From a virus, in IMG/VR virus record IMGVR_UViG_3300030099_004588, positions 1 to 49,628 of that record: a stretch of DNA of 49,628 bases; one strand, written 5' to 3'. A program made the position numbers and the translations under genes. Shown piece by piece: positions 1 to 49,628 of this stretch. The number at the start of each line of letters is the position of its first letter. Within the stretch, counting starts at the first letter, position 1. The notes beneath the pieces were generated by a model. It was not told where the DNA came from and made no database searches. It saw nothing but the letters and a program-made list of their open reading frames with translations.

Positions 1-252
1 GCTAAACGTACTCCTAATCATCCTACTAAATCACACATAGTTGTTGCAAAGGAAGGTGATAAGATTAAAACTATACGTTTTGGTCAGCAAGGTAAAAAAG
101 TAGGATCATTATCTGGAACTGCAGGTAAACCAAAAAAAGGTGAAAGTGCTAGAATGAAAGCTAAAAGAAAATCATTTAAAGCACGTCATGGTAAAAATAT
201 AGCTAAAGGTAAAATGTCTGCAGCTTATTGGGCTGATAAAGTTAAATGGTAA
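1..252 (+). CDS. Small basic phage protein, 5' end cut off by window edge
   Basis: An open frame enters from the left edge and gives 83 visible residues ending at TAA 250-252. The product is very rich in Lys, Arg and Gly. Its C-terminal part contains RRKSFKARH-like and MSAAYWADKVKW segments that I recognise as a recurrent small protein of marine tailed phages; no biochemical function is known to me. The stop is one base before the ATG of the next gene, so the two are co-transcribed and probably coupled. With the next two genes it forms a block of three small, strongly basic proteins, which suggests nucleic acid binding or virion packing, but that is inference only. The start lies outside the window. 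Confidence 0.8.
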   Translation, partial: AKRTPNHPTKSHIVVAKEGDKIKTIRFGQQGKKVGSLSGTAGKPKKGESARMKAKRKSFKARHGKNIAKGKMSAAYWADKVKW

Positions 253-253
253 T

Positions 254-454
254 ATGGCACAAGCAATAAAAAAAGCTAAAAAAGGTAGCACTGTAAATAA
301 AGCAGGTAACTATACAAAACCTGAAATGAGAAAGCGTATATTCAATAGAATAAAGGCTGGAGGAAAAGGTGGAGCTCCAGGTCAGTGGTCTGCTAGAAAA
401 GCTCAGATGTTAGCTAAAGCTTATAAAGCTGCAGGAGGTGGCTATAGAAACTAA
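254..454 (+). CDS. Small basic conserved phage protein (DUF5872-like)
   Basis: This 66-residue, Lys/Arg/Gly-rich protein has a central segment reading KPEMRKRIFNRIKAGGKGG followed by PGQWSARKAQMLAKAYKA. That pattern recurs in small proteins of phages and giant viruses grouped, as far as I recall, under DUF5872. There are no catalytic motifs, signal peptide or membrane segment. The ATG follows the previous stop after one base, and its own stop overlaps the next ATG (TAATG at 452-456), a tight translationally coupled arrangement. The role is unknown; binding to DNA or RNA is plausible from the charge alone. Confidence 0.85.
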   Translation: MAQAIKKAKKGSTVNKAGNYTKPEMRKRIFNRIKAGGKGGAPGQWSARKAQMLAKAYKAAGGGYRN

Positions 455-702
455 TGAAGGCTTTAAGAAAATCACAAAAAAGTTTAAAAGATTGGGGAGA
501 TCAGGATTGGGATTATGTCAGTAAAGAAGATGAAAAAAAGCCTGTAAGCCAAAGAGGTAGATACCTTCCTAAATCTGTTAGAGAATCTTTAAGTCCTAGT
601 GAAAAAGCTGCTACAAATAGAGCTAAAAAAAGAGCTAGAAGAAAAGGTAAGCAATTTGCAAAATACAGTAAAAAAGTAGCCCGAAAAGTAAGAAATGCGT
701 AA
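454..702 (+). CDS. Small basic conserved phage protein
   Basis: An 82-residue basic protein. The N-terminus has a short acidic/aromatic stretch (DWGDQDWDY), the middle a RYLPKSVRESLSPSEKAAT segment and the C-terminus a Lys/Arg-rich helix (RAKKRARRKGKQFAKYSKKV). The combination of RYLP, LSPSEKAAT and KGKQF is one I recognise from small conserved proteins of marine T4-like and other phages, function unknown. It starts inside the stop of the preceding gene and its TAA (700-702) shares a base with the ATG of the next, so it is coupled on both sides. No membrane or signal segment is present. Confidence 0.85.
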   Translation: MKALRKSQKSLKDWGDQDWDYVSKEDEKKPVSQRGRYLPKSVRESLSPSEKAATNRAKKRARRKGKQFAKYSKKVARKVRNA

Positions 703-3107
703 TGAAAAAAATATTTTATATAATACTATTTATAAGTTTAAACGCAAATTCTCAAGATAGTTTATTTGTAGATTGTGCAGGAAATGAAGCTCCTGAAAAC
801 TGGTTGGGTGATGGATTTTGTGATGATGGTTCTTATTCTTTTGATGGTGTCCCTATATATTTTGATTGCCCTGAGTTTCAGTTTGATGCTGGTGACTGTG
901 ATCCTCCTATAGATAATTCTGTAATACAGGGTTGTACAGATCCTGAGGCAATAAACTACAACCCACTTGCACAGGTAGATAATGGTGGGTGTGCTAATGT
1001 TTCTTGTGATGATGGTGAAGTAAAAATGTTATTAGAGGTTACGCTAGATCAGTATCCAGGTGAAACAGGATGGATACTTACAGATATATCTACGGGAGAG
1101 CCAGTAGAAAGTGTTATGGCAGGAGAATATTCTTTTGACCAGGCAAACTCTATGATACCTTATCAAATATGTGTGCCCGAAACAGGTGTTGAACTTATAG
1201 TAAGTGATTCATACGGTGATGGGTTAGCTGGATCTCAATGGGGTGGAACTGATGGTAACTTTGTTATTATGGGTGACCTAGAGCCTTGTGGTAGTCCTGA
1301 TATTATATGGGAGCTGACTGAACCTAATTTTGGAAATGCTGCATACTCAGGAGTTATACAACTAGAGTATTGTGACATACCTGAAGTTTACGGTTGTACT
1401 GACAATACTTACTTTGAGTTTAATCCTTTTGCTACGCAAGATGATGGTAGCTGCGAAACACTACATATTTTAGGTTGCATTAACTGGACATCTTTTAATT
1501 ACAATCCAGAAGCTACATTAAATGAAATAATTCCTGTTTGTGACTACAAGCTTGTAATAGAGGATGATGCTGCAGACGGGTGGGGTGAATCACACTTAGC
1601 CTTATTTCAAGGAGATAGTTTAGTTGGTATATATACAATGGGTCCTGGATATTATAGTCAAGAGTTTGATTTACAGCTTAAAACAAATAAGCCAATTGAT
1701 GTGTATTATTTTGAAGTTGGACAACAACAACAACCTCAAGAAGAGGTGGAGTTTCAAACAATGCACAACTCTTTTTATTTAGAAAATTCAGAGGGTGTAT
1801 ACTTAATGCAGGGTGGTACTAATCCTTTTGCTAACAATGGTCAAGGAGCTTTGCAGCCTTTTCAACCTCCATTTTGGACAGTATATAGTGCTATGCCTTA
1901 TTGTGGTGATTACTGTATACCAGTTATAGAAGGTTGTATGGAGCAGGATGCTTTTAATTACGATGAAGAAGCTAATACAGATAGCGGAGATTGTCTACCT
2001 GTAATCGAGGGCTGCACAAACAGTTTAGCATATAATTACAATGAAGAAGCAAATGTAGATGATGACTCATGTCAGCCTTATGTTTATGGATGTATGGATG
2101 CAAGTGCTTGGAATTACAATCCTTTAGCTAATGTTGCAGATGAATCTTGTCTTTATTTTGGGTGCACCGATCAGTTAGCTCTTAATTATGATAGCCTTGC
2201 TAATGTAAATAATGATAACTGTATATATCCTGTACCTGGATGTACAGATCCAAACGCCTTTAATTTTAATGTAGAATCTAATGTTAATGATGGTAGCTGC
2301 ATTCCTGTAGTGATAGGATGTATGGACCCTACAATGTATAATTATAATGAAGAAGCAAATACAGCAAGCGATAATTGTATCCCTTTTATATTTGGGTGTA
2401 CTGATACTACTGCTTTTAATTACGACCCTGTCGCTAACACTAATAATGAGTCTTGCATTCCAATAATTTATGGGTGTACAGATCCTAACGCTTTTAACTA
2501 CGACTTAGAAGCAAATACAGAGGACTTCTCTTGTATTGATATAATGTATGGCTGCACTGATAGTACAGCCTTTAATTATGATACACAAGCAAATACTGAT
2601 AATGGTAACTGCATAGATGTATTAGAGGGATGTATGGATCCTTTTGCTCACAATTATGATGCTGTATATAATACAGATGATGGAAGCTGTTTGTATGATG
2701 CAGGTTGTGTTGGAGGTCCTGGGGTTCCTTACTGGCTAAATGATACGTGTTATGCTTGGGTTATTATGGTTGACCCATATTGTTGTAATAACAACTGGGA
2801 TGACAAGTGTCAACAATTGTATTGGAGTTGTAGCGGAGATAGCGATCTTTATACTAGAGATTTACTTAGAGGTCATAACATAGTTATGTATCCTAATCCT
2901 ATGAATGACGTATTAAATATATTAACAAATGGTCCTGTAGCAATAAAAGTACATGATGTATCAGGTAAACTTGTTGTTAAAATAAAACAAAGTCAAACAC
3001 ATAAAGGTTTAAACCAGCTAGATGTAAGTTTACTACCTTCTGGGATTTATAATTTTAGTATAACGTATGAAGGTAGAACGACAACTGCAAAAGTATTAAA
3101 GAGATGA
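702..3107 (+). CDS. Secreted Cys-rich repeat protein with T9SS type A sorting domain
   Basis: An 801-aa exported protein. Residues 1-17 form a Sec signal peptide (MKKIFYIILFISLNANS). Next is a Cys-rich Notch/LNR-like stretch with WLGDGFCDDG, then a beta domain ending DSYGDGLAGSQWGG that is typical of Bacteroidetes surface proteins. I count 13 copies of a repeat of about 20 residues of the form GCTDxxAxNYN...DxxSC between about residues 77 and 663, ten of them consecutive near the C-terminal end. A Cys-rich segment (CCNNNWDDKC) follows. Residues about 729-801 form a T9SS type A C-terminal sorting domain, starting YPNPMNDVLNI and ending SGIYNFSITYEG...KVLKR. In bacteria such proteins cross the outer membrane by T9SS and are anchored or released at the surface. 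A phage gene of this type is unusual, and the host is the likely source. It overlaps the next gene by ATGA. The function may be adhesion or surface modification; not established. Confidence 0.9.
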   Translation: MKKIFYIILFISLNANSQDSLFVDCAGNEAPENWLGDGFCDDGSYSFDGVPIYFDCPEFQFDAGDCDPPIDNSVIQGCTDPEAINYNPLAQVDNGGCANVSCDDGEVKMLLEVTLDQYPGETGWILTDISTGEPVESVMAGEYSFDQANSMIPYQICVPETGVELIVSDSYGDGLAGSQWGGTDGNFVIMGDLEPCGSPDIIWELTEPNFGNAAYSGVIQLEYCDIPEVYGCTDNTYFEFNPFATQDDGSCETLHILGCINWTSFNYNPEATLNEIIPVCDYKLVIEDDAADGWGESHLALFQGDSLVGIYTMGPGYYSQEFDLQLKTNKPIDVYYFEVGQQQQPQEEVEFQTMHNSFYLENSEGVYLMQGGTNPFANNGQGALQPFQPPFWTVYSAMPYCGDYCIPVIEGCMEQDAFNYDEEANTDSGDCLPVIEGCTNSLAYNYNEEANVDDDSCQPYVYGCMDASAWNYNPLANVADESCLYFGCTDQLALNYDSLANVNNDNCIYPVPGCTDPNAFNFNVESNVNDGSCIPVVIGCMDPTMYNYNEEANTASDNCIPFIFGCTDTTAFNYDPVANTNNESCIPIIYGCTDPNAFNYDLEANTEDFSCIDIMYGCTDSTAFNYDTQANTDNGNCIDVLEGCMDPFAHNYDAVYNTDDGSCLYDAGCVGGPGVPYWLNDTCYAWVIMVDPYCCNNNWDDKCQQLYWSCSGDSDLYTRDLLRGHNIVMYPNPMNDVLNILTNGPVAIKVHDVSGKLVVKIKQSQTHKGLNQLDVSLLPSGIYNFSITYEGRTTTAKVLKR

Positions 3108-4138
3108 AAAAATTATTACTAATATTGTTATTCATTCCTTTAATAGGAAACTCTCAGAGTTTACATAAAATATTTAAATATTCTACATTTTATGCTGCAA
3201 TTAATGGTGGAACATCTTTAGGGGATAATCAAGTTTGGTCTGTAACATCAGGATCTCTTGAGGAGAATGTAATAGAAACTCCATTTGATTATACTTTTTC
3301 TATAGGTATAAGAAAAATAAAACGATTTGGATATGAGAATAGAGCTTTAACTTTTTATAACGGTACAGAAAATTCATACAGTGATGCTGCTACAATTGGT
3401 AGAGTAGATGGTTTTGAGTATTTATTTGAAGCTGACTTTGTAAGACGTTTAGGTGTAAATTATACTAATCAGCATCATTTTGTAAGGTATGTAGCTGACA
3501 ATTGGGTTGCTAAGGTAGAATATTTAGAAGATGGTTTTGCTGATATAAAATATTTTGAAGCCTCACAAAGATACAGAAAACAAGTAAGGGAGGGCAAGCT
3601 TTCGTTCAACGGGGGTTTAGTGCAAAGACTTGCCGAACCTTACGGGTTTGATCCTTTATCTGACTGGGTACTTGATAATGGTACACTTCATTATACATAC
3701 CTTGCTCTTCAAGAAGGATACAACATTACCCTAGGGGGAGAGTATTTTTCACCTGACGGAGAGCTTGTAGCAAACAGTCAAGAGGTATGGGAAGAGGTTG
3801 TTATACCACAAGTTATAAATAATTATGTAGAAAAACAAAGAAATTCTATATCTAATATTGTAGAGTACTCTTTTGTTTTAGGTTTAGACTATTATCATTT
3901 TACAAAAGATTTTTGGTTTCATACTTGGGGAAACATTATGCCTTACCACTTAGACACTGATAATATATACTCTTATCACAAGTTTAATAATGGTCAATGG
4001 ATAGACTACTCTCTTGGTTTAATATACGGTTATAGATTTAATAAAAGTTTAGGTATATTTGTAGAGGGTAGATACAATAAGTATTGGAACAGACAGTGGC
4101 ACAACTTTAGTGTTGGCCTTAATTATGTAATATTTTAA
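3104..4138 (+). CDS. Predicted outer-membrane beta-barrel protein
   Basis: A 344-aa protein with an N-terminal signal peptide (MKKLLLILLFIPLIGNSQS). The mature part is rich in alternating aromatic and polar residues typical of transmembrane beta strands (for example YSLGLIYGYRF, GIFVEGRYNKYW, FSVGLNYVIF), and it ends in a terminal Phe, the usual C-terminal signature for barrel insertion by the BAM complex. I do not recognise a named family. It starts in the ATGA overlap with the T9SS cargo gene, so both are made from one transcript. A phage-encoded outer-membrane protein could change receptors, block superinfection or assist secretion of its neighbour; the sequence alone does not decide. A secreted virion protein is the main alternative. 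Confidence 0.7.
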   Translation: MKKLLLILLFIPLIGNSQSLHKIFKYSTFYAAINGGTSLGDNQVWSVTSGSLEENVIETPFDYTFSIGIRKIKRFGYENRALTFYNGTENSYSDAATIGRVDGFEYLFEADFVRRLGVNYTNQHHFVRYVADNWVAKVEYLEDGFADIKYFEASQRYRKQVREGKLSFNGGLVQRLAEPYGFDPLSDWVLDNGTLHYTYLALQEGYNITLGGEYFSPDGELVANSQEVWEEVVIPQVINNYVEKQRNSISNIVEYSFVLGLDYYHFTKDFWFHTWGNIMPYHLDTDNIYSYHKFNNGQWIDYSLGLIYGYRFNKSLGIFVEGRYNKYWNRQWHNFSVGLNYVIF

Positions 4139-4140
4139 TC

Positions 4141-4425
4141 ATGGCAAAAGAATTAAGCGAAGAAACATCATTTAATATAAGTTTAAAAACACTAGCAGGT
4201 ATTGCTGTTCTTATATTTACATTGGTTGGGATGTGGTTCACACTTCAAAATGATATAGCAGATGCTAAGGAACTACCTCTTCCTCCTGATCCTGAAATTA
4301 CTCGTATGGAGTATGATATGAAAGATCAGCTTATTAGACAAACTATTATGACCACTCAAGAAGATGTAAAAGAGATAAAAAGTCAAATGATTAGAATGGA
4401 AGAGAAGATTGATAACTTAAGATAG
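4141..4425 (+). CDS. Small membrane protein with coiled-coil tail, lysis-associated candidate
   Basis: This 94-residue protein has an N-terminal cytosolic stretch, one hydrophobic helix at about 17-36 (LKTLAGIAVLIFTLVGMWFTL), a Pro-rich link (ELPLPPDPEI) and a charged C-terminal helix with heptad-like spacing (VKEIKSQMIRMEEKIDNL). It sits two bases after the barrel gene and just upstream of the thioredoxin-like, endolysin and holin genes. One membrane helix plus a coiled coil would suit a pinholin- or spanin-like role, but no family motif proves this. I recall similar MAKEL...VGMWF proteins in other marine phages without a known function. Confidence 0.75.
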   Translation: MAKELSEETSFNISLKTLAGIAVLIFTLVGMWFTLQNDIADAKELPLPPDPEITRMEYDMKDQLIRQTIMTTQEDVKEIKSQMIRMEEKIDNLR

Positions 4426-4429
4426 GGTT

Positions 4430-4768
4430 ATGAAAAACTTACTAATTACATTTTTCTTTATATCATTATTATCTTTTGGTCAAGACTTTCCTGATGGAAT
4501 GGTGGCTGTTGAGTTTAATGCTAGTTTTAATAAGTCTAACGAAGTTAGTTGGCTTCCTAAGCTTACGGACTGTGAAATAGAAAGAGTTGATATAACAGCA
4601 GACGCAAGGTGGTCTAAAGAATATAAGATAGTAGTTGTTCCTACTATTGTAATATTTAATAACAATGAAGAAGTAAAAAGATTTCAAGCAAATATAATGA
4701 TGACTATGGAAGCTACTAAGAGTGAAGTTCAGAACTCTATAGACGAAATAGTAATGGAAGCATTTTAA
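4430..4768 (+). CDS. Periplasmic thioredoxin-fold protein lacking the CxxC site
   Basis: A 112-aa protein. Residues 1-18 are a Sec signal peptide (MKNLLITFFFISLLSFGQ). The rest follows a thioredoxin pattern: a strand VAVEFNAS, a helix, a strand ERVDIT, then YKIVVVPTIVIFNN with the cis-Pro (P71) that marks the fold, and a final helix. The place of the WCxxC active site holds SFNKS, so both redox cysteines are missing; the single Cys is C48. The protein is therefore unlikely to be a classical disulfide reductase and may act as a binding or chaperone module in the periplasm. It is the third exported protein in this block. The spacing to its neighbours is 4 and 9 bases. Fold call fairly sure, function unknown. 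Confidence 0.75.
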   Translation: MKNLLITFFFISLLSFGQDFPDGMVAVEFNASFNKSNEVSWLPKLTDCEIERVDITADARWSKEYKIVVVPTIVIFNNNEEVKRFQANIMMTMEATKSEVQNSIDEIVMEAF

Positions 4769-4777
4769 ATTTAAATT

Positions 4778-5227
4778 ATGAGTTTAAGTAAAAATTTTTC
4801 TCGCTCAGAGATAGAACACAGTAACACAGCAAAAAGATTAGGTATTAGTAATGAAATGTCTGAAAAACATTTGGAAAGCATGCAAAGGCTTATTGATAAT
4901 CTCATTCAACCTATGCGTGACGCTATTGGTCCTATTCGTATTAGTAGTGGTTATCGCAGTCCGAAACTCAATAAAGCTATTGGGGGATCATCTCGCAGTC
5001 AGCACAGCAAAGGTGAAGCTTTGGATTTGCAGTTTTGGGAAAAAGGAAAAATGAATAACAAAGTTATTTATGACTGGGTATTAGAATCAGGTGTAGAGTT
5101 TGATCAAATGATAAACGAATTTGATTTTTCTTGGATACACATATCTCTTAAATCGAGAGAGAATAGAAGTCAAGTTCTTGAGGCCTACAAAAATGAAAAA
5201 GGAAAGACTGCTTATAAACTAGTTTAG
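4778..5227 (+). CDS. Endolysin, peptidase M15A family
   Basis: A 149-aa protein of the zinc-dependent M15A peptidase family, which cuts peptide cross-links in peptidoglycan. The zinc site is complete: SQHSKGEALDL supplies His76 and Asp83, Glu114 in MINEF is the expected catalytic acid, and WIHIS supplies His121. ISSGYRSPKLN (about 55-65) is the conserved segment before the site. There is no signal peptide, so release to the periplasm should depend on the holin encoded three bases downstream. The length fits single-domain phage M15 endolysins. The N-terminal KNFSRSEIEHS segment is also usual for the family. Confidence 0.92.
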   Translation: MSLSKNFSRSEIEHSNTAKRLGISNEMSEKHLESMQRLIDNLIQPMRDAIGPIRISSGYRSPKLNKAIGGSSRSQHSKGEALDLQFWEKGKMNNKVIYDWVLESGVEFDQMINEFDFSWIHISLKSRENRSQVLEAYKNEKGKTAYKLV

Positions 5228-5229
5228 TT

Positions 5230-5616
5230 ATGAGTAAATTATTAAACTTTTTAGGTGGTGGTGTTGTAAAACAGGTTGGAGATGTAATAGATAATCTTAG
5301 TACATCTGAGGAAGAGAGATTAGAAGCAAAGCGTAAAATGGAGGAAGTTCTTATGCAGGCTGAATCGCAAGCACAAGAACAAGTTACTAGACGATGGGAG
5401 GCAGACATGAAGTCTGACAACTGGTTATCTAAGAATATTAGACCTTTGATATGTATATTTTTAACTGCAATTTTTGTAGTTTTGTCAGTGTTTGATGGTA
5501 ATATAGGGGAGTTTGTTATTCAAGAAAGCTACATACCTATATATCAAACATTATTAATAACAGTATATGGAGCTTACTTTGCAGGTAGGTCTATAGAAAA
5601 AATAAGAAAAAAGTAA
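5230..5616 (+). CDS. Holin, 3TM type
   Basis: A 128-aa protein with a charged N-terminal half (coiled-coil region about 25-60) followed by WLSKNIRPLICIFLTAIFVVL and a second hydrophobic stretch around IPIYQTLLITVYGAYFAG. This matches the pattern of the 3TM holin family best known from gene transfer agents, in which W-L-x-K-N-x-R-P precedes the first membrane helix. It would form the inner-membrane lesion that lets the M15 endolysin reach the cell wall. It lies three bases after the endolysin stop and its TAA overlaps the ATG of the fibre gene. The C-terminus is basic (RSIEKIRKK). Confidence 0.85.
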   Translation: MSKLLNFLGGGVVKQVGDVIDNLSTSEEERLEAKRKMEEVLMQAESQAQEQVTRRWEADMKSDNWLSKNIRPLICIFLTAIFVVLSVFDGNIGEFVIQESYIPIYQTLLITVYGAYFAGRSIEKIRKK

Positions 5617-7167
5617 ATGAGTAATTTAAAAGGAAAATCTATATCCTCCACTTATAAGAATCTATTACAAACTTCTGTAGAGTTAACAGATGGTAAGTTA
5701 AAAGATGTAGAGACAGGTGCTGGTAACATCACTTCATTGAAGGTGTCTACAGATAAAGTTTCTGTAACTAAATTAGGTGTAGGTACAGGATCATCAACTC
5801 CTGATGGTTTACTTCATGTTTTATCAGTTAGTGCAGGGGCAGTAAATGCTAGCTCTTTTGCTAACCAGGTAGTTTTAGAAAACTCTTCAGATTCTGGAAT
5901 GTCTATATTATCTGGCACATCAAATTCTGGTAATATTTATTTTGGAGATGTAAACAAAAACAATGCAGGTCAGGTATTTTACGACCACTCTAGTGATTCT
6001 TTATCTTTTGCTACAAATGGATCTGAAAAAGTTAAAATTGATAAAGATGGAAATCTTAAAGTAAGTGGTACAGTATCTCAGTCAGATGATAGATTTGAAC
6101 TTGTAGAGTACTTTGAAAAAGTTCCAAGCTTAGGCATAACAGATGCTCAAGTTAGTCAAGCTACTGACGCTACAACTGCAGTTACTTTAAATGCTAAATA
6201 TGGTATAATAACAATGCAGTCAGTTGACTTAGCTGCTACAGATACTGTAGAGTTTACTTTTAATAATGCTCACATATACGGAGCAACATCTCAAGTTTTA
6301 GTTACTTTACAAGATGGTGGTACTATAGTTGATAACGCTATGGTTAATGTTATCGTACATGATATAGCTGATGGTAGTTGTAAAATTAGAGTTGGTACTA
6401 ATGGTACTGACATTGCAGCTCAAGTATTTAAATTATTTTTTATAGTAGATCCTTACATTATTCCTAATCAAAACTTTGTTTTAGGAGGAGTTAGTGGTGG
6501 TTCTTTACAAGTGTCTTCTGGATCTGGAAGACCTACAAATTTTGCTGGTATTAAACTAGCTACAGGAACAACTGATAATGATTTTACTGTTTTAACACCT
6601 AGAGATGCAGAAACTGAAATGCCATCTGGTCATGATTCTTCTGCTTGGTCTTCTGTTCCTTTCGGTACAGAAAATAAAATAGAGTTTTCTTGTGGTATAT
6701 CTACATCAGTAACTATAACTGAAACTGCTATATGGGCTGGGTTAAAATTAACAGAAGTTGGTACTATTGCTACAGACGCAGATCAAGCTTATTTTTTATA
6801 CTCTAGTGATGATGATGCACAAACAGGGACTTTAACAACAAATGGTAATTTACATTTTGTATATAGTGTAGGTGGAACAGATTTTATAACAAACTTAGGA
6901 ATAACAGTTACTACCAATACTGTTTATAGGTTAAGAATATCTTTTGATGAAAATAGAAAGATTAGTGTTTTTGTAAACAATGTTCAATATGGTTTAGTTA
7001 CCACTGCAACAGCAGGTGGAGGAACTCAGTCAATAAGTACAACAAAATCTTTAGCTATGACTGACGACATAGATTTAGTACCTTTTGTTGGTATTCAAAC
7101 TTTAACTACTGCAAGTAGAGGTATGCAGGTAGGATATGTAAAACTATCTAGAGATTTATTCGAGTAG
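5617..7167 (+). CDS. Tail or head fibre / receptor-binding protein
   Basis: A 516-aa beta-rich protein. The N-terminus (about 1-50, ISSTYKNLLQTSVELTDGK) looks like a virion-attachment region. Residues about 95-155 contain GNIYFGDVNKNNAGQVFYDHSSDSLSF followed by SEKVKIDKDGNLKV (quoted here in parts), a repeat-like pattern common in phage fibres and spikes just before intramolecular chaperone or tip domains. The C-terminal 200 residues resemble a lectin/laminin-G-type beta sandwich, including VYRLRISFDENRKISVFVNN. Low charge and many Ser/Thr/Gly are typical of fibres. It lies between the holin and a small hypothetical gene, so placement alone does not say whether it is on the tail or the head. 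The fibre assignment is good; receptor specificity cannot be read. Confidence 0.75.
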   Translation: MSNLKGKSISSTYKNLLQTSVELTDGKLKDVETGAGNITSLKVSTDKVSVTKLGVGTGSSTPDGLLHVLSVSAGAVNASSFANQVVLENSSDSGMSILSGTSNSGNIYFGDVNKNNAGQVFYDHSSDSLSFATNGSEKVKIDKDGNLKVSGTVSQSDDRFELVEYFEKVPSLGITDAQVSQATDATTAVTLNAKYGIITMQSVDLAATDTVEFTFNNAHIYGATSQVLVTLQDGGTIVDNAMVNVIVHDIADGSCKIRVGTNGTDIAAQVFKLFFIVDPYIIPNQNFVLGGVSGGSLQVSSGSGRPTNFAGIKLATGTTDNDFTVLTPRDAETEMPSGHDSSAWSSVPFGTENKIEFSCGISTSVTITETAIWAGLKLTEVGTIATDADQAYFLYSSDDDAQTGTLTTNGNLHFVYSVGGTDFITNLGITVTTNTVYRLRISFDENRKISVFVNNVQYGLVTTATAGGGTQSISTTKSLAMTDDIDLVPFVGIQTLTTASRGMQVGYVKLSRDLFE

Positions 7168-7199
7168 TAAAATATATAATAAATTTAAATTAAAGAAAA

Positions 7200-7475
7200 A
7201 TGGAAGCAATAAATCCTATTATAAGAAAAATAACAATAGGGGACTTAAAGCAAGGACTGACTTATCAGGTAGGTCAAAAGATGCTTGGAGGTTCACTAGA
7301 AGTCACCGCAATAATTCAAGACGAAGCGGCTTGGTATAAGCATCAACAAGTAGTGTATGATGTGTATATAAAAAAAGATGAAGAGGAGTTTTCAAGACCT
7401 TGGAAAAGGTTTTTTTCTCAGCCAACAGCAATAGAATACAATACTGCTGTTTTAGATGAGTACGAAGTAAAGTAA
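7200..7475 (+). CDS. Hypothetical protein (91 aa)
   Basis: A 91-residue soluble protein with no motif I can name. It begins MEAINPIIRKITIGD and contains a GLTYQVGQKMLGGS segment and a basic/aromatic middle (SRPWKRFFSQ). It follows a 32-base AT-rich leader after the fibre gene with a TAAATTTA sequence that misses the Bacteroidetes -7 box by one base, so a weak promoter is possible. Located between fibre and co-chaperonin genes, it may be a fibre accessory or small structural protein. Codon use and strand agree with its neighbours. Confidence 0.7.
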   Translation: MEAINPIIRKITIGDLKQGLTYQVGQKMLGGSLEVTAIIQDEAAWYKHQQVVYDVYIKKDEEEFSRPWKRFFSQPTAIEYNTAVLDEYEVK

Positions 7476-7493
7476 ACTTAAATATAATCAAAA

Positions 7494-8069
7494 ATGAAGC
7501 CAATTAAAGACATATACTGGATAGAGGTAGAAAAAGAAACAGAAGATACCATAATGTTAAACGGTGTAGAATTGTATAGAGATACCTCTTATGATCCTAT
7601 GAGATTAGCAAGACAATATGGTACGGTGTATAAAACACCAATGCAAGACACTAAAGAAACTGGAATACAAGAGGGTGATAAAGTTTGGTTTCACCATTTT
7701 GTAGCAACAGATACGAATCATGTCAAGCATGCTGATAAGGATAATATATATCAAGCTTTTGCAGAGCAGATATACCTTGTTAAAAGAGAAGATGAGTATA
7801 TTCCTGTAGGGGTATGGAATTTTATGGAGCAAGAAATGAAGGAACCAGAAAAAACTGAGTCTGGTATATTTTTAGAAACTTCAGCATCTGAAGTAGAGCT
7901 TCATGGAAAGGCAGTTATAATAAATGACTGGATGAAAGATCAGGGAGTTAAAGAAGGCGACAGAGTTATGTGGAGTGAAAACTCTGAATATGACATGAAT
8001 ATAGATGGACAAAAACTTCTTCGCATGCGTAACTTTGATGTCTTAGCAGTTTATGAAGGAGCAGAATAG
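7494..8069 (+). CDS. GroES-like co-chaperonin with two GroES-type halves
   Basis: A 191-aa protein. The C-terminal half reads GVKEGDRVMWSENSEYDMNI followed by DGQKLLRMRNFDVLAVYEG, which matches the GroES end pattern (V-x-x-GD-x-V ... Y-x-x-x-x-ID...LL-x-M...D-x-LA-x-x-E). The N-terminal half has a similar TGIQEGDKVWFHHFVA segment followed by a second strand-rich stretch, so it looks like two GroES-type domains in one chain, about twice the length of bacterial GroES (about 95 aa). Phage co-chaperonins such as T4 gp31 replace host GroES so that the large capsid protein can fold in host GroEL. The position just before the packaging and head genes fits that job. It overlaps the next gene by 17 bases. 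Confidence 0.75.
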   Translation: MKPIKDIYWIEVEKETEDTIMLNGVELYRDTSYDPMRLARQYGTVYKTPMQDTKETGIQEGDKVWFHHFVATDTNHVKHADKDNIYQAFAEQIYLVKREDEYIPVGVWNFMEQEMKEPEKTESGIFLETSASEVELHGKAVIINDWMKDQGVKEGDRVMWSENSEYDMNIDGQKLLRMRNFDVLAVYEGAE

Positions 8070-8340
8070 AGATTATGCTCTTAAAACTTTAGAGAAGTTA
8101 ATAGAAGCAAGTAAGGGAGCTGTAGATCTTCTTATAGAAGAGATAGGCAAACCTTTAATAGAAGAAGATGACGCTAAAAGAAGACAGGCTATAAAAGCAA
8201 AAAGAGAATGTTTTGAGGACTGTCAAGAAATTCTTTTAGGAATAAAAAACCTTGAAGATAGAATCAAGGAAGGAGAATCCTTAATAGAAGAGAAAAAAGA
8301 TTTTAAAGGATCTTTTGCTGAACGGTATGCAAAAAAGTGA
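8053..8340 (+). CDS. Terminase small subunit candidate / coiled-coil protein
   Basis: A 95-aa, almost wholly helical, highly charged protein with long Glu/Lys-rich stretches (IEEDDAKRRQAIKAKREC, GESLIEEKKDFKG). No helix-turn-helix is obvious. It overlaps the co-chaperonin gene at its start and the terminase large subunit at its end, and small terminase subunits often sit exactly there and contain oligomerising helices. The assignment as TerS therefore rests on position and helical content only. Another small structural or assembly protein is equally possible. Confidence 0.75.
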   Translation: MKEQNRDYALKTLEKLIEASKGAVDLLIEEIGKPLIEEDDAKRRQAIKAKRECFEDCQEILLGIKNLEDRIKEGESLIEEKKDFKGSFAERYAKK

Positions 8341-10408
8341 TACTATATATCTAATAGAGGGCAGTGAAGGAGAGGTATTAGAGTTTGAAAACTTAAATAT
8401 AATTTTACCTAAAAAACCTAGATATAAAAAAGATATACTATATCACAACCTACCTAAAAAACAACAAAGATGGGTTAGGCAGGATATACCAAAGGGGTTG
8501 ACAAGAGAGAACGCTACAGATTATGTAGACTATATAGATGAAGAGTTTAGAAGAAGAAGGGATGGTTTATGGTTTTACAACAATGGTGTTCCTACTTATA
8601 TTACTGGATCGCATTATATGTTTATTCAGTGGAGTAAAATAGATGTTGGTTATCCTGATTACAGGGACGCTAACAGAACGTTCTTTATTTTTTGGGAAGC
8701 GTGTAAAAACGATAAGAACTCATACGGTATGTGTTTTCTTAAAAACAGACGTAGTGGTTTTTCTTATATGGCTAGTAGTGAGATAGTTAATCAAGCTACT
8801 CAAGTTTACGATAGTAATTTTGGTTTACTTTCTAAAACTGGTGCTGATGCTAAAACTATGTTTACAGATAAGGTAGTTCGTATATACAGAAACTATCCAT
8901 TCTTTTTTCAACCTATACAGGATGGTTCTAGTAATCCTCGTGTTGAGCTTGCTTTTAGAGAGCCTGCAAAAAAGATTACTAAAAACCAAAAGCATATAGA
9001 AAAGTCTGAAGCTTTAAATTCTATAATAGATTGGAAAAATACTGCTGATAATAGTTACGATGGTATGAAGCTTAAACTTTTAGTACATGATGAAGCTGGT
9101 AAGTGGACAGGTCAAAACTCTATAAAGAAAAACTGGAGTGTAACTCAAACGTGTCTTTTATTAGGTAGAAAAGTGGTTGGTAAATGTATGATGGGTTCTA
9201 CTGCTAATAAACAACAAGATGGTGGTGCAGAGTTTAAAGATATATTCTATGACTCAGATATGGGAGAAAAAGATCTTAACGGTAGAACAAAGAGTGGCTT
9301 GTACAAATTATTTATACCTGCTTATGATAACCTTGAAGGTTTTATAGATGAGTATGGATATAGTGTTATAGACACTCCTGATAAGCCAGTTATGGGTATT
9401 GACGATATGTATATTGATACTGGTGCTAGAGATTATATACAAAATAGAAGAGATGTTTTAAAAAATGATACTACTGCTTTATCTGAATTTAAAAGACAGT
9501 TTCCATTTACTGTAGAGGAAGCATTTAGAAATGACACACAAAGTTGTATATTTGATGTCGAAAGGATTTATCAGCAGATGGATTATAACGAAGTTAATAA
9601 TACTCCTACAACAAGAGGAGAGTTTGTTTGGAAAAATGGCGTACAAGACAGCGAAGTTATATGGATACCTCACAGAAAAGGTAAATGGGAGATTACTTGG
9701 GTTCCAGAGATTCAAAACCAAAATGTTATTACATCTAGGTATAACAAGAAGTTCCCTGGTAAATCAGATGCTTTGGTTGCAGGATGTGACCCTTATGATC
9801 ATGATACCACTACGGATGGTAGAAGGTCTGATGCTGCTGCTCATGTATTCCATAAGTTTAGCATGGCAAGTGATGCGTCTATGCAGTTTGTGTGTGAGTA
9901 CATTAATAGACCTCCTAAAGCGGAGATATTTTACGAAGACATGATTAAGATGTGTGTGTTTTATGGATGTCAAATATTAGTAGAGAATAATAAAGTAGGA
10001 ATACTAAAGTATTTTGAAAACAGAGGATACTATGAGTATTTAATGGATAGACCAGATATGACTCACACAGAGTGGAGTAGAGGAAAGCAAAAGACAAAAG
10101 GAATACCTGGATCAGGTGCTGCAGTAATAAATGCTCAAGCAGAGGCTATAGCAACATATATATATGACCACGTTGGTTATAATGCAGACACAGGAGAGAT
10201 TGGAAGATGTTTTTTTAACACGCTTTTAGATGATTGGAGTAGATTTGAAATAGATAATAGAACAAAGTACGATGCTAGTATATCGTCATCATTGGCTTTA
10301 CTAGCGTCACAGAAATATATAAAACCTAAAAAAGAAATAAAAAAAGCACACCCTATAGTAAAAAAATATAATGTTAAGGGGATGTATAGTAAAAGAATTA
10401 AGGCATGA
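8327..10408 (+). CDS. terL: Terminase large subunit (ATPase and nuclease)
   Basis: A 693-aa DNA-packaging motor, counted from ATG 8327; an in-frame TTG at 8315 would add four residues but ATG is the better start. The ATPase half has a variant Walker A, KNRRSGFS (139-146), and Walker B LLVHDE with Asp255 and Glu256. The nuclease half has the RNase H-fold acids: Asp488 in AGCDPYDHD, Glu553 in LVENNKVG and Asp649 in TKYDASIS. Length and motif order fit large terminases of short-tailed, crAss-like phages. The start overlaps the 95-aa gene by 14 bases and the end overlaps the portal gene (ATGA). It pumps DNA into the prohead through the portal ring and cuts the concatemer. Confidence 0.95.
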   Translation: MQKSDTIYLIEGSEGEVLEFENLNIILPKKPRYKKDILYHNLPKKQQRWVRQDIPKGLTRENATDYVDYIDEEFRRRRDGLWFYNNGVPTYITGSHYMFIQWSKIDVGYPDYRDANRTFFIFWEACKNDKNSYGMCFLKNRRSGFSYMASSEIVNQATQVYDSNFGLLSKTGADAKTMFTDKVVRIYRNYPFFFQPIQDGSSNPRVELAFREPAKKITKNQKHIEKSEALNSIIDWKNTADNSYDGMKLKLLVHDEAGKWTGQNSIKKNWSVTQTCLLLGRKVVGKCMMGSTANKQQDGGAEFKDIFYDSDMGEKDLNGRTKSGLYKLFIPAYDNLEGFIDEYGYSVIDTPDKPVMGIDDMYIDTGARDYIQNRRDVLKNDTTALSEFKRQFPFTVEEAFRNDTQSCIFDVERIYQQMDYNEVNNTPTTRGEFVWKNGVQDSEVIWIPHRKGKWEITWVPEIQNQNVITSRYNKKFPGKSDALVAGCDPYDHDTTTDGRRSDAAAHVFHKFSMASDASMQFVCEYINRPPKAEIFYEDMIKMCVFYGCQILVENNKVGILKYFENRGYYEYLMDRPDMTHTEWSRGKQKTKGIPGSGAAVINAQAEAIATYIYDHVGYNADTGEIGRCFFNTLLDDWSRFEIDNRTKYDASISSSLALLASQKYIKPKKEIKKAHPIVKKYNVKGMYSKRIKA

Positions 10409-12804
10409 TGTATAATAATACAAAAGATAAGTTAAATGGCTATCCTTCTCCGTTAGCTACGAATGAAGAGAAAGCTGACATTAAGTATGGTCTTGATTAC
10501 TTTAAGGCTATGTATTATGATCATAGTAAAAATTCAGATGTCTACCATAGAGATAGAAAGATAAGGTATTCTAGAAATAGAGCATACGCTGAGGGTAGTC
10601 AAGACATAGGAAAGTATAAAGACCTATTAGATGTACAAGGTGATACTGCTTATCTTAATATAGATTTTACTCCAGTATCAATAATACCAAAGTTTGTTGA
10701 CGTTATAGTTAATGGTATGGTTAATCAGGAGTACGATATAAAAGCCAAATCTATAGACCCTATAGCTGCAGAAGAAAGATTAAATAAAAAGAAGCAGATG
10801 TATGCTGACATGATTACCAAAGACTTTGTAGAAGGTCTAGAAGATCAAACTGGTATACCTCTTGCTCCTAAAGGTTTTGTTGCTAAAAGCTCTGAAGAGA
10901 TAGATATGTTTATGGCTATAAACTACAAGCAAAATGTAGAGATAGCATTAGAAAAAGCAATAGAATATACTTTAGATATAAACGATTACGATGAAGTTAA
11001 AAGATTAATGATTCGTGATTTAGTTGTTTTAGGTTTATGCTCTTCTAAAATTGAGCTATCTCCTTCTAGAGGTGTTACAATTAGACACGTAGATCCTGCT
11101 AATCTTATTACTTCATATTCATCAAAGCCTGACTTTAAAAACGTTAGACATGCGGGTGAGATTTACTCAATGACTATAGCTGATCTTAAACAGCAAGCTG
11201 GAGATCAGTTTAGTGAAGATGATTATCAGAAGATAGCTAAAGAGTATGCAGGTAAGAATAACAACCCTATGACTTATGGTGATAGAGCTTACTATGACAA
11301 TGGTAACGAAACTTATGATTATGATAAGTTTAGTGTTAATGTTTTAGATGCTGAGTTTATTACAAGTCACTCTTTAAATTACGAGAAGAAAGAAAATAAG
11401 TTTGGTGGTTTTTCTGTAAATAAAAAAGCATCTAACTATAAGGCTCCTAAAAACTCAAAAACTAAAAGAGAGAACATAGGATCTACAGTAAAGGTAGTTT
11501 ATACTGGTAAGTATATAATAAATACAGATTATATATTTAATTATGGTATGATGGAAAACATGCCTAGATCTAAATCTAATTTATCAGAAACTAATTTATC
11601 ATATATTATATATCAACCTAATCTTTATAAGATGAAGAGTAAGTCTTTGGTTGATAGAATGATTCCTTTTGCTGATCAGATACAATTAGCTCACCTTAAA
11701 ATACAACATGTTCTTGCTAAGGCTAGACCTAAGGGTGCAGCCTTTGAGATAGGTTCTTTAGAGAACGTATCAAAAGGTGATGGTGGTACATTTACTCCTT
11801 TAGAGCTTCAAGAAATATACGATCAAACTGGTAATATATACTATAGACGTATAGATGATGAGGGTAACATGACAGGTGCAGTACCTATTGCTGAGTTAGA
11901 AAATGGTATAGGTAGAGATTTTGGAACTTTAATAAATGTTTATAATCATAATCTACAGATGATTCGTGATGTGACTGGTATTAATGAAGCACGTGATGCT
12001 TCTCAGCCATCTAGCGAAGCACTTGTAGGTGTTCAGAAGTTAGCTTTACTAGCATCTAACAACGCTACAAGAGATATAAATGACGCTTACCTAAATGTTA
12101 CAAAAAGAACTTCTCAGTGTATATCTATGAGAATGCAAGATCTTTTAAATTATAAGGGTCTACATAATATGTATAGTAATGTCATAGGTGACACTGCAAT
12201 GCACAGCATAGATATGATGAAGAAGATGTCTATACATGAGTTTGGTATAACTCTAGAGGTTGCACCTAGTGAAGAGGAAAGACAAATGATGGAGCAAAAC
12301 ATTCAAGTTTCTTTAGCTCAAAAAGAACTTAGACTTGAAGATGCTATAATGATACGTTCTATTAGAAATATTAAGATGGCTAATCAGATGCTTGTTCTTC
12401 GTAGAACTAAATATCAAGAAGAACAGCAAGCTCAAGCAAGACAAGCTTCAGAGCAAAATGCTATGATGCAACAACAGTCATCACAGCAGGCTGCACAGTT
12501 AAGACAGCAAGAGATGCAGGCTGAAGTTCAAATGGAGCAAGCACGTATTCAAGCTAAGAATCAGGCAGAGATGCAGTTAAAGCAATTAGAGTTTCAACTA
12601 AAAGAACAGTTTGAGCAAGCTCAACATCAACGAAGGTTGAGGGAAATAGAGTTAGGTAATTTAGGTAAAGAAGGTACTGCTTCCATACAGGGAGAGGTTC
12701 GTAAAGATATTCAACAACAGTCTGCTATGAATCAATCTCAACTTATAGAACAGAGAAAAGATCGTAGAGGCCCTTTAGGTGAAGAGCAAAACATATCTCA
12801 ATAG
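10405..12804 (+). CDS. Portal protein
   Basis: A 799-aa protein directly after terminase, the normal place for the portal. The core is a mixed alpha/beta region with long helices (for example RMIPFADQIQLAHLKIQHVL), followed by a DVTGINEARDASQPSSEALVG-type segment (about 535-555), which I recognise from portal proteins of related phages. The last 130 residues are an extremely Gln/Glu-rich coiled coil (QASEQNAMMQQQSSQQAAQ and onward), consistent with the barrel or crown that projects into the capsid. No enzyme motif is present. Twelve copies would form the DNA entry vertex and bind the terminase and connector. The function is inferred from size, position and the C-terminal coiled coil. Confidence 0.88.
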   Translation: MMYNNTKDKLNGYPSPLATNEEKADIKYGLDYFKAMYYDHSKNSDVYHRDRKIRYSRNRAYAEGSQDIGKYKDLLDVQGDTAYLNIDFTPVSIIPKFVDVIVNGMVNQEYDIKAKSIDPIAAEERLNKKKQMYADMITKDFVEGLEDQTGIPLAPKGFVAKSSEEIDMFMAINYKQNVEIALEKAIEYTLDINDYDEVKRLMIRDLVVLGLCSSKIELSPSRGVTIRHVDPANLITSYSSKPDFKNVRHAGEIYSMTIADLKQQAGDQFSEDDYQKIAKEYAGKNNNPMTYGDRAYYDNGNETYDYDKFSVNVLDAEFITSHSLNYEKKENKFGGFSVNKKASNYKAPKNSKTKRENIGSTVKVVYTGKYIINTDYIFNYGMMENMPRSKSNLSETNLSYIIYQPNLYKMKSKSLVDRMIPFADQIQLAHLKIQHVLAKARPKGAAFEIGSLENVSKGDGGTFTPLELQEIYDQTGNIYYRRIDDEGNMTGAVPIAELENGIGRDFGTLINVYNHNLQMIRDVTGINEARDASQPSSEALVGVQKLALLASNNATRDINDAYLNVTKRTSQCISMRMQDLLNYKGLHNMYSNVIGDTAMHSIDMMKKMSIHEFGITLEVAPSEEERQMMEQNIQVSLAQKELRLEDAIMIRSIRNIKMANQMLVLRRTKYQEEQQAQARQASEQNAMMQQQSSQQAAQLRQQEMQAEVQMEQARIQAKNQAEMQLKQLEFQLKEQFEQAQHQRRLREIELGNLGKEGTASIQGEVRKDIQQQSAMNQSQLIEQRKDRRGPLGEEQNISQ

Positions 12805-12835
12805 TTTGATATTAATATAAAAAAAATTATATTTG
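12805..12835 (+). promoter_or_regulatory. Strong Bacteroidetes-type promoter for the head cassette
   Basis: TTTG at 12805-12808 is followed after 19 bases by TATATTTG at 12828-12835, a full match to the Bacteroidetes primary sigma consensus (TTTG, then TAnnTTTG at about 17-23 bases). It lies in the 60-base gap between portal and scaffold genes and would start a transcript about 25 bases before the scaffold ATG. It would allow separate high expression of scaffold and capsid. Confidence 0.8.
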
Positions 12836-12864
12836 CGAAAATAAAATAAATTAAATTTAAGACA

Positions 12865-13938
12865 ATGGATATAAGAGAAGACTTATTAAGTAAACTTGGT
12901 GGAGAGGTTGTTCAACCACAAAACCAACAAAATATTGTAGACTTGACTGGTGATGAAAACCAACCAGCTGAGTCTCAACCTACAACGCAGGAACCTTCCA
13001 ACGTTGTAGATTTAACACAAGAGAGTTCTTTAAATACTGAGGAGACTAACGTTGATGAATCTGAAGTTAGTCAACAGCAAGAGGGTGAGGAAATCAGTGA
13101 TGACGAAGTTGTCTTACAATACCTTAGCGAAAAGCTTGGGCGAGACCTAACATCATTTGATGATCTTAACACAACAAGTGAACAAACAGACTATGAAGAC
13201 TTTGCTAGCGATCAGCTTCGAGTTATCAATGAGTATGTTAAAAACACTGGTCGTACAGTTCAAGATTACCTAAACACTCAAACTGTTGATTTATCCAACG
13301 TGTCTGATGATGCAGTCTTAAAGGAGTATCTAAGATTAGATAATCCTAATTTAACTGAAGCTGAGTTAAATGATTACATGGCTACAACATACAAGATGGA
13401 CAAAGAGGAGTATAACGAGAGACAAATGAACGCTGGTAAGGTCCAGCTCATGAAGGACGCTAAAGCTGCTAGAGACTACTTTAACGAGGTCAAAGAAGAG
13501 TATGCTATGCCTACAGAGTCAGAAGATTTTTCTGTATCCCAAGAGGATAGAGAAGAATGGATCGGCACTATGAGTGCTGAGGTTGATGACTTGGATGGTA
13601 TATCATTCGCTATGAACGATCAGGGTGAAGAGTTTGTTTATCAACTTGATGATGACGCAAGGAATGAAATCAAGGGGTACAACTCAGACCTAGAAAGCTT
13701 CTTTGATCAGTATGTAGACGAAGGTGGTAACTGGGACTTTGACAAGCTCAATACAGATATGTATATCTTGAACAATATAGATAAGATTGTTCGAGGTGTC
13801 GCTAATCAGTACAGAAGCAAAGGAACAGAAAGCGTAATTAATGAGATTAAGAACCCATCATTTGCACAAGACAAGCAAGATGCACCTCAGAAGCAACAGA
13901 CAACTCTTGAGATGTTAAGAAAACAAATTTTAGGTTAA
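12865..13938 (+). CDS. Capsid scaffold protein candidate
   Basis: A 357-aa, very acidic, Gln-rich protein with low-complexity N-terminal third (repeated NIVDLTGDE / NVVDLTQES type segments at about 23-50) and helical charged middle and end. Scaffolds of tailed phages are acidic, helical, poorly conserved and encoded just before the major capsid protein, as here. The C-terminus is basic/Gln-rich (QKQQTTLEMLRKQIL), as usual for the capsid-binding end of scaffolds. No protease motif is seen. The gene is the first of the promoter-driven head cassette; the gap to the capsid gene is 38 bases with no promoter box. Confidence 0.8.
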   Translation: MDIREDLLSKLGGEVVQPQNQQNIVDLTGDENQPAESQPTTQEPSNVVDLTQESSLNTEETNVDESEVSQQQEGEEISDDEVVLQYLSEKLGRDLTSFDDLNTTSEQTDYEDFASDQLRVINEYVKNTGRTVQDYLNTQTVDLSNVSDDAVLKEYLRLDNPNLTEAELNDYMATTYKMDKEEYNERQMNAGKVQLMKDAKAARDYFNEVKEEYAMPTESEDFSVSQEDREEWIGTMSAEVDDLDGISFAMNDQGEEFVYQLDDDARNEIKGYNSDLESFFDQYVDEGGNWDFDKLNTDMYILNNIDKIVRGVANQYRSKGTESVINEIKNPSFAQDKQDAPQKQQTTLEMLRKQILG

Positions 13939-13976
13939 AAAAGAAAATTAATTACTTTATTTAAAATTATAAAAAA

Positions 13977-15368
13977 ATGGCAACAGTAAGTTTAGCCTCA
14001 GGAATGGTGCCAACACCTTCTAATGTGGCAGTTGCAACTACATCAAACTATGTAGGTACATCAACGTTAATTAACGCTGACCGTACAGATGGTATTCCAT
14101 TACATAAACGTGATGTAGATGAGCAACTAATTAAGCGATACGGTAATCAAGGGATTACTGGATTAATGGAATTGTTGGGTAATAAAAAAGAAACAACAAA
14201 CCAAACTTTTGAACACTATGAAGAAACTTTCCTTCACAATCACTTTACAGGTGTTATTGGCGGTGGTTCAGGTGTTGTTAATATAGATGACACTTTTGAT
14301 GACTTAGCTAATGGTAATGGTAGAGTTGCATTAAGAGTAGGAGATTTAGTTTTAGGTGGATCAGGTTCTATGTACTATGTTTCTGCTGGATCTGGAGATG
14401 ACTATACTTTAAAAAATCTTTCAGATAATAATACAGCTAGTAATGATGCAGACACAAAGTTTACTATTATTGGTAATGCTTATGCTGAAAGAACAGAGCA
14501 GCCAGTTGGTATTACACCTCGTGTAGATCAATACCAAAACAAGTGTCAAATTATTAAAGAATCATTTACTGTTTCAGGATCTGAAGCTACGAATGTTATT
14601 TATGTAAAAGTAAGCAACCAAGAATTTGGTACTGGTTACTTATGGTACTTACAAGGTGAGGCTGATACTTACCAAAGATTTATGGACTACTCTGAGCTTG
14701 CAATGATTGTGGGTGATGCTGGTGGTGGATCTTTAACTGACGCTTCATCTAACTCTGTTGTAACTACAGAAGGTTTATTAAAGTTTATCGAGAACAAAGG
14801 TCAAACTATGGATCTTGGTTCTTCAGCAATTACAATGGCTGACTTTGATGCTGCTGTAAAATCTTTAGATAAACACAGAGGTGCTAAAGAAATGGCTCTT
14901 TACGCTGGTATTAACTTATCTTTAGATATTGACGACTTATTAGCTTCACAAGGAGCTTATGCTGCTGGTGGTGCTAACTATGGTACTTTTGCTAACAGCA
15001 AAGACATGGCGTTGAATTTAGGCTTTAATTCTTTCCATCGTGGTGGTTACACTTTCCACAAGAAAACTTATGACCTATTTAACCGTCCTGACTTATTAGG
15101 TGGTGATGGATTTAAATTCAATGGTTTCGGTATGTGTATCCCTATGGATAATCAAAGAGATCCACGATCAGGAGAAAGCATTCCTTCTTTACGTATGCGA
15201 TACAAAGCTGCGAATGGTTACTCTCGTGAGATGGAGCACTGGTTAACTGGATCTGCGGTTCTACAAAACAGAACTAACGAGAAAGACGAGTTGCGATCTC
15301 ACTACCGTACTGAACGTGGTTTTGAAGGATTTGCTCCTAACCGTTTCTTATTGTTCAAAAAATCATAA
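13977..15368 (+). CDS. Major capsid protein
   Basis: A 463-aa protein in the standard capsid position after the scaffold. The composition is typical of a HK97-fold capsid protein: few Cys, many Gly/Ala/Ser, and alternation of strand and helix. Recognisable stretches include LHKRDVDEQLIKRYGNQGI near residue 40 and TERGFEGFAPNRFLLF at the end, of the type I know from capsid proteins of Bacteroidetes short-tailed phages. The coding sequence uses more C-ending codons than its neighbours (for example AAC, TAC, CTT), which fits strong expression. No N-terminal maturation site is evident. It is served by the promoter at 12805 and the terminator at 15809. Confidence 0.88.
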   Translation: MATVSLASGMVPTPSNVAVATTSNYVGTSTLINADRTDGIPLHKRDVDEQLIKRYGNQGITGLMELLGNKKETTNQTFEHYEETFLHNHFTGVIGGGSGVVNIDDTFDDLANGNGRVALRVGDLVLGGSGSMYYVSAGSGDDYTLKNLSDNNTASNDADTKFTIIGNAYAERTEQPVGITPRVDQYQNKCQIIKESFTVSGSEATNVIYVKVSNQEFGTGYLWYLQGEADTYQRFMDYSELAMIVGDAGGGSLTDASSNSVVTTEGLLKFIENKGQTMDLGSSAITMADFDAAVKSLDKHRGAKEMALYAGINLSLDIDDLLASQGAYAAGGANYGTFANSKDMALNLGFNSFHRGGYTFHKKTYDLFNRPDLLGGDGFKFNGFGMCIPMDNQRDPRSGESIPSLRMRYKAANGYSREMEHWLTGSAVLQNRTNEKDELRSHYRTERGFEGFAPNRFLLFKKS

Positions 15369-15394
15369 TTATTAATATATAAAGACATAAGAAA

Positions 15395-15781
15395 ATGGAG
15401 AAATATTTTTATTTTAGAAAAGATGCTACTACAGCTAATGATGATGATCAAGTAAATGGATCTAACTTAGTTAAGGTATCAGATCTTATTAGTATGGAAG
15501 CCACAGGAAACACTAGTTTAGTTTTAAGATTCCATCCTCGTATGAACGCTTTTGCTGCTGGTGGTAATGCTGCTGCTGATGCTGATAATCTTACGGATAC
15601 TTTAACATTGACTGTTGGTACTAATGCACAGAGAACTGTTATTGAAACTATTTGTGCTGCTATTGCTAAACCAATGATTGCAGGTGCACCAAACTTAATT
15701 GTTTTGTTTGATGCAAATTCAAAAGATGGATTAGATGGTATTACAGATGTTGTTACTGCTGTAGCTGCTGCTCAAGCTTAA
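15395..15781 (+). CDS. Small capsid-associated protein candidate (decoration)
   Basis: A 128-aa protein rich in Ala, Asp, Asn and Thr. Strands such as TSLVLRFHPRM and DTLTLTVGT alternate with an Ala-rich helix (VIETICAAIAKPMIAG) and an Ala-rich end. No family is recognised. It is the last gene of the cassette with scaffold and capsid, separated from the capsid gene by 26 bases and followed by a strong terminator, so it should be made in capsid-like amounts. That makes a decoration or minor head protein the best guess. Confidence 0.75.
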   Translation: MEKYFYFRKDATTANDDDQVNGSNLVKVSDLISMEATGNTSLVLRFHPRMNAFAAGGNAAADADNLTDTLTLTVGTNAQRTVIETICAAIAKPMIAGAPNLIVLFDANSKDGLDGITDVVTAVAAAQA

Positions 15782-15808
15782 TAGCTAACAACTATTAATT
15801 ATATTACT

Positions 15809-15833
15809 GGAAGGGGCTTGTCCCCTTCCTTTT
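15809..15833 (+). terminator. Intrinsic terminator after head cassette
   Basis: A perfect 8-bp stem GGAAGGGG (15809-15816) / CCCCTTCC (15822-15829) with loop CTTGT, followed by TTTT. It lies 28 bases after the 128-aa gene. It isolates the scaffold-capsid transcript from the following gene. The hairpin is almost the same sequence as the one on the other strand at 44322-44340. Confidence 0.85.
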
Positions 15834-15867
15834 ATAAACTTTAAGTTAATTTTAGAAAATAATTATT

Positions 15868-16746
15868 ATGACACCAACAAAAACTCGTAAGGCTGTAACG
15901 CCTCCTACGTCTACAAAGGTCGAAGCTAAAGCTCCCGTAGTAGAAAAAAAGTTTGTTCCGAACTTTTTAAACAAACAAAAAGATTATAAACCAACAGTAT
16001 ACCAGCTTATATCAAAGTCTAAAAAGAAAAATGGTATGCCACAGTATCCTATAGTTTCTTTAATGAAGGCTGAGGATATTATTTTTGATCCTGAGACAGG
16101 AGAGAATAGAAAGATTAGATACGTTCCTGGAGAGACATCTATATATGCTGATGAGCAATCTGAGAACGCAAAAATGAGAGAGCCTATAGCTTTCAATAAT
16201 GGTTATCTTTTTGTAGATCACACAAACCCTACCTTAAAAAAATATTTAAATTTATGTAACGCTAACGGTAGCAACCCACACAGAATAAAGTCTAAGTCTA
16301 TTTTATTTACTGTTAAAGACGATGAGAAGTCTGCACAGCAGAAAATAGAAGAAGTGGGTAGTACTATGGAAGCTGTACAAAGTGCTCTTAAAATGCCTGT
16401 AAACGAGCTTATGGGTTACGCCAAAGTATTAGGTATAAAGATTGATAGAAGTGTCGATGAGGTTCGTTGGGACATGAAAGTTCAAGCAGAAAAAAACCCT
16501 AAAGGTTTCTTAGCTGGTATGAATGATCCTAGAACAGAGATGAAACAAGTATTGTTAATGGCTGAAGAGTCTGGCATTATAGCGATGAAGGGTAAAAGCG
16601 TTACATGGTCTGCATCAGGTAACACAATATGTATACCACCAGTTGGTATAAAGCCTTTAGATAAGATGGTAGATTACTGCTCTCAAGGTGAAGGAGAACA
16701 AGTGTACGCTGAGATAGAACGTAGGCTACAAGCCCTTAATGGATAA
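15868..16746 (+). CDS. Hypothetical structural protein (292 aa)
   Basis: A 292-aa soluble protein with a disordered, basic N-terminus (TKTRKAVTPPTSTKVEAKAP) and a mixed alpha/beta rest. No named domain is recognised. It contains a segment resembling a sensor-type beta region (ENRKIRYVPGETSIYADEQS) and a helical C-terminal half. It is bracketed by two terminators (15809 and 16771) and so forms its own transcription unit; TAATTTTA at 15847-15854 is a one-mismatch -7 box that could drive it. Position between head and connector genes suggests a virion or assembly protein. Confidence 0.75.
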   Translation: MTPTKTRKAVTPPTSTKVEAKAPVVEKKFVPNFLNKQKDYKPTVYQLISKSKKKNGMPQYPIVSLMKAEDIIFDPETGENRKIRYVPGETSIYADEQSENAKMREPIAFNNGYLFVDHTNPTLKKYLNLCNANGSNPHRIKSKSILFTVKDDEKSAQQKIEEVGSTMEAVQSALKMPVNELMGYAKVLGIKIDRSVDEVRWDMKVQAEKNPKGFLAGMNDPRTEMKQVLLMAEESGIIAMKGKSVTWSASGNTICIPPVGIKPLDKMVDYCSQGEGEQVYAEIERRLQALNG

Positions 16747-16770
16747 TGAGTTAATGTAATATATGCAAGA

Positions 16771-16797
16771 GGGGGACTTAACAGTCTCCCTTTTTTT
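16771..16797 (+). terminator. Intrinsic terminator before the tail module
   Basis: GGGGGACT (16771-16778) pairs with AGTCTCCC (16783-16790), 8 bp with one G-U, loop TAAC, followed by seven T. It lies just after the 292-aa gene and 20 bases before the promoter box for the connector genes. Confidence 0.85.
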
Positions 16798-16816
16798 ATT
16801 ATCTCGATTTATTTTG

Positions 16817-16824
16817 TATTTTTG
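16817..16824 (+). promoter_or_regulatory. Bacteroidetes -7 box before connector/tail genes
   Basis: TATTTTTG matches TAnnTTTG fully. No clear TTTG is found at the usual distance upstream, only T-rich terminator DNA. It lies 20 bases after a terminator and 22 bases before ATG 16847, exactly where a new promoter is needed. Confidence 0.65.
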
Positions 16825-16846
16825 CTAGGGAATAAAACATACAATA

Positions 16847-17590
16847 ATGACGATTGATGAAATATATAGACTGGTGCAAACCTTTGCAAACAAAGAGCAG
16901 AGAGGGTTTATAACACCGTCTGATTTTAATCTTTTAGCAAAACAAGCAGAGTTAGAGCTAGTAAATAAAAGGTTAAATATACTACAAGAAAAGTCCCAAC
17001 CTAGAAAGGCAGGAGGTTTTATAGAAGAGTCTTTAACACCTGAAATGGCAGAGCAAGATTTAGCTCCTTTTTTAATATCAAAAAGATTTAACGTTTCATC
17101 CTCTGTGGTTGCATCTGGATATTCAGAGGCAGAGGTTAGTCTTACCAACGATGTTCTTTTAATAAAAGAAATTTTTATATTACCAGATGAAAATTTTGGT
17201 ATAAACTCTCATATACCTTTAGAGATAGTAAAACCTGAAGATATAAATAAAGTACTTAGAAGTAGTTTGGTTAAACCTTCAATTGACTTTCCTATAGGTC
17301 TTATGAGTGGATCTTCTACAAGCGAAAGGTTGAAAATAAAAATATTTCCTGACAATATAAAGAATGTAATGGTTTACTACTACCATTTACCGTCTATACC
17401 GCCTCAATGGAACTATGTTACTGTCGCTGGAAAGCCTGTACATGATCCGTCTAACTCAACTCAATTTAAATTTCCTTCTAGGGTTCATAGTGAAATTGTA
17501 GTTAAAATATTAGAATATCTTGGGGTTAACTTAAGAGAGGCTCAATTAGTTCAGTATGCTCAAAGTAACGAATTAAAAGCAGATAGTTAA
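16847..17590 (+). CDS. Head-tail connector / ring protein candidate
   Basis: A 247-aa protein. The N-terminal helix-rich part (MTIDEIYRLVQTFANKEQRG, then ITPSDFNLLAKQAELEL) is a pattern I associate with neck or ring proteins of crAss-like and related short-tailed phages. The rest is strand-rich with LLIKEIFILPDENFG and NVMVYYYHLPSIPP and ends in a helix. No catalytic motif is present. It is the first gene after a terminator-promoter pair, starting the tail transcript, and is followed after two bases by a second connector-type gene. The role is proposed as part of the stacked rings between portal and tail. Confidence 0.7.
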   Translation: MTIDEIYRLVQTFANKEQRGFITPSDFNLLAKQAELELVNKRLNILQEKSQPRKAGGFIEESLTPEMAEQDLAPFLISKRFNVSSSVVASGYSEAEVSLTNDVLLIKEIFILPDENFGINSHIPLEIVKPEDINKVLRSSLVKPSIDFPIGLMSGSSTSERLKIKIFPDNIKNVMVYYYHLPSIPPQWNYVTVAGKPVHDPSNSTQFKFPSRVHSEIVVKILEYLGVNLREAQLVQYAQSNELKADS

Positions 17591-17592
17591 TT

Positions 17593-18816
17593 ATGGCAAT
17601 AGATTACACAACAATAGAAGAGATTATTAACGATTTTCAGTTAATGATTGACGACACATCTTACGATAAAGAAGCTAGTGTATATCAGCTAAGATTGCTA
17701 GCCTTACAAGGACTTAGAGAACTTACATTTGATGTTGAGCAAAGGGTTAAGACTACCACTATTACTGTGAATTCAACAACACTTCAATGCACTTTACCTG
17801 CTGATTATGTAAAATTGCTTAAGGTTGGCTATAAAAACAGTTCTGATGAGTTTGTTTCTTTAGGTTATAAATCTGATTTATCTTTAGATGCAAGTGTAAA
17901 TTCACAGATAAGTGAAGATCCTTATGATGAGAATAATCCTTATTTTCACACTGATATGGGTAGAAAATATGGCGTAGGAGGTGGTCAAAACGCTTTAGGT
18001 TATTACAGGATTAATAGACAAGATGGAACTATAAACTTTTCTTCAGATCTTTCTGGAAAAACAATATTTATGGAGTACATATCTGATGGTATTACTGCTA
18101 CTCCTGGTGAGGATCATATTGTTCGATTTACTATAACTAGCCCTTTTGCTTCTTCATCTTCTGCTACTGGTATTATAAGTGGCACCACAATTAAAATACC
18201 ATCTAGGTCTGGAGGTGTAATTACTTACACCTTTAAAAACACTAAACTTTTGGATTCAACTGGAGTAGTAATACATGATTATGACGACTTAAGTAGTAAC
18301 CCTTTATCTACAGATGTTTATGTCGATCTTGTTACAAATTCAGCTTCTGATGTTGCAGAAGCTTTAACCTTAGTTATAAATGAAGGTCATCAAAAGTATC
18401 ACATATCTCCTAACGACTCTAATATAACAGCTGTTAATAATAATGAGGATGTTACTGTAATAATTAGTAATCTTACTTCAGACCCTTTAGATCTACTAAG
18501 TACTGGAGGAGAGTTTGATAGTAATATATTTGATGGATCAACTCCATATTTTTCTGTAGAAAATCAACGATTAATTCAGTTGGGATCTTCAGGAGACGTA
18601 CCCAAGATACATAAGTTTTGCGAGGAAGCTTTAAGGTCTTACATGTACTATAAGTACATTCAGAGAAAACGTGGTATTCCTGCTAACGAAAAACAAATGG
18701 CTAAAAGAGCTTACTACAACGAGAAAAGATTAGCTAGAGCTAGAATGATGAATTTTAATAAAGAAGCTGCTATGCAAGTTTCTAGGAAAGCGTTTAAGCA
18801 ATCTCCAAAAATATAA
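17593..18816 (+). CDS. Tail adaptor / tubular A-like ring protein
   Basis: A 407-aa protein with an N-terminal helical region (about 1-50, VYQLRLLALQGLRELTFDV) followed by TLQCTLPADYVKLLKVGY, the kind of L-P-x-D-x-x-K-L-x-K-V motif seen in T7 gp11-like tail tubular A and related adaptor proteins. A central Ser/Thr-rich beta domain of about 170 residues (about 170-335) looks like an insertion. The C-terminal helix is basic (YIQRKRGIPANEKQMAKRAY). It should bind the portal and carry the muzzle. The spacing is 2 bases before and 5 bases after, so it belongs in one operon with its neighbours. Confidence 0.72.
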   Translation: MAIDYTTIEEIINDFQLMIDDTSYDKEASVYQLRLLALQGLRELTFDVEQRVKTTTITVNSTTLQCTLPADYVKLLKVGYKNSSDEFVSLGYKSDLSLDASVNSQISEDPYDENNPYFHTDMGRKYGVGGGQNALGYYRINRQDGTINFSSDLSGKTIFMEYISDGITATPGEDHIVRFTITSPFASSSSATGIISGTTIKIPSRSGGVITYTFKNTKLLDSTGVVIHDYDDLSSNPLSTDVYVDLVTNSASDVAEALTLVINEGHQKYHISPNDSNITAVNNNEDVTVIISNLTSDPLDLLSTGGEFDSNIFDGSTPYFSVENQRLIQLGSSGDVPKIHKFCEEALRSYMYYKYIQRKRGIPANEKQMAKRAYYNEKRLARARMMNFNKEAAMQVSRKAFKQSPKI

Positions 18817-18821
18817 ATTAA

Positions 18822-21800
18822 ATGCCTTTAGATAAGAGAAGTTTTTTAGGTGGTATGAATAAAGACGGAGATGTTCGTCTTATTAAAAACCCAGATTACA
18901 TAGACGCTTTAAATGTTAGAGCAGCAACATCTGTTGATGGGACTGTTGGTTCTTTAGAGAATATAGAAGGTAACGAGGTAGTTCCTTTTGATTTTTACTC
19001 TACAGAATCAGAAACACTTTTTGTTAATGATAACGGTTTATATGAAGAAATAAATCCTGCGACTGTATTCTATCAAAAGGTTATAAGAATACAAGGTTGG
19101 GAACAAAATAATTCTGAATACAGATTTACTTTACTTTCAGTTGGGCCAAATGGAAATATTCCTATTGGTGAGTTTAATTGGTCTGGAAATATTAATCATA
19201 CTTTTACAGCTCAATATTTATACTCTCAGTTTAGTAGTGTTGGTCCTTACAATAGCGGTATTAACGTGTATGATGTAAATACTGGAGATCAATATACGGC
19301 AAGCATAAAACTTTTAACATTTGGTCAAAACGCTATGTTGCATGGCGGTTATTTTGATGTTGTAGTTGAGTGTGACGTTGCTGGCGTTAATTTTAATCTT
19401 GGTGTATCTGTATCTTTAAATTCAACAGGCGGTGAAAGGTATTCTCCCCCTGGCCTACCTGATATTCAGTATACTTATACTTTTTCTGAAGATTCTAGTA
19501 TACCAATAACTCCTAGTGAAAACGTTTCTATAATGTTGTTACCATCTTTTGATACTGGTGGTGTTTATAATTCAGATGCTAATGATGATGGTGTTGTTAT
19601 AAGTCCTAACGGTACTTTTTACGAAGTTGGTAATAGAACTGTTTGGAGAATTACGTTTGTTGCAGGAGAAGAGCCTACGTCACCTGCGGGCTTCCCTATA
19701 GTAAACGTTTTCTCTTATAGGGAAAACCTTAACCCAGCAGATGAAAATAATGAATATGAGTTTGAGCCTTTTTTGACTATAGATCCATCTACATTTTCAT
19801 CTGGAGAGTTTGAGTTTGACTCAAATCAAAATAAATTATCTGCATTTCTACATGAAGAGTTTTCTCAAAGTAAAACCATCCTTTGTGATGGTTTGCCTTT
19901 AGACTTTCTTGTAAATTCTGATAATTTCTTTTTAACTTTTTCTGAAAACGCAACTTTTAATGGTGAAAATAACTTTACTGTTATCGTTGTAGGACCTGTT
20001 GGTGTTAAATTTAAGCTAGCTTTAGGGTTTAGTTATCATAGTATAAATAATATTTTAAGCCAAGCAGAGGGATTTGATGTTGGAGAATCAGATGTTTTGA
20101 CTGTTTTTGGAAACGGAACAATGATGACTCTTGATAGTTATCAAATAGTTGAAAATTCCATCGAAATTACAGACTCTATAATTAATGATTTTGCTACTTT
20201 ACAAGAAGAGTTAGCACATCAAATTCAAATATATGGTGAGCAAGAACAGACTTTAATTGAACTAAATATTACTAATAACAATTTAGAAACGGATCTTAAT
20301 AATCAGATAGCTTTGACTGCATTAGCAAATGCAGAACTATTCTCAACTGAGTCTAGTTTAGAAATTGCTAACAGTGTTATTTCTGATCACGTTAGTACTA
20401 TTAATGAGATGGCTCAGTCTCTTGATTTTTATCAAGAGCAGAATGACGCTATGCTTATAGATATAGCTAATTTAGAAGCAGATTTAGATGATGTTAATGA
20501 TCAATTAAATCAGATTCAATCTCAATTAAGTATAGCTCTAGACAATTTAGAGGCTGAGGAGGATTTAACAGCATCTCAAGTAATAACAATAGCTGAACTT
20601 AATGCAGATTTAATTGAGGCTGCAGACGCTATTGCAGCTATAAATGTAGCTCATGGAAGTGATTTAGCAGCTTTAGAGGCTGAGTTAGGGGCTGAGATAA
20701 CATTATTGCAAAATGCTAAGGATAACCTTGAGTTTCTTTTGGAAGAGGCTAATCAAACGATAGCTCAGTATATTCAAGATCTTCAGGATCAAGATGATGA
20801 TCATGCCGCAGAGGTTGCACAATTAACACTAGATCATCAACATGAAGTAGCTGTCCTTATTGCTGAACATCAACAAGCTTTAGATGATGCAGAAGATGCT
20901 GACCAAGATGCTCAAGACGCTTTGCAAGCACAGTTTGATCAAGATTTAGCTGATCTTACTGCACAGCATAATGCTGAAGTACAGGCTTTAGAAGGAGATA
21001 TTACTTCCCTTACCACTCAGGTTTCAGATCAAGGTACCACAATAGCTAATCTTCAAACTAACATTTACGAACTTGGACAGCAAATAGAAGGGTTGCAGGA
21101 ACAGGTTAATTCTAACGTTATATCTGATTCTATAATAGTGTCTATACTTGATAATTATAATCAAATTTATTTTGAGACAACTCGATCATATAATCTAAGT
21201 CTAGAAGCATATAATGCTTTGAATATAGATAATCAAGTCATTTATGAAGAGGATTTTTCTACAACTTCTGATTATGAAAATGAGTGGAATTTTTATGATA
21301 ATGTATATTTTAGTGCTGTAGGTAATATAATTTCATTACCTTCATTTTTATTTGAACAAAATGGCTACTTACAAGCAGTTTCTGGTACGGGAACTTATGG
21401 AGCTTTTAGACTCCCTTACAGTTCCTTTCAAAACTCAGCAGCTTGGGTGCATGGTGCCGAAATAACTTTGTCAATAACTTTTGAAGTTGTTAGTACGTCT
21501 GGTTCTACGCCAATACCAGCTAATAAAAGTGTGCAGATAACTAATCAATGGGATACTACAGGTGATTATGATTTATCTGAAGAAGTTGTTATTGATGAAT
21601 CATACAATTTAACTCCTGGAGGGTTAAATAACCCAGATCCTTTTTTACATACCTTTACTGTTGTTAATAATACCGTAGGGTTTCAAGGTAATTATTTAGA
21701 TAAATACGCTAATATTGTTATTGTATTTCCTCCTATTCCGAATCAAAATATTCAATATAGGATCACAGATATTCGAATGGGTAATGACTCTCAAGAGATG

Positions 21801-22955
21801 TTTGCTTTTAATTTAAATAATTTAGTTCCAGGTAGAAGAGACTTTTATCTTGAAAGGTACAATGAAGCAAATGATACAATTTTAGATTGGCAAAATTCTG
21901 GACTTGACACCCTTAGTGAATTTATAGATGAAGAAATTGTTTACAACAATTTTCTTAGTAAAGTTATTCCTGGGTTTCTTGATGATCCCAACCTTAGTTC
22001 AAATTACACTCTAGGAGGTAGACTTCAAAGATACGTAGAAGCTGTTACAGATTTTTCTAACGCTGTTACAACTCAACTTTATAATCAATACAACCTATAT
22101 GTCTTAGCTTCAAATGCAGATATTTCTGCTTTAGAAGCTATGCAGCAATCGCATCAAGTAACTGTAAGCACTTTAGAAGGAAACATTGCTGCTCAAGAAC
22201 TGTACATTGAAGAATTACAATTTCAATATGATAACGCTATTTTTACTATAGAGAATATGGTTAATTTTAATCCTGATAATAATGTTGCTCTAAAAAGTAT
22301 AATTACTGAAGAAAATATTGTGTCATCCGCTTATATGATTAAGGGTCCAGAGCCTGGATCCAGTGATTTTCCAAATGGTATAGATTTTTACGGTGCACAA
22401 AACTATTCTGAAGGAATATCCATTAATCCAAGCTGGACGATTAACGGGGAAACGGTAGGTGGAGATAAAGTTACACTTGTAAGTCAGCAAGAGTATATTG
22501 ATTTATGCACCCAGCCAATTAGTCCTACAAATAATATTTGTTACTACATAACAAATAGATTTAATAATAATCAACCAATTGAATTTGAAATACCAGGAGG
22601 TGGTTATCCAACCCAAGTTATGCATATTATGTTTTTGAACTTTGATGAAAACACACAGGAGCTTAACTCTAGCGTTACACCTGTTACTAATATTGGGATA
22701 GATATTACAAATGCTTTTTTCCTTCAAGAGGGAGTTGAATCTATAGATGATGCTTTTGAGGTGCCAATGATTCAAATGCTAATTTATTTTAATGAGGATG
22801 AAGCTGATAATGTAACGTTTTCAGATGAACTTTATATTAGTAAGTTTGAGGATGGTGTAAATGGAACTATACTTTGGTATGGAAATTATAATGGACAGCC
22901 ATATCATATAGCTAAACCTTACATTCAACTAATTAATTCTGCTTCTGTATTTTAA
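18822..22955 (+). CDS. Muzzle-like tail protein, N-terminal part with long coiled-coil insertion
   Basis: A 1377-aa protein. Residues 1-52 (KRSFLGGMNKDGDVRLIKNP, then DYIDALNVRAATSVDGTVG and LENIEGN) are the typical N-terminus of crAss-type muzzle or stabilisation proteins. In those proteins the chain normally goes on to a segment reporting IGSYED...YFLY. Here that continuation is missing and begins in the next gene. Instead, about 1300 extra residues follow: a beta domain beginning VFYQKVIRIQGWEQ, further Ig-like beta regions, a coiled coil of about 300 residues (about 460-765) with heptads and SMC-like charge, then more beta domains and a C-terminal domain with CYYITNRFNNNQP. No enzyme motif. 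It probably forms a rod or fibre attached to the tail tip. The stop is 28 bases before the next ATG, with no slippery site. Confidence 0.75.
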   Translation: MPLDKRSFLGGMNKDGDVRLIKNPDYIDALNVRAATSVDGTVGSLENIEGNEVVPFDFYSTESETLFVNDNGLYEEINPATVFYQKVIRIQGWEQNNSEYRFTLLSVGPNGNIPIGEFNWSGNINHTFTAQYLYSQFSSVGPYNSGINVYDVNTGDQYTASIKLLTFGQNAMLHGGYFDVVVECDVAGVNFNLGVSVSLNSTGGERYSPPGLPDIQYTYTFSEDSSIPITPSENVSIMLLPSFDTGGVYNSDANDDGVVISPNGTFYEVGNRTVWRITFVAGEEPTSPAGFPIVNVFSYRENLNPADENNEYEFEPFLTIDPSTFSSGEFEFDSNQNKLSAFLHEEFSQSKTILCDGLPLDFLVNSDNFFLTFSENATFNGENNFTVIVVGPVGVKFKLALGFSYHSINNILSQAEGFDVGESDVLTVFGNGTMMTLDSYQIVENSIEITDSIINDFATLQEELAHQIQIYGEQEQTLIELNITNNNLETDLNNQIALTALANAELFSTESSLEIANSVISDHVSTINEMAQSLDFYQEQNDAMLIDIANLEADLDDVNDQLNQIQSQLSIALDNLEAEEDLTASQVITIAELNADLIEAADAIAAINVAHGSDLAALEAELGAEITLLQNAKDNLEFLLEEANQTIAQYIQDLQDQDDDHAAEVAQLTLDHQHEVAVLIAEHQQALDDAEDADQDAQDALQAQFDQDLADLTAQHNAEVQALEGDITSLTTQVSDQGTTIANLQTNIYELGQQIEGLQEQVNSNVISDSIIVSILDNYNQIYFETTRSYNLSLEAYNALNIDNQVIYEEDFSTTSDYENEWNFYDNVYFSAVGNIISLPSFLFEQNGYLQAVSGTGTYGAFRLPYSSFQNSAAWVHGAEITLSITFEVVSTSGSTPIPANKSVQITNQWDTTGDYDLSEEVVIDESYNLTPGGLNNPDPFLHTFTVVNNTVGFQGNYLDKYANIVIVFPPIPNQNIQYRITDIRMGNDSQEMFAFNLNNLVPGRRDFYLERYNEANDTILDWQNSGLDTLSEFIDEEIVYNNFLSKVIPGFLDDPNLSSNYTLGGRLQRYVEAVTDFSNAVTTQLYNQYNLYVLASNADISALEAMQQSHQVTVSTLEGNIAAQELYIEELQFQYDNAIFTIENMVNFNPDNNVALKSIITEENIVSSAYMIKGPEPGSSDFPNGIDFYGAQNYSEGISINPSWTINGETVGGDKVTLVSQQEYIDLCTQPISPTNNICYYITNRFNNNQPIEFEIPGGGYPTQVMHIMFLNFDENTQELNSSVTPVTNIGIDITNAFFLQEGVESIDDAFEVPMIQMLIYFNEDEADNVTFSDELYISKFEDGVNGTILWYGNYNGQPYHIAKPYIQLINSASVF

Positions 22956-22982
22956 GTTGTTTATGAAATTTAATAAAAACCT

Positions 22983-25900
22983 ATGTCTTTAACAATAAAA
23001 AATAAAAACTTAAACTTACATAAAAGTTTTTCAACTAAATCTTTGTCGGGAGAGTATACCTGCATAGGTTCTTATGAAGATAAGACTACAAATTGTATAT
23101 ATTACTTTTTATACTCTGAAGATAATATTGGTGTAGCTGGTAAGTACGATTGCATTGTAGAGTATAGCCAAGTTGAAAACAAGACTACTGTGGTTTATCA
23201 AGATGGTAAAACAGGTAGCAATGGGATTAATGAAAATATCTTAAACTTTGATAAAGACCACCTTATAACTGGTATTAATAAGGTTGAAGATATACTTTAT
23301 TTTACAGACAATCTTAATAGGCCTAGAAAGATTGATGTAGAGAAAGCTAAAAGAAACGAGCAGTATATAAAACTTGGTCCTACGTTTCAAGGTATATTAG
23401 ATAATCCAACTTTAGGTAGTGAACTTATTATAAATAATACTTGGATTTTCAGTGGCCTTGATTCTGACGATACAATAAATGGTGAAAACACTAATGGAAC
23501 TTATACATCTAGTGATGGAAGTTTTAGATTTATTACAGAAGCCTCAGGTTCATCAGACATAAACATTAAAAAATTAGGTATAGTAAGTCCTGGAAAATAT
23601 TACGAATTATCCTACGAGATAGATAGTAGTAATAAAGATAATGGATTAGCTACTTATACTGCTGATGATGATGCTGAACAAATTAATATAAACACAACTG
23701 TTGGTACTCACAAAACTAAATATTTTTCTAAAAATACTTTTTTTTTAATTAAAAGAAGTAGTCATGGTGCTGATATAACTATAAGTAATATATCTTTAAA
23801 AGAAATAAAAGAAGAAAGCACTATATTAGTTGGTGTAACTAATAATCATCCTTTTGAAAAAAACGATCACTTGTATCTTCAACAGTTTGGTATAATATCT
23901 CCAGACTTATTAGGTAAAGGATACAATGGTTACGCTAAAGCTGTTGGTATTATTAAGAGGTTCGCAAAAGGAACAACTCATGTTACTCTAACACAAAACA
24001 GTAAGACTGTTACAATGCAGGGAGCCACTCCTACTGAAGGATTATTTCCTGGTGATTTTGTTTGTGTTGTGGTTGGTGGTAACGCATATTTCATTGAGAT
24101 TGATTTTATCGTTGATACTCATACTTTTGAAGCTACTAATGCATGGACTAATATAGGTATATCTACAACTAGTTTTAATTTATCAACGTTTAACCCTGAT
24201 TTAAATACTGATAATGGTATTATAACTAGCACACCTTTTATTGATTTAGCACCAACATCTCCTGGGGGTAAGGTACTACATGCTCAACCTGATGATGCTT
24301 ACTCTCCTCTAATTAGTTTTGGGGAGTTTGAAGATAAGATGGTATACCTTGACGCTTTATCTCATCAACCAAGATATAAGCCTGAGTTTTCTTTTAACAA
24401 AGAGCCAGCTAGGGTAAACCATATAGTTGGTAAGTTTTTTCAGTTTAGATATAGATATGTTTACAAGGATGGTACTGTATCAGCATATAGTGGTATATCA
24501 GATGTAGCTAACCAAAGTGTTTATACCAAAAGATATATTTCTGGTGAAGACAACACTACTATTAATAACGCTGTAAATAATATTATAAATATAAAGTATA
24601 ACGATAGCATATCTTATGTAGATAAGGTAGAGGTTGTAGCTAGGGATGGTAATGATGGTGAGTTTTTCCTTGTAGAAACTATACCTAATGACTTTATAAA
24701 GTACTTAAAAAGAAGAAAAAACGAATCTCTTTTCTTTACCCCTAGTTTGTTTTTTGGTGGATCTACTCAAACTAATGTTGAGTTTTCAACTGCAATATTT
24801 AGAAATGATGGCGTTTATCCTTTTGTATCTAAAACAGATATTGATAAGCTTCAAGATGCTTTACCTAAACTAGCGAAAGCTCAAACTATACTACCTAAGA
24901 ATAGAATAGCGTATGGTAACGTTGTTGATGGATATGATAATACAGATATATATTGTAATTTAAAAATAAAACCTGTAACTAGTTTAGAGGCTGAAGATCA
25001 ATCTATTAATAATATGCTTTTAGTAGGTGATACTTATTCAAACGCACCTGACTTTGAAGTTGTAAATGCAGGTGGTCCAAACATTAGTACTGTTTTTAAG
25101 GTTAGTTTTGATCTTTCTGATCTAGACCCAGAAACAAATGGTGGTGAAGGAGTTATAGATCTTAATTACAATTGGGTTAAAACTTTGTTTCAAAATCATG
25201 GAGTAACACTTGGACAAAATAGTGTAGGTACTGGTGTAGCCTTAGTCCCAAGAGGTGGTCATTTTAGGCATACATCATCTATATCTAATCCTGGCAGCGT
25301 TGACGCTATAGGGTTACACATTGAGGAAAAAATAAATCTTTTAGAGTTTGATTTAGAAGATAGTGTAGGTTATTTCACTCAAGGTTCAAGTGTTTCTAGT
25401 CTTCAAACTAGACCTCAAAAAAATTTAACAACAGCTTCTTATAATACAACTGATAAAAAATTATCTATAACATTTACTTACCAAGAAGATTATCATCCTT
25501 TTGAAAATGAAAATATTGGAGTAGTTAATATTTTTTCTAATGACGTTAATTATTCTTTAACTGGAAATTCTGGAATTAATAGCGTAGATTTTGCAGGTAA
25601 AGGAAAAAGTTCAGGTGGAGCTACAAATATGCACCATCAAGAAGTTAATAGCTTAAAATCGTCTTTTAGAGGTGCACCTTCTTTTGGTAAATCTTACAAA
25701 ACTGGGGCTAATCATGGTTTTGGCTTAGTATATTATGACGAGACAAATAGAGCTTCTTTTGTTAATACATCGAAGGCTATAAATAGTTTTAATTCAGGTA
25801 CAAATGTGTACGCACCTTTTTATACTGAAATTAATCAACCTCAAAGTACATTTAATGGTCTTGAGTGGAAGATATATCATAAGCCTCCAATATGGGCAAC

Positions 25901-28900
25901 TCATTATCAATGGGTGTACTCTGGCAACAATACTTTAGATGAGTTTATACAAATTCCTATACTAAATTCATATAAAGGAACGGGTAATAATTCTAATAAA
26001 ATATATTTAGGTTTAGGATCACTAAAAGGGTTGGGTGAAGAGGATATTGACCTAGAAAGCTATATAGACTCTACATCGGCTGTAATAGATTATGTTTACG
26101 CAAAAGGTGATAGGGTTAGGTACATATCTTTTGGTTTAACAGGTATATCAGGTGATGATAGCAATGAAAATTCTAGAAAATATTTTAAAGAGACTATAGA
26201 CGTTCCTATATCATCTTATGATTTTTACACTCAAGAAGAAATTCAGGATGCTGTTGGTGGGTCTGATCGTATTCCAGGATTTTACATTGTTATAGATAGC
26301 CCTACAGATGCTGGTAACGATATAGATTTTTCTGAAGCAAATGATGGGGATATTGATGGTAGTATAGCTGTGGATCATGCTGATGTTGATCATACTGACG
26401 ATGATTTTTCACACAATGGTTATCACAGACTTATAGTAGAAATATATAGACCTAAAAAATCTATACAATCAGAGGTTTCTGGTTTGTTTTATGAGGTAGG
26501 AGAAAAGCTTGATATAGAGAATCCAGGAACTGATTTTAGATCTCATCAGGGTCAGGGTTCTGATTACTTTTTTGACGAGGAGTCTGGAATGGAGGTTACA
26601 GCTATAGACGGATTGAACGGGTCTATTGATGATAGTGGAAACCAAACTACAAACTTTGCGTCTGGAACTTTAATTCATGGTGATGTTTACACTAGAAGAA
26701 GGATTATGGTTCCTTTTCATAACAATAATGGTTCTTCAGGGATTGCACCAGTTGCTTTTGCATGTGAGAGTTATTACCTAACAGACTTCTATAATTCTGA
26801 CAACTGGGACAAGGGTAGAGTTAATATAGTAAACCCTTACTCTGAGGAAAGAAGACTACCTGCTTCAGTTTACTACTCTGATGTTTTTACTAGTACAGCT
26901 AACTTCAATGGTCTTAGCACCTTTGACATGGCAACATCCCCATACTACGACTACAATCAAGACTTTGGGTCAATACAATTATTAACGCTGAAAGGCGATA
27001 ATCTTTTAATATTTCACGAGAATAAAGTAGCTAGAGCTTTAGTTGGTAAGAATATAATTAACTACGCTGACGGGGCTTCTAACGTAACCTTATCTCAAGA
27101 CATACTTTCTGACTACGCTCAGGTGTATTCTGCAGAGAATGGTTGTAGCCTTAACCCTGAAAGTATAGTTGAGAATAATGATAGGTTTTATTTTGTAGAC
27201 ATAAAGAGAGGTTCTATATTAAGGCTTGGAGGAGATGGTATAACAAGAATATCTGACTACGGATTGTCTGACTATATTAGAGATAAGGGTCAAGTGTATA
27301 TAGATCAAGAAGTTGAAAACCTTAAAATTGTTGCTGGCTACGACCCTAAATATGATGAGTATATAGTTACATTTCCATCTACATTAAAAACTGAAGATTA
27401 TAATAATTCTGGTTTTTGGGGTTTTGATTCTAGTAATGTTGACGAGTCTTTTACTTTAATTGGCAATCAAGATCCTGGAGTTTTTGACCCTGCTAAAACT
27501 ATAGCTTTTAATGACACTTTAAAAAAGTGGACATCTTTTTATAGCTATAAACCAGAGTTTTATGGCAAGATAAATAGACAGTTTGTTACGTATAAAAATG
27601 GTAAAATATACAGACACAACACTGAAAATAAAAGTAATTTTAATACTTTCTATGGTGTTAGATACAACTCTAATATAGAGTTTCCATTTAACTCAGATCC
27701 ATCCTCTGTGAAAACCTATAATAGCATATCTTTAGAAAGTGACACAAAGCTTTTAACTAATATGTCTACAAATATGGGTCAATATAACAACTCTTATGAT
27801 TCTGTTATATCTACCCAAATAGGTTATAAAAAAGTTGACGGAACTATATCAACACAAGTAAGTTCTCCTTACTGCCTTTATGGATCTCCAAGCTCTAACT
27901 TTTATAAAGATTTATCTCCAGGTGATTTAATTAGGTTCTATAATGCAGAAAATTCAAGTCCTCAGTACAATGTAGTTAAAAGTATCTTAACAAAGCAAAA
28001 AGTTGATTTAGATAACCCCGTTATATACAGGTCAAAAAACAATAGAATTGATGTTATAGATTATAAAACAAAGGAGGGTATTCAATATTCTAAAATTCCT
28101 TTTGCTCCAAGTAAGTTTAACGTAAATGAGTATGGCGAATTTCAGGGTGATTTTAATGGGGATGCTTCTAATATTTTTGGATTAGGTATGTTTAGTGCAG
28201 ATCGTTATGCTTCTAATTTTGCCCTTAAAGGTGATTTTAAATCTAATAGTCTTCCTTTTATGGGCAGTAAATCTACTACTGTTTCTAATATAATACCTGG
28301 TGGGGTGTACGGAATTTTAGATATTAGAGAAGATTTTAAGTTTGAAGAAGTTTTTGATCTTGATGGTAGTCTTAATAAAGGTAAAGATATTATATCTTCT
28401 AAAGGCAATTTTTCAAACTCTTCTGACTGGACTGTTATAGACTCAGGAGTTAAAGTTCAAAAAAACAAAAAAAGAAGTGGTAATGTTTTGTATTTTGACA
28501 AACAAAATTCTTCATCCCAAATAAGGACAACCTCTACTGTAGACTTTAAGTCTAATTCTAAGTATGTAATTTCTTTTACATTAGATTTAATAGACTTATT
28601 AGACAGAAGTAAAGTTTTTTTATCTTTTAGAATTGGAGATAGAGTTGATCAATCTGGTAAACTAGGTTCGTCATTTCAGACTATTTCAATTGACAGTACA
28701 AATTACTTACAAAATCATGAAATCGAGTTAAACTCTGGTGACGAAAACATTGACCCTTATTTATATATAAGATCTGAAGAAAATCAACCTGAGTTTCATA
28801 TAAATAATTTAAAGGTTCAAAAAGTAAACCCACCTAGAGGAATTTTTGTAGCTAAAAATGGAACATCATCTAGGTCTAGGTCTTCTGTTTTTCCATGTGA

Positions 28901-29183
28901 ATACTCTTTACATTGTATGGATGTTAAGACAGGAGAAACTACTCACGCAGGATGGGTTTATAATGTAACACAGGAAAGGGTTGAATTTATATCAGATAAT
29001 TACAGTAGTCTTCAAGGTAATAAGTTTTACTTTATAGTTAAGGAAGGCCTTATAGATGGTGAAAAGCTTAAAGGACATTACCTTAAAACAATCCTTACAT
29101 CTCACTGGTATCAATCTAAGTACAAGTTTAATTTGTACGCTGCAAACGTAGATGTAGACAAGAGTGAGCTTAGTAATAAATAA
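22983..29183 (+). CDS. Muzzle-like tail protein, main body
   Basis: A 2066-aa protein. It begins with the segment that normally follows the ENIEGN motif of muzzle proteins: SGEYTCIGSYEDKTTNCIYY and then LITGINKVEDILYFTDNLNRPRKIDV. It goes on with strand-rich regions and has the conserved muzzle block near residue 1330, IQLLTLKGDNLLIFHENKV, followed by GCSLNPESIVENNDRFYFVD and IKRGSILRLGGDGITRIS. The C-terminal 300 residues add carbohydrate-binding-like beta sandwich (RSGNVLYFDKQNSSSQIRT type) and a conserved end. The usual family members are one chain; here the first 50 residues are in the upstream gene. It should close the tail tube and form the tail's distal part. High confidence as tail structural, moderate for the exact muzzle homology. 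Confidence 0.8.
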   Translation: MSLTIKNKNLNLHKSFSTKSLSGEYTCIGSYEDKTTNCIYYFLYSEDNIGVAGKYDCIVEYSQVENKTTVVYQDGKTGSNGINENILNFDKDHLITGINKVEDILYFTDNLNRPRKIDVEKAKRNEQYIKLGPTFQGILDNPTLGSELIINNTWIFSGLDSDDTINGENTNGTYTSSDGSFRFITEASGSSDINIKKLGIVSPGKYYELSYEIDSSNKDNGLATYTADDDAEQININTTVGTHKTKYFSKNTFFLIKRSSHGADITISNISLKEIKEESTILVGVTNNHPFEKNDHLYLQQFGIISPDLLGKGYNGYAKAVGIIKRFAKGTTHVTLTQNSKTVTMQGATPTEGLFPGDFVCVVVGGNAYFIEIDFIVDTHTFEATNAWTNIGISTTSFNLSTFNPDLNTDNGIITSTPFIDLAPTSPGGKVLHAQPDDAYSPLISFGEFEDKMVYLDALSHQPRYKPEFSFNKEPARVNHIVGKFFQFRYRYVYKDGTVSAYSGISDVANQSVYTKRYISGEDNTTINNAVNNIINIKYNDSISYVDKVEVVARDGNDGEFFLVETIPNDFIKYLKRRKNESLFFTPSLFFGGSTQTNVEFSTAIFRNDGVYPFVSKTDIDKLQDALPKLAKAQTILPKNRIAYGNVVDGYDNTDIYCNLKIKPVTSLEAEDQSINNMLLVGDTYSNAPDFEVVNAGGPNISTVFKVSFDLSDLDPETNGGEGVIDLNYNWVKTLFQNHGVTLGQNSVGTGVALVPRGGHFRHTSSISNPGSVDAIGLHIEEKINLLEFDLEDSVGYFTQGSSVSSLQTRPQKNLTTASYNTTDKKLSITFTYQEDYHPFENENIGVVNIFSNDVNYSLTGNSGINSVDFAGKGKSSGGATNMHHQEVNSLKSSFRGAPSFGKSYKTGANHGFGLVYYDETNRASFVNTSKAINSFNSGTNVYAPFYTEINQPQSTFNGLEWKIYHKPPIWATHYQWVYSGNNTLDEFIQIPILNSYKGTGNNSNKIYLGLGSLKGLGEEDIDLESYIDSTSAVIDYVYAKGDRVRYISFGLTGISGDDSNENSRKYFKETIDVPISSYDFYTQEEIQDAVGGSDRIPGFYIVIDSPTDAGNDIDFSEANDGDIDGSIAVDHADVDHTDDDFSHNGYHRLIVEIYRPKKSIQSEVSGLFYEVGEKLDIENPGTDFRSHQGQGSDYFFDEESGMEVTAIDGLNGSIDDSGNQTTNFASGTLIHGDVYTRRRIMVPFHNNNGSSGIAPVAFACESYYLTDFYNSDNWDKGRVNIVNPYSEERRLPASVYYSDVFTSTANFNGLSTFDMATSPYYDYNQDFGSIQLLTLKGDNLLIFHENKVARALVGKNIINYADGASNVTLSQDILSDYAQVYSAENGCSLNPESIVENNDRFYFVDIKRGSILRLGGDGITRISDYGLSDYIRDKGQVYIDQEVENLKIVAGYDPKYDEYIVTFPSTLKTEDYNNSGFWGFDSSNVDESFTLIGNQDPGVFDPAKTIAFNDTLKKWTSFYSYKPEFYGKINRQFVTYKNGKIYRHNTENKSNFNTFYGVRYNSNIEFPFNSDPSSVKTYNSISLESDTKLLTNMSTNMGQYNNSYDSVISTQIGYKKVDGTISTQVSSPYCLYGSPSSNFYKDLSPGDLIRFYNAENSSPQYNVVKSILTKQKVDLDNPVIYRSKNNRIDVIDYKTKEGIQYSKIPFAPSKFNVNEYGEFQGDFNGDASNIFGLGMFSADRYASNFALKGDFKSNSLPFMGSKSTTVSNIIPGGVYGILDIREDFKFEEVFDLDGSLNKGKDIISSKGNFSNSSDWTVIDSGVKVQKNKKRSGNVLYFDKQNSSSQIRTTSTVDFKSNSKYVISFTLDLIDLLDRSKVFLSFRIGDRVDQSGKLGSSFQTISIDSTNYLQNHEIELNSGDENIDPYLYIRSEENQPEFHINNLKVQKVNPPRGIFVAKNGTSSRSRSSVFPCEYSLHCMDVKTGETTHAGWVYNVTQERVEFISDNYSSLQGNKFYFIVKEGLIDGEKLKGHYLKTILTSHWYQSKYKFNLYAANVDVDKSELSNK

Positions 29184-29197
29184 TAAAAAAAAATTAG

Positions 29198-29205
29198 TAC
29201 ATTTG
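29198..29205 (+). promoter_or_regulatory. Bacteroidetes -7 box before the internal-protein genes
   Basis: TACATTTG fits TAnnTTTG fully, in the gap after the muzzle gene and 15 bases before ATG 29221. No good TTTG sits upstream at 17-23 bases. Transcripts would have a leader of about 10 bases, so the site also supports ATG 29221 over the upstream TTG 29212. Confidence 0.6.
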
Positions 29206-29220
29206 TAAAAATTGAAATCA

Positions 29221-30429
29221 ATGGCACGTAGAGTAAAACCTAAAATAAAATACAACAAGAATAAAAAAGCACCTAAAGCCTTTGTTGGAGCTGCAACAGC
29301 AGCTCTTGGTTTAGGTAAGGCAATATACGGTGGTATTCAGGCTAGAAAAGCTAGAAAGGCTCAGGAAGCTTTTGATAAAGGTAGATTGGAAAGAGGAGTT
29401 AGTTCAGCTACTAGAAGAATGGTTGATGAGCCTATTGATCAGGATTACATAGAAGGTCTAGAGCAATCTAGACTTGCTAGTCAAGCTACAGCTATGAGAA
29501 ATTTAGCTAGAGACCCTAGAGCATCACTATCTGGTGCTATGGGTATTCAAAGACAAGCTAGAGAGCAAGAGTTAGGTTTACTTGGTAAACAACAAGAAGC
29601 TAAAACTCAGGCTTTACAAAGATTGTCTCAAGAACAACAAATGGCTGAGAGTCAAAGATTAGGTGTTGCTGAGGCAGAGCTTAAAGGTTTGGTTGGTCAA
29701 AAAGCTGCTGCAGAACAAAATATATTTGGTGGTCTTGAGGATATAGCTGGTGGTATTGGTCAAATGAAAGATGATAACGCTAAAGAAGATGATAACGCTA
29801 AAGAAGATGATAACGCTAAAGAAGGTGCTAAAATAGATAAAGATGGTGGAGTAACTCCTGGAAAGTTTGATCACGACAGTAACCCTATAGATATGGTTAA
29901 GGACGGTGAGAAGATTGGTGAGGCTACAGGTGGGGAGCTTATACTACCTCCTGATGATGTCCAAGAAATTAGGATGGCTTTAGATAAAGGAGATAAAGAA
30001 TCTGCATTTGAGCTTATGGAAAGATTAGTTGCTAAATACGACAGCAACGTTATAGGTGATGATGATGATAGTGAAGCACAAGAAGGTGCTAAAGTTCAAC
30101 AACCTACTGTACCACCTTTAAATCAAGATAGAGCTCAAGAAATCACAAAGGTAATGAAGAGTAACGCTGATCAGGTTAGAAACGTTGGAGAGCTTCCTTT
30201 TGATGAGGATCCAACAAACCCTGCAGGTCTTGTTAAGTATGTTGGTGATAAACTTTCTTTTGATATAGATTCAACTAATAAAGCTGAGATTGAGTTTATT
30301 AAAAACTATAGAGACTTTCTTATTCAAGAAAAAGGAAGAGTTGACGCACCTAAGAAAGAAATGATGGGTGGTGGATATTTAGCTAAGGTAAAAGCTAGAA
30401 TGGGCTCTTACATAAAATCAAAAATGTAA
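29221..30429 (+). CDS. Virion-internal protein candidate with DDNAKE repeat
   Basis: A 403-residue open frame from TTG, or 402 aa from ATG 29221, the chosen start because it follows the -7 box. The N-terminus is basic, then an Ala/Gly-rich hydrophobic helix (FVGAATAALGLGKAIYGGIQ) and a long Gln/Arg helix (REQELGLLGKQQEAKTQALQ). Three exact copies of DDNAKE follow (about 184-201). The middle contains EKIGEATGGELILPPDDVQE, a type of motif that recurs in core or internal virion proteins of phages. The end is basic. No enzyme motif. Its place next to two more internal-type proteins suggests that it is packaged with DNA or is part of the ejection assembly. The function is inferred. Confidence 0.7.
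   Translation: MARRVKPKIKYNKNKKAPKAFVGAATAALGLGKAIYGGIQARKARKAQEAFDKGRLERGVSSATRRMVDEPIDQDYIEGLEQSRLASQATAMRNLARDPRASLSGAMGIQRQAREQELGLLGKQQEAKTQALQRLSQEQQMAESQRLGVAEAELKGLVGQKAAAEQNIFGGLEDIAGGIGQMKDDNAKEDDNAKEDDNAKEGAKIDKDGGVTPGKFDHDSNPIDMVKDGEKIGEATGGELILPPDDVQEIRMALDKGDKESAFELMERLVAKYDSNVIGDDDDSEAQEGAKVQQPTVPPLNQDRAQEITKVMKSNADQVRNVGELPFDEDPTNPAGLVKYVGDKLSFDIDSTNKAEIEFIKNYRDFLIQEKGRVDAPKKEMMGGGYLAKVKARMGSYIKSKM
29770..29823 (+). repeat. Three exact 18-bp tandem repeats
   Basis: GATGATAACGCTAAAGAA occurs three times in a row at 29770-29787, 29788-29805 and 29806-29823. It is in frame and codes DDNAKE three times. Exact DNA identity points to a recent slippage expansion in a flexible linker. 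Confidence 0.95.
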
Positions 30430-30432
30430 AAC

Positions 30433-31917
30433 ATGGCTGGAGAAGGTTTATTTTTCACAGGAGTTGTTTTAAAGAATAATCGTGATTTAATTCAGGAACA
30501 GGCTACTCGTGATTCTTTGCAAATTCAAAAGGATCAACTTAAGTTGCAACAAGATGAGGCTGCTGCTAGAAGAAGGCAAGAAAGAGAAGAGGGAAGTAAA
30601 GCAATATCTTATTCTGGAGACGATATAAATGCAAGGCTTCAAGATCCTTATAGAGCTAATTACGATGAGTATAGAGGCTATATGGAGCAAAACTCTTTAG
30701 ATGTTTATAATTTAGTTCCTGATGCTGTTCAAAAAAGAGGTGATTTTGAATCTACTCTTGTTACTGATGGAGAAAAACTAAAGAAAATATCTTTAGACTA
30801 TAAAGTTATAAAAGATAAAATAGCTACTGGAGAGATTGATACTTCAAAGATATTGACAAATCCAGAGACAGGTAAATTTATTTTTGAAGAAAACTTTGAT
30901 AACATAGTAAACGGCTATAGTGGTGGTGAATCTTTAGATAGCCTTATGAGTAACTTCTCTTTAGAGTATGGTGACGTTGTAGATGTTGTTGACTTTATAG
31001 ACCCTAGTAATGGTTTGCTAGATGATATATTAGCAAAGAAAGAAAATGTAGCTAAGGTTGACAAGTTTCAAAAAGATGGTAAAGTTACAACTACCACGAA
31101 TGTTCTTACAGATAATGTTTTAAATCAATTTAAACAAGAATTAAGAGAGAGCCTTAGGTTAGATCAAGATGGTAACTATGATGTTTTAGAGTTTCAAAGC
31201 TTATTACAGGGTCAACAAGCCTTTGTTTTTGCTGATGGTTCTTCTGGAGACGCTAGAAGAGCTTTTGCTAATACTAGTAAAGAAAATGGTGGTGCTGGTA
31301 TGGCTGGTAATGTTGGAGACACTTTTTTGAATAAATTAGATCCTAAAAATCAATCTTTTGATCAAGACCTTTACAACCAATATGTAGAGTTTATAATTAG
31401 TGAGGAAACGAAAAAAGCTCAAAGTAGATATAAACCTCAGGTAAGTGTAACTGAAGGATCTTTAAAAAAAGGTGGTACACAAGAAGGTTTATCTCAAGAA
31501 GATATTGATTTTCTTTCAGGTCCTTCTAAGTCTACATTATCTTACGGTAATGTTCAGCTTAAGTTTGATGCAGGAATGTATGATGACGTTACAGATAGAA
31601 ACATAGAAGTTAACATAGTGCCTAAATCTTTGTTACCAGGTCAAGGCGAGCTTCAAGAGTTTTTTGAAAAACAATACAAAGACGAGGTGGGAGATACCAA
31701 CAAAAGTGTTAAAGGTCAAGTTACTAGACTTGGACTTACAGCTGACAATGTTAAAGTTGCTTCAGTTAAGTTTGGTAAAAAAGAATACTTAATACCTTAC
31801 GAATCTATAAGTAGCGAAATAGCAGAACTTAAAAAGACTTCTGTAGGATATAAGATAGGTCAATTTGAATCTGAATCTACTCCTCAAGGTATAGATACCT
31901 CAAAATATAATAAATAA
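30433..31917 (+). CDS. Virion-internal protein candidate (494 aa)
   Basis: A 494-aa protein. The N-terminal 65 residues form a charged helix (RDSLQIQKDQLKLQQDEAAA, then RRRQEREEG) after a short hydrophobic start (MAGEGLFFTGVVL). The rest is mixed alpha/beta, with a GSSGDARRAFANTSKENGGAG loop region around 272-292, and I do not recognise a domain. There is no signal peptide. It begins three bases after the preceding stop and its TAA shares a base with the ATG of the giant gene, so the three proteins are made together. It may be a cargo or tail-lumen protein ejected with the 2408-aa protein; not proven. Confidence 0.7.
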   Translation: MAGEGLFFTGVVLKNNRDLIQEQATRDSLQIQKDQLKLQQDEAAARRRQEREEGSKAISYSGDDINARLQDPYRANYDEYRGYMEQNSLDVYNLVPDAVQKRGDFESTLVTDGEKLKKISLDYKVIKDKIATGEIDTSKILTNPETGKFIFEENFDNIVNGYSGGESLDSLMSNFSLEYGDVVDVVDFIDPSNGLLDDILAKKENVAKVDKFQKDGKVTTTTNVLTDNVLNQFKQELRESLRLDQDGNYDVLEFQSLLQGQQAFVFADGSSGDARRAFANTSKENGGAGMAGNVGDTFLNKLDPKNQSFDQDLYNQYVEFIISEETKKAQSRYKPQVSVTEGSLKKGGTQEGLSQEDIDFLSGPSKSTLSYGNVQLKFDAGMYDDVTDRNIEVNIVPKSLLPGQGELQEFFEKQYKDEVGDTNKSVKGQVTRLGLTADNVKVASVKFGKKEYLIPYESISSEIAELKKTSVGYKIGQFESESTPQGIDTSKYNK

Positions 31918-34900
31918 TGAATGAAGAAGCATTAAAAGATGCCTACGGTCTGTTTACACAATCAGGCTATAATGGTACACAAGATGAGTTTTACACTTTA
32001 TTATCTGACAACGCTGAGGCATTTGCAGACTCTTATGGTTTGTTTAAGGGGTCTGGGTATAGTGGTTCTGAAGATGACTATAAAGAGTTGCTTGGTTTAA
32101 AAAAAAAAGATTCTTTTCAGTTGCAAGATGCAACTGCTCCGAAGGATTCAGAGGTATCTCTATCAGTATCTCAAGATGGTCAGTCTTCTTTGGAACAAGA
32201 TGTTCAAGTTAGCCTAGAAGAAAGACTAGCCAAGAGAAAAAGCCTACCTATAGAGGAGCAAATTGCTCTAGTAAAACAAGACGAGTTAAGACCTTTTTAC
32301 GAGTCTCAAGGATTAAACTTAGATGATAAGTTGAACTTTGAGGCTATTAAGAAATCTAAAGCTGAAGAAGAAAAGAAAAAGAAAGAAGCTGAACAAGAGC
32401 TTAGTTTCTTCTCTAAGTTGTACAACAGAATAACTAGCACTGAAGATTTAGAAGAAGACTTCCAAACTACAGATGAAGACAAGGCTGATCAATACCTTGC
32501 TAATAATGAAGAAAAAATATTTGAAGCAGAGAAGCAGTACAATATTGCTAAAGCTAAAGAAATAACTCAGGTCTTCTCTCCAGATCAAAGAAAAGAACAA
32601 TTTGAAGAGCAAGGTGTAGACTTAGGTTATATGCCTACAAGTTTCATAAAAGTTAACGGAGAAGATTTTAGTGTAAAAGAACTTCAAAAGAATTTATACG
32701 ATAGCGAGTTTATAAATAAACTACAATCTGAAGAGATTAATGTAGACATTGATAACTCTATTGAGGACGATACCCTACAATCTTTAATTGACCTTAGAGA
32801 CAGACAAAAAGAGTCTGGTGGTCAGTGGGGTGATATAGCTCAATCCTTTTATTCTGGTGCTTTAGATCAATTAGTTGCTGGTCCTGTAGAGTTTTTAGAG
32901 TCAACTTTTGCTACAAACCCTTACCAAAGATCCATAGTTAATGCTATGGGTGGCAGACTAGCTTCAAAGATTAGAAATGAAGCTAATAGGGTAAGAGAAA
33001 AGACTAGGGTGTATCAGGAAGATGGGATGACTAAGTCTTTACTTAAAGGTAATTTTTCTGACGCTATGTTCCAAGCTGGTAACGCTCTATCTGAGTCTGC
33101 TCCTTTAATATTAGGTATGTATGCTTCCGCTCCTTTAGGGTTAGCTGAGGGTGCTACATTAGGTTTTGCAGGAGTTTCTGCCTATGGTCTCAAATCCCTT
33201 GAACTTAAAGAACAAAGACTAAAAGGTGAGATAGATATGTCTGATGCCCAAATATTGTTAAACTCTGTTTTAACTGGTGGTGCTGAAGCTTTCTTTGAAA
33301 GGTTTACCTTAGATGCTGTTAACGCTAGTAGAGGGGTTTTTGCTTTAGGTAAGATAACTCCAGGTGAGATTGCTGAAGGATTTACAAAAGGATTCTTAAG
33401 ACAAGCTAGAGTAGAGGGATTATCTGAAGGTGCAACAGAGTTGTCTAACATGTTTACAGACCTTATAACAAGAGATATTGATTACGAAAAAGGTGAGCTA
33501 AAAGATACTGCTGTTAGTCTTGAAGATGTTGCTGTGAGGTTCTCTGATGCAGCGATGATTGGAGCTCTTATGGGTGGTGGTATTCACACTGTACCTTACA
33601 TGGCTAAATCTATGTCTAAGTTTAAAATATTAGATGAGAATATAGCTGTTCTATTTACAATGGAAGATGGGTCAACTCAAAGTATGAGTAGAGCAGACGC
33701 TTTAAAGTTTGTTAAAAACCCTGAGGTTGCAGAGAGAGTTAGAAGTGGTGCAGTAACAATGGACGCTTCTATGAATGATATTGCTAAACAACAAGTGGAA
33801 GAAATACTTTATGGTTTTTACGCACCTGACGCTGTAGCTTCAAGAGAGGTTATGCGTGAGAAAGAAGGTGGGGTTCAAAGTATTCTTGATAAAATTAGAG
33901 ATGCAGAGGAAGTCTCTATAGAAGACGTTAACAGTTTATCTAAAGCTGTATCTGAAATGGAGGCTGAAGGCAAGAAGTCTAAGTATAACATATCTGAAAG
34001 CACTAAAGCAACTAGATCTAAACTAAACGCAATACTTAAACAAAAAGGTATTCAGATAGTAGATGCTGTTGCTTCTCAAGACGTATCTATGTCTAAAGTT
34101 ACTGAAACTGTAGACGCTACAAAGATAGAGAGTCAAGAGGAGTATGACTCTGTTAAGAGACAGTTGGAAGATGGTAAGAGAAAACCAACGATTGTTCAAT
34201 CTCAAAACCAAAGTGGTATAAAGGTTAATGGTGAAGTATCTCAAACGTCAGAGATAACTCAAGGTAAGTTTAAAAGTGTTTCTGCAGCTAGAAACGCTAT
34301 GAAAGACTTTGAAGCTAAGAGAGATGCTGCTAAGAAAGGTGAGATGTTAGAGAGTGATCTTTTCCCTGCTAACAATAAACTATTCTTAAATACAAAGAAA
34401 GAAACTCTTGACGAGATACCTCAAGAGGTTATAGATAACAACGATTACCACATATTAACTTCAGAGAAAGAAGGTCTAACACAGGGGCAAAGAGCTTCTA
34501 GAATGGAAAGACTTAAGTCTATGTTGGACGAGGCTGGTGCAACTTATTATACCATTCAGGGTGTTTATAACGGGGTTGCTGAAGAAAGCCTTGTGGTAAC
34601 AGGAATAGATAACGCTACTGCTTTAAATTTAGGTAATCAGTTCCAACAAGAATCTATCTTCTCATCCAAAGATGGTTTGATGTTTGGTGATGGACGTATA
34701 GTTCCTTTAGATGGAGGTATAATTAAAGGACCAGACGCTAGAAAAAAACAAAACGTAACCATAATGAATGTTGGTGGAAGAAAAGTTTCTATTCATTCAG
34801 GTTTAAATAGACTTAAAACTAGTTATGGTAAAAACTTTAACTCAGATAATATTCACAAGTTGGATGAGAGTAATGCTAACTACGATGCTGAGTTATTCCA

Positions 34901-37900
34901 AGGGTTAGACGATAGTAGAAAAAGATCTTTAGGTTTTGCTTTTAAATTACTTAACTCTATTGGTGGGCTTAACGTTACTGTTGTTAGGAACAGTAAGGCT
35001 ATGGAAGAGCAATTAAAGTCTATAGGTCAAGATCCATCTAAAAATAGAGGTTCTTTATTTAGAGGTGCTGACAAGACTATATATGTAAACCTTGAAACTA
35101 TTCGTGGAAATACTTTATTCCATGAGATTATTCACCCTATGGTTGACTTCATCAAAAAGACTGACCCTGCCTTATACAAAAGAATAGAGTCTGAAGTTAA
35201 GGAAAGTGACATGAAAAGACGTGTTATAAAGGATGGTCGTAGGATGAAGGGTTCTTACCTTGATTGGGCTAAGGCAAACTACGAGGGTCTTTCTGAAGAG
35301 GCTTTAATAGAGCAAGCTTTTGCTGAAATGATGGGTGATGCTGCTTACGGTCACTTTGTAAACAAGCAATCTACCTTATCTAGAATTAGAGAAGTTATAA
35401 GAGAGATATTGTCTAGAATTGGTATTGTATCTCCTTTTGATAACGTTGAAGCTATAGATTTAAATCAGATGTCTTTATCTGATATAAGAACAAATCTAGC
35501 TGAAGCTTTAGTAAATGGTAGAAAAATTAACGTTGGAGGTGTAGAGTTTGAGGTTGGAGACGTAGATAAGTTGTCTGAAATTAGAGAACAAAACCCAACA
35601 CTATTTAGTGAACCTAACCCAGAGACTGCAGACATATCTAAGTCTTATCTTTCGGATAAAGCAACAGAACTTGGAATAGATCAGTACTCTGACCCAAGAT
35701 TTGTTAATCGTTTAGATGAAGATAACTCTAAGATGATTGCAGACGCTTACGATAGTTTAGTTGACGATCCTAAGAATCCAGAAGTTATAAAAGCCTATAA
35801 AGCTTTAGCTGATGAAACACTAAGTCAATATCAATCTATAATAGATAAAGGCTACAAGTTAGAGATATGGAAAGGCAAGGGTGAGCCTTATGCTAACAGT
35901 GCTGAAATGATTCAGGATGTTAGAGATAATAAACATCTATATATATTTGGAACAGAGGCTGGTTTTGGAGAGGGTGCTATCACACCTGAGCAAAGAAAAG
36001 AAAATGTTATGCTCTCTAGAACAGAGTATCAAGATGTTAATGGAAACCCTCTTGTTGTAAATGATATATTTAGATTTGTTCATGACTTCTTTGGTCATAC
36101 AGAGCTTGGTAATGGGTTCGGTCCTATCGGTGAAGAAAATGCTTGGCTTAATCATTCTAGAATGTATAGCCCTGAAGCTAGAAAAGCAATGACTACTGAG
36201 ACTAGGGGTCAAAACTCTTGGGTAAACTACAATAATAATCTAAGAAGAAAGGATGGTACTATACCTAAAAAAGGAGAAAAAGGTTACGTTCCTTTATCTA
36301 AAAGACCTTTTGCTGATCAAAAGATGGGTATACTTCCTGATAATATTGTAAACCCTGTAGATGTAAAAGCTGAAACTATAAGCGATATTAGAATGCAGGC
36401 TCCTCAAGAAGAAACAGAGAATGTAGTTTACACTTCAGGGTTAACAACAATAGCTTTTGATATTGCTCAGTCAGTTGTAGACGCTGATTATAAGGCAGGT
36501 AAATATGTTACTAAGCAATTAGCTAAAGCTCGTATAGATAAACCTAGAAAGCAATTTGAAGGTTACGACATAAGGTTATCTAAACTATTAGCTAAACCAT
36601 TTGGATCTCACTCTAACGAAGAGATAAAAGAGATTATGGTTAGAAACAGAGGTGATCTTCAAGCTGAACTTCTTAGAGTTGATGACAATCTTAAGTTATT
36701 AAAAAACGCAATAAAAGATTCTAACATAACTCCTGAGCAAGTTAATGATCTTCTACATAATATTGAAGATATAAAAGCTATGGAGAAGTCTGAACTTAGA
36801 ACAGCCCTTTTAGAGATGAGAACCCATATAGATGAGTTGAGTAGAACACTTATTAGAGAGGGATTAGTGGCGGGACAGACTATGTTTACCATTGATTCTA
36901 ATATGGGGTTATATGTTACAAGATCTTACAGACAGTTTGAGACTAAAAATTGGGAACAAACAGATAACGATATAATACAAAACGCTAAAGACTTTCTATA
37001 CAGAGAGGTTAAGAATCAAAACATAAGAGATGTTGAGGATGGTAAGATAGATAAAGATGGCAACCTGATAACACTTATGTCTGAAGATGCTATTTTAAAT
37101 AAAGCTCAAGAGGCTTATGATAAACTAGTTGGGGAAAAAGATTTCTTAAAGTTTTCTGGTGGATCCTCAAGCTTAGAAGGATTAACAAGGGTTAACTCTA
37201 TATTTATGCAAAAGAAAGTTATCCCTGAAGAAATAAGAGAGCTTTGGGGTGAGATAGATAGTCCTTTGATAAACTATAGCAATACTATATCTAAAGTTGC
37301 TAAAACAATCTCTGCTGAGAGAATGTATAGAGAACTTAATAACATAGGTCAAGGTAAATTCATATCCGACAACTATGATAGATCGTCAACTAGAAATAAA
37401 TTGCAGGGTTCCAAATGGGGAGACTTAGATGGAAAGTATGTGGACGATGAGATGTACGTTGTAATGAATCAAGTTAACAGAACTTTTGAGAAAAACAAAC
37501 TTCAACAAGCTTACGATGCTTACATGCAACTTGTTTTATTCAATAAGAAAATGAAGACTGTATGGAATCCTGGTACACATGCTAAAAATATTATAGGTAA
37601 CAGCTCTTTTGCCATGATGAATGGCCACTTAAGTCCTGATCTTAAACAAATTTATCAAGACGGTAAGCTATCTATAGAAGCGTTTTATAACATGAAGAGT
37701 GAAGATTTTAAAGAGTTGTATGACAAGCTTATAAGACTAGGTGTTGTAAACTCTTCTGCCTCTTTAGCTGAAATTCAAAATATATCAGAAGACCTTAGAA
37801 ACACTAAGTTTGATTTGACTGAGTATCTTAAAGATAAAAATGGTAAGATACAAAAAAGAATGGCTAAAGTATCTGGTACGATTAGAGAAGGTATATCTTC

Positions 37901-39143
37901 ATTTGATGAAAAACTAATGAAGGCTTATCAAGCTGAAGATGATATATGGAAGATATTTGGGTACTTGTCTGAAAGAGGTAGATACATAAAGGCTGGTTTA
38001 GATGTTGCAGTAGCTGAAGAAACAGCTGCTAAAAACATTAGAAATCTTTATCCTAACTATAATGAGATACCTCGTATAATAAGATTACTTGGTCGTTCTC
38101 CTATAGTAGGATCATTCGTTGCTTTCCAGGCTGAATCTGTTCGTAACGCTAAGAACACTGTAATGCTAGGATTTGAAGAGATGGGTAGTGATAACTCAAA
38201 GATAAGAAGAATTGGTGCTACAAGAATAGCAGGAACTATTGCTACAATGACTCTAATGGAAGGTCTTCAGTTATATACAGCTCAATTTTTAGGTGAGTTC
38301 TTAGGTTTTGGCGGGGAAGATGATGACGATGTAGAGAGAAGAAAGATGCGTCTTTTACTACCTGAATGGGACGCACCAGGAAATATAGCGTACATGTTCA
38401 GAGGGTTTTTAGAATCTAAACAATCTGAAGATCAGACTGAAAGAGATAGATACTTTGACTACATAAATTTCTCTAGTATATCTGGTGTTGGTTACATGAA
38501 GGATATTATGAGATTAGTATTTACAGATATAGATACAAGGCTTGGTCAAGATAGTGCTTTAAATATTCTTGAAAAAATATATGCTCCATTCTTGGGTCAG
38601 GAAATGACTTCTATAGCTGTGACAGAAGCTTTATCAAATAAAGGTGGAAAAATATTTAATGAAACGGATCATATACTTACAAAGGTTGGAAAAATGATTA
38701 TATACGTTGGTGATAAAGTTCAACCTGGTGCTGGTAGAGTTCTTCAAAGAGGTTTTGAGTCTGCATACGATGAAGACTCTGACTTAGTTCCAGGATATGA
38801 AATGCTTGCTATATTTGGTATAAGAATTAACAGAGTTAATGTTAACAAAGGTTTAGCTATAAAGTCTAACTTCTTACATAAAGATATGATAAGTAGAGTG
38901 GGTAAAGAAGTTTTAAAAGATCCTTTTGCTCTAAGAGAAGAGGCAAGAAAAAATTCTAGTTTTAACGAGGATCTAAACAAGTTAGCTGACCTTATAGCTG
39001 CAGCAAGATTAAATAGTATTAACGGAGAAAATGTTAAAGCTATTCTTTCTAACTCTAGAGTGTCTAGACCAGTTATAGATGAAGCTTATAATAGGTATCT
39101 TGACAGATATTTAGAAGATGCTATAAGTGTTGACGATAAATAA
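31917..39143 (+). CDS. Giant ejected polyvalent protein with HExxH metalloprotease motif
   Basis: A 2408-aa protein, the largest in the window. Two copies of a 21-residue unit (AYGLFTQSGYNGTQDEFYTLL-like) at 9-29 and 39-59 start it. Helical and amphipathic Gly/Ala regions (about 385-560) follow. FHEIIH at 1068-1073 with EQAFAEMM (Glu1132 to Glu1137) is a zinc metallopeptidase signature. FVHDFFGHTELG (His1389, His1394) and TTETRGQNSWVNY (about 1426) form a domain I know from many large polyvalent phage proteins. The C-terminal 700 residues contain MKTVWNPGTHAKNIIGN (about 1880) and a hydrophobic helix near 2120, also typical of such proteins. They are carried in the virion and injected with DNA. 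No RNA polymerase motif was found. Confidence 0.8.
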   Translation: MNEEALKDAYGLFTQSGYNGTQDEFYTLLSDNAEAFADSYGLFKGSGYSGSEDDYKELLGLKKKDSFQLQDATAPKDSEVSLSVSQDGQSSLEQDVQVSLEERLAKRKSLPIEEQIALVKQDELRPFYESQGLNLDDKLNFEAIKKSKAEEEKKKKEAEQELSFFSKLYNRITSTEDLEEDFQTTDEDKADQYLANNEEKIFEAEKQYNIAKAKEITQVFSPDQRKEQFEEQGVDLGYMPTSFIKVNGEDFSVKELQKNLYDSEFINKLQSEEINVDIDNSIEDDTLQSLIDLRDRQKESGGQWGDIAQSFYSGALDQLVAGPVEFLESTFATNPYQRSIVNAMGGRLASKIRNEANRVREKTRVYQEDGMTKSLLKGNFSDAMFQAGNALSESAPLILGMYASAPLGLAEGATLGFAGVSAYGLKSLELKEQRLKGEIDMSDAQILLNSVLTGGAEAFFERFTLDAVNASRGVFALGKITPGEIAEGFTKGFLRQARVEGLSEGATELSNMFTDLITRDIDYEKGELKDTAVSLEDVAVRFSDAAMIGALMGGGIHTVPYMAKSMSKFKILDENIAVLFTMEDGSTQSMSRADALKFVKNPEVAERVRSGAVTMDASMNDIAKQQVEEILYGFYAPDAVASREVMREKEGGVQSILDKIRDAEEVSIEDVNSLSKAVSEMEAEGKKSKYNISESTKATRSKLNAILKQKGIQIVDAVASQDVSMSKVTETVDATKIESQEEYDSVKRQLEDGKRKPTIVQSQNQSGIKVNGEVSQTSEITQGKFKSVSAARNAMKDFEAKRDAAKKGEMLESDLFPANNKLFLNTKKETLDEIPQEVIDNNDYHILTSEKEGLTQGQRASRMERLKSMLDEAGATYYTIQGVYNGVAEESLVVTGIDNATALNLGNQFQQESIFSSKDGLMFGDGRIVPLDGGIIKGPDARKKQNVTIMNVGGRKVSIHSGLNRLKTSYGKNFNSDNIHKLDESNANYDAELFQGLDDSRKRSLGFAFKLLNSIGGLNVTVVRNSKAMEEQLKSIGQDPSKNRGSLFRGADKTIYVNLETIRGNTLFHEIIHPMVDFIKKTDPALYKRIESEVKESDMKRRVIKDGRRMKGSYLDWAKANYEGLSEEALIEQAFAEMMGDAAYGHFVNKQSTLSRIREVIREILSRIGIVSPFDNVEAIDLNQMSLSDIRTNLAEALVNGRKINVGGVEFEVGDVDKLSEIREQNPTLFSEPNPETADISKSYLSDKATELGIDQYSDPRFVNRLDEDNSKMIADAYDSLVDDPKNPEVIKAYKALADETLSQYQSIIDKGYKLEIWKGKGEPYANSAEMIQDVRDNKHLYIFGTEAGFGEGAITPEQRKENVMLSRTEYQDVNGNPLVVNDIFRFVHDFFGHTELGNGFGPIGEENAWLNHSRMYSPEARKAMTTETRGQNSWVNYNNNLRRKDGTIPKKGEKGYVPLSKRPFADQKMGILPDNIVNPVDVKAETISDIRMQAPQEETENVVYTSGLTTIAFDIAQSVVDADYKAGKYVTKQLAKARIDKPRKQFEGYDIRLSKLLAKPFGSHSNEEIKEIMVRNRGDLQAELLRVDDNLKLLKNAIKDSNITPEQVNDLLHNIEDIKAMEKSELRTALLEMRTHIDELSRTLIREGLVAGQTMFTIDSNMGLYVTRSYRQFETKNWEQTDNDIIQNAKDFLYREVKNQNIRDVEDGKIDKDGNLITLMSEDAILNKAQEAYDKLVGEKDFLKFSGGSSSLEGLTRVNSIFMQKKVIPEEIRELWGEIDSPLINYSNTISKVAKTISAERMYRELNNIGQGKFISDNYDRSSTRNKLQGSKWGDLDGKYVDDEMYVVMNQVNRTFEKNKLQQAYDAYMQLVLFNKKMKTVWNPGTHAKNIIGNSSFAMMNGHLSPDLKQIYQDGKLSIEAFYNMKSEDFKELYDKLIRLGVVNSSASLAEIQNISEDLRNTKFDLTEYLKDKNGKIQKRMAKVSGTIREGISSFDEKLMKAYQAEDDIWKIFGYLSERGRYIKAGLDVAVAEETAAKNIRNLYPNYNEIPRIIRLLGRSPIVGSFVAFQAESVRNAKNTVMLGFEEMGSDNSKIRRIGATRIAGTIATMTLMEGLQLYTAQFLGEFLGFGGEDDDDVERRKMRLLLPEWDAPGNIAYMFRGFLESKQSEDQTERDRYFDYINFSSISGVGYMKDIMRLVFTDIDTRLGQDSALNILEKIYAPFLGQEMTSIAVTEALSNKGGKIFNETDHILTKVGKMIIYVGDKVQPGAGRVLQRGFESAYDEDSDLVPGYEMLAIFGIRINRVNVNKGLAIKSNFLHKDMISRVGKEVLKDPFALREEARKNSSFNEDLNKLADLIAAARLNSINGENVKAILSNSRVSRPVIDEAYNRYLDRYLEDAISVDDK

Positions 39144-39177
39144 TTTGCAAACACTATATAATTAAATAATTAATTAT

Positions 39178-39185
39178 TAAATTTG
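39178..39185 (+). promoter_or_regulatory. Possible -7 box downstream of the late operon
   Basis: TAAATTTG matches TAnnTTTG, but the nearest upstream TTTG (39144-39147) is 30 bases away, too far. If active it would give a transcript of about 100 bases ending at the terminator 39265-39293, or reach the 43-aa gene. AT-rich DNA makes chance matches easy. Confidence 0.3.
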
Positions 39186-39200
39186 TATTACTTTTCTAAG

Positions 39201-39215
39201 GTTCCATTCTGGAAC
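39201..39215. other. Small hairpin GTTCC/GGAAC
   Basis: GTTCC (39201-39205) and GGAAC (39211-39215) enclose the 5-base loop ATTCT; downstream on the + strand is AGTTTGCTTTTTT. It could be a weak first terminator for the late operon 58 bases after its stop. It also lies within the 14-codon frame on the other strand. Confidence 0.4.
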
Positions 39216-39264
39216 AGTTTGCTTTTTTGTTCGCATTCATAGATTAGTTTTTTGGTTGTTTGAG

Positions 39265-39293
39265 AAGGAGGGGTAGTTCCCTCCTTTTTTTTT
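39265..39293 (+). terminator. Intrinsic terminator ending the late genes
   Basis: AAGGAGGG (39265-39272) pairs perfectly with CCCTCCTT (39279-39286), loop GTAGTT, followed by a run of T to 39293. It lies 122 bases after the giant gene's stop and marks the end of the + strand late transcription. Confidence 0.85.
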
Positions 39294-39307
39294 ACTATAT
39301 TAGCTCT

Positions 39308-39439
39308 ATGGAAATAGGTATACAATTAATCAATGGGGTAGTGTTTGGATTTAGACTATTCCCTCCAACAGAATCTATGCCATACAACGAACTCCAGCTA
39401 TTTGCTGGAGTTATATGCTTTTATGTTGTTTGGGATTAA
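39308..39439 (+). CDS. Small hydrophobic protein (43 aa)
   Basis: A 43-codon frame, MEIGIQLINGVVFGFRLF then PPTESMPYNELQLFAGVICF and YVVWD. The pattern of a short hydrophobic N-terminal segment, a polar PYNE turn and a second hydrophobic segment is one I recognise from very small proteins found in marine phage genomes, function unknown. It starts 15 bases after the late terminator, so its promoter must be nearby or it depends on read-through. Its TAA (39437-39439) overlaps the stop of the convergent gene by two bases. A perfect 9-bp inverted repeat lies inside it. Confidence 0.6.
   Translation: MEIGIQLINGVVFGFRLFPPTESMPYNELQLFAGVICFYVVWD
39390..39412. other. Perfect 9-bp inverted repeat
   Basis: AACTCCAGC (39390-39398) and GCTGGAGTT (39404-39412) with loop TATTT. 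It lies inside the 43-aa gene, close to the convergence point of the two genome arms, and could slow or stop RNA polymerase from both sides; a weak T-run only follows. Confidence 0.5.
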
Positions 39440-39591
39440 TTCTCGCAACTAGAGCAGTCATCTTCTTCCCCACAGCATTCTTCATCTTCAGGGTCAACAA
39501 GGTCAACTATCCAAGATTCAAATAATTTTTCTTTAGATTCATCTGATCTTTTTAACGCTTCTCGTAAAGCTTCGTCTCTGTCGTGTAACAT
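39436..39591 (-). CDS. Small acidic protein with Cys-rich tail (51 aa)
   Basis: A 51-codon frame. The N-terminal half is a charged helix (MLHDRDEALREALKRSDESK), the middle is SWIVDLVDPEDEE and the end has CCGEEDDCSSCEN with four Cys that could bind a metal. No family known to me. It is the last gene of the - strand arm. Its stop TTA/TAA at 39436-39438 overlaps that of the convergent + gene. The upstream DNA contains the structured element 39606-39660. Confidence 0.65.
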   Translation of the reverse strand: MLHDRDEALREALKRSDESKEKLFESWIVDLVDPEDEECCGEEDDCSSCEN

Positions 39592-39605
39592 TACTATATT
39601 ATTTT

Positions 39606-39660
39606 AAAAAAGTATTGGGGGGGTCGCATGGACGACCAAATCTCAAAAACCCCCCGAATA
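39606..39660 (-). terminator. Long G/C-run hairpin, - strand terminator or structured RNA
   Basis: TATT plus a 7-G run (39613-39623) can pair with a 6-C run plus GAATA (39650-39660), 10 of 11 positions, closing a 26-base loop. Inside it a smaller stem GGTCG/CGACC (39622-39626 and 39633-39637) competes. Read on the - strand the outer stem is followed by ACTTTTTT, so it can end transcripts from the nuclease gene at 39722. G-runs of this length are rare in this AT-rich genome. An adjacent CCTAGC/GCTAGG stem (39670-39695) may be part of the same structure. Confidence 0.6.
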
Positions 39661-39721
39661 CAAGAACAACCTAGCCCATATTGCTTAAAGCTAGGATTTA
39701 TATATGTAGCACTCACGCAGC

Positions 39722-40186
39722 TTACTCTCGTTTTTTAGAACCCCTACCTAAGATGGTATCGACTGCAATATCGACCTCCTTTTGATTTGATGGGACATAT
39801 ACGTCTAATTTTTGATCGGTATCATGAAGATACTTTAAAAACAGCTTGAATCGCATCTTAAACTCAGGGGTTCTTATTCCTTTTGTTTCTATGATAAAAC
39901 CCTTCTCTAAATTAATAAAGTCTGGCGTATAAGATATATTTCTTATATTACCAGGCTTTTTTTTAAAGGTAGTTTTACCTTTTGTTTTTCCCTTATCCAT
40001 AAGAAGTCCTTCAAACTTGAATTTCTCTACAAGCTCAAAAGTTTTTCCTTCGTATTGATTTGGGATCTTTGCTTTTTTAAGGGCTCTATAACAGTAAAGC
40101 TCTAGTCCTGAGGCAAATGTAATTCCATCTGCGATGTGTTTCTTAGCTTTAGTTATCTGCTTTCCTTTTCTTCTCTTGAATCGCAT
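39722..40186 (-). CDS. PD-(D/E)XK endonuclease, DUF1064-like
   Basis: A 154-aa basic protein with a clear PD-(D/E)XK nuclease core: Glu29 in ASGLELYCYR, Pro88-Asp89 in SYTPDF, and Glu100-Thr-Lys102 in IIETKGI, followed by a helix with EFKMRFKLFLKYL. This is the arrangement of phage DUF1064/Holliday-junction-type nucleases, including the function of T7 gp3. It could resolve branched replication DNA before packaging or digest host DNA. The C-terminus is very basic. It is the second-last gene of the - strand arm, followed by a terminator-like structure. The substrate is not decided by the sequence. Confidence 0.82.
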   Translation of the reverse strand: MRFKRRKGKQITKAKKHIADGITFASGLELYCYRALKKAKIPNQYEGKTFELVEKFKFEGLLMDKGKTKGKTTFKKKPGNIRNISYTPDFINLEKGFIIETKGIRTPEFKMRFKLFLKYLHDTDQKLDVYVPSNQKEVDIAVDTILGRGSKKRE

Positions 40187-40206
40187 TAAGCTAAGATATG
40201 AAATAA

Positions 40207-40446
40207 TTATTTCTTACCTCTATTCCTAGCCCTATTTTTAGATTGACTTTCTAAAACAAGATTACCAGATTTAGTATGCGAAGCATCCTTTCCATCACCT
40301 TTCTTACCATTCTTTCTATTGAAAAGGTTTAGTTTAACACGATACTTCTTTCTTTGTTCAGATGAAGAATATTCGGAGTCGTACTTTTTTTTCTTTTTAT
40401 ACGACTCCTTATTCTTTCTATAATGTTTAGTGCTTTTACTTGCCAT
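40207..40446 (-). CDS. Small very basic conserved phage protein
   Basis: A 79-aa protein with about one third Lys/Arg. The order KHYRKNKESYKKKKKYDSEY, KKYRVKLNLFNRKNG, GDGKDASHTKSG and a basic tail is one I recognise from small conserved proteins in T4-like cyanophages and other marine phages, function unknown. No zinc or HNH residues are complete. DNA or RNA binding is likely from charge. It lies 20 bases upstream of the nuclease gene in the same operon. Confidence 0.75.
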   Translation of the reverse strand: MASKSTKHYRKNKESYKKKKKYDSEYSSSEQRKKYRVKLNLFNRKNGKKGDGKDASHTKSGNLVLESQSKNRARNRGKK

Positions 40447-40476
40447 GCTATATTATTGTAGCCTGCAAGATACGAA

Positions 40477-40668
40477 TTATTTCTTTTCTTTTGGAGGAGT
40501 TGGTATACCAAAAACGTATTTAGCAAGTTTATCTGCATTCTCTAAAAGAGATTTAGCGTTCTTACTTGTTGGTAGTCCTGAGGCTATCTCTAATACTCTA
40601 GCTCTCATTTCACAGTCAAACTTTAATAATCTAACCTGATGTTCTCTGTCTTTCTGTTGCTTGTTCAT
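40477..40668 (-). CDS. Hypothetical protein (63 aa)
   Basis: A 63-aa soluble helical protein, starting MNKQQKDREHQVRLLKFDCE and ending in a Pro/Lys tail (FGIPTPPKEKK). No known motif. It is preceded by the PD-(D/E)XK-like gene after two bases and followed by the small basic gene, all in one direction, and its amino acid composition fits a real protein. Role unknown. Confidence 0.7.
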   Translation of the reverse strand: MNKQQKDREHQVRLLKFDCEMRARVLEIASGLPTSKNAKSLLENADKLAKYVFGIPTPPKEKK

Positions 40669-40670
40669 GT

Positions 40671-41114
40671 CTAAAATTTAATTATAGTTAGTAAATCTAA
40701 GTCTATATAGAATAATAATTCTCTATCCCATATAGATCCTGGTCGTGGGTTTTTCATGCCACCCCACTCAACTGTGGCTTTTGTTATTTCGTGCATCCAA
40801 ATATAACCAATTCCATCTAGAAATCTCCAAGCTATACATAAAGGTAGTTGCTTTTGAAGTGCTTCTTTTTGACAATGCTGTATTTTTCTAACTGAAGTTC
40901 TAACTCTTTGTATGTCTTTCATGTTAAGACTCATAGTTTTAACCTCACAAAGAGAAATAACCTTCATGGTTTTGTTGTCTATAATCTCAGCATCTACTGG
41001 TGCGTACTTATCTAGCTGCTCAAAGGTTAAATCTTTACCCTCTAATAGTATACGAAGAGTTTCAGCTTCTCGTTGCCTATCTTCTTTACTTTCAAATCGG
41101 GGTTCCAGTCTCAT
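40671..41114 (-). CDS. Possible PD-(D/E)XK-type nuclease (147 aa)
   Basis: A 147-aa protein. The central part, YAPVDAEIID followed by ISLCEVKTMSLNM, has the D-x(n)-E-x-K spacing of a PD-(D/E)XK core; an upstream helix and a following helix with Lys/Arg-rich HCQKEALQKQ agree. IAWRFLDGIGYIWMHEI supplies another strand pair. This is a weaker match than the nuclease at 39722 because no PD is present. It overlaps the Nmad1 gene by 23 bases. The alternative is an unrelated hypothetical protein. Confidence 0.7.
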   Translation of the reverse strand: MRLEPRFESKEDRQREAETLRILLEGKDLTFEQLDKYAPVDAEIIDNKTMKVISLCEVKTMSLNMKDIQRVRTSVRKIQHCQKEALQKQLPLCIAWRFLDGIGYIWMHEITKATVEWGGMKNPRPGSIWDRELLFYIDLDLLTIIKF

Positions 41115-41451
41115 CTTCTTCGTAACTTACCCAATCATAACTAAATGGTGTCTCATTTTCTTCGTACTTTTCTGCAGACTTAATAGTTTCACTCATTCTT
41201 CTATCTACTTCATCCATGTAAACTTGAAGAAGTATAAGGTAACCTGTAAGATCCATGAGATCATTCTCACTCATGTAAGTCTCCTTACTTTTTATACGGT
41301 TCAGCTTGTCGTTTATACGAGCTTGGATGGCGTACATAGGATCAACATTAAATAAAACTCCTTTATCAAAAACTGAGTTGCCGTAAGATTTATTCTTTTC
41401 TATTAATAAATCCCTGATCTCATCGCATTTTTTTCTTATTTCTTCCTGCAT
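41092..41451 (-). CDS. Nmad1 / DUF1599 family protein
   Basis: A 119-aa protein with the pattern of the nucleotide modification associated domain 1: LLIEKNKSYGNSVFDKG (about 16-32), then IQARINDKLNRIKS and NDLMDLTGYLILLQVYMDE, matching the conserved K-N-x-x-Y-G, R-I-x-D-K-L-x-R and D-L-x-G-Y-L-x-L. The acidic tail is extra. The family occurs near nucleotide and DNA modification genes of phages, but its reaction is not established. It overlaps both neighbours (32 and 23 bases), showing strong compaction. Confidence 0.82.
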   Translation of the reverse strand: MQEEIRKKCDEIRDLLIEKNKSYGNSVFDKGVLFNVDPMYAIQARINDKLNRIKSKETYMSENDLMDLTGYLILLQVYMDEVDRRMSETIKSAEKYEENETPFSYDWVSYEEDETGTPI

Positions 41452-41689
41452 TTTTATTTACTTTAGATTCGACAGCCTTCTTTTTAGCACTCTTATACTT
41501 ACGTTTATTCGATACTTGATCTTCAGAAACCTTTGTACTACGCTTAGTCTTAGATTTTTCTCTCTTGAGATCTTCAAGAACTCTGTTATTATGTCTTTCA
41601 CTTTCTTTAATTTTTTTAGAATACTTTACCATGTCCCACGCTATAAGAATAAATATAACGCAGACGACTGTTATCGCTACTACGATCAT
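41420..41689 (-). CDS. Small membrane protein with basic tail (89 aa)
   Basis: The first 18 residues are a hydrophobic membrane helix (MIVVAITVVCVIFILIAW). The remaining 70 are very Lys-rich with no hydrophobic segment (KREKSKTKRSTKVSEDQVSN and onward). It is probably an inner-membrane protein with a cytosolic basic tail that may hold nucleic acid. No family is known to me. The end overlaps the Nmad1 gene by 32 bases. ATG 41689 follows a TTTAATTTAATTTAA-like AT repeat. Confidence 0.65.
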   Translation of the reverse strand: MIVVAITVVCVIFILIAWDMVKYSKKIKESERHNNRVLEDLKREKSKTKRSTKVSEDQVSNKRKYKSAKKKAVESKVNKNAGRNKKKMR

Positions 41690-41718
41690 TTTAATTTAAT
41701 TTAATTGTTTAACTTAAT

Positions 41719-41907
41719 TTAACTATTCAAATTTTCTGACTCTTCTTTTAATAAAGCTCTGTTTAACTGAGCCATTGTTGTTACGTGTTCTGATTCAGGT
41801 TTACCTTCGTTGTACCTTTTAAGTAAAAAAGCTATATGCTCTTCACTTCTCATGCCCATTGGAGTTTGTTGTTCCCAACCCCACTGAATTGTTTTAAAGT
41901 CTTTCAT
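41719..41907 (-). CDS. Hypothetical protein (62 aa)
   Basis: A 62-aa helical acidic protein, MKDFKTIQWGWEQQTPMGMR at the start and MAQLNRALLKEESENLNS at the end. No known domain. The start is preceded by AACTATG, the same context as many genes of this arm. Spacing to its neighbours (18 and 29 bases) fits the operon. Confidence 0.7.
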   Translation of the reverse strand: MKDFKTIQWGWEQQTPMGMRSEEHIAFLLKRYNEGKPESEHVTTMAQLNRALLKEESENLNS

Positions 41908-41925
41908 AGTTATAAAATTTAATTA

Positions 41926-42117
41926 CTATTTTTTACCTCTTACTTTACCACCTGGTCTCTTTATTATTCCACCAAATCCATCGTAAGTTGAAATATCTTG
42001 CATTTGTTCTCCACAACTGCAAATTGATTCAGGCTTAATAACCTTATTATCAATGACTTTCATTGTAAATTTACTAACTTCAGTTGTTTTTTCACAATTT
42101 TTACAATATAATTTCAT
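41926..42117 (-). CDS. Small zinc-ribbon protein (63 aa)
   Basis: A 63-aa protein with two Cys pairs, CKNC at 4-7 and CSCG at 33-36, forming a probable zinc ribbon, followed by a Gly-rich basic tail (GGIIKRPGGKVRGKK). Proteins with this pattern occur widely in phage early regions, with no defined role. It may bind nucleic acid or be an adaptor to host polymerases. It stands between two hypothetical genes. Confidence 0.72.
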   Translation of the reverse strand: MKLYCKNCEKTTEVSKFTMKVIDNKVIKPESICSCGEQMQDISTYDGFGGIIKRPGGKVRGKK

Positions 42118-42128
42118 ATGTATATCTT

Positions 42129-42392
42129 TTAATGAACATCATGTGACATACATATAAACTCATAATCAGTTACGCTATCTATTTTTATTTGTATGTCGTT
42201 AGTTGATTTATGTTTTATCTCTAACCCCCTGACAAAGTGTTTAACATTCTGTAATTTTTCAGGATCAAGCTCAGTAATACATGTTCTGTGAGTAGCTTTT
42301 TTCCATTTCTTAGCAGCCTTTTCGACTCCCTTTACAAATCTTAATGTTCTCCATCTGTAGTGAACTGTAGCGTGATATATTTCTTTTCTCAT
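42129..42392 (-). CDS. Hypothetical protein (87 aa)
   Basis: An 87-aa basic protein starting MRKEIYHATVHYRWRTLRF. A helical basic section (KGVEKAAKKWKKATHRTC) and an alternating strand end (DIQIKIDSVTDYEFICMS) suggest an alpha/beta fold, but no family is recognised. It starts five bases after the stop of the 29-aa frame and is in the operon of the helicase. Confidence 0.7.
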   Translation of the reverse strand: MRKEIYHATVHYRWRTLRFVKGVEKAAKKWKKATHRTCITELDPEKLQNVKHFVRGLEIKHKSTNDIQIKIDSVTDYEFICMSHDVH

Positions 42393-42397
42393 TGAGT

Positions 42398-42487
42398 TTA
42401 CTTTTTATTTATTATTTTTTCTATAAACCAAAAAATAAATATAATGCCCATAATAAAGTCCGTTATCGTTTTAAAATTCCACTCCAT
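42398..42487 (-). CDS. Membrane microprotein (29 aa), coupled to helicase gene
   Basis: A 29-codon frame: MEWNFKTITDFIMGIIFIFW then FIEKIINKK. It is one membrane helix with a basic end. The ATG lies two bases after the helicase stop (TAGTTATG), so re-initiating ribosomes would translate it. Too short for homology; coupling, hydrophobic pattern and the otherwise empty gap support it. Role unknown. Confidence 0.45.
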   Translation of the reverse strand: MEWNFKTITDFIMGIIFIFWFIEKIINKK

Positions 42488-42489
42488 AA

Positions 42490-43812
42490 CTAAAAAGATT
42501 CTGATGGTTGAGCAGATATAAACTTCTCAGTGTAATCCTGAGGATCTATAAATTTAGTATACTCCTTCTTAAACTTAAGAGGTAGTGTGCCAGTGCCTAT
42601 ATTCCTACCTTTAGCAAAGATTAAATCTACAAGACCTTCGGTAGACTTTCCACTATCATCAGTCATAATGCCATAGTATTCAGGTCTATACACAAGCATA
42701 ACAATATCAGATGCCTGCTCTATCTCACCACTCTCACGAAGATCAGAAAGACTAGGTCTACAACCATCTCTTCTCTCCACACCCCTACTAAGCTGTGAGA
42801 GAGCCACTATTGTTATATTAAGCTCCTTAGCTAGATTCTTTAACTCACGAGCCACCATAGCAACCTCTTGTTCTCTAGATGTACCACTACCCTTAACAAG
42901 TTGTAGGTAATCCACAAGAACAAACTTAACCTCTTTAGTTATAACGTATTGTCTAATCTTATTAAGAAGATACCTAAGGGATGAATCCTTACACTCATCT
43001 ATAAATAGATTAACACCTTCTAGTTTACCTATAGCCTTGTCAACCCTATTAAGTTCATTACTTTCTAGAGCACCCTTCATTATGTATCTATTGTTTACCT
43101 CACTCTCTAAAGACACTAACCTCTGTAGTAGTTGGGTGTCGCCCATCTCGTAAGAGAATACTGCAGATGGAATACCTACCTTAGCACAATTGTAGCAGAA
43201 GGCTAAACCTAGTGATGTCTTACCCATAGATGAAGCACCACCAATTACGATAAAGTCTGTCTCTTGCCACCCACCAGTAAACTTATCTACTGATTGAAAG
43301 CCTGTAGGTAGACCAACCATGTTTTCAGAGTCCATTCTCCTTCTTATGTCATCATGCAGTATCTTTAACTGCTTTTTAATATCAGGTATGTCACTACCCC
43401 TGACCTCAGATATAGACTTCATTTGCTCTTCTACAAACTCTATAACGTTAAACAAGTCATCACCATTATCAATCCTCTTTGTGGTAAGCTCTGCCAACTT
43501 CTTAAGCCTTATCTTTTTATCTTCTTGGGATAGATATAAGACCATGTTCTTTGTCATATAAGCGTAATGATCAGAGCTCATGCACTCAGCCACCCTAAGA
43601 TCAACAAGAGGATCTTTAATAGCAGAGGATATAACAATCATGTCAGCCTTACTTCCTTTATCTAGCTTATCTGATACCACTCTATATATCTTCCTATTCA
43701 AAGGATCAGTAAATATCTCCTCAGATATTAGGCTGTGGCAGTCGTAATAATCTCGTGGATTAGACATAATCTTACCGATAAGCCTCATCTCCATATCCAT
43801 GTTATCTTTCAT
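42490..43812 (-). CDS. dnaB: Replicative DNA helicase, DnaB family
   Basis: A 440-aa DnaB-type hexameric helicase that unwinds duplex DNA ahead of the replication fork. The N-terminal helical domain (about 1-105) is followed by a linker and a RecA-type motor. Walker A is GGASSMGKTS (191-200), the catalytic acid lies in SYEM (220-223), Walker B is VLVDYLQLV with Asp301, the arginine region has LSQLSRGVERR, and DLRESGEIEQASD is the expected H4 segment. The length fits the family. The gene overlaps the putative loader by 11 bases. M5 and M7 are alternative starts. No primase domain or primase gene is visible, so host DnaG may serve. Confidence 0.95.
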   Translation of the reverse strand: MKDNMDMEMRLIGKIMSNPRDYYDCHSLISEEIFTDPLNRKIYRVVSDKLDKGSKADMIVISSAIKDPLVDLRVAECMSSDHYAYMTKNMVLYLSQEDKKIRLKKLAELTTKRIDNGDDLFNVIEFVEEQMKSISEVRGSDIPDIKKQLKILHDDIRRRMDSENMVGLPTGFQSVDKFTGGWQETDFIVIGGASSMGKTSLGLAFCYNCAKVGIPSAVFSYEMGDTQLLQRLVSLESEVNNRYIMKGALESNELNRVDKAIGKLEGVNLFIDECKDSSLRYLLNKIRQYVITKEVKFVLVDYLQLVKGSGTSREQEVAMVARELKNLAKELNITIVALSQLSRGVERRDGCRPSLSDLRESGEIEQASDIVMLVYRPEYYGIMTDDSGKSTEGLVDLIFAKGRNIGTGTLPLKFKKEYTKFIDPQDYTEKFISAQPSESF

Positions 43813-44296
43813 CTGAAATGTATTTAGGTTTAACGTATCGGTTAGTTTTCTTTTTATTTAAACTGACTTCATCCTCCCAACCCCTAGCATTAAGCCAAGT
43901 TCTAGGAAATTTTCTGTAAGTTCTATCAGGAGTCGATTCAACATAAGCCTTCACTCCTTTTATGGCATCACCCATTTGAGTTAAGGTTAAGTTCATAAAT
44001 GTCTTTCTTGTGTTAGGCTTATCTTTTTTGTAATCATATAAATTCCAAAACATTTCAAATGCTTTTTCTTTTCTTTGCGTTTCGTTCTTAGGTTTAGCAT
44101 TTCCATTAAGCCTTAGATCCATAGTATTAAAGTGGTTAACAATATTATTGAAAACACAATTAGATTCTATCTCGTTATTATATATAGATCGGTGTGTATT
44201 TGTTGAAGTATAAAAGTTTATACAACTACCATCAACCTCAATAAATTCTACCTTATCTATATTAATAATATCTGTGTCTGATACTCTGTACTTCAT
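43802..44296 (-). CDS. Helicase-loader / replication initiation candidate
   Basis: A 164-aa protein. The longest frame would begin at 44332, but that ATG is inside the terminator hairpin 44315-44340, so Met at 44296 (MKYRVSDTDIINI), preceded by AAAACTATG, is chosen. The C-terminal half has FEMFWNLYDYKKDKPNTRKT followed by YRKFPRTWLNARGWEDE. This F-W-x-x-Y ... P-x-T-W-L-N-x-x-x-W-x-D pattern is shared by phage replisome organisers and DnaT-like loaders. The N-terminal 60 residues are a small beta domain (KVEFIEVDGSCINFYTSTNT) with LytTR-like spacing. It overlaps the helicase gene, so the loader role fits. The fusion of the two parts is the odd point. Confidence 0.72.
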   Translation of the reverse strand: MKYRVSDTDIINIDKVEFIEVDGSCINFYTSTNTHRSIYNNEIESNCVFNNIVNHFNTMDLRLNGNAKPKNETQRKEKAFEMFWNLYDYKKDKPNTRKTFMNLTLTQMGDAIKGVKAYVESTPDRTYRKFPRTWLNARGWEDEVSLNKKKTNRYVKPKYISDER

Positions 44297-44314
44297 AGTT
44301 TTTTTTGGTTGTTT

Positions 44315-44340
44315 AAAAAAGGGAGGGGACAAGCCCCTCC
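44315..44340 (-). terminator. Terminator or attenuator between SSB-like and loader genes
   Basis: On the - strand GGAGGGG (44340-44334) pairs perfectly with CCCCTCC (44328-44322), loop CTTGT, followed by TTTTTT (44320-44315). It lies four bases after the SSB-like stop and 18 bases before the loader ATG, so part of the transcripts should end before helicase. Confidence 0.85.
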
Positions 44341-44344
44341 ATCT

Positions 44345-44611
44345 TTAGAATGGTAAGTCATCAGCTACTGCTTCTTTCTTAACTTCTGGTTTGTAAGTAT
44401 TCACTTCAACGTAGTGAGTCTTACCATACTCGTTAGTTTCTTTCATCTTAGCTACCTTTAGCTTGATGAATTTTTCACCATTGTACTCGAACATGTGATC
44501 TGTTGCTTCTTTGCCTAATTTAGTTAGGTTTAAAGAGAACTCTACCATGTCCCCATCAAATTTTTCTACCCCGTTTCCAACGTAGATTCTGTTAGTTGTT
44601 TTGTTACTCAT
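44345..44611 (-). CDS. Single-strand DNA-binding-like protein with DDLPF tip
   Basis: An 88-aa protein with a strand-rich core (VEFSLNLTKLGKEA, EKFIKLKVAKMKE, KTHYVEVNTYKP) and the acidic hydrophobic end ADDLPF. Bacterial SSB proteins end in DDxIPF, a tip that recruits exonucleases, RecO and other partners; DDLPF is the same kind of ending. The core is shorter than a complete SSB OB domain (about 110 aa) and no typical SSB sequence is evident. The position with recombination and helicase genes, and the strong terminator immediately behind it, suit an abundant ssDNA-binding protein. The start overlaps the HTH gene by 8 bases. Confidence 0.72.
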   Translation of the reverse strand: MSNKTTNRIYVGNGVEKFDGDMVEFSLNLTKLGKEATDHMFEYNGEKFIKLKVAKMKETNEYGKTHYVEVNTYKPEVKKEAVADDLPF

Positions 44612-44813
44612 AGCTTTCAGCTTTTATAAAATAATTAACTAGTGCCTTCCTTTCTGTTGTTTTTATATACTTAGCAATCCTTCTAAGGTGTTTAACTTTA
44701 AACTCGTCAGGTTTATCTAGGTATTTGTCTAGGGTAGGTCGGCTTAACCCTAATCTTTCTGCAAGCCAAGGCTTGTATATTTTGTTTTCTTTTAACTTTT
44801 CTTTTAGTGTCAT
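44604..44813 (-). CDS. Small HTH DNA-binding protein
   Basis: A 69-aa protein with a helix-turn-helix of the Cro/C1 or excisionase type: KPWLAERLGLSRPTLDKYLD (about 19-38) with the turn at GLS and recognition helix after it. A second helical part contains VKHLRRIAKYI. It could repress or activate early genes, or act as a host-factor-like initiation protein. It overlaps RecE (4 bases) and SSB-like genes (8 bases), which binds its expression to theirs. No operator can be assigned. Confidence 0.8.
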   Translation of the reverse strand: MTLKEKLKENKIYKPWLAERLGLSRPTLDKYLDKPDEFKVKHLRRIAKYIKTTERKALVNYFIKAESYE

Positions 44814-45577
44814 AGTGTTTCCATTATTAAATGTTGTTCAACGATCTCCTCGTTGTCTATAAAGAATCTTCTGTAAACATCTAGTAGATACTTATACTCT
44901 TGTCTACCTCTCTCTACAAACTCATCTCCAGCATAAAATATAGAAACATTATAAGGTCTCTCTTTCTCCTGAGTTATAAATACAAACTCATCACAATCAA
45001 ATCCATCCATATAGAAGGCTGATTGTCTATCATAGCCATACCTCTTACAAGAGTTAGAGAATCCATAGAAGCTACCATCTGCAGTAGTTTTTAAGTCTAC
45101 TAATAACTTTCCATTACGATAGTCTGCTTTACCCTTACAGAACACGTTTGTATCTTCATCCTTCCAAGCGTTAGCTATCTCCCTCTCCCCTTCTGATTGA
45201 AGAAGATCTTTAACTTCAGAGTGACTAAACAAAACATCTTGCATGTACATAATCTTATCATATTCCTTCTGTAAGATTATTGTAGGTGCTTTAGGATTAT
45301 TCTCCTTAAACTCTTTAAAACCTTTAGTAGTTCTTGTAGCTGAATTAAATACTAAAACTTTATCGTTAAACTCGTTAGGCTCTAACATAGCTACATGGTA
45401 TGCTCTACCAAAAATCATAGGTAAAGTCTCTTTGTTAAGCTCAGGATGATCCCTCATCATCTTATAAGTTCTAACATCCTTCTTTATTAACCCTAACTGC
45501 GAGTTCGTTACAAACTCGTAGTCAGAGTAATAAAAGGAGTCATCGACTAGTTTTTTTATAAACTTATCTAAACTCAT
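44810..45577 (-). CDS. RecE-type 5'-3' exonuclease
   Basis: A 255-aa protein of the PDDEXK exodeoxyribonuclease VIII family (as in RecE/YqaJ-like phage exonucleases). Residues: FGRAYHVAMLEPNEF with His61, CKGKADY with Asp152, VDLKTT with Asp161 and Lys163, and YDRQSAFYMDG with Gln185 and Tyr189, all at the expected order. It degrades one strand of dsDNA ends, making ssDNA for the Erf annealing protein encoded directly upstream (the start and stop codons of the two share one base). The pair works as the phage recombination system in replication and repair. Confidence 0.9.
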   Translation of the reverse strand: MSLDKFIKKLVDDSFYYSDYEFVTNSQLGLIKKDVRTYKMMRDHPELNKETLPMIFGRAYHVAMLEPNEFNDKVLVFNSATRTTKGFKEFKENNPKAPTIILQKEYDKIMYMQDVLFSHSEVKDLLQSEGEREIANAWKDEDTNVFCKGKADYRNGKLLVDLKTTADGSFYGFSNSCKRYGYDRQSAFYMDGFDCDEFVFITQEKERPYNVSIFYAGDEFVERGRQEYKYLLDVYRRFFIDNEEIVEQHLIMETL

Positions 45578-46149
45578 TACACTAAGGTCTTAGATATTTT
45601 AAGAACTTTGTTAAGATTATCTTGTTGAGTTTTAGTCATAGTATATCCAGCCATCTTTTGCTCTACTACACTACCTTTACCATCCTCAATAGCCTTCATC
45701 ATACTCTTGTATTGAGATTCTGTTAGCTTAGGTTTAGACTTTGAAGTTGTAGTTGATTTTGGACTAGAACCTTTCACAGCCATGTTACCATCATCATCAT
45801 CTCCTGTAACTACACCAACAAATGATGCAAGAGCATATCTTCTAGCATAAGATATAGCAGAACCCACACCATGTGCGTCTTCTTTAGCAGGTATATAGCA
45901 AGTTGATGCTAGGTATTCTCCACTAGAATGTGATAAGATTGTTGTTACACCACCTACATCAGTAGGCATCTGAATAATAGCTAACTCATTATCTGCTAGT
46001 AGTTTACGAACAGAGTCCCATACTGATCCAAGATCGGCATAGCTTGACTTGAAGAAAGGGTTTTTTGAGTTTTCTTTTGCAGGTCTTAATTGAGACTGCA
46101 CTTTCGATAAGGCAAGGGTTAGCTTGCCAATTGTTTCTGACTTTTCCAT
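45577..46149 (-). CDS. erf: ERF-family single-strand annealing protein
   Basis: A 190-aa recombinase of the ERF superfamily. The diagnostic NPFFKSSYADLGSVWDSVRK (about 30-49), the strand region GGVTTILSHSSGEYLAST, and GSAISYARRYALASFVGV (95-112) are all present. The C-terminal third is a Ser/Lys/Thr linker (SPKSTTTSKSKPK) and a short helical end. It anneals complementary ssDNA made by the RecE-type exonuclease encoded next. The promoter box 46183-46190 lies 33 bases upstream. Confidence 0.93.
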   Translation of the reverse strand: MEKSETIGKLTLALSKVQSQLRPAKENSKNPFFKSSYADLGSVWDSVRKLLADNELAIIQMPTDVGGVTTILSHSSGEYLASTCYIPAKEDAHGVGSAISYARRYALASFVGVVTGDDDDGNMAVKGSSPKSTTTSKSKPKLTESQYKSMMKAIEDGKGSVVEQKMAGYTMTKTQQDNLNKVLKISKTLV

Positions 46150-46182
46150 AGTTTTTGGTTTTAATTAAATTAACTTCTGTTG

Positions 46183-46190
46183 CAAATGTA
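46183..46190 (-). promoter_or_regulatory. Bacteroidetes -7 box for the recombination-replication genes
   Basis: On the - strand the site reads TACATTTG, full TAnnTTTG. No TTTG at 17-23 bases upstream is evident. It is in the only longer gap of this part, 34 bases before the Erf ATG, and would serve Erf, RecE, HTH and SSB-like genes up to the terminator at 44315. Confidence 0.65.
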
Positions 46191-46211
46191 TGTAAATTAT
46201 TTTACATATTA

Positions 46212-46574
46212 CTATATTATTCCTAAAATATTATACGATATATCTTCAGGCATTATTCTCTCTAGGCTTTGAGTTATACCTTCCATAACTAGATCTAAAT
46301 CAATATCGTTGTTTACTACCATTAAAACACTTATACCATCTTCTGAAGGCATCATAAGGGTGTGGCACAAGGCGTTATGCTTTCCTATATCTACCTGCGT
46401 TACTGCAAGACTATCTGTCTGATGAAAGTACATATAGTTTACCCCATGCTTTTTTAAAGCTACCTCTAAACGCTTCATGTTTGGATGCTTATTTGGTCTT
46501 ATTCGGTTGTCTAGTTTGTAGTCTATACCTGACTCTTTAAGTAAGTTCTCCAGCATTTCTTTTTCGTATTGCAT
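46212..46574 (-). CDS. Hypothetical protein (120 aa)
   Basis: A 120-aa alpha/beta protein, with strand segments YMYFHQTDSLAVTQV and ISVLMVVNNDIDLDLV. No family is known to me. The N-terminus overlaps the preceding gene by 38 bases from the first Met; Met7 at 46556 would reduce this. It is the last gene before the promoter of the recombination operon. Confidence 0.7.
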   Translation of the reverse strand: MQYEKEMLENLLKESGIDYKLDNRIRPNKHPNMKRLEVALKKHGVNYMYFHQTDSLAVTQVDIGKHNALCHTLMMPSEDGISVLMVVNNDIDLDLVMEGITQSLERIMPEDISYNILGII

Positions 46575-46875
46575 AGACTTTGTAGATAAATTCTATTAAA
46601 GATAACTCTTTTTCTAGTAATTCCTCAAGATCTTCGTTGCTAAAAGATCTATCTATCGCATCTATTATGTTATATATTTTAACTTTATTGTTTGATGTGT
46701 CTAGTTTAAATAGTTTTTTACCTTTTAAAAGGGACTGTATACTATCTATGTCATTAATTATAGGATTGATATACTTTCTCTGTACTTTAGCGTATAGAAC
46801 ATACTTAGCACAAGGATCTTTCTCTCCCCTCATCCAAACTTGATCTACATCGATTGTCTTTACTTGGTTGTTCAT
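46537..46875 (-). CDS. Hypothetical protein (112 aa)
   Basis: A 112-aa protein with MNNQVKTIDVDQVWMRG at the start and a helical Glu-rich C-terminus (NEDLEELLEKELSLIEF). The charge and helix pattern suggests an oligomer or binding protein. No conserved domain recognised. It lies one base after the stop of the 98-aa gene. Confidence 0.7.
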   Translation of the reverse strand: MNNQVKTIDVDQVWMRGEKDPCAKYVLYAKVQRKYINPIINDIDSIQSLLKGKKLFKLDTSNNKVKIYNIIDAIDRSFSNEDLEELLEKELSLIEFIYKVYAIRKRNAGELT

Positions 46876-46876
46876 T

Positions 46877-47173
46877 TTATTTTTGTTTATCAGGATCTTC
46901 TACAAAAAAATCCATAAGTTTATCTAGCTCTACATCTAAATCATTTATAACATTTTTAATCAATGGATCTGACGATTCTAAAGAATGAAGCGTTTTATGA
47001 GCATTATAAGTTGTTATAAAGCCTTGAGTTATTAATATCTCTTGCTCTCTAATTCTTTTCTCCATAGCCTTTATTCTTATTCTTTGAAATTCTTCTACTT
47101 CCATAATTAGTTTCTTTACTTTGTTTATATTTCCTTGATGTACCCATGTGTGTTTATTGAAATCCACCATCAT
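46877..47173 (-). CDS. Hypothetical helical protein (98 aa)
   Basis: A 98-aa helical protein, with VKKLIMEVEEFQRIRIKAME and LVSx-free heptad-like continuation, ending LDKLMDFFVEDPDKQK. Probable coiled coil, otherwise unknown. The first ATG overlaps the preceding TGA (ATGA), which supports Met1 as start. Confidence 0.68.
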   Translation of the reverse strand: MMVDFNKHTWVHQGNINKVKKLIMEVEEFQRIRIKAMEKRIREQEILITQGFITTYNAHKTLHSLESSDPLIKNVINDLDVELDKLMDFFVEDPDKQK

Positions 47174-47445
47174 TCTAGTTTTCTAATTATTCTGTTAAAC
47201 TCTAACTCTGTTTTTACAGATATATCTTTTGATATTTTTTTAAAGTAATCAGACCTACCCATCTCTCTAGATTGCATATCTAAAAATTCTACTATCAAAT
47301 CTCTAATTTGTTTTAGCACTTGAGCATCCCTCATCTTTAACTCAAACTCTAGCATAGGCAAAGAGTCAAGTGAACTAAAGTTAGATGAGTCTACTTCCCT
47401 TACCATCCATATCATCCTACTTATAAATTGTTGTCTAGTTTCCAT
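47170..47445 (-). CDS. Hypothetical helical protein (91 aa)
   Basis: A 91-aa helical protein starting METRQQFISRMIWMVREVD and ending in a charged helix (VKTELEFNRIIRKLE). No recognised motif. It lies between two hypothetical genes and its start is preceded by GCTATG, similar to other early gene starts here. It shares ATGA with the next gene. Confidence 0.68.
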   Translation of the reverse strand: METRQQFISRMIWMVREVDSSNFSSLDSLPMLEFELKMRDAQVLKQIRDLIVEFLDMQSREMGRSDYFKKISKDISVKTELEFNRIIRKLE

Positions 47446-47448
47446 AGC

Positions 47449-47640
47449 TTATAGTTTTGTGTAAGACAATACTTGAAATTCTCCTATCGGATCTTCAAGG
47501 GTAAATGATTCTATCTCATCCTCGTTTTCAAATGTGTAGAATATAGTATCATCATCTACGGATGCTGGATTTGTAGATACAATCTTTGTTTCAACACAAA
47601 GGTCATCCCACCATTTTATTTCTACTTCGTATAGTGCCAT
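47449..47640 (-). CDS. Hypothetical acidic protein (63 aa)
   Basis: Met at 47640 (MALYEVEIKWWDDLCVETK) is chosen over an upstream in-frame ATG at 47658 because it forms TAATG with the stop of the upstream gene. The product is 63 aa, acidic, probably a small beta protein (VSTNPASVDDDTIFYTFENE, ESFTLEDPIG). Similar short ASVDEDTIFYT-type proteins are common in phages, without a known role. Confidence 0.7.
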   Translation of the reverse strand: MALYEVEIKWWDDLCVETKIVSTNPASVDDDTIFYTFENEDEIESFTLEDPIGEFQVLSYTKL

Positions 47641-47906
47641 TATAAATGTCCCCCCCATTTTTCGTTAATAACATCATACCTTGTTTCTCTATCTGCTTCA
47701 ATTTCATCCATGTGAGGTACTTCGCCAAGCCCTGTCCCATATTCAAGTTCAGCAGTTTCAAACTTATCATCTAAGGCTTGCTCCCAAGAATCATTACCCC
47801 ATAGCCACTCATCAGTTTCTTCTAATGGTATGTCGTTTGGTATCTCCATTGTTATCTTAGCCACCTTATGATATACTCTGCGTTCTGTTATTGTTACTTT
47901 TCTCAT
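47640..47906 (-). CDS. Hypothetical acidic protein (88 aa)
   Basis: An 88-aa acidic protein. The first 26 residues form a beta hairpin pattern (KVTITERRVYHKVAKITMEI), followed by PNDIPLEETDEWLWGNDSWE. No family assigned. It ends in a TAATG overlap with the following gene. Located in the block of small early proteins that probably affect host functions. Confidence 0.7.
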   Translation of the reverse strand: MRKVTITERRVYHKVAKITMEIPNDIPLEETDEWLWGNDSWEQALDDKFETAELEYGTGLGEVPHMDEIEADRETRYDVINEKWGGHL

Positions 47907-47917
47907 GTCTTTTAGTT

Positions 47918-48322
47918 TTATTGTAATTCTACAACCATGTTAATATTAAATATCTCGTAGTAATCTCCTATTGCCCCATGTATAGCGTTGTCCTCTCCTA
48001 TACACACCATAGTTCTACCAAATACATTAAACTCATCATCAGCACAACAATCGTAAGCCATATCTTCTATAAAAGAGTTTACTGCATCTACATCCTTATA
48101 TCCCTCGTACCACTTGAGGTGGTTTCCATGATAGATAGCGTACTCTGTAGATTCATCTACAAGATCATCATTATCATTATACCTAACCCACTTCTGTGTG
48201 TAGTCCTCTTTAGTAAAGGGAGGGTAGTCCCCCTCAAGTAATTTGTGTTCGTTCATGATAGCATCTAATTCTTTCTCATCTCTTTTTGGTACTGCTATAT
48301 GTACCTCGCTTCTATATCCCAT
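47918..48322 (-). CDS. Conserved phage hypothetical protein (134 aa)
   Basis: A 134-aa acidic alpha/beta protein, starting MGYRSEVHIAVPKRDEKELD, a start I have seen in hypothetical phage and bacterial proteins (MGYRSxV). A WYEGYKDVDAVNSFIEDM segment and a final strand (NINMVVEL) follow. No catalytic motif. Its place among small early genes suggests host takeover, but there is no direct proof. Confidence 0.75.
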   Translation of the reverse strand: MGYRSEVHIAVPKRDEKELDAIMNEHKLLEGDYPPFTKEDYTQKWVRYNDNDDLVDESTEYAIYHGNHLKWYEGYKDVDAVNSFIEDMAYDCCADDEFNVFGRTMVCIGEDNAIHGAIGDYYEIFNINMVVELQ

Positions 48323-48327
48323 AATTT

Positions 48328-48492
48328 CTAGTTGTTTTGGTTATTGCTTTTAGTTTTTTTGTTTCTATTCTTTTTATATATAGTGTACTGATATTCTTCA
48401 TCAGCCATTCTACCTCTTAACTCTCTCTCTATGTTTATACCTTCCATAAAGCCTTGAGCCATTTCCATAAATAATTCTTTAGTTTTTCCCAT
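48328..48492 (-). CDS. Small basic hypothetical protein (54 aa)
   Basis: A 54-codon frame: MGKTKELFMEMAQGFMEGIN, IERELRGRMADEEYQYTIYK and a Lys/Asn-rich tail. The start MGKTKELFMEM resembles short conserved phage proteins that I have seen, without known function. It overlaps the upstream gene end by 14 bases, and the gap to the next gene is 5 bases, so it fills a space that would otherwise be empty. Confidence 0.6.
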   Translation of the reverse strand: MGKTKELFMEMAQGFMEGINIERELRGRMADEEYQYTIYKKNRNKKTKSNNQNN

Positions 48493-48742
48493 TGTTATAA
48501 TCTTTAATAAATTCTACTATTAAATAATGTACTTGTTGTATGTTAGGTATTGCTAATCTAATTTCATCAACACTCCAATAATCTAATTCGGGATTCTCAA
48601 GGTGCTTATATTGTATCTTTTCAATTACTGGCATAAGCCTATTCCAATCTGTATGGTATTGGTTAAACATATTACTACTTTGTGCTTCGTAGTGTTTACC
48701 AACCCCCATAAATTCTGCTATAAGTTTGTTATTTTCTTCCAT
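48479..48742 (-). CDS. Hypothetical protein (87 aa)
   Basis: An 87-aa protein with aromatic-rich helices, including MFNQYHTDWNRLMPVIEKIQ and IQQVHYLIVEFIKDYNNG. Similar in composition to other short phage proteins of unknown function. The start context is AACACTATG. It is four bases from the upstream gene. Confidence 0.7.
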   Translation of the reverse strand: MEENNKLIAEFMGVGKHYEAQSSNMFNQYHTDWNRLMPVIEKIQYKHLENPELDYWSVDEIRLAIPNIQQVHYLIVEFIKDYNNGKN

Positions 48743-48746
48743 AGTG

Positions 48747-48959
48747 TTAGTCGTTTGCGTTGTTAATAATTCTTTGATCTAAATCGTTTATACAATCTAC
48801 ACTAAGGTAGTCGTATAGAAAGTCTGTAATATCTACTGCCATCATTGTCTTTCTACAATGAAACATAATGTTATTGACTTCTAAATCTTCGTTGGTAACG
48901 TAGGCATCCACTACTACTTCGTAGTCTTTACCCTCTTGCAAAGTTGTTTGTGTATTCAT
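48747..48959 (-). CDS. Hypothetical acidic protein (70 aa)
   Basis: A 70-aa acidic protein with VVVDAYVTNEDLEVNNIMFH and a Leu/Asp-rich C-terminus. No known domain. The leader on the - strand reads AACCAATAAACTAAAAACTATG and closely resembles that of the next gene upstream (49133). Confidence 0.68.
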   Translation of the reverse strand: MNTQTTLQEGKDYEVVVDAYVTNEDLEVNNIMFHCRKTMMAVDITDFLYDYLSVDCINDLDQRIINNAND

Positions 48960-48986
48960 AGTTTTTAGTTTATTGGTTGTGCAATA

Positions 48987-49133
48987 TTATTGTCTCCTTT
49001 TTGGCTTCTTATTAATTATAGGAGATATGTATTTTCTATTTATTTTTTTTGGTTTCTCTAGTTCTTTTGTTGTTTTATTTTCTTTAATCATTTTAGTAAT
49101 TACACTAAAATATCTTTCTGATAATTCATCCAT
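48987..49133 (-). CDS. Small basic hypothetical protein (48 aa)
   Basis: A 48-codon frame: MDELSERYFSVITKMIKENK then a Lys-rich half (KKINRKYISPIINKKPKRRQ). It has no known family. The leader reads AACCAAAAACTAAACTAC and ends AAAACTATG. A full promoter match lies 57-85 bases upstream. Spacing and leader support a real gene. Confidence 0.55.
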   Translation of the reverse strand: MDELSERYFSVITKMIKENKTTKELEKPKKINRKYISPIINKKPKRRQ

Positions 49134-49189
49134 AGTTTTTGTAGTTTAGTTTTTGGTTAGGCAATATTAGTAAATATATTTTACATATG

Positions 49190-49218
49190 CAAATTTAATT
49201 TTCTTCAGCGTTATCAAA
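49190..49218 (-). promoter_or_regulatory. Bacteroidetes-type promoter in the early arm
   Basis: On the - strand TTTG (49218-49215) is followed after 17 bases by TAAATTTG (49197-49190), both elements matching the consensus. It overlaps the end of the 54-aa gene and would start transcripts about 50 bases before ATG 49133. Confidence 0.65.
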
Positions 49219-49359
49219 ATCCCTTACAATTTCGATCGGAATTCTATAAACTATATTAGTTTCTTTATCCATCCAAAGTTCAAACTCTACTCCATCTCCA
49301 TCACTATACCAATTTAATCTATCAATAATTTCTTTAGTTATCTTATTCTTTTTTTCCAT
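49195..49359 (-). CDS. Small acidic hypothetical protein (54 aa)
   Basis: A 54-codon frame: MEKKNKITKEIIDRLNWYSD, then GDGVEFELWMDKETNIVYRI and an acidic end. It looks like a helix followed by a beta hairpin. No family known. The start context is AAAACTATG, as in many genes of this arm, and the gap to the upstream gene is 4 bases. Confidence 0.58.
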   Translation of the reverse strand: MEKKNKITKEIIDRLNWYSDGDGVEFELWMDKETNIVYRIPIEIVRDFDNAEEN

Positions 49360-49363
49360 AGTT

Positions 49364-49513
49364 TTATCTGTATTTTTTATTTGTGCTTTCTATTTCTAAT
49401 TTAAGTCTTTCAATCTTAAAGTTGTATTCTTCTTTCATTTGTTCATAGTCTATGACTATTTTGTTATCATCATCAATATGATAATATATCGGTACACTTA
49501 TTGTTTGCTTCAT
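49364..49513 (-). CDS. Small hypothetical protein (49 aa)
   Basis: A 49-codon frame: MKQTISVPIYYHIDDDNKIV then IDYEQMKEEYNFKIERLKLE and a short tail. One beta hairpin and one charged coiled-coil-like helix. No known family. It lies between two other small frames in the same direction and follows an AT-rich leader. Confidence 0.55.
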   Translation of the reverse strand: MKQTISVPIYYHIDDDNKIVIDYEQMKEEYNFKIERLKLEIESTNKKYR

Positions 49514-49628
49514 AATTGTTAATTTTTTTTAATTCCTTGACTTTATAAAATATTTCTTGTAACTTCGCCTTTCTATGTAATAGCAGTTCGATTACATAAT
49601 CCTCTTTTAAATTTTTAAATAATCTCTC
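49473..49628 (-). CDS. Partial gene entering from right edge
   Basis: An open - strand frame of 51 residues enters from the right edge (visible part starts ERLFKNLKEDYVIELLLHRK) and stops with TGA at 49473-49475. The visible part is a charged amphipathic helix (KAKLQEIFYKVKELKKI). It overlaps the next gene by 41 bases, more than usual here, so the frame or one of the two starts may be wrong. The start is outside the window. Confidence 0.4.
   Translation of the reverse strand, partial: ERLFKNLKEDYVIELLLHRKAKLQEIFYKVKELKKINNYEANNKCTDILSY

Follow-up and report, generated by a model that had tools for sequence, protein, structure and literature searches.

A phage gene cassette linking a predicted type IX secretion cargo to a virus-associated outer-membrane barrel candidate

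Proteins addressed to a host secretion system are seldom found among phage gene products. One gene in the DNA analyzed here raises the question of whether such a protein is encoded by a phage and, if so, what it might do for the virus. The stretch in question, hereafter the window, corresponds to an entire IMG/VR virus record (IMGVR_UViG_3300030099_004588; 49,628 nucleotides). In an initial annotation, made from the sequence alone, the 801-aa product of this gene was read as a cargo of the type IX secretion system (T9SS).

Genomic context of the locus

The features of the locus are collected in Table 1. Further downstream of the endolysin and holin genes are genes for a GroES-like protein, the terminase (TerL), the portal, and virion proteins, and the opposite strand of the window codes for replication and recombination functions. 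The terminase shares 37-47% identity with its counterparts in the Flavobacterium elemo phages and a Manatee Spring podovirus, and most of the TerL matches fall in Flavobacterium and Cellulophaga phages. The gene order M15 peptidase, GroES, terminase, and portal is common to the window and the elemo phages. The start codons of the window are without an evident Shine-Dalgarno motif, as expected for Bacteroidota-type translation. No integrase was found among the part of the window genes that was scanned, and a lytic lifestyle is assumed. The rightward late gene block is closed by a 2408-aa ORF (31917-39143), and the 405-aa and 494-aa ORFs that precede it gave no PHROG match.

Table 1. Features of the predicted cargo gene and its neighbors in the window
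Feature	Position	Strand	Description	Basis
Predicted T9SS cargo gene	702..3107	+	801 aa, ATG start	
Cargo, predicted signal peptide	residues 1-17			
Cargo, LNR-like Cys region	residues ~25-66		followed by mid domain	
Cargo, GC-D-NY repeats	residues 77-653		n = 13	
Cargo, Cys-rich domain	residues ~671-715		GPGxPYWLNDxCYAWV	
Cargo, type A T9SS C-terminal sorting domain	2886..3104 (residues 729-801)	+	YPNP ... GK ... SGIY ... KVLKR	PF18962 and TIGR04183 above curated cut-offs
Predicted outer-membrane beta-barrel	3104..4138	+	344 aa, signal peptide	AF2 model, Foldseek (weak), linkage to cargo
TM94	4141..4425	+	94 aa, single N-terminal TM and predicted coiled-coil-like tail	sequence and alignment; linkage in 86/88 loci
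Secreted thioredoxin-fold protein without CxxC	4430..4768	+	112 aa	PF00085 E=1.2e-4, just under its cut-off
Endolysin, M15-type peptidase (neighbor)	4778..5227	+		phrog_894 E=2.2e-35
Holin (neighbor)	5230..5616	+		phrog_3427 E=1.5e-29

Domain architecture of the cargo protein

The C terminus of the protein, which reads SGIYNFSITYEGRTTTAKVLKR, was recovered by two profiles. The Por_Secre_tail model PF18962 matched residues 729-798 (E=3.8e-13; 50 bits, cut-off 27), and TIGR04183 matched residues 729-801, that is, to the last residue (E=2.3e-11; 43.5 bits, cut-off 23). The C-terminal sorting domain originally noticed as a YPNP...SGIY...KVLKR pattern is thus a significant match, and the reading of the protein as a T9SS cargo stands with it. 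On sequence grounds, we class the 801-aa protein, the product of a phage genome, as a T9SS type A cargo. Among its relatives, conservation within the sorting domain is strongest at PNP, G, GxY, and the terminal K, positions that we take to be the type A motifs. PF18962 was matched in 58 of 63 relatives and scored above its cut-off in 24 of the 30 records examined, and a full sorting domain lies at the C terminus of 133 of 138 distinct cargos. The five cargos without PF18962 (L034, L035, L036, L037, and L107) have instead a short C-terminal tail showing an LGR...DGS/T..K pattern (VTDxLGR...IYSDGSVxKxILKK), possibly a sorting signal in reduced form or of another type. Isolate and uncultured phage records gave weak matches to the C-terminal region of the cargo, the best being at 298384-298605 of LR745206.1 (uncultured phage, 634 kb; E=8e-5), with a further one at 325868-326140 of LR756502.1 (uncultured phage, 642 kb; E=8e-3).

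At the other end, the N terminus reads MKKIFYIILFISLNANSQDS. All signal-peptide calls in this study were made with a simple heuristic combining hydrophobicity and the cleavage site, and this method predicts the signal peptide MKKIFYIILFISLNANS, with QDS following the cleavage site, in agreement with the Sec signal proposed at the outset. The same heuristic was positive for 2 of the 27 other ORFs of the window and detected signal-peptide-like N termini in 107 of 111 related cargos.

The body of the protein is dominated by repeats, and the protein as a whole contains 42 cysteines. A motif scan found 13 GCxx..xNY motifs between residues 77 and 643, spaced mostly by 26 aa, which reproduces the 13 GCTDxxAxNYN-type repeats of the initial annotation; a stricter repeat pattern gave 12 matches, against a maximum of 1 in 2,000 composition shuffles. 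Repeat number can differ between close relatives: the cargos of L057 and L058 have 24 and 22 repeats, respectively, by a loose pattern and are 52 aa apart, and their sorting domains are nearly identical despite this difference. GC-D-NY repeats also occur in large ORFs upstream of the cassette described below (in L016, L018, and L021) and in L040 (1740-9461), where the large ORF that carries them has no signal peptide, which indicates that these repeats are common to secreted and probably structural phage proteins.

This sharing of repeats admits the reading that the repeat protein belongs to the virion and that its sorting domain is merely an Ig-like adhesive fold. In addition to the L040 ORF, Synechococcus phage S-CAM3 has related repeats in a protein annotated as a structural component of the virion. 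We nevertheless judge a place in the particle very improbable, given the match of the sorting model up to the final residue, the signal peptides called by the heuristic on the cargo, the barrel, and the thioredoxin-like protein, and the constant pairing of the cargo with an outer-membrane barrel.

As a rule, T9SS cargos are cellular proteins, and a host gene could have entered the viral contig through misassembly or accidental capture; an assembly chimera of host DNA at 702-3107 had been raised in the initial annotation itself. We found the identical cargo protein, with the same neighbors in the same order, in two further contigs (L002, 18 kb, and L003, 58.6 kb), along with diverged forms in many viral contigs, some of which have TerL and portal genes nearby. 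Cargo relatives were detected in 39 viral loci. On account of this recurrence across many independent viral contigs, and of the near absence of the linked barrel from cellular genomes documented below, a chimera was rejected, and we assign the host-gene explanation a negligible likelihood.

An overlapping gene for a predicted outer-membrane barrel

What the initial annotation overlooked, the barrel gene downstream of the cargo gene and the fixed four-gene cassette of which both are part, is the more novel aspect of the locus. In the window, the cargo and barrel genes share 4 nt where the stop of one meets the start of the other, and this overlap is present in most loci. The window barrel has a predicted signal peptide and a C terminus of barrel-like character. 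An AlphaFold2 model based on 68 sequences predicts 14 strands and a partly helical insert at 178-251 (pLDDT 76, pTM 0.70). In Foldseek searches of the PDB, a first, poorer model gave weak matches to generic outer-membrane barrels, including OmpG and FadL, and the better model gave no match below E=0.001, its top matches being FapF, a BAM complex chain, and porins. The predicted fold of the barrel was matched from end to end by one viral prediction, A0A516LKJ4 of BFVD (E=1.6e-25, TM 0.72, 22% identity). Signal-peptide-like N termini were called in 145 of 147 barrels. In the barrels of L031, L034, L035, and L036, a lipobox-like signal (e.g., LVSC or ITSC) replaces the plain Sec signal, and hence part of the barrel family may consist of lipoproteins.

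The modeled strand number equals that of PorV and the PorP-like shuttles, which have 14 strands (PMC9143113). Membership in either group was rejected by sequence: no NCBIfam match was obtained to PorP/SprF (TIGR03519) or PorV (NF033709), hhalign against six PorP-like proteins yielded a probability of 12.9% over 32 columns, and that for PorV was 0.9%. No relevant Pfam family was found in 24 members of the barrel family. As the barrel is not recognizable as PorV or PorP/SprF by sequence, the likeness to these shuttles is one of analogy and not of membership.

Comparison of distance matrices revealed that the barrel correlates with the C-terminal sorting domain of the cargo at 0.84, with the Cys-rich domain at 0.82, and with the body at 0.76; the corresponding partial correlations are 0.54, 0.59, and 0.35. 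The correlation between the barrel and the C-terminal parts of the cargo may be explained by gene adjacency alone.

The TM94 and thioredoxin-fold proteins

Two small genes follow the barrel gene in the window. In TM94, the N-terminal TM is followed by a charged and helical tail, as seen in the sequence and the alignment, and K/R residues are richer before the TM than just after it in 100 of 126 proteins. The heuristic is positive for the single TM segment in every one of the 126 TM94 proteins; accordingly, on its own it cannot tell signal peptides from TM anchors. No TM94 was found in isolate phages.

The last protein resembles thioredoxin at the fold level only. The CxxC active site is absent from all 133 distinct relatives, and by that test the protein is not a catalytic thioredoxin. 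Signal-peptide-like N termini were called in 130 of 133 members. The predicted cleavage site in the cargos, barrels, and thioredoxin-like proteins is mostly [AGSC]-Q, a type of site associated with Bacteroidota.

Linkage, distribution, and conservation of the cassette

The cassette of the window thus consists of the cargo, barrel, TM94, and thioredoxin-like genes. Linkage was assessed in a sample of 149 distinct barrels, 88 of which lie in loci with enough flanking sequence on both sides. A cargo gene accompanies the barrel gene in all 88 of these informative loci, and all four genes are present in 86; the loci were gathered by similarity and are related, and these counts are therefore not independent events. 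The barrel gene is directly downstream of the cargo gene in most informative loci, with other orders in the rest. The four genes stand in the order cargo-barrel-TM94-Trx in 70 loci, barrel-TM94-Trx-cargo in 9, and TM94-Trx-cargo-barrel in 7. The genes flanking the cassette vary between loci. Two records each carry two different cassette copies with differing cargos near the two contig ends (L069 and L082 in IMGVR_UViG_3300030116_004105; L104 and L112 in IMGVR_UViG_3300030330_003594), and these copies would be close neighbors if those genomes are circular.

A scan with the barrel alignment detected at least 589 relatives in IMG/VR viral contigs and 4 in genome contigs. In a profile search of 395 Bacteroidota genomes, a barrel was found in one, a Flavobacteriales MAG already known to hold it, on a contig of 43,296 bp, the same size as an IMG/VR virus record. 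The barrel is nearly confined to viruses and almost absent from cellular genomes. Among isolate phages, tblastn with three family members as queries gave no convincing match, and profile searches of five selected phage records recovered neither the barrel (in a search run without a positive control) nor the sorting domain. In the elemo and Manatee Spring records no cassette was seen upstream of the M15 gene, and profile searches of these records did not find the barrel or the sorting domain.

Median dN/dS (Nei-Gojobori) is lowest in the Cys-rich domain (0.06) and the barrel (0.08) and higher in the repeats (0.15) and the sorting domain (0.21), pointing to purifying selection on all these parts. 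The fixed four-gene module maintains a T9SS-tagged protein in viral contigs that number at least in the hundreds.

Possible functions of the cassette

We lean, if only slightly, toward the view that the window carries a phage surface-display cassette, with the host T9SS exporting the cargo and the barrel serving as a dedicated partner. T9SS substrates require a Sec signal and a C-terminal domain (CTD), and type A CTDs go to PorV; in Flavobacterium johnsoniae, a type B substrate has its own SprF-like shuttle, whose gene comes immediately after that of the substrate (PMC12618676). The phage pair has this SprF-type layout but combines a type A signal with an unrelated barrel, and it is on this basis that we infer a dedicated partner. 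Host PorV normally serves type A cargos, and hence known biology does not require a dedicated barrel. Two MAGs with cassette contigs encode PorP and PorV families, the binning of the phage contigs in them being uncertain.

By this mechanism, the cargo would be made late in infection and would pass the inner membrane via Sec, after which the host T9SS would read the type A sorting domain and carry the protein across the outer membrane. The phage-specific barrel would most likely act as the dedicated partner of the cargo, taking it over from the translocon or fixing it at the surface, and might relate to it as SprF does to SprB. TM94 and the inactive thioredoxin-fold protein may have supporting roles in the envelope, in folding, assembly, or tethering. 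Once displayed, the disulfide-rich repeats would most plausibly form a coat on the infected cell that blocks the adsorption of other phages, or re-adsorption of progeny, at T9SS-dependent surface receptors. T9SS and gliding mutants (gld and spr) of Flavobacterium columnare resist phage (PMC9233685), which indicates that T9SS-dependent surfaces matter for infection; extending this to a receptor-masking role of the displayed cargo is speculative. The five cargos without a recognizable sorting domain count against the display reading.

The same phage resistance of T9SS mutants (PMC9233685) could be turned to a different account, in which the cargo and barrel act as a decoy: they would occupy the translocon and shuttles, leaving host adhesins or receptors undisplayed, with the repeats as a bulky blocker, and such jamming could itself cause exclusion. 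The genuine type A signal of the cargo would suit such a role. Set against it, the repeat number and body of the cargo vary like those of exposed surface proteins, and a simple plug would not need the purifying selection recorded above. We think a decoy quite improbable.

In the window, the cassette lies directly upstream of the M15 endolysin and holin genes, and endolysin or holin families occur within five genes of it in 78 of 130 loci. This frequent proximity to lysis genes also fits a role in lysis. The barrel, TM94, with its spanin-like topology, and the thioredoxin-like protein might disrupt the outer membrane at lysis, and the sorting domain would bring the secreted cargo to the outer membrane, where it might loosen cells or debris. 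The N-terminal TM, charged helical tail, and K/R bias of TM94 are in keeping with such a release module. Yet the four genes occur together even though 52 of the 130 loci are without a lysis neighbor, and late genes cluster anyway; comparison of this proximity with the linkage in 86 of 88 loci indicates that the cassette genes are tied more tightly to each other than to lysis genes. Further, no o-spanin-like partner was identified for TM94, and a large variable repeat protein is no known lysis factor. We retain a release function because proximity to lysis genes is common, while not universal, and consider it unlikely.

Returning to surface display, the cassette is carried by many marine phages whose hosts are of Bacteroidota type, which suggests that these viruses place one of their own proteins on the infected-cell surface. 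A farther-reaching version, which we put forward tentatively and would sooner doubt than assert, holds that a widespread group of marine phages has a self-contained display system that engages the host secretion machine and remodels the infected surface. In this version, the T9SS-tagged repeat protein would have a shuttle or anchor of its own in the outer membrane, specific to the virus and without sequence relationship to PorV or SprF. If the barrel does hand over or anchor the cargo, viruses would have solved the T9SS shuttle problem a second time, the barrel would be a tool for studying partner choice by SprA, and the cassette would offer a concrete mechanism by which Bacteroidota phages alter the surface of infected cells.

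Relationship to previously described systems

Phage-encoded T9SS cargos have precedents, and it is the four-gene cassette that appears to be new; the literature searched, which excludes preprints and most subscription journals, holds no report of the cassette or the viral barrel. The closest parallel for the cargo is Cryophage (Bellas et al. 2020, PMC7468147). In the portion of that paper available to us, type A sorting domains are described on phage genes with highly variable cargo, use of the host T9SS is proposed, superinfection exclusion is among the suggested roles, and the authors term the T9SS cargo a unique occurrence. The Cryophage cargos differ from that of the window in being an endoglucanase, a GH39 protein, and a PA14 protein, and the same portion of the text makes no mention of a linked barrel, TM protein, or thioredoxin-like gene. 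In crAss-like contigs (de Jonge et al. 2019, PMC6949934), the available part of the paper likewise describes sorting-domain proteins in Bacteroidetes phages, near the head gene section; these have BACON domains and not GC-D-NY repeats, and no cassette is described there.

On the cellular side, the SprB-SprF and other type B pairs of Flavobacterium resemble the window in that a substrate gene is followed by the gene for its cognate 14-stranded barrel (PMC12618676, PMC9143113). They differ from it in having type B signals and barrels that belong to TIGR03519, whereas the window combines a type A signal with a barrel that is neither PorP/SprF nor PorV. The 4-nt overlap of the phage pair recurs in the MAG of L117, between a PorP-family gene (locus L122) and the gene that precedes it.

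Follow-up and report, generated by a model that had tools for sequence, protein, structure and literature searches.

The window, which comprises all 49,628 nt of the IMG/VR virus record IMGVR_UViG_3300030099_004588 (positions 1-49,628) and belongs to a marine phage, carries a row of early genes on the minus strand. In the direction of reading, the row contains an Erf-like ssDNA annealing gene (45577..46149, phrog_2324), an exonuclease VIII-like gene (44810..45577, phrog_412), a small HTH gene of the Cro/C1 type (44604..44813, PF13443), an 88-aa SSB-like ORF (44345..44611), a replication initiation or helicase loader-like gene (43802..44296, phrog_270 and phrog_9327) and a DnaB-like replicative helicase gene (42490..43812, phrog_19, E 3.9e-79). 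No close phage was found for positions 36000-49628. The 88-aa ORF had no family match in PHROG or Pfam, and the putative label "SSB-like" was given from its gene order and from its acidic C-terminal tail, which ends in ...DDLPF; the final P87 and F88 were invariant in 37 aligned proteins. Its predicted structure (pLDDT 74, pTM 0.55) had no match in the PDB at E ≤ 0.001, the best being a VIA Z of 2.1, and five viral matches at E ≤ 0.001, none bearing a named function. A profile search of PDB sequences with the 88-aa ORF gave one match, of 17 residues only, to a designed-type entry.

A hairpin with a 7-bp stem and the loop CTTGT was identified on the minus strand directly behind this ORF, from the sequence and from fold prediction, and its stem is retained with other loops in relatives. 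Read from 44340 to 44322, GGAGGGG-CTTGT-CCCCTCC is followed by one C and then by a run of six T (44320..44315). The predicted energy of the fold was -13.3 kcal/mol (z -2.4), and six of the seven pairs are G-C. The hairpin thus has the features of an intrinsic terminator, a stable G+C-rich stem and a U-run after the stem (one C, six T). It starts 4 nt past the stop of the SSB-like ORF, and 18 nt lie between the T-run and the loader ATG at 44296, the same spacing that the first-pass annotation had reported. An alternative loader start in the ORF list, TTG at 44332, lies upstream of this ATG and within the hairpin. As a class, terminator-like sites were in no excess in the region 35000-49628 (9 sites, against 6.7 in shuffles, sd 3.0).

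Promoters were searched with the Bacteroidetes pattern, a TTG-type -33 element and the -7 box TAnnTTTG; the consensus was taken from the flavobacteria, which use TAnnTTTG (PMC9723704). A full match on the minus strand at 49197, within the promoter-like sequence TTTTG...TAAATTTG (49190..49222), lies upstream of the early genes; upstream of 48959 the region has no ORF reaching 60 aa. Two further minus-strand matches, at 47766 and 40805, are inside genes. In the gap ahead of the Erf-like gene a TACATTTG box lacking a -33 match was found by the pattern scan (46183..46190, minus strand). Directly preceding this box, within 46183-46212 of the same strand, is the palindrome ATGTAAAATAATTTACAT, which resembles an operator and might serve the small HTH gene at 44604-44813. 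From 46190 down to 42928, a position within the helicase gene, the scan for the Bacteroidetes type gave no TAnnTTTG on the minus strand, in agreement with the earlier claim that no -7 box stands ahead of the loader and helicase genes. With no such box in the stretch from the SSB-like gene to the start of the helicase, expression of the loader and helicase genes seems, as judged from sequence, to depend on read-through past the hairpin.

An attenuating terminator is probably what the hairpin represents. An intrinsic terminator would delimit the SSB-like gene at its 3' end within the early gene row, polymerase arriving from upstream would mostly halt at the hairpin, and the fraction reading through would yield the loader and helicase messages, the hairpin acting as a fixed attenuator. 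Termination, its leakiness and the resulting protein ratio are all inferred, and the reading is drawn from the sequence, the fold prediction, the place of the hairpin, the absence of a -7 box between the genes, the structure of the same slot in relatives and, in the near clade, the turnover of loops with stem and T-run kept. A Flavobacterium transcriptome includes a class of RNAs formed where predicted intrinsic terminators stop transcription only partially (PMC9723704). Full termination at the hairpin, with a promoter of another type serving the loader and helicase genes, is unlikely. Phages may carry other promoter types, and weak sigma-70 sites were present on the minus strand at 44235 and 44206 (9 and 10 of 12 positions), both inside the loader gene; however, sigma-70-like sites were in no excess (44, against 59.8 in shuffles) and the gap itself is without TAnnTTTG.

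A second, very similar hairpin was found on the plus strand at 15809..15829, again from sequence and fold prediction. Its stem of 8 bp (GGAAGGGG/CCCCTTCC) encloses the same loop, CTTGT, and is followed by the tail TTTTATAA; the predicted energy was -14.6 kcal/mol (z -3.6). Both hairpins read as previously described and both have stable predicted folds. The shared loop was likewise borne out, and the stems (7 and 8 pairs) differ solely by an extra A-T pair. Both had been placed directly after genes of abundant products. The first hairpin lies 4 nt past the SSB-like ORF; the second begins 27 nt past a 128-aa ORF with no PHROG or Pfam family (15395..15781, plus strand), itself behind the capsid candidate (13977..15368, plus strand; phrog_13704, 'virion structural protein'), and so does not immediately follow the capsid gene. 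Relatives of the capsid candidate are phages of Flavobacterium, Cellulophaga and Maribacter, at identities below 60%. The gap before this capsid gene group contains a promoter-like site with the -7 box TATATTTG (12828..12835, plus strand, from the pattern scan).

The 13-base core GGGGCTTGTCCCC, searched with up to two mismatches through the 49,628-base record, occurred at these two sites only, where 0.13 sites were expected and two sites were reached in 1 of 100 shuffles; searched exactly, the core likewise occurred twice in the record. A functional link between the hairpins, or their being held alike by recombination, could account for the double occurrence, but is highly improbable. Slots behind the capsid group had a stem in 35 of 67 cases (a raw count, in which some stems lie within coding sequence), often GGAGGGG-like and with differing loops. 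Both slots in the relatives thus have stems of the same style, and each slot shows many unrelated loops; a meaning in the near-identity of the two is not supported. Among ten other genomes in which both slots could be read, a core common to both was found in one, the record of L068, with one loop inverted, and no concerted change of loops between the slots was seen. In that record the capsid slot reads GGAAGGGG-ACAAG-CCCCTTCC behind tandem repeats of the 128-aa-type ORF. As nine of the ten genomes lack a common core, the linked pair was rejected, and the likeness of the hairpins is best read, from these comparisons, as a common terminator style with no link. Two details of the L068 record, read as L299, were observed on the side: near position 1141 the stem equals that of 15809-15829 (plus strand) in the window, with the loop ACAAG for CTTGT, as if flipped between inverted repeats, and at 11-1112 the 128-aa-type ORF is present in three tandem copies between the capsid gene and the hairpin.

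Loci of relatives were collected from IMG/VR by way of the helicase (72 loci), the SSB-like protein (80 of 99) and the capsid (80 of 173), and the stretch that follows the SSB-like gene was obtained in at least 93 distinct sequences, a few of them clipped at contig ends. In 30 of 47 distinct slots a 30-nt hairpin folded at -9 kcal/mol or below, and the same was seen at 39 of 458 stops belonging to other ORFs in these loci; the 47 slots come from loci with both an SSB-like gene and a helicase, include near relatives and are not independent, and the control is a random 60% sample. Twelve of the 47 slots were weaker than -7; read by eye, nine of these hold the RNA called class A below and three a longer stem. 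The slot is thus structured far more often than other gene ends. The proposal of an attenuator made in the first-pass annotation is partly supported, namely in a terminator-like hairpin with a T-run, located where it would interrupt transcription between the SSB-like and loader/helicase genes, in the lack of a -7 box and in a structured slot in relatives; a meaning of the twin likeness is not supported. In L018, L019 and L020, which have an extra gene between slot and loader, the hairpin remains at the end of the SSB-like gene.

Plain hairpins with loops of up to 8 nt were tabulated as 26 stem types, 16 from loci with an SSB identity of at least 60% and 10 from more distant loci. Fifteen of the 16 near-clade types had at least four T in the next 8 bases; L093 (64% SSB identity) has no such T-run after its stem. 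GGAGGGG was retained in 11 of these 16 types with 11 differing loops, and the remaining ones change both arms, so that in the near clade the stem outlives changes of the loop. At SSB identities below 60%, three of the ten types had at least four T in the next 8 bases, and several of the distant stems are long and run into TATAAAAA in place of a T-run. Intrinsic termination by the T-run-less hairpins of these distant relatives is therefore unlikely on sequence grounds, and the missing T-run is the main evidence against reading the whole family as pure terminators. It also favours an explanation in which the fold would first of all guard the 3' end, blocking 3'-to-5' exonucleases or forming a processing site and so prolonging the SSB-like message, with termination secondary. 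This is a somewhat unlikely alternative for the hairpin at 44322..44340, because the T-run directly follows the fold in the near clade and in most members of the class B described below. The slot is modular, holding a plain hairpin, class A or class B depending on the relative. Since other folded RNAs occur at the same spot, what is kept appears to be the place and not the precise hairpin.

Class A, located in the SSB slot of some relatives, is an RNA some 75 nt long whose core is nearly fixed and whose predicted fold is pseudoknotted. A pattern search of IMG/VR gave 25 stretches, and more divergent members were supplied by phages whose SSB is of the DUF3127 type (phrog_4932, 'single strand DNA binding protein'). 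The structure comprises the helices P1, P2, P3 and P4 and the pseudoknot GCAGU/ACUGC, and 98.9% of cells were paired over 26 distinct sequences. Two-sided changes were observed in 11 of 24 pairs (42 cells) and in each of P1 to P4, a level reached by none of 500 shuffles; slid versions of the structure were 31-44% paired. All five pairs of the pseudoknot were invariant in 26 of 26 sequences, and the pseudoknot is thus putative, being proposed from complementarity alone. The closing stem is A+T-rich and the tail variable.

In 21 of the 26 sequences class A lies 6-69 nt past an ORF ending in LPF, which is of the 88-aa type in 13 and of the DUF3127 type in 8. It follows a fragment of an 88-aa-type gene in L043 and lies at a contig edge in L237; in L223, L228 and L232 it stands behind a PDDEXK_14 nuclease gene, the last early gene, ahead of a convergent giant gene. 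Nine of 12 records searched had a match, each with one copy per record. The DUF3127 phages had eight distinct slots, seven with class A and one (L290) with a plain hairpin and T-run. The core pattern had no match in bacterial genome contigs, and in named phages class A gave only chance-level short matches (2 records, 35% of the query). Divergent members were sought with the model R1: 60 sources gave three matches, at E 0.31 or worse, and in 64 sources nine class A members were found, all already known. L239, obtained with a looser pattern, was not class A. An identity of class A with one of the known small ribozymes was dropped after comparison with the pistol ribozyme; the strand from P4 to the closing strand of P3 is longer, and the scanned loci had no Rfam match. 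A short ORF of about 30 codons with a hydrophobic product (ATGATAATCA...) was noticed between class A and the loader gene in L040, L043, L086, L088 and L090.

Class B is a three-way junction of about 90-170 nt with a terminator-like closing stem and a T-run, which in most members comes directly after the fold. The class B pattern gave 29 stretches, of which 20 sequences form alignment A3. L251 was omitted as near-identical to L250, and L242, which matched the pattern, was left out as a G+C-rich sequence without such a fold. Over the 20 sequences 97.0% of cells were paired, and two-sided changes were observed in 11 of 20 pairs (55 cells); one of five measures, that of further pair types, was not above shuffles (489 of 500). 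The gene upstream is an SSB-like gene of 86-90 aa in 12 of 20 members and, in five, a 251-253-aa protein located before a DNA primase (phrog_12622). Of the other three, one sits at a contig edge and is followed by a primase-like gene of that kind; L256 and L262 stand behind other ORFs. The 251-253-aa protein had no PHROG or Pfam family, and its relatives in crAss-like phages are each named 'hypothetical protein'; a model of the 253-aa protein (pLDDT 35) had no PDB match. With neither a family nor a structure match, the label of SSB was withheld from it. Class B is optional in the lineage with this protein, where six of 14 distinct slots had a folded RNA (three of them class B), seven left too small a gap for one (12 nt or less) and one was ambiguous. 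A search of named phages for class B gave no match. Phages with the 251-253-aa protein also contain, by eye, a third element that looks folded; this class C is built around GTTATACTTTGTGA and has a long variable closing stem. It follows or precedes class B, or occurs by itself, in L240, L243, L245, L263, L265, L266, L268-L272 and L288, several of these loci being the same contig.

Where the early gene row of the window ends, a further conserved element, D, was found on the minus strand (39607..39734) from sequence conservation. Its motifs are, in order, CGAGAGTAAGCTGCGTGAGTGCTACA, TTGTTCTTG and a GGGGGG/CCCCCC stem with a T-run, and it was present in 8 of 16 records searched; in L223, L228, L232 and L295 it lies immediately 3' of class A. 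Its helices had two-sided changes in none of 17 pairs, and paired cells were no better than in shuffles. Element D is therefore conserved in sequence and ends like a terminator, with no more than a candidate fold. In named phages it gave chance-level short matches only (2 records, 20% of the query). The AAGCTGCGTGAGTGCTGCA hairpin of element D was seen duplicated in tandem in L018 (8238-8396) and L020 (9433-9592).

Known RNA families were searched with the covariance models of Rfam 15, STAXI included, at the gathering score. The window, 14 loci with various slots and 8 class B loci were scanned whole, a set that excludes the divergent class A loci L291-L298, and no match was found in the window or in these 22 loci; four short stretches gave sub-threshold matches only. 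A literature search on such RNAs, on phage SSB terminators and on transcriptomes of Cellulophaga phages, carried out by words and not by sequence, gave no named element of this kind. The plain hairpin resembles an intrinsic (Rho-independent) attenuator of a phage operon, with a G+C-rich stem, a short loop and a T-run between two genes of one row; unlike such an attenuator, the slot of relatives holds larger folds with conserved unpaired sequence. The L17 downstream element (RF01708) is also a folded RNA, located in a 3' UTR, and may feed back on the gene that precedes it (PMC2864571), but it belongs to another gene and other hosts and gave no Rfam match here.

The STAXI motif (RF01728) is, like class A, a pseudoknot near SSB and other DNA-handling genes; the STAXI pseudoknot is repeated two or three times and is listed for Enterobacteriales (PMC2864571), whereas class A is single-copy with P1-P4, and the scanned class A loci had no Rfam match at the gathering score. 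Action as single-stranded DNA, for example as a replication origin or cruciform, was considered for STAXI (PMC2864571). By analogy it might be imagined for the present elements, which also sit among replication genes. It is extremely improbable here, because every placed copy is on the strand of the upstream gene and G-U cells outnumber A-C cells by 15 to 1 in the named pairs of class A and by 45 to 2 in class B, where two nearly fixed U-G columns account for 35 of the 45. Such an excess fits pairing of the sense strand as RNA.

The additional structure in classes A and B bears on two of the alternatives. Both folds are richer than a terminator requires, and the A+T-rich closing stem and variable tail of class A, as well as its copies behind the last early gene, would suit a guard of the 3' end, as would the long T-run-less stems of distant relatives. 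The RNA folds might also act as switches of expression by way of a bound protein, which could be the SSB. The autoregulatory mRNA element of T4 gene 32 is a 5' pseudoknot that lies upstream of its gene. It is likewise a folded RNA associated with the SSB gene of a phage, and gp32 represses its own message (PMC535899); unlike it, the slot RNA is downstream of the SSB-like gene. Most copies of classes A and B follow SSB-type genes, in class A those of at least two families, and the class A pseudoknot is invariant. The downstream position, the three class A copies behind the nuclease gene and the two class B copies behind other ORFs all argue against such binding, which is very unlikely.

For the window itself, attenuation by the plain hairpin remains the preferred reading. 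A stronger result than the attenuator is the modular place as such, with two predicted folds supported by covariation and no known family among the scanned members. The slot behind SSB-type genes of Bacteroidetes phages could be a dock for interchangeable RNA modules, comprising plain terminators and at least two undescribed RNA families (A and B), with the job selected and the modules traded between lineages; the case for this proposal is evenly balanced. The same module behind unrelated SSB genes would mean that the job is what selection keeps. The job would be to set the level of SSB against that of helicase or primase, and the route could be termination, guarding of the 3' end, or sensing of a ligand or protein.

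A plain attenuator that separates SSB from helicase would be nothing unusual in the economy of a phage. Because the window has the plain version, classes A and B would be missed in a reading of this single genome. They provide two well-supported folds with a defined gene context for probing, and the swapping of a simple terminator for large conserved folds makes it possible to study the role of an RNA located where an SSB message ends.
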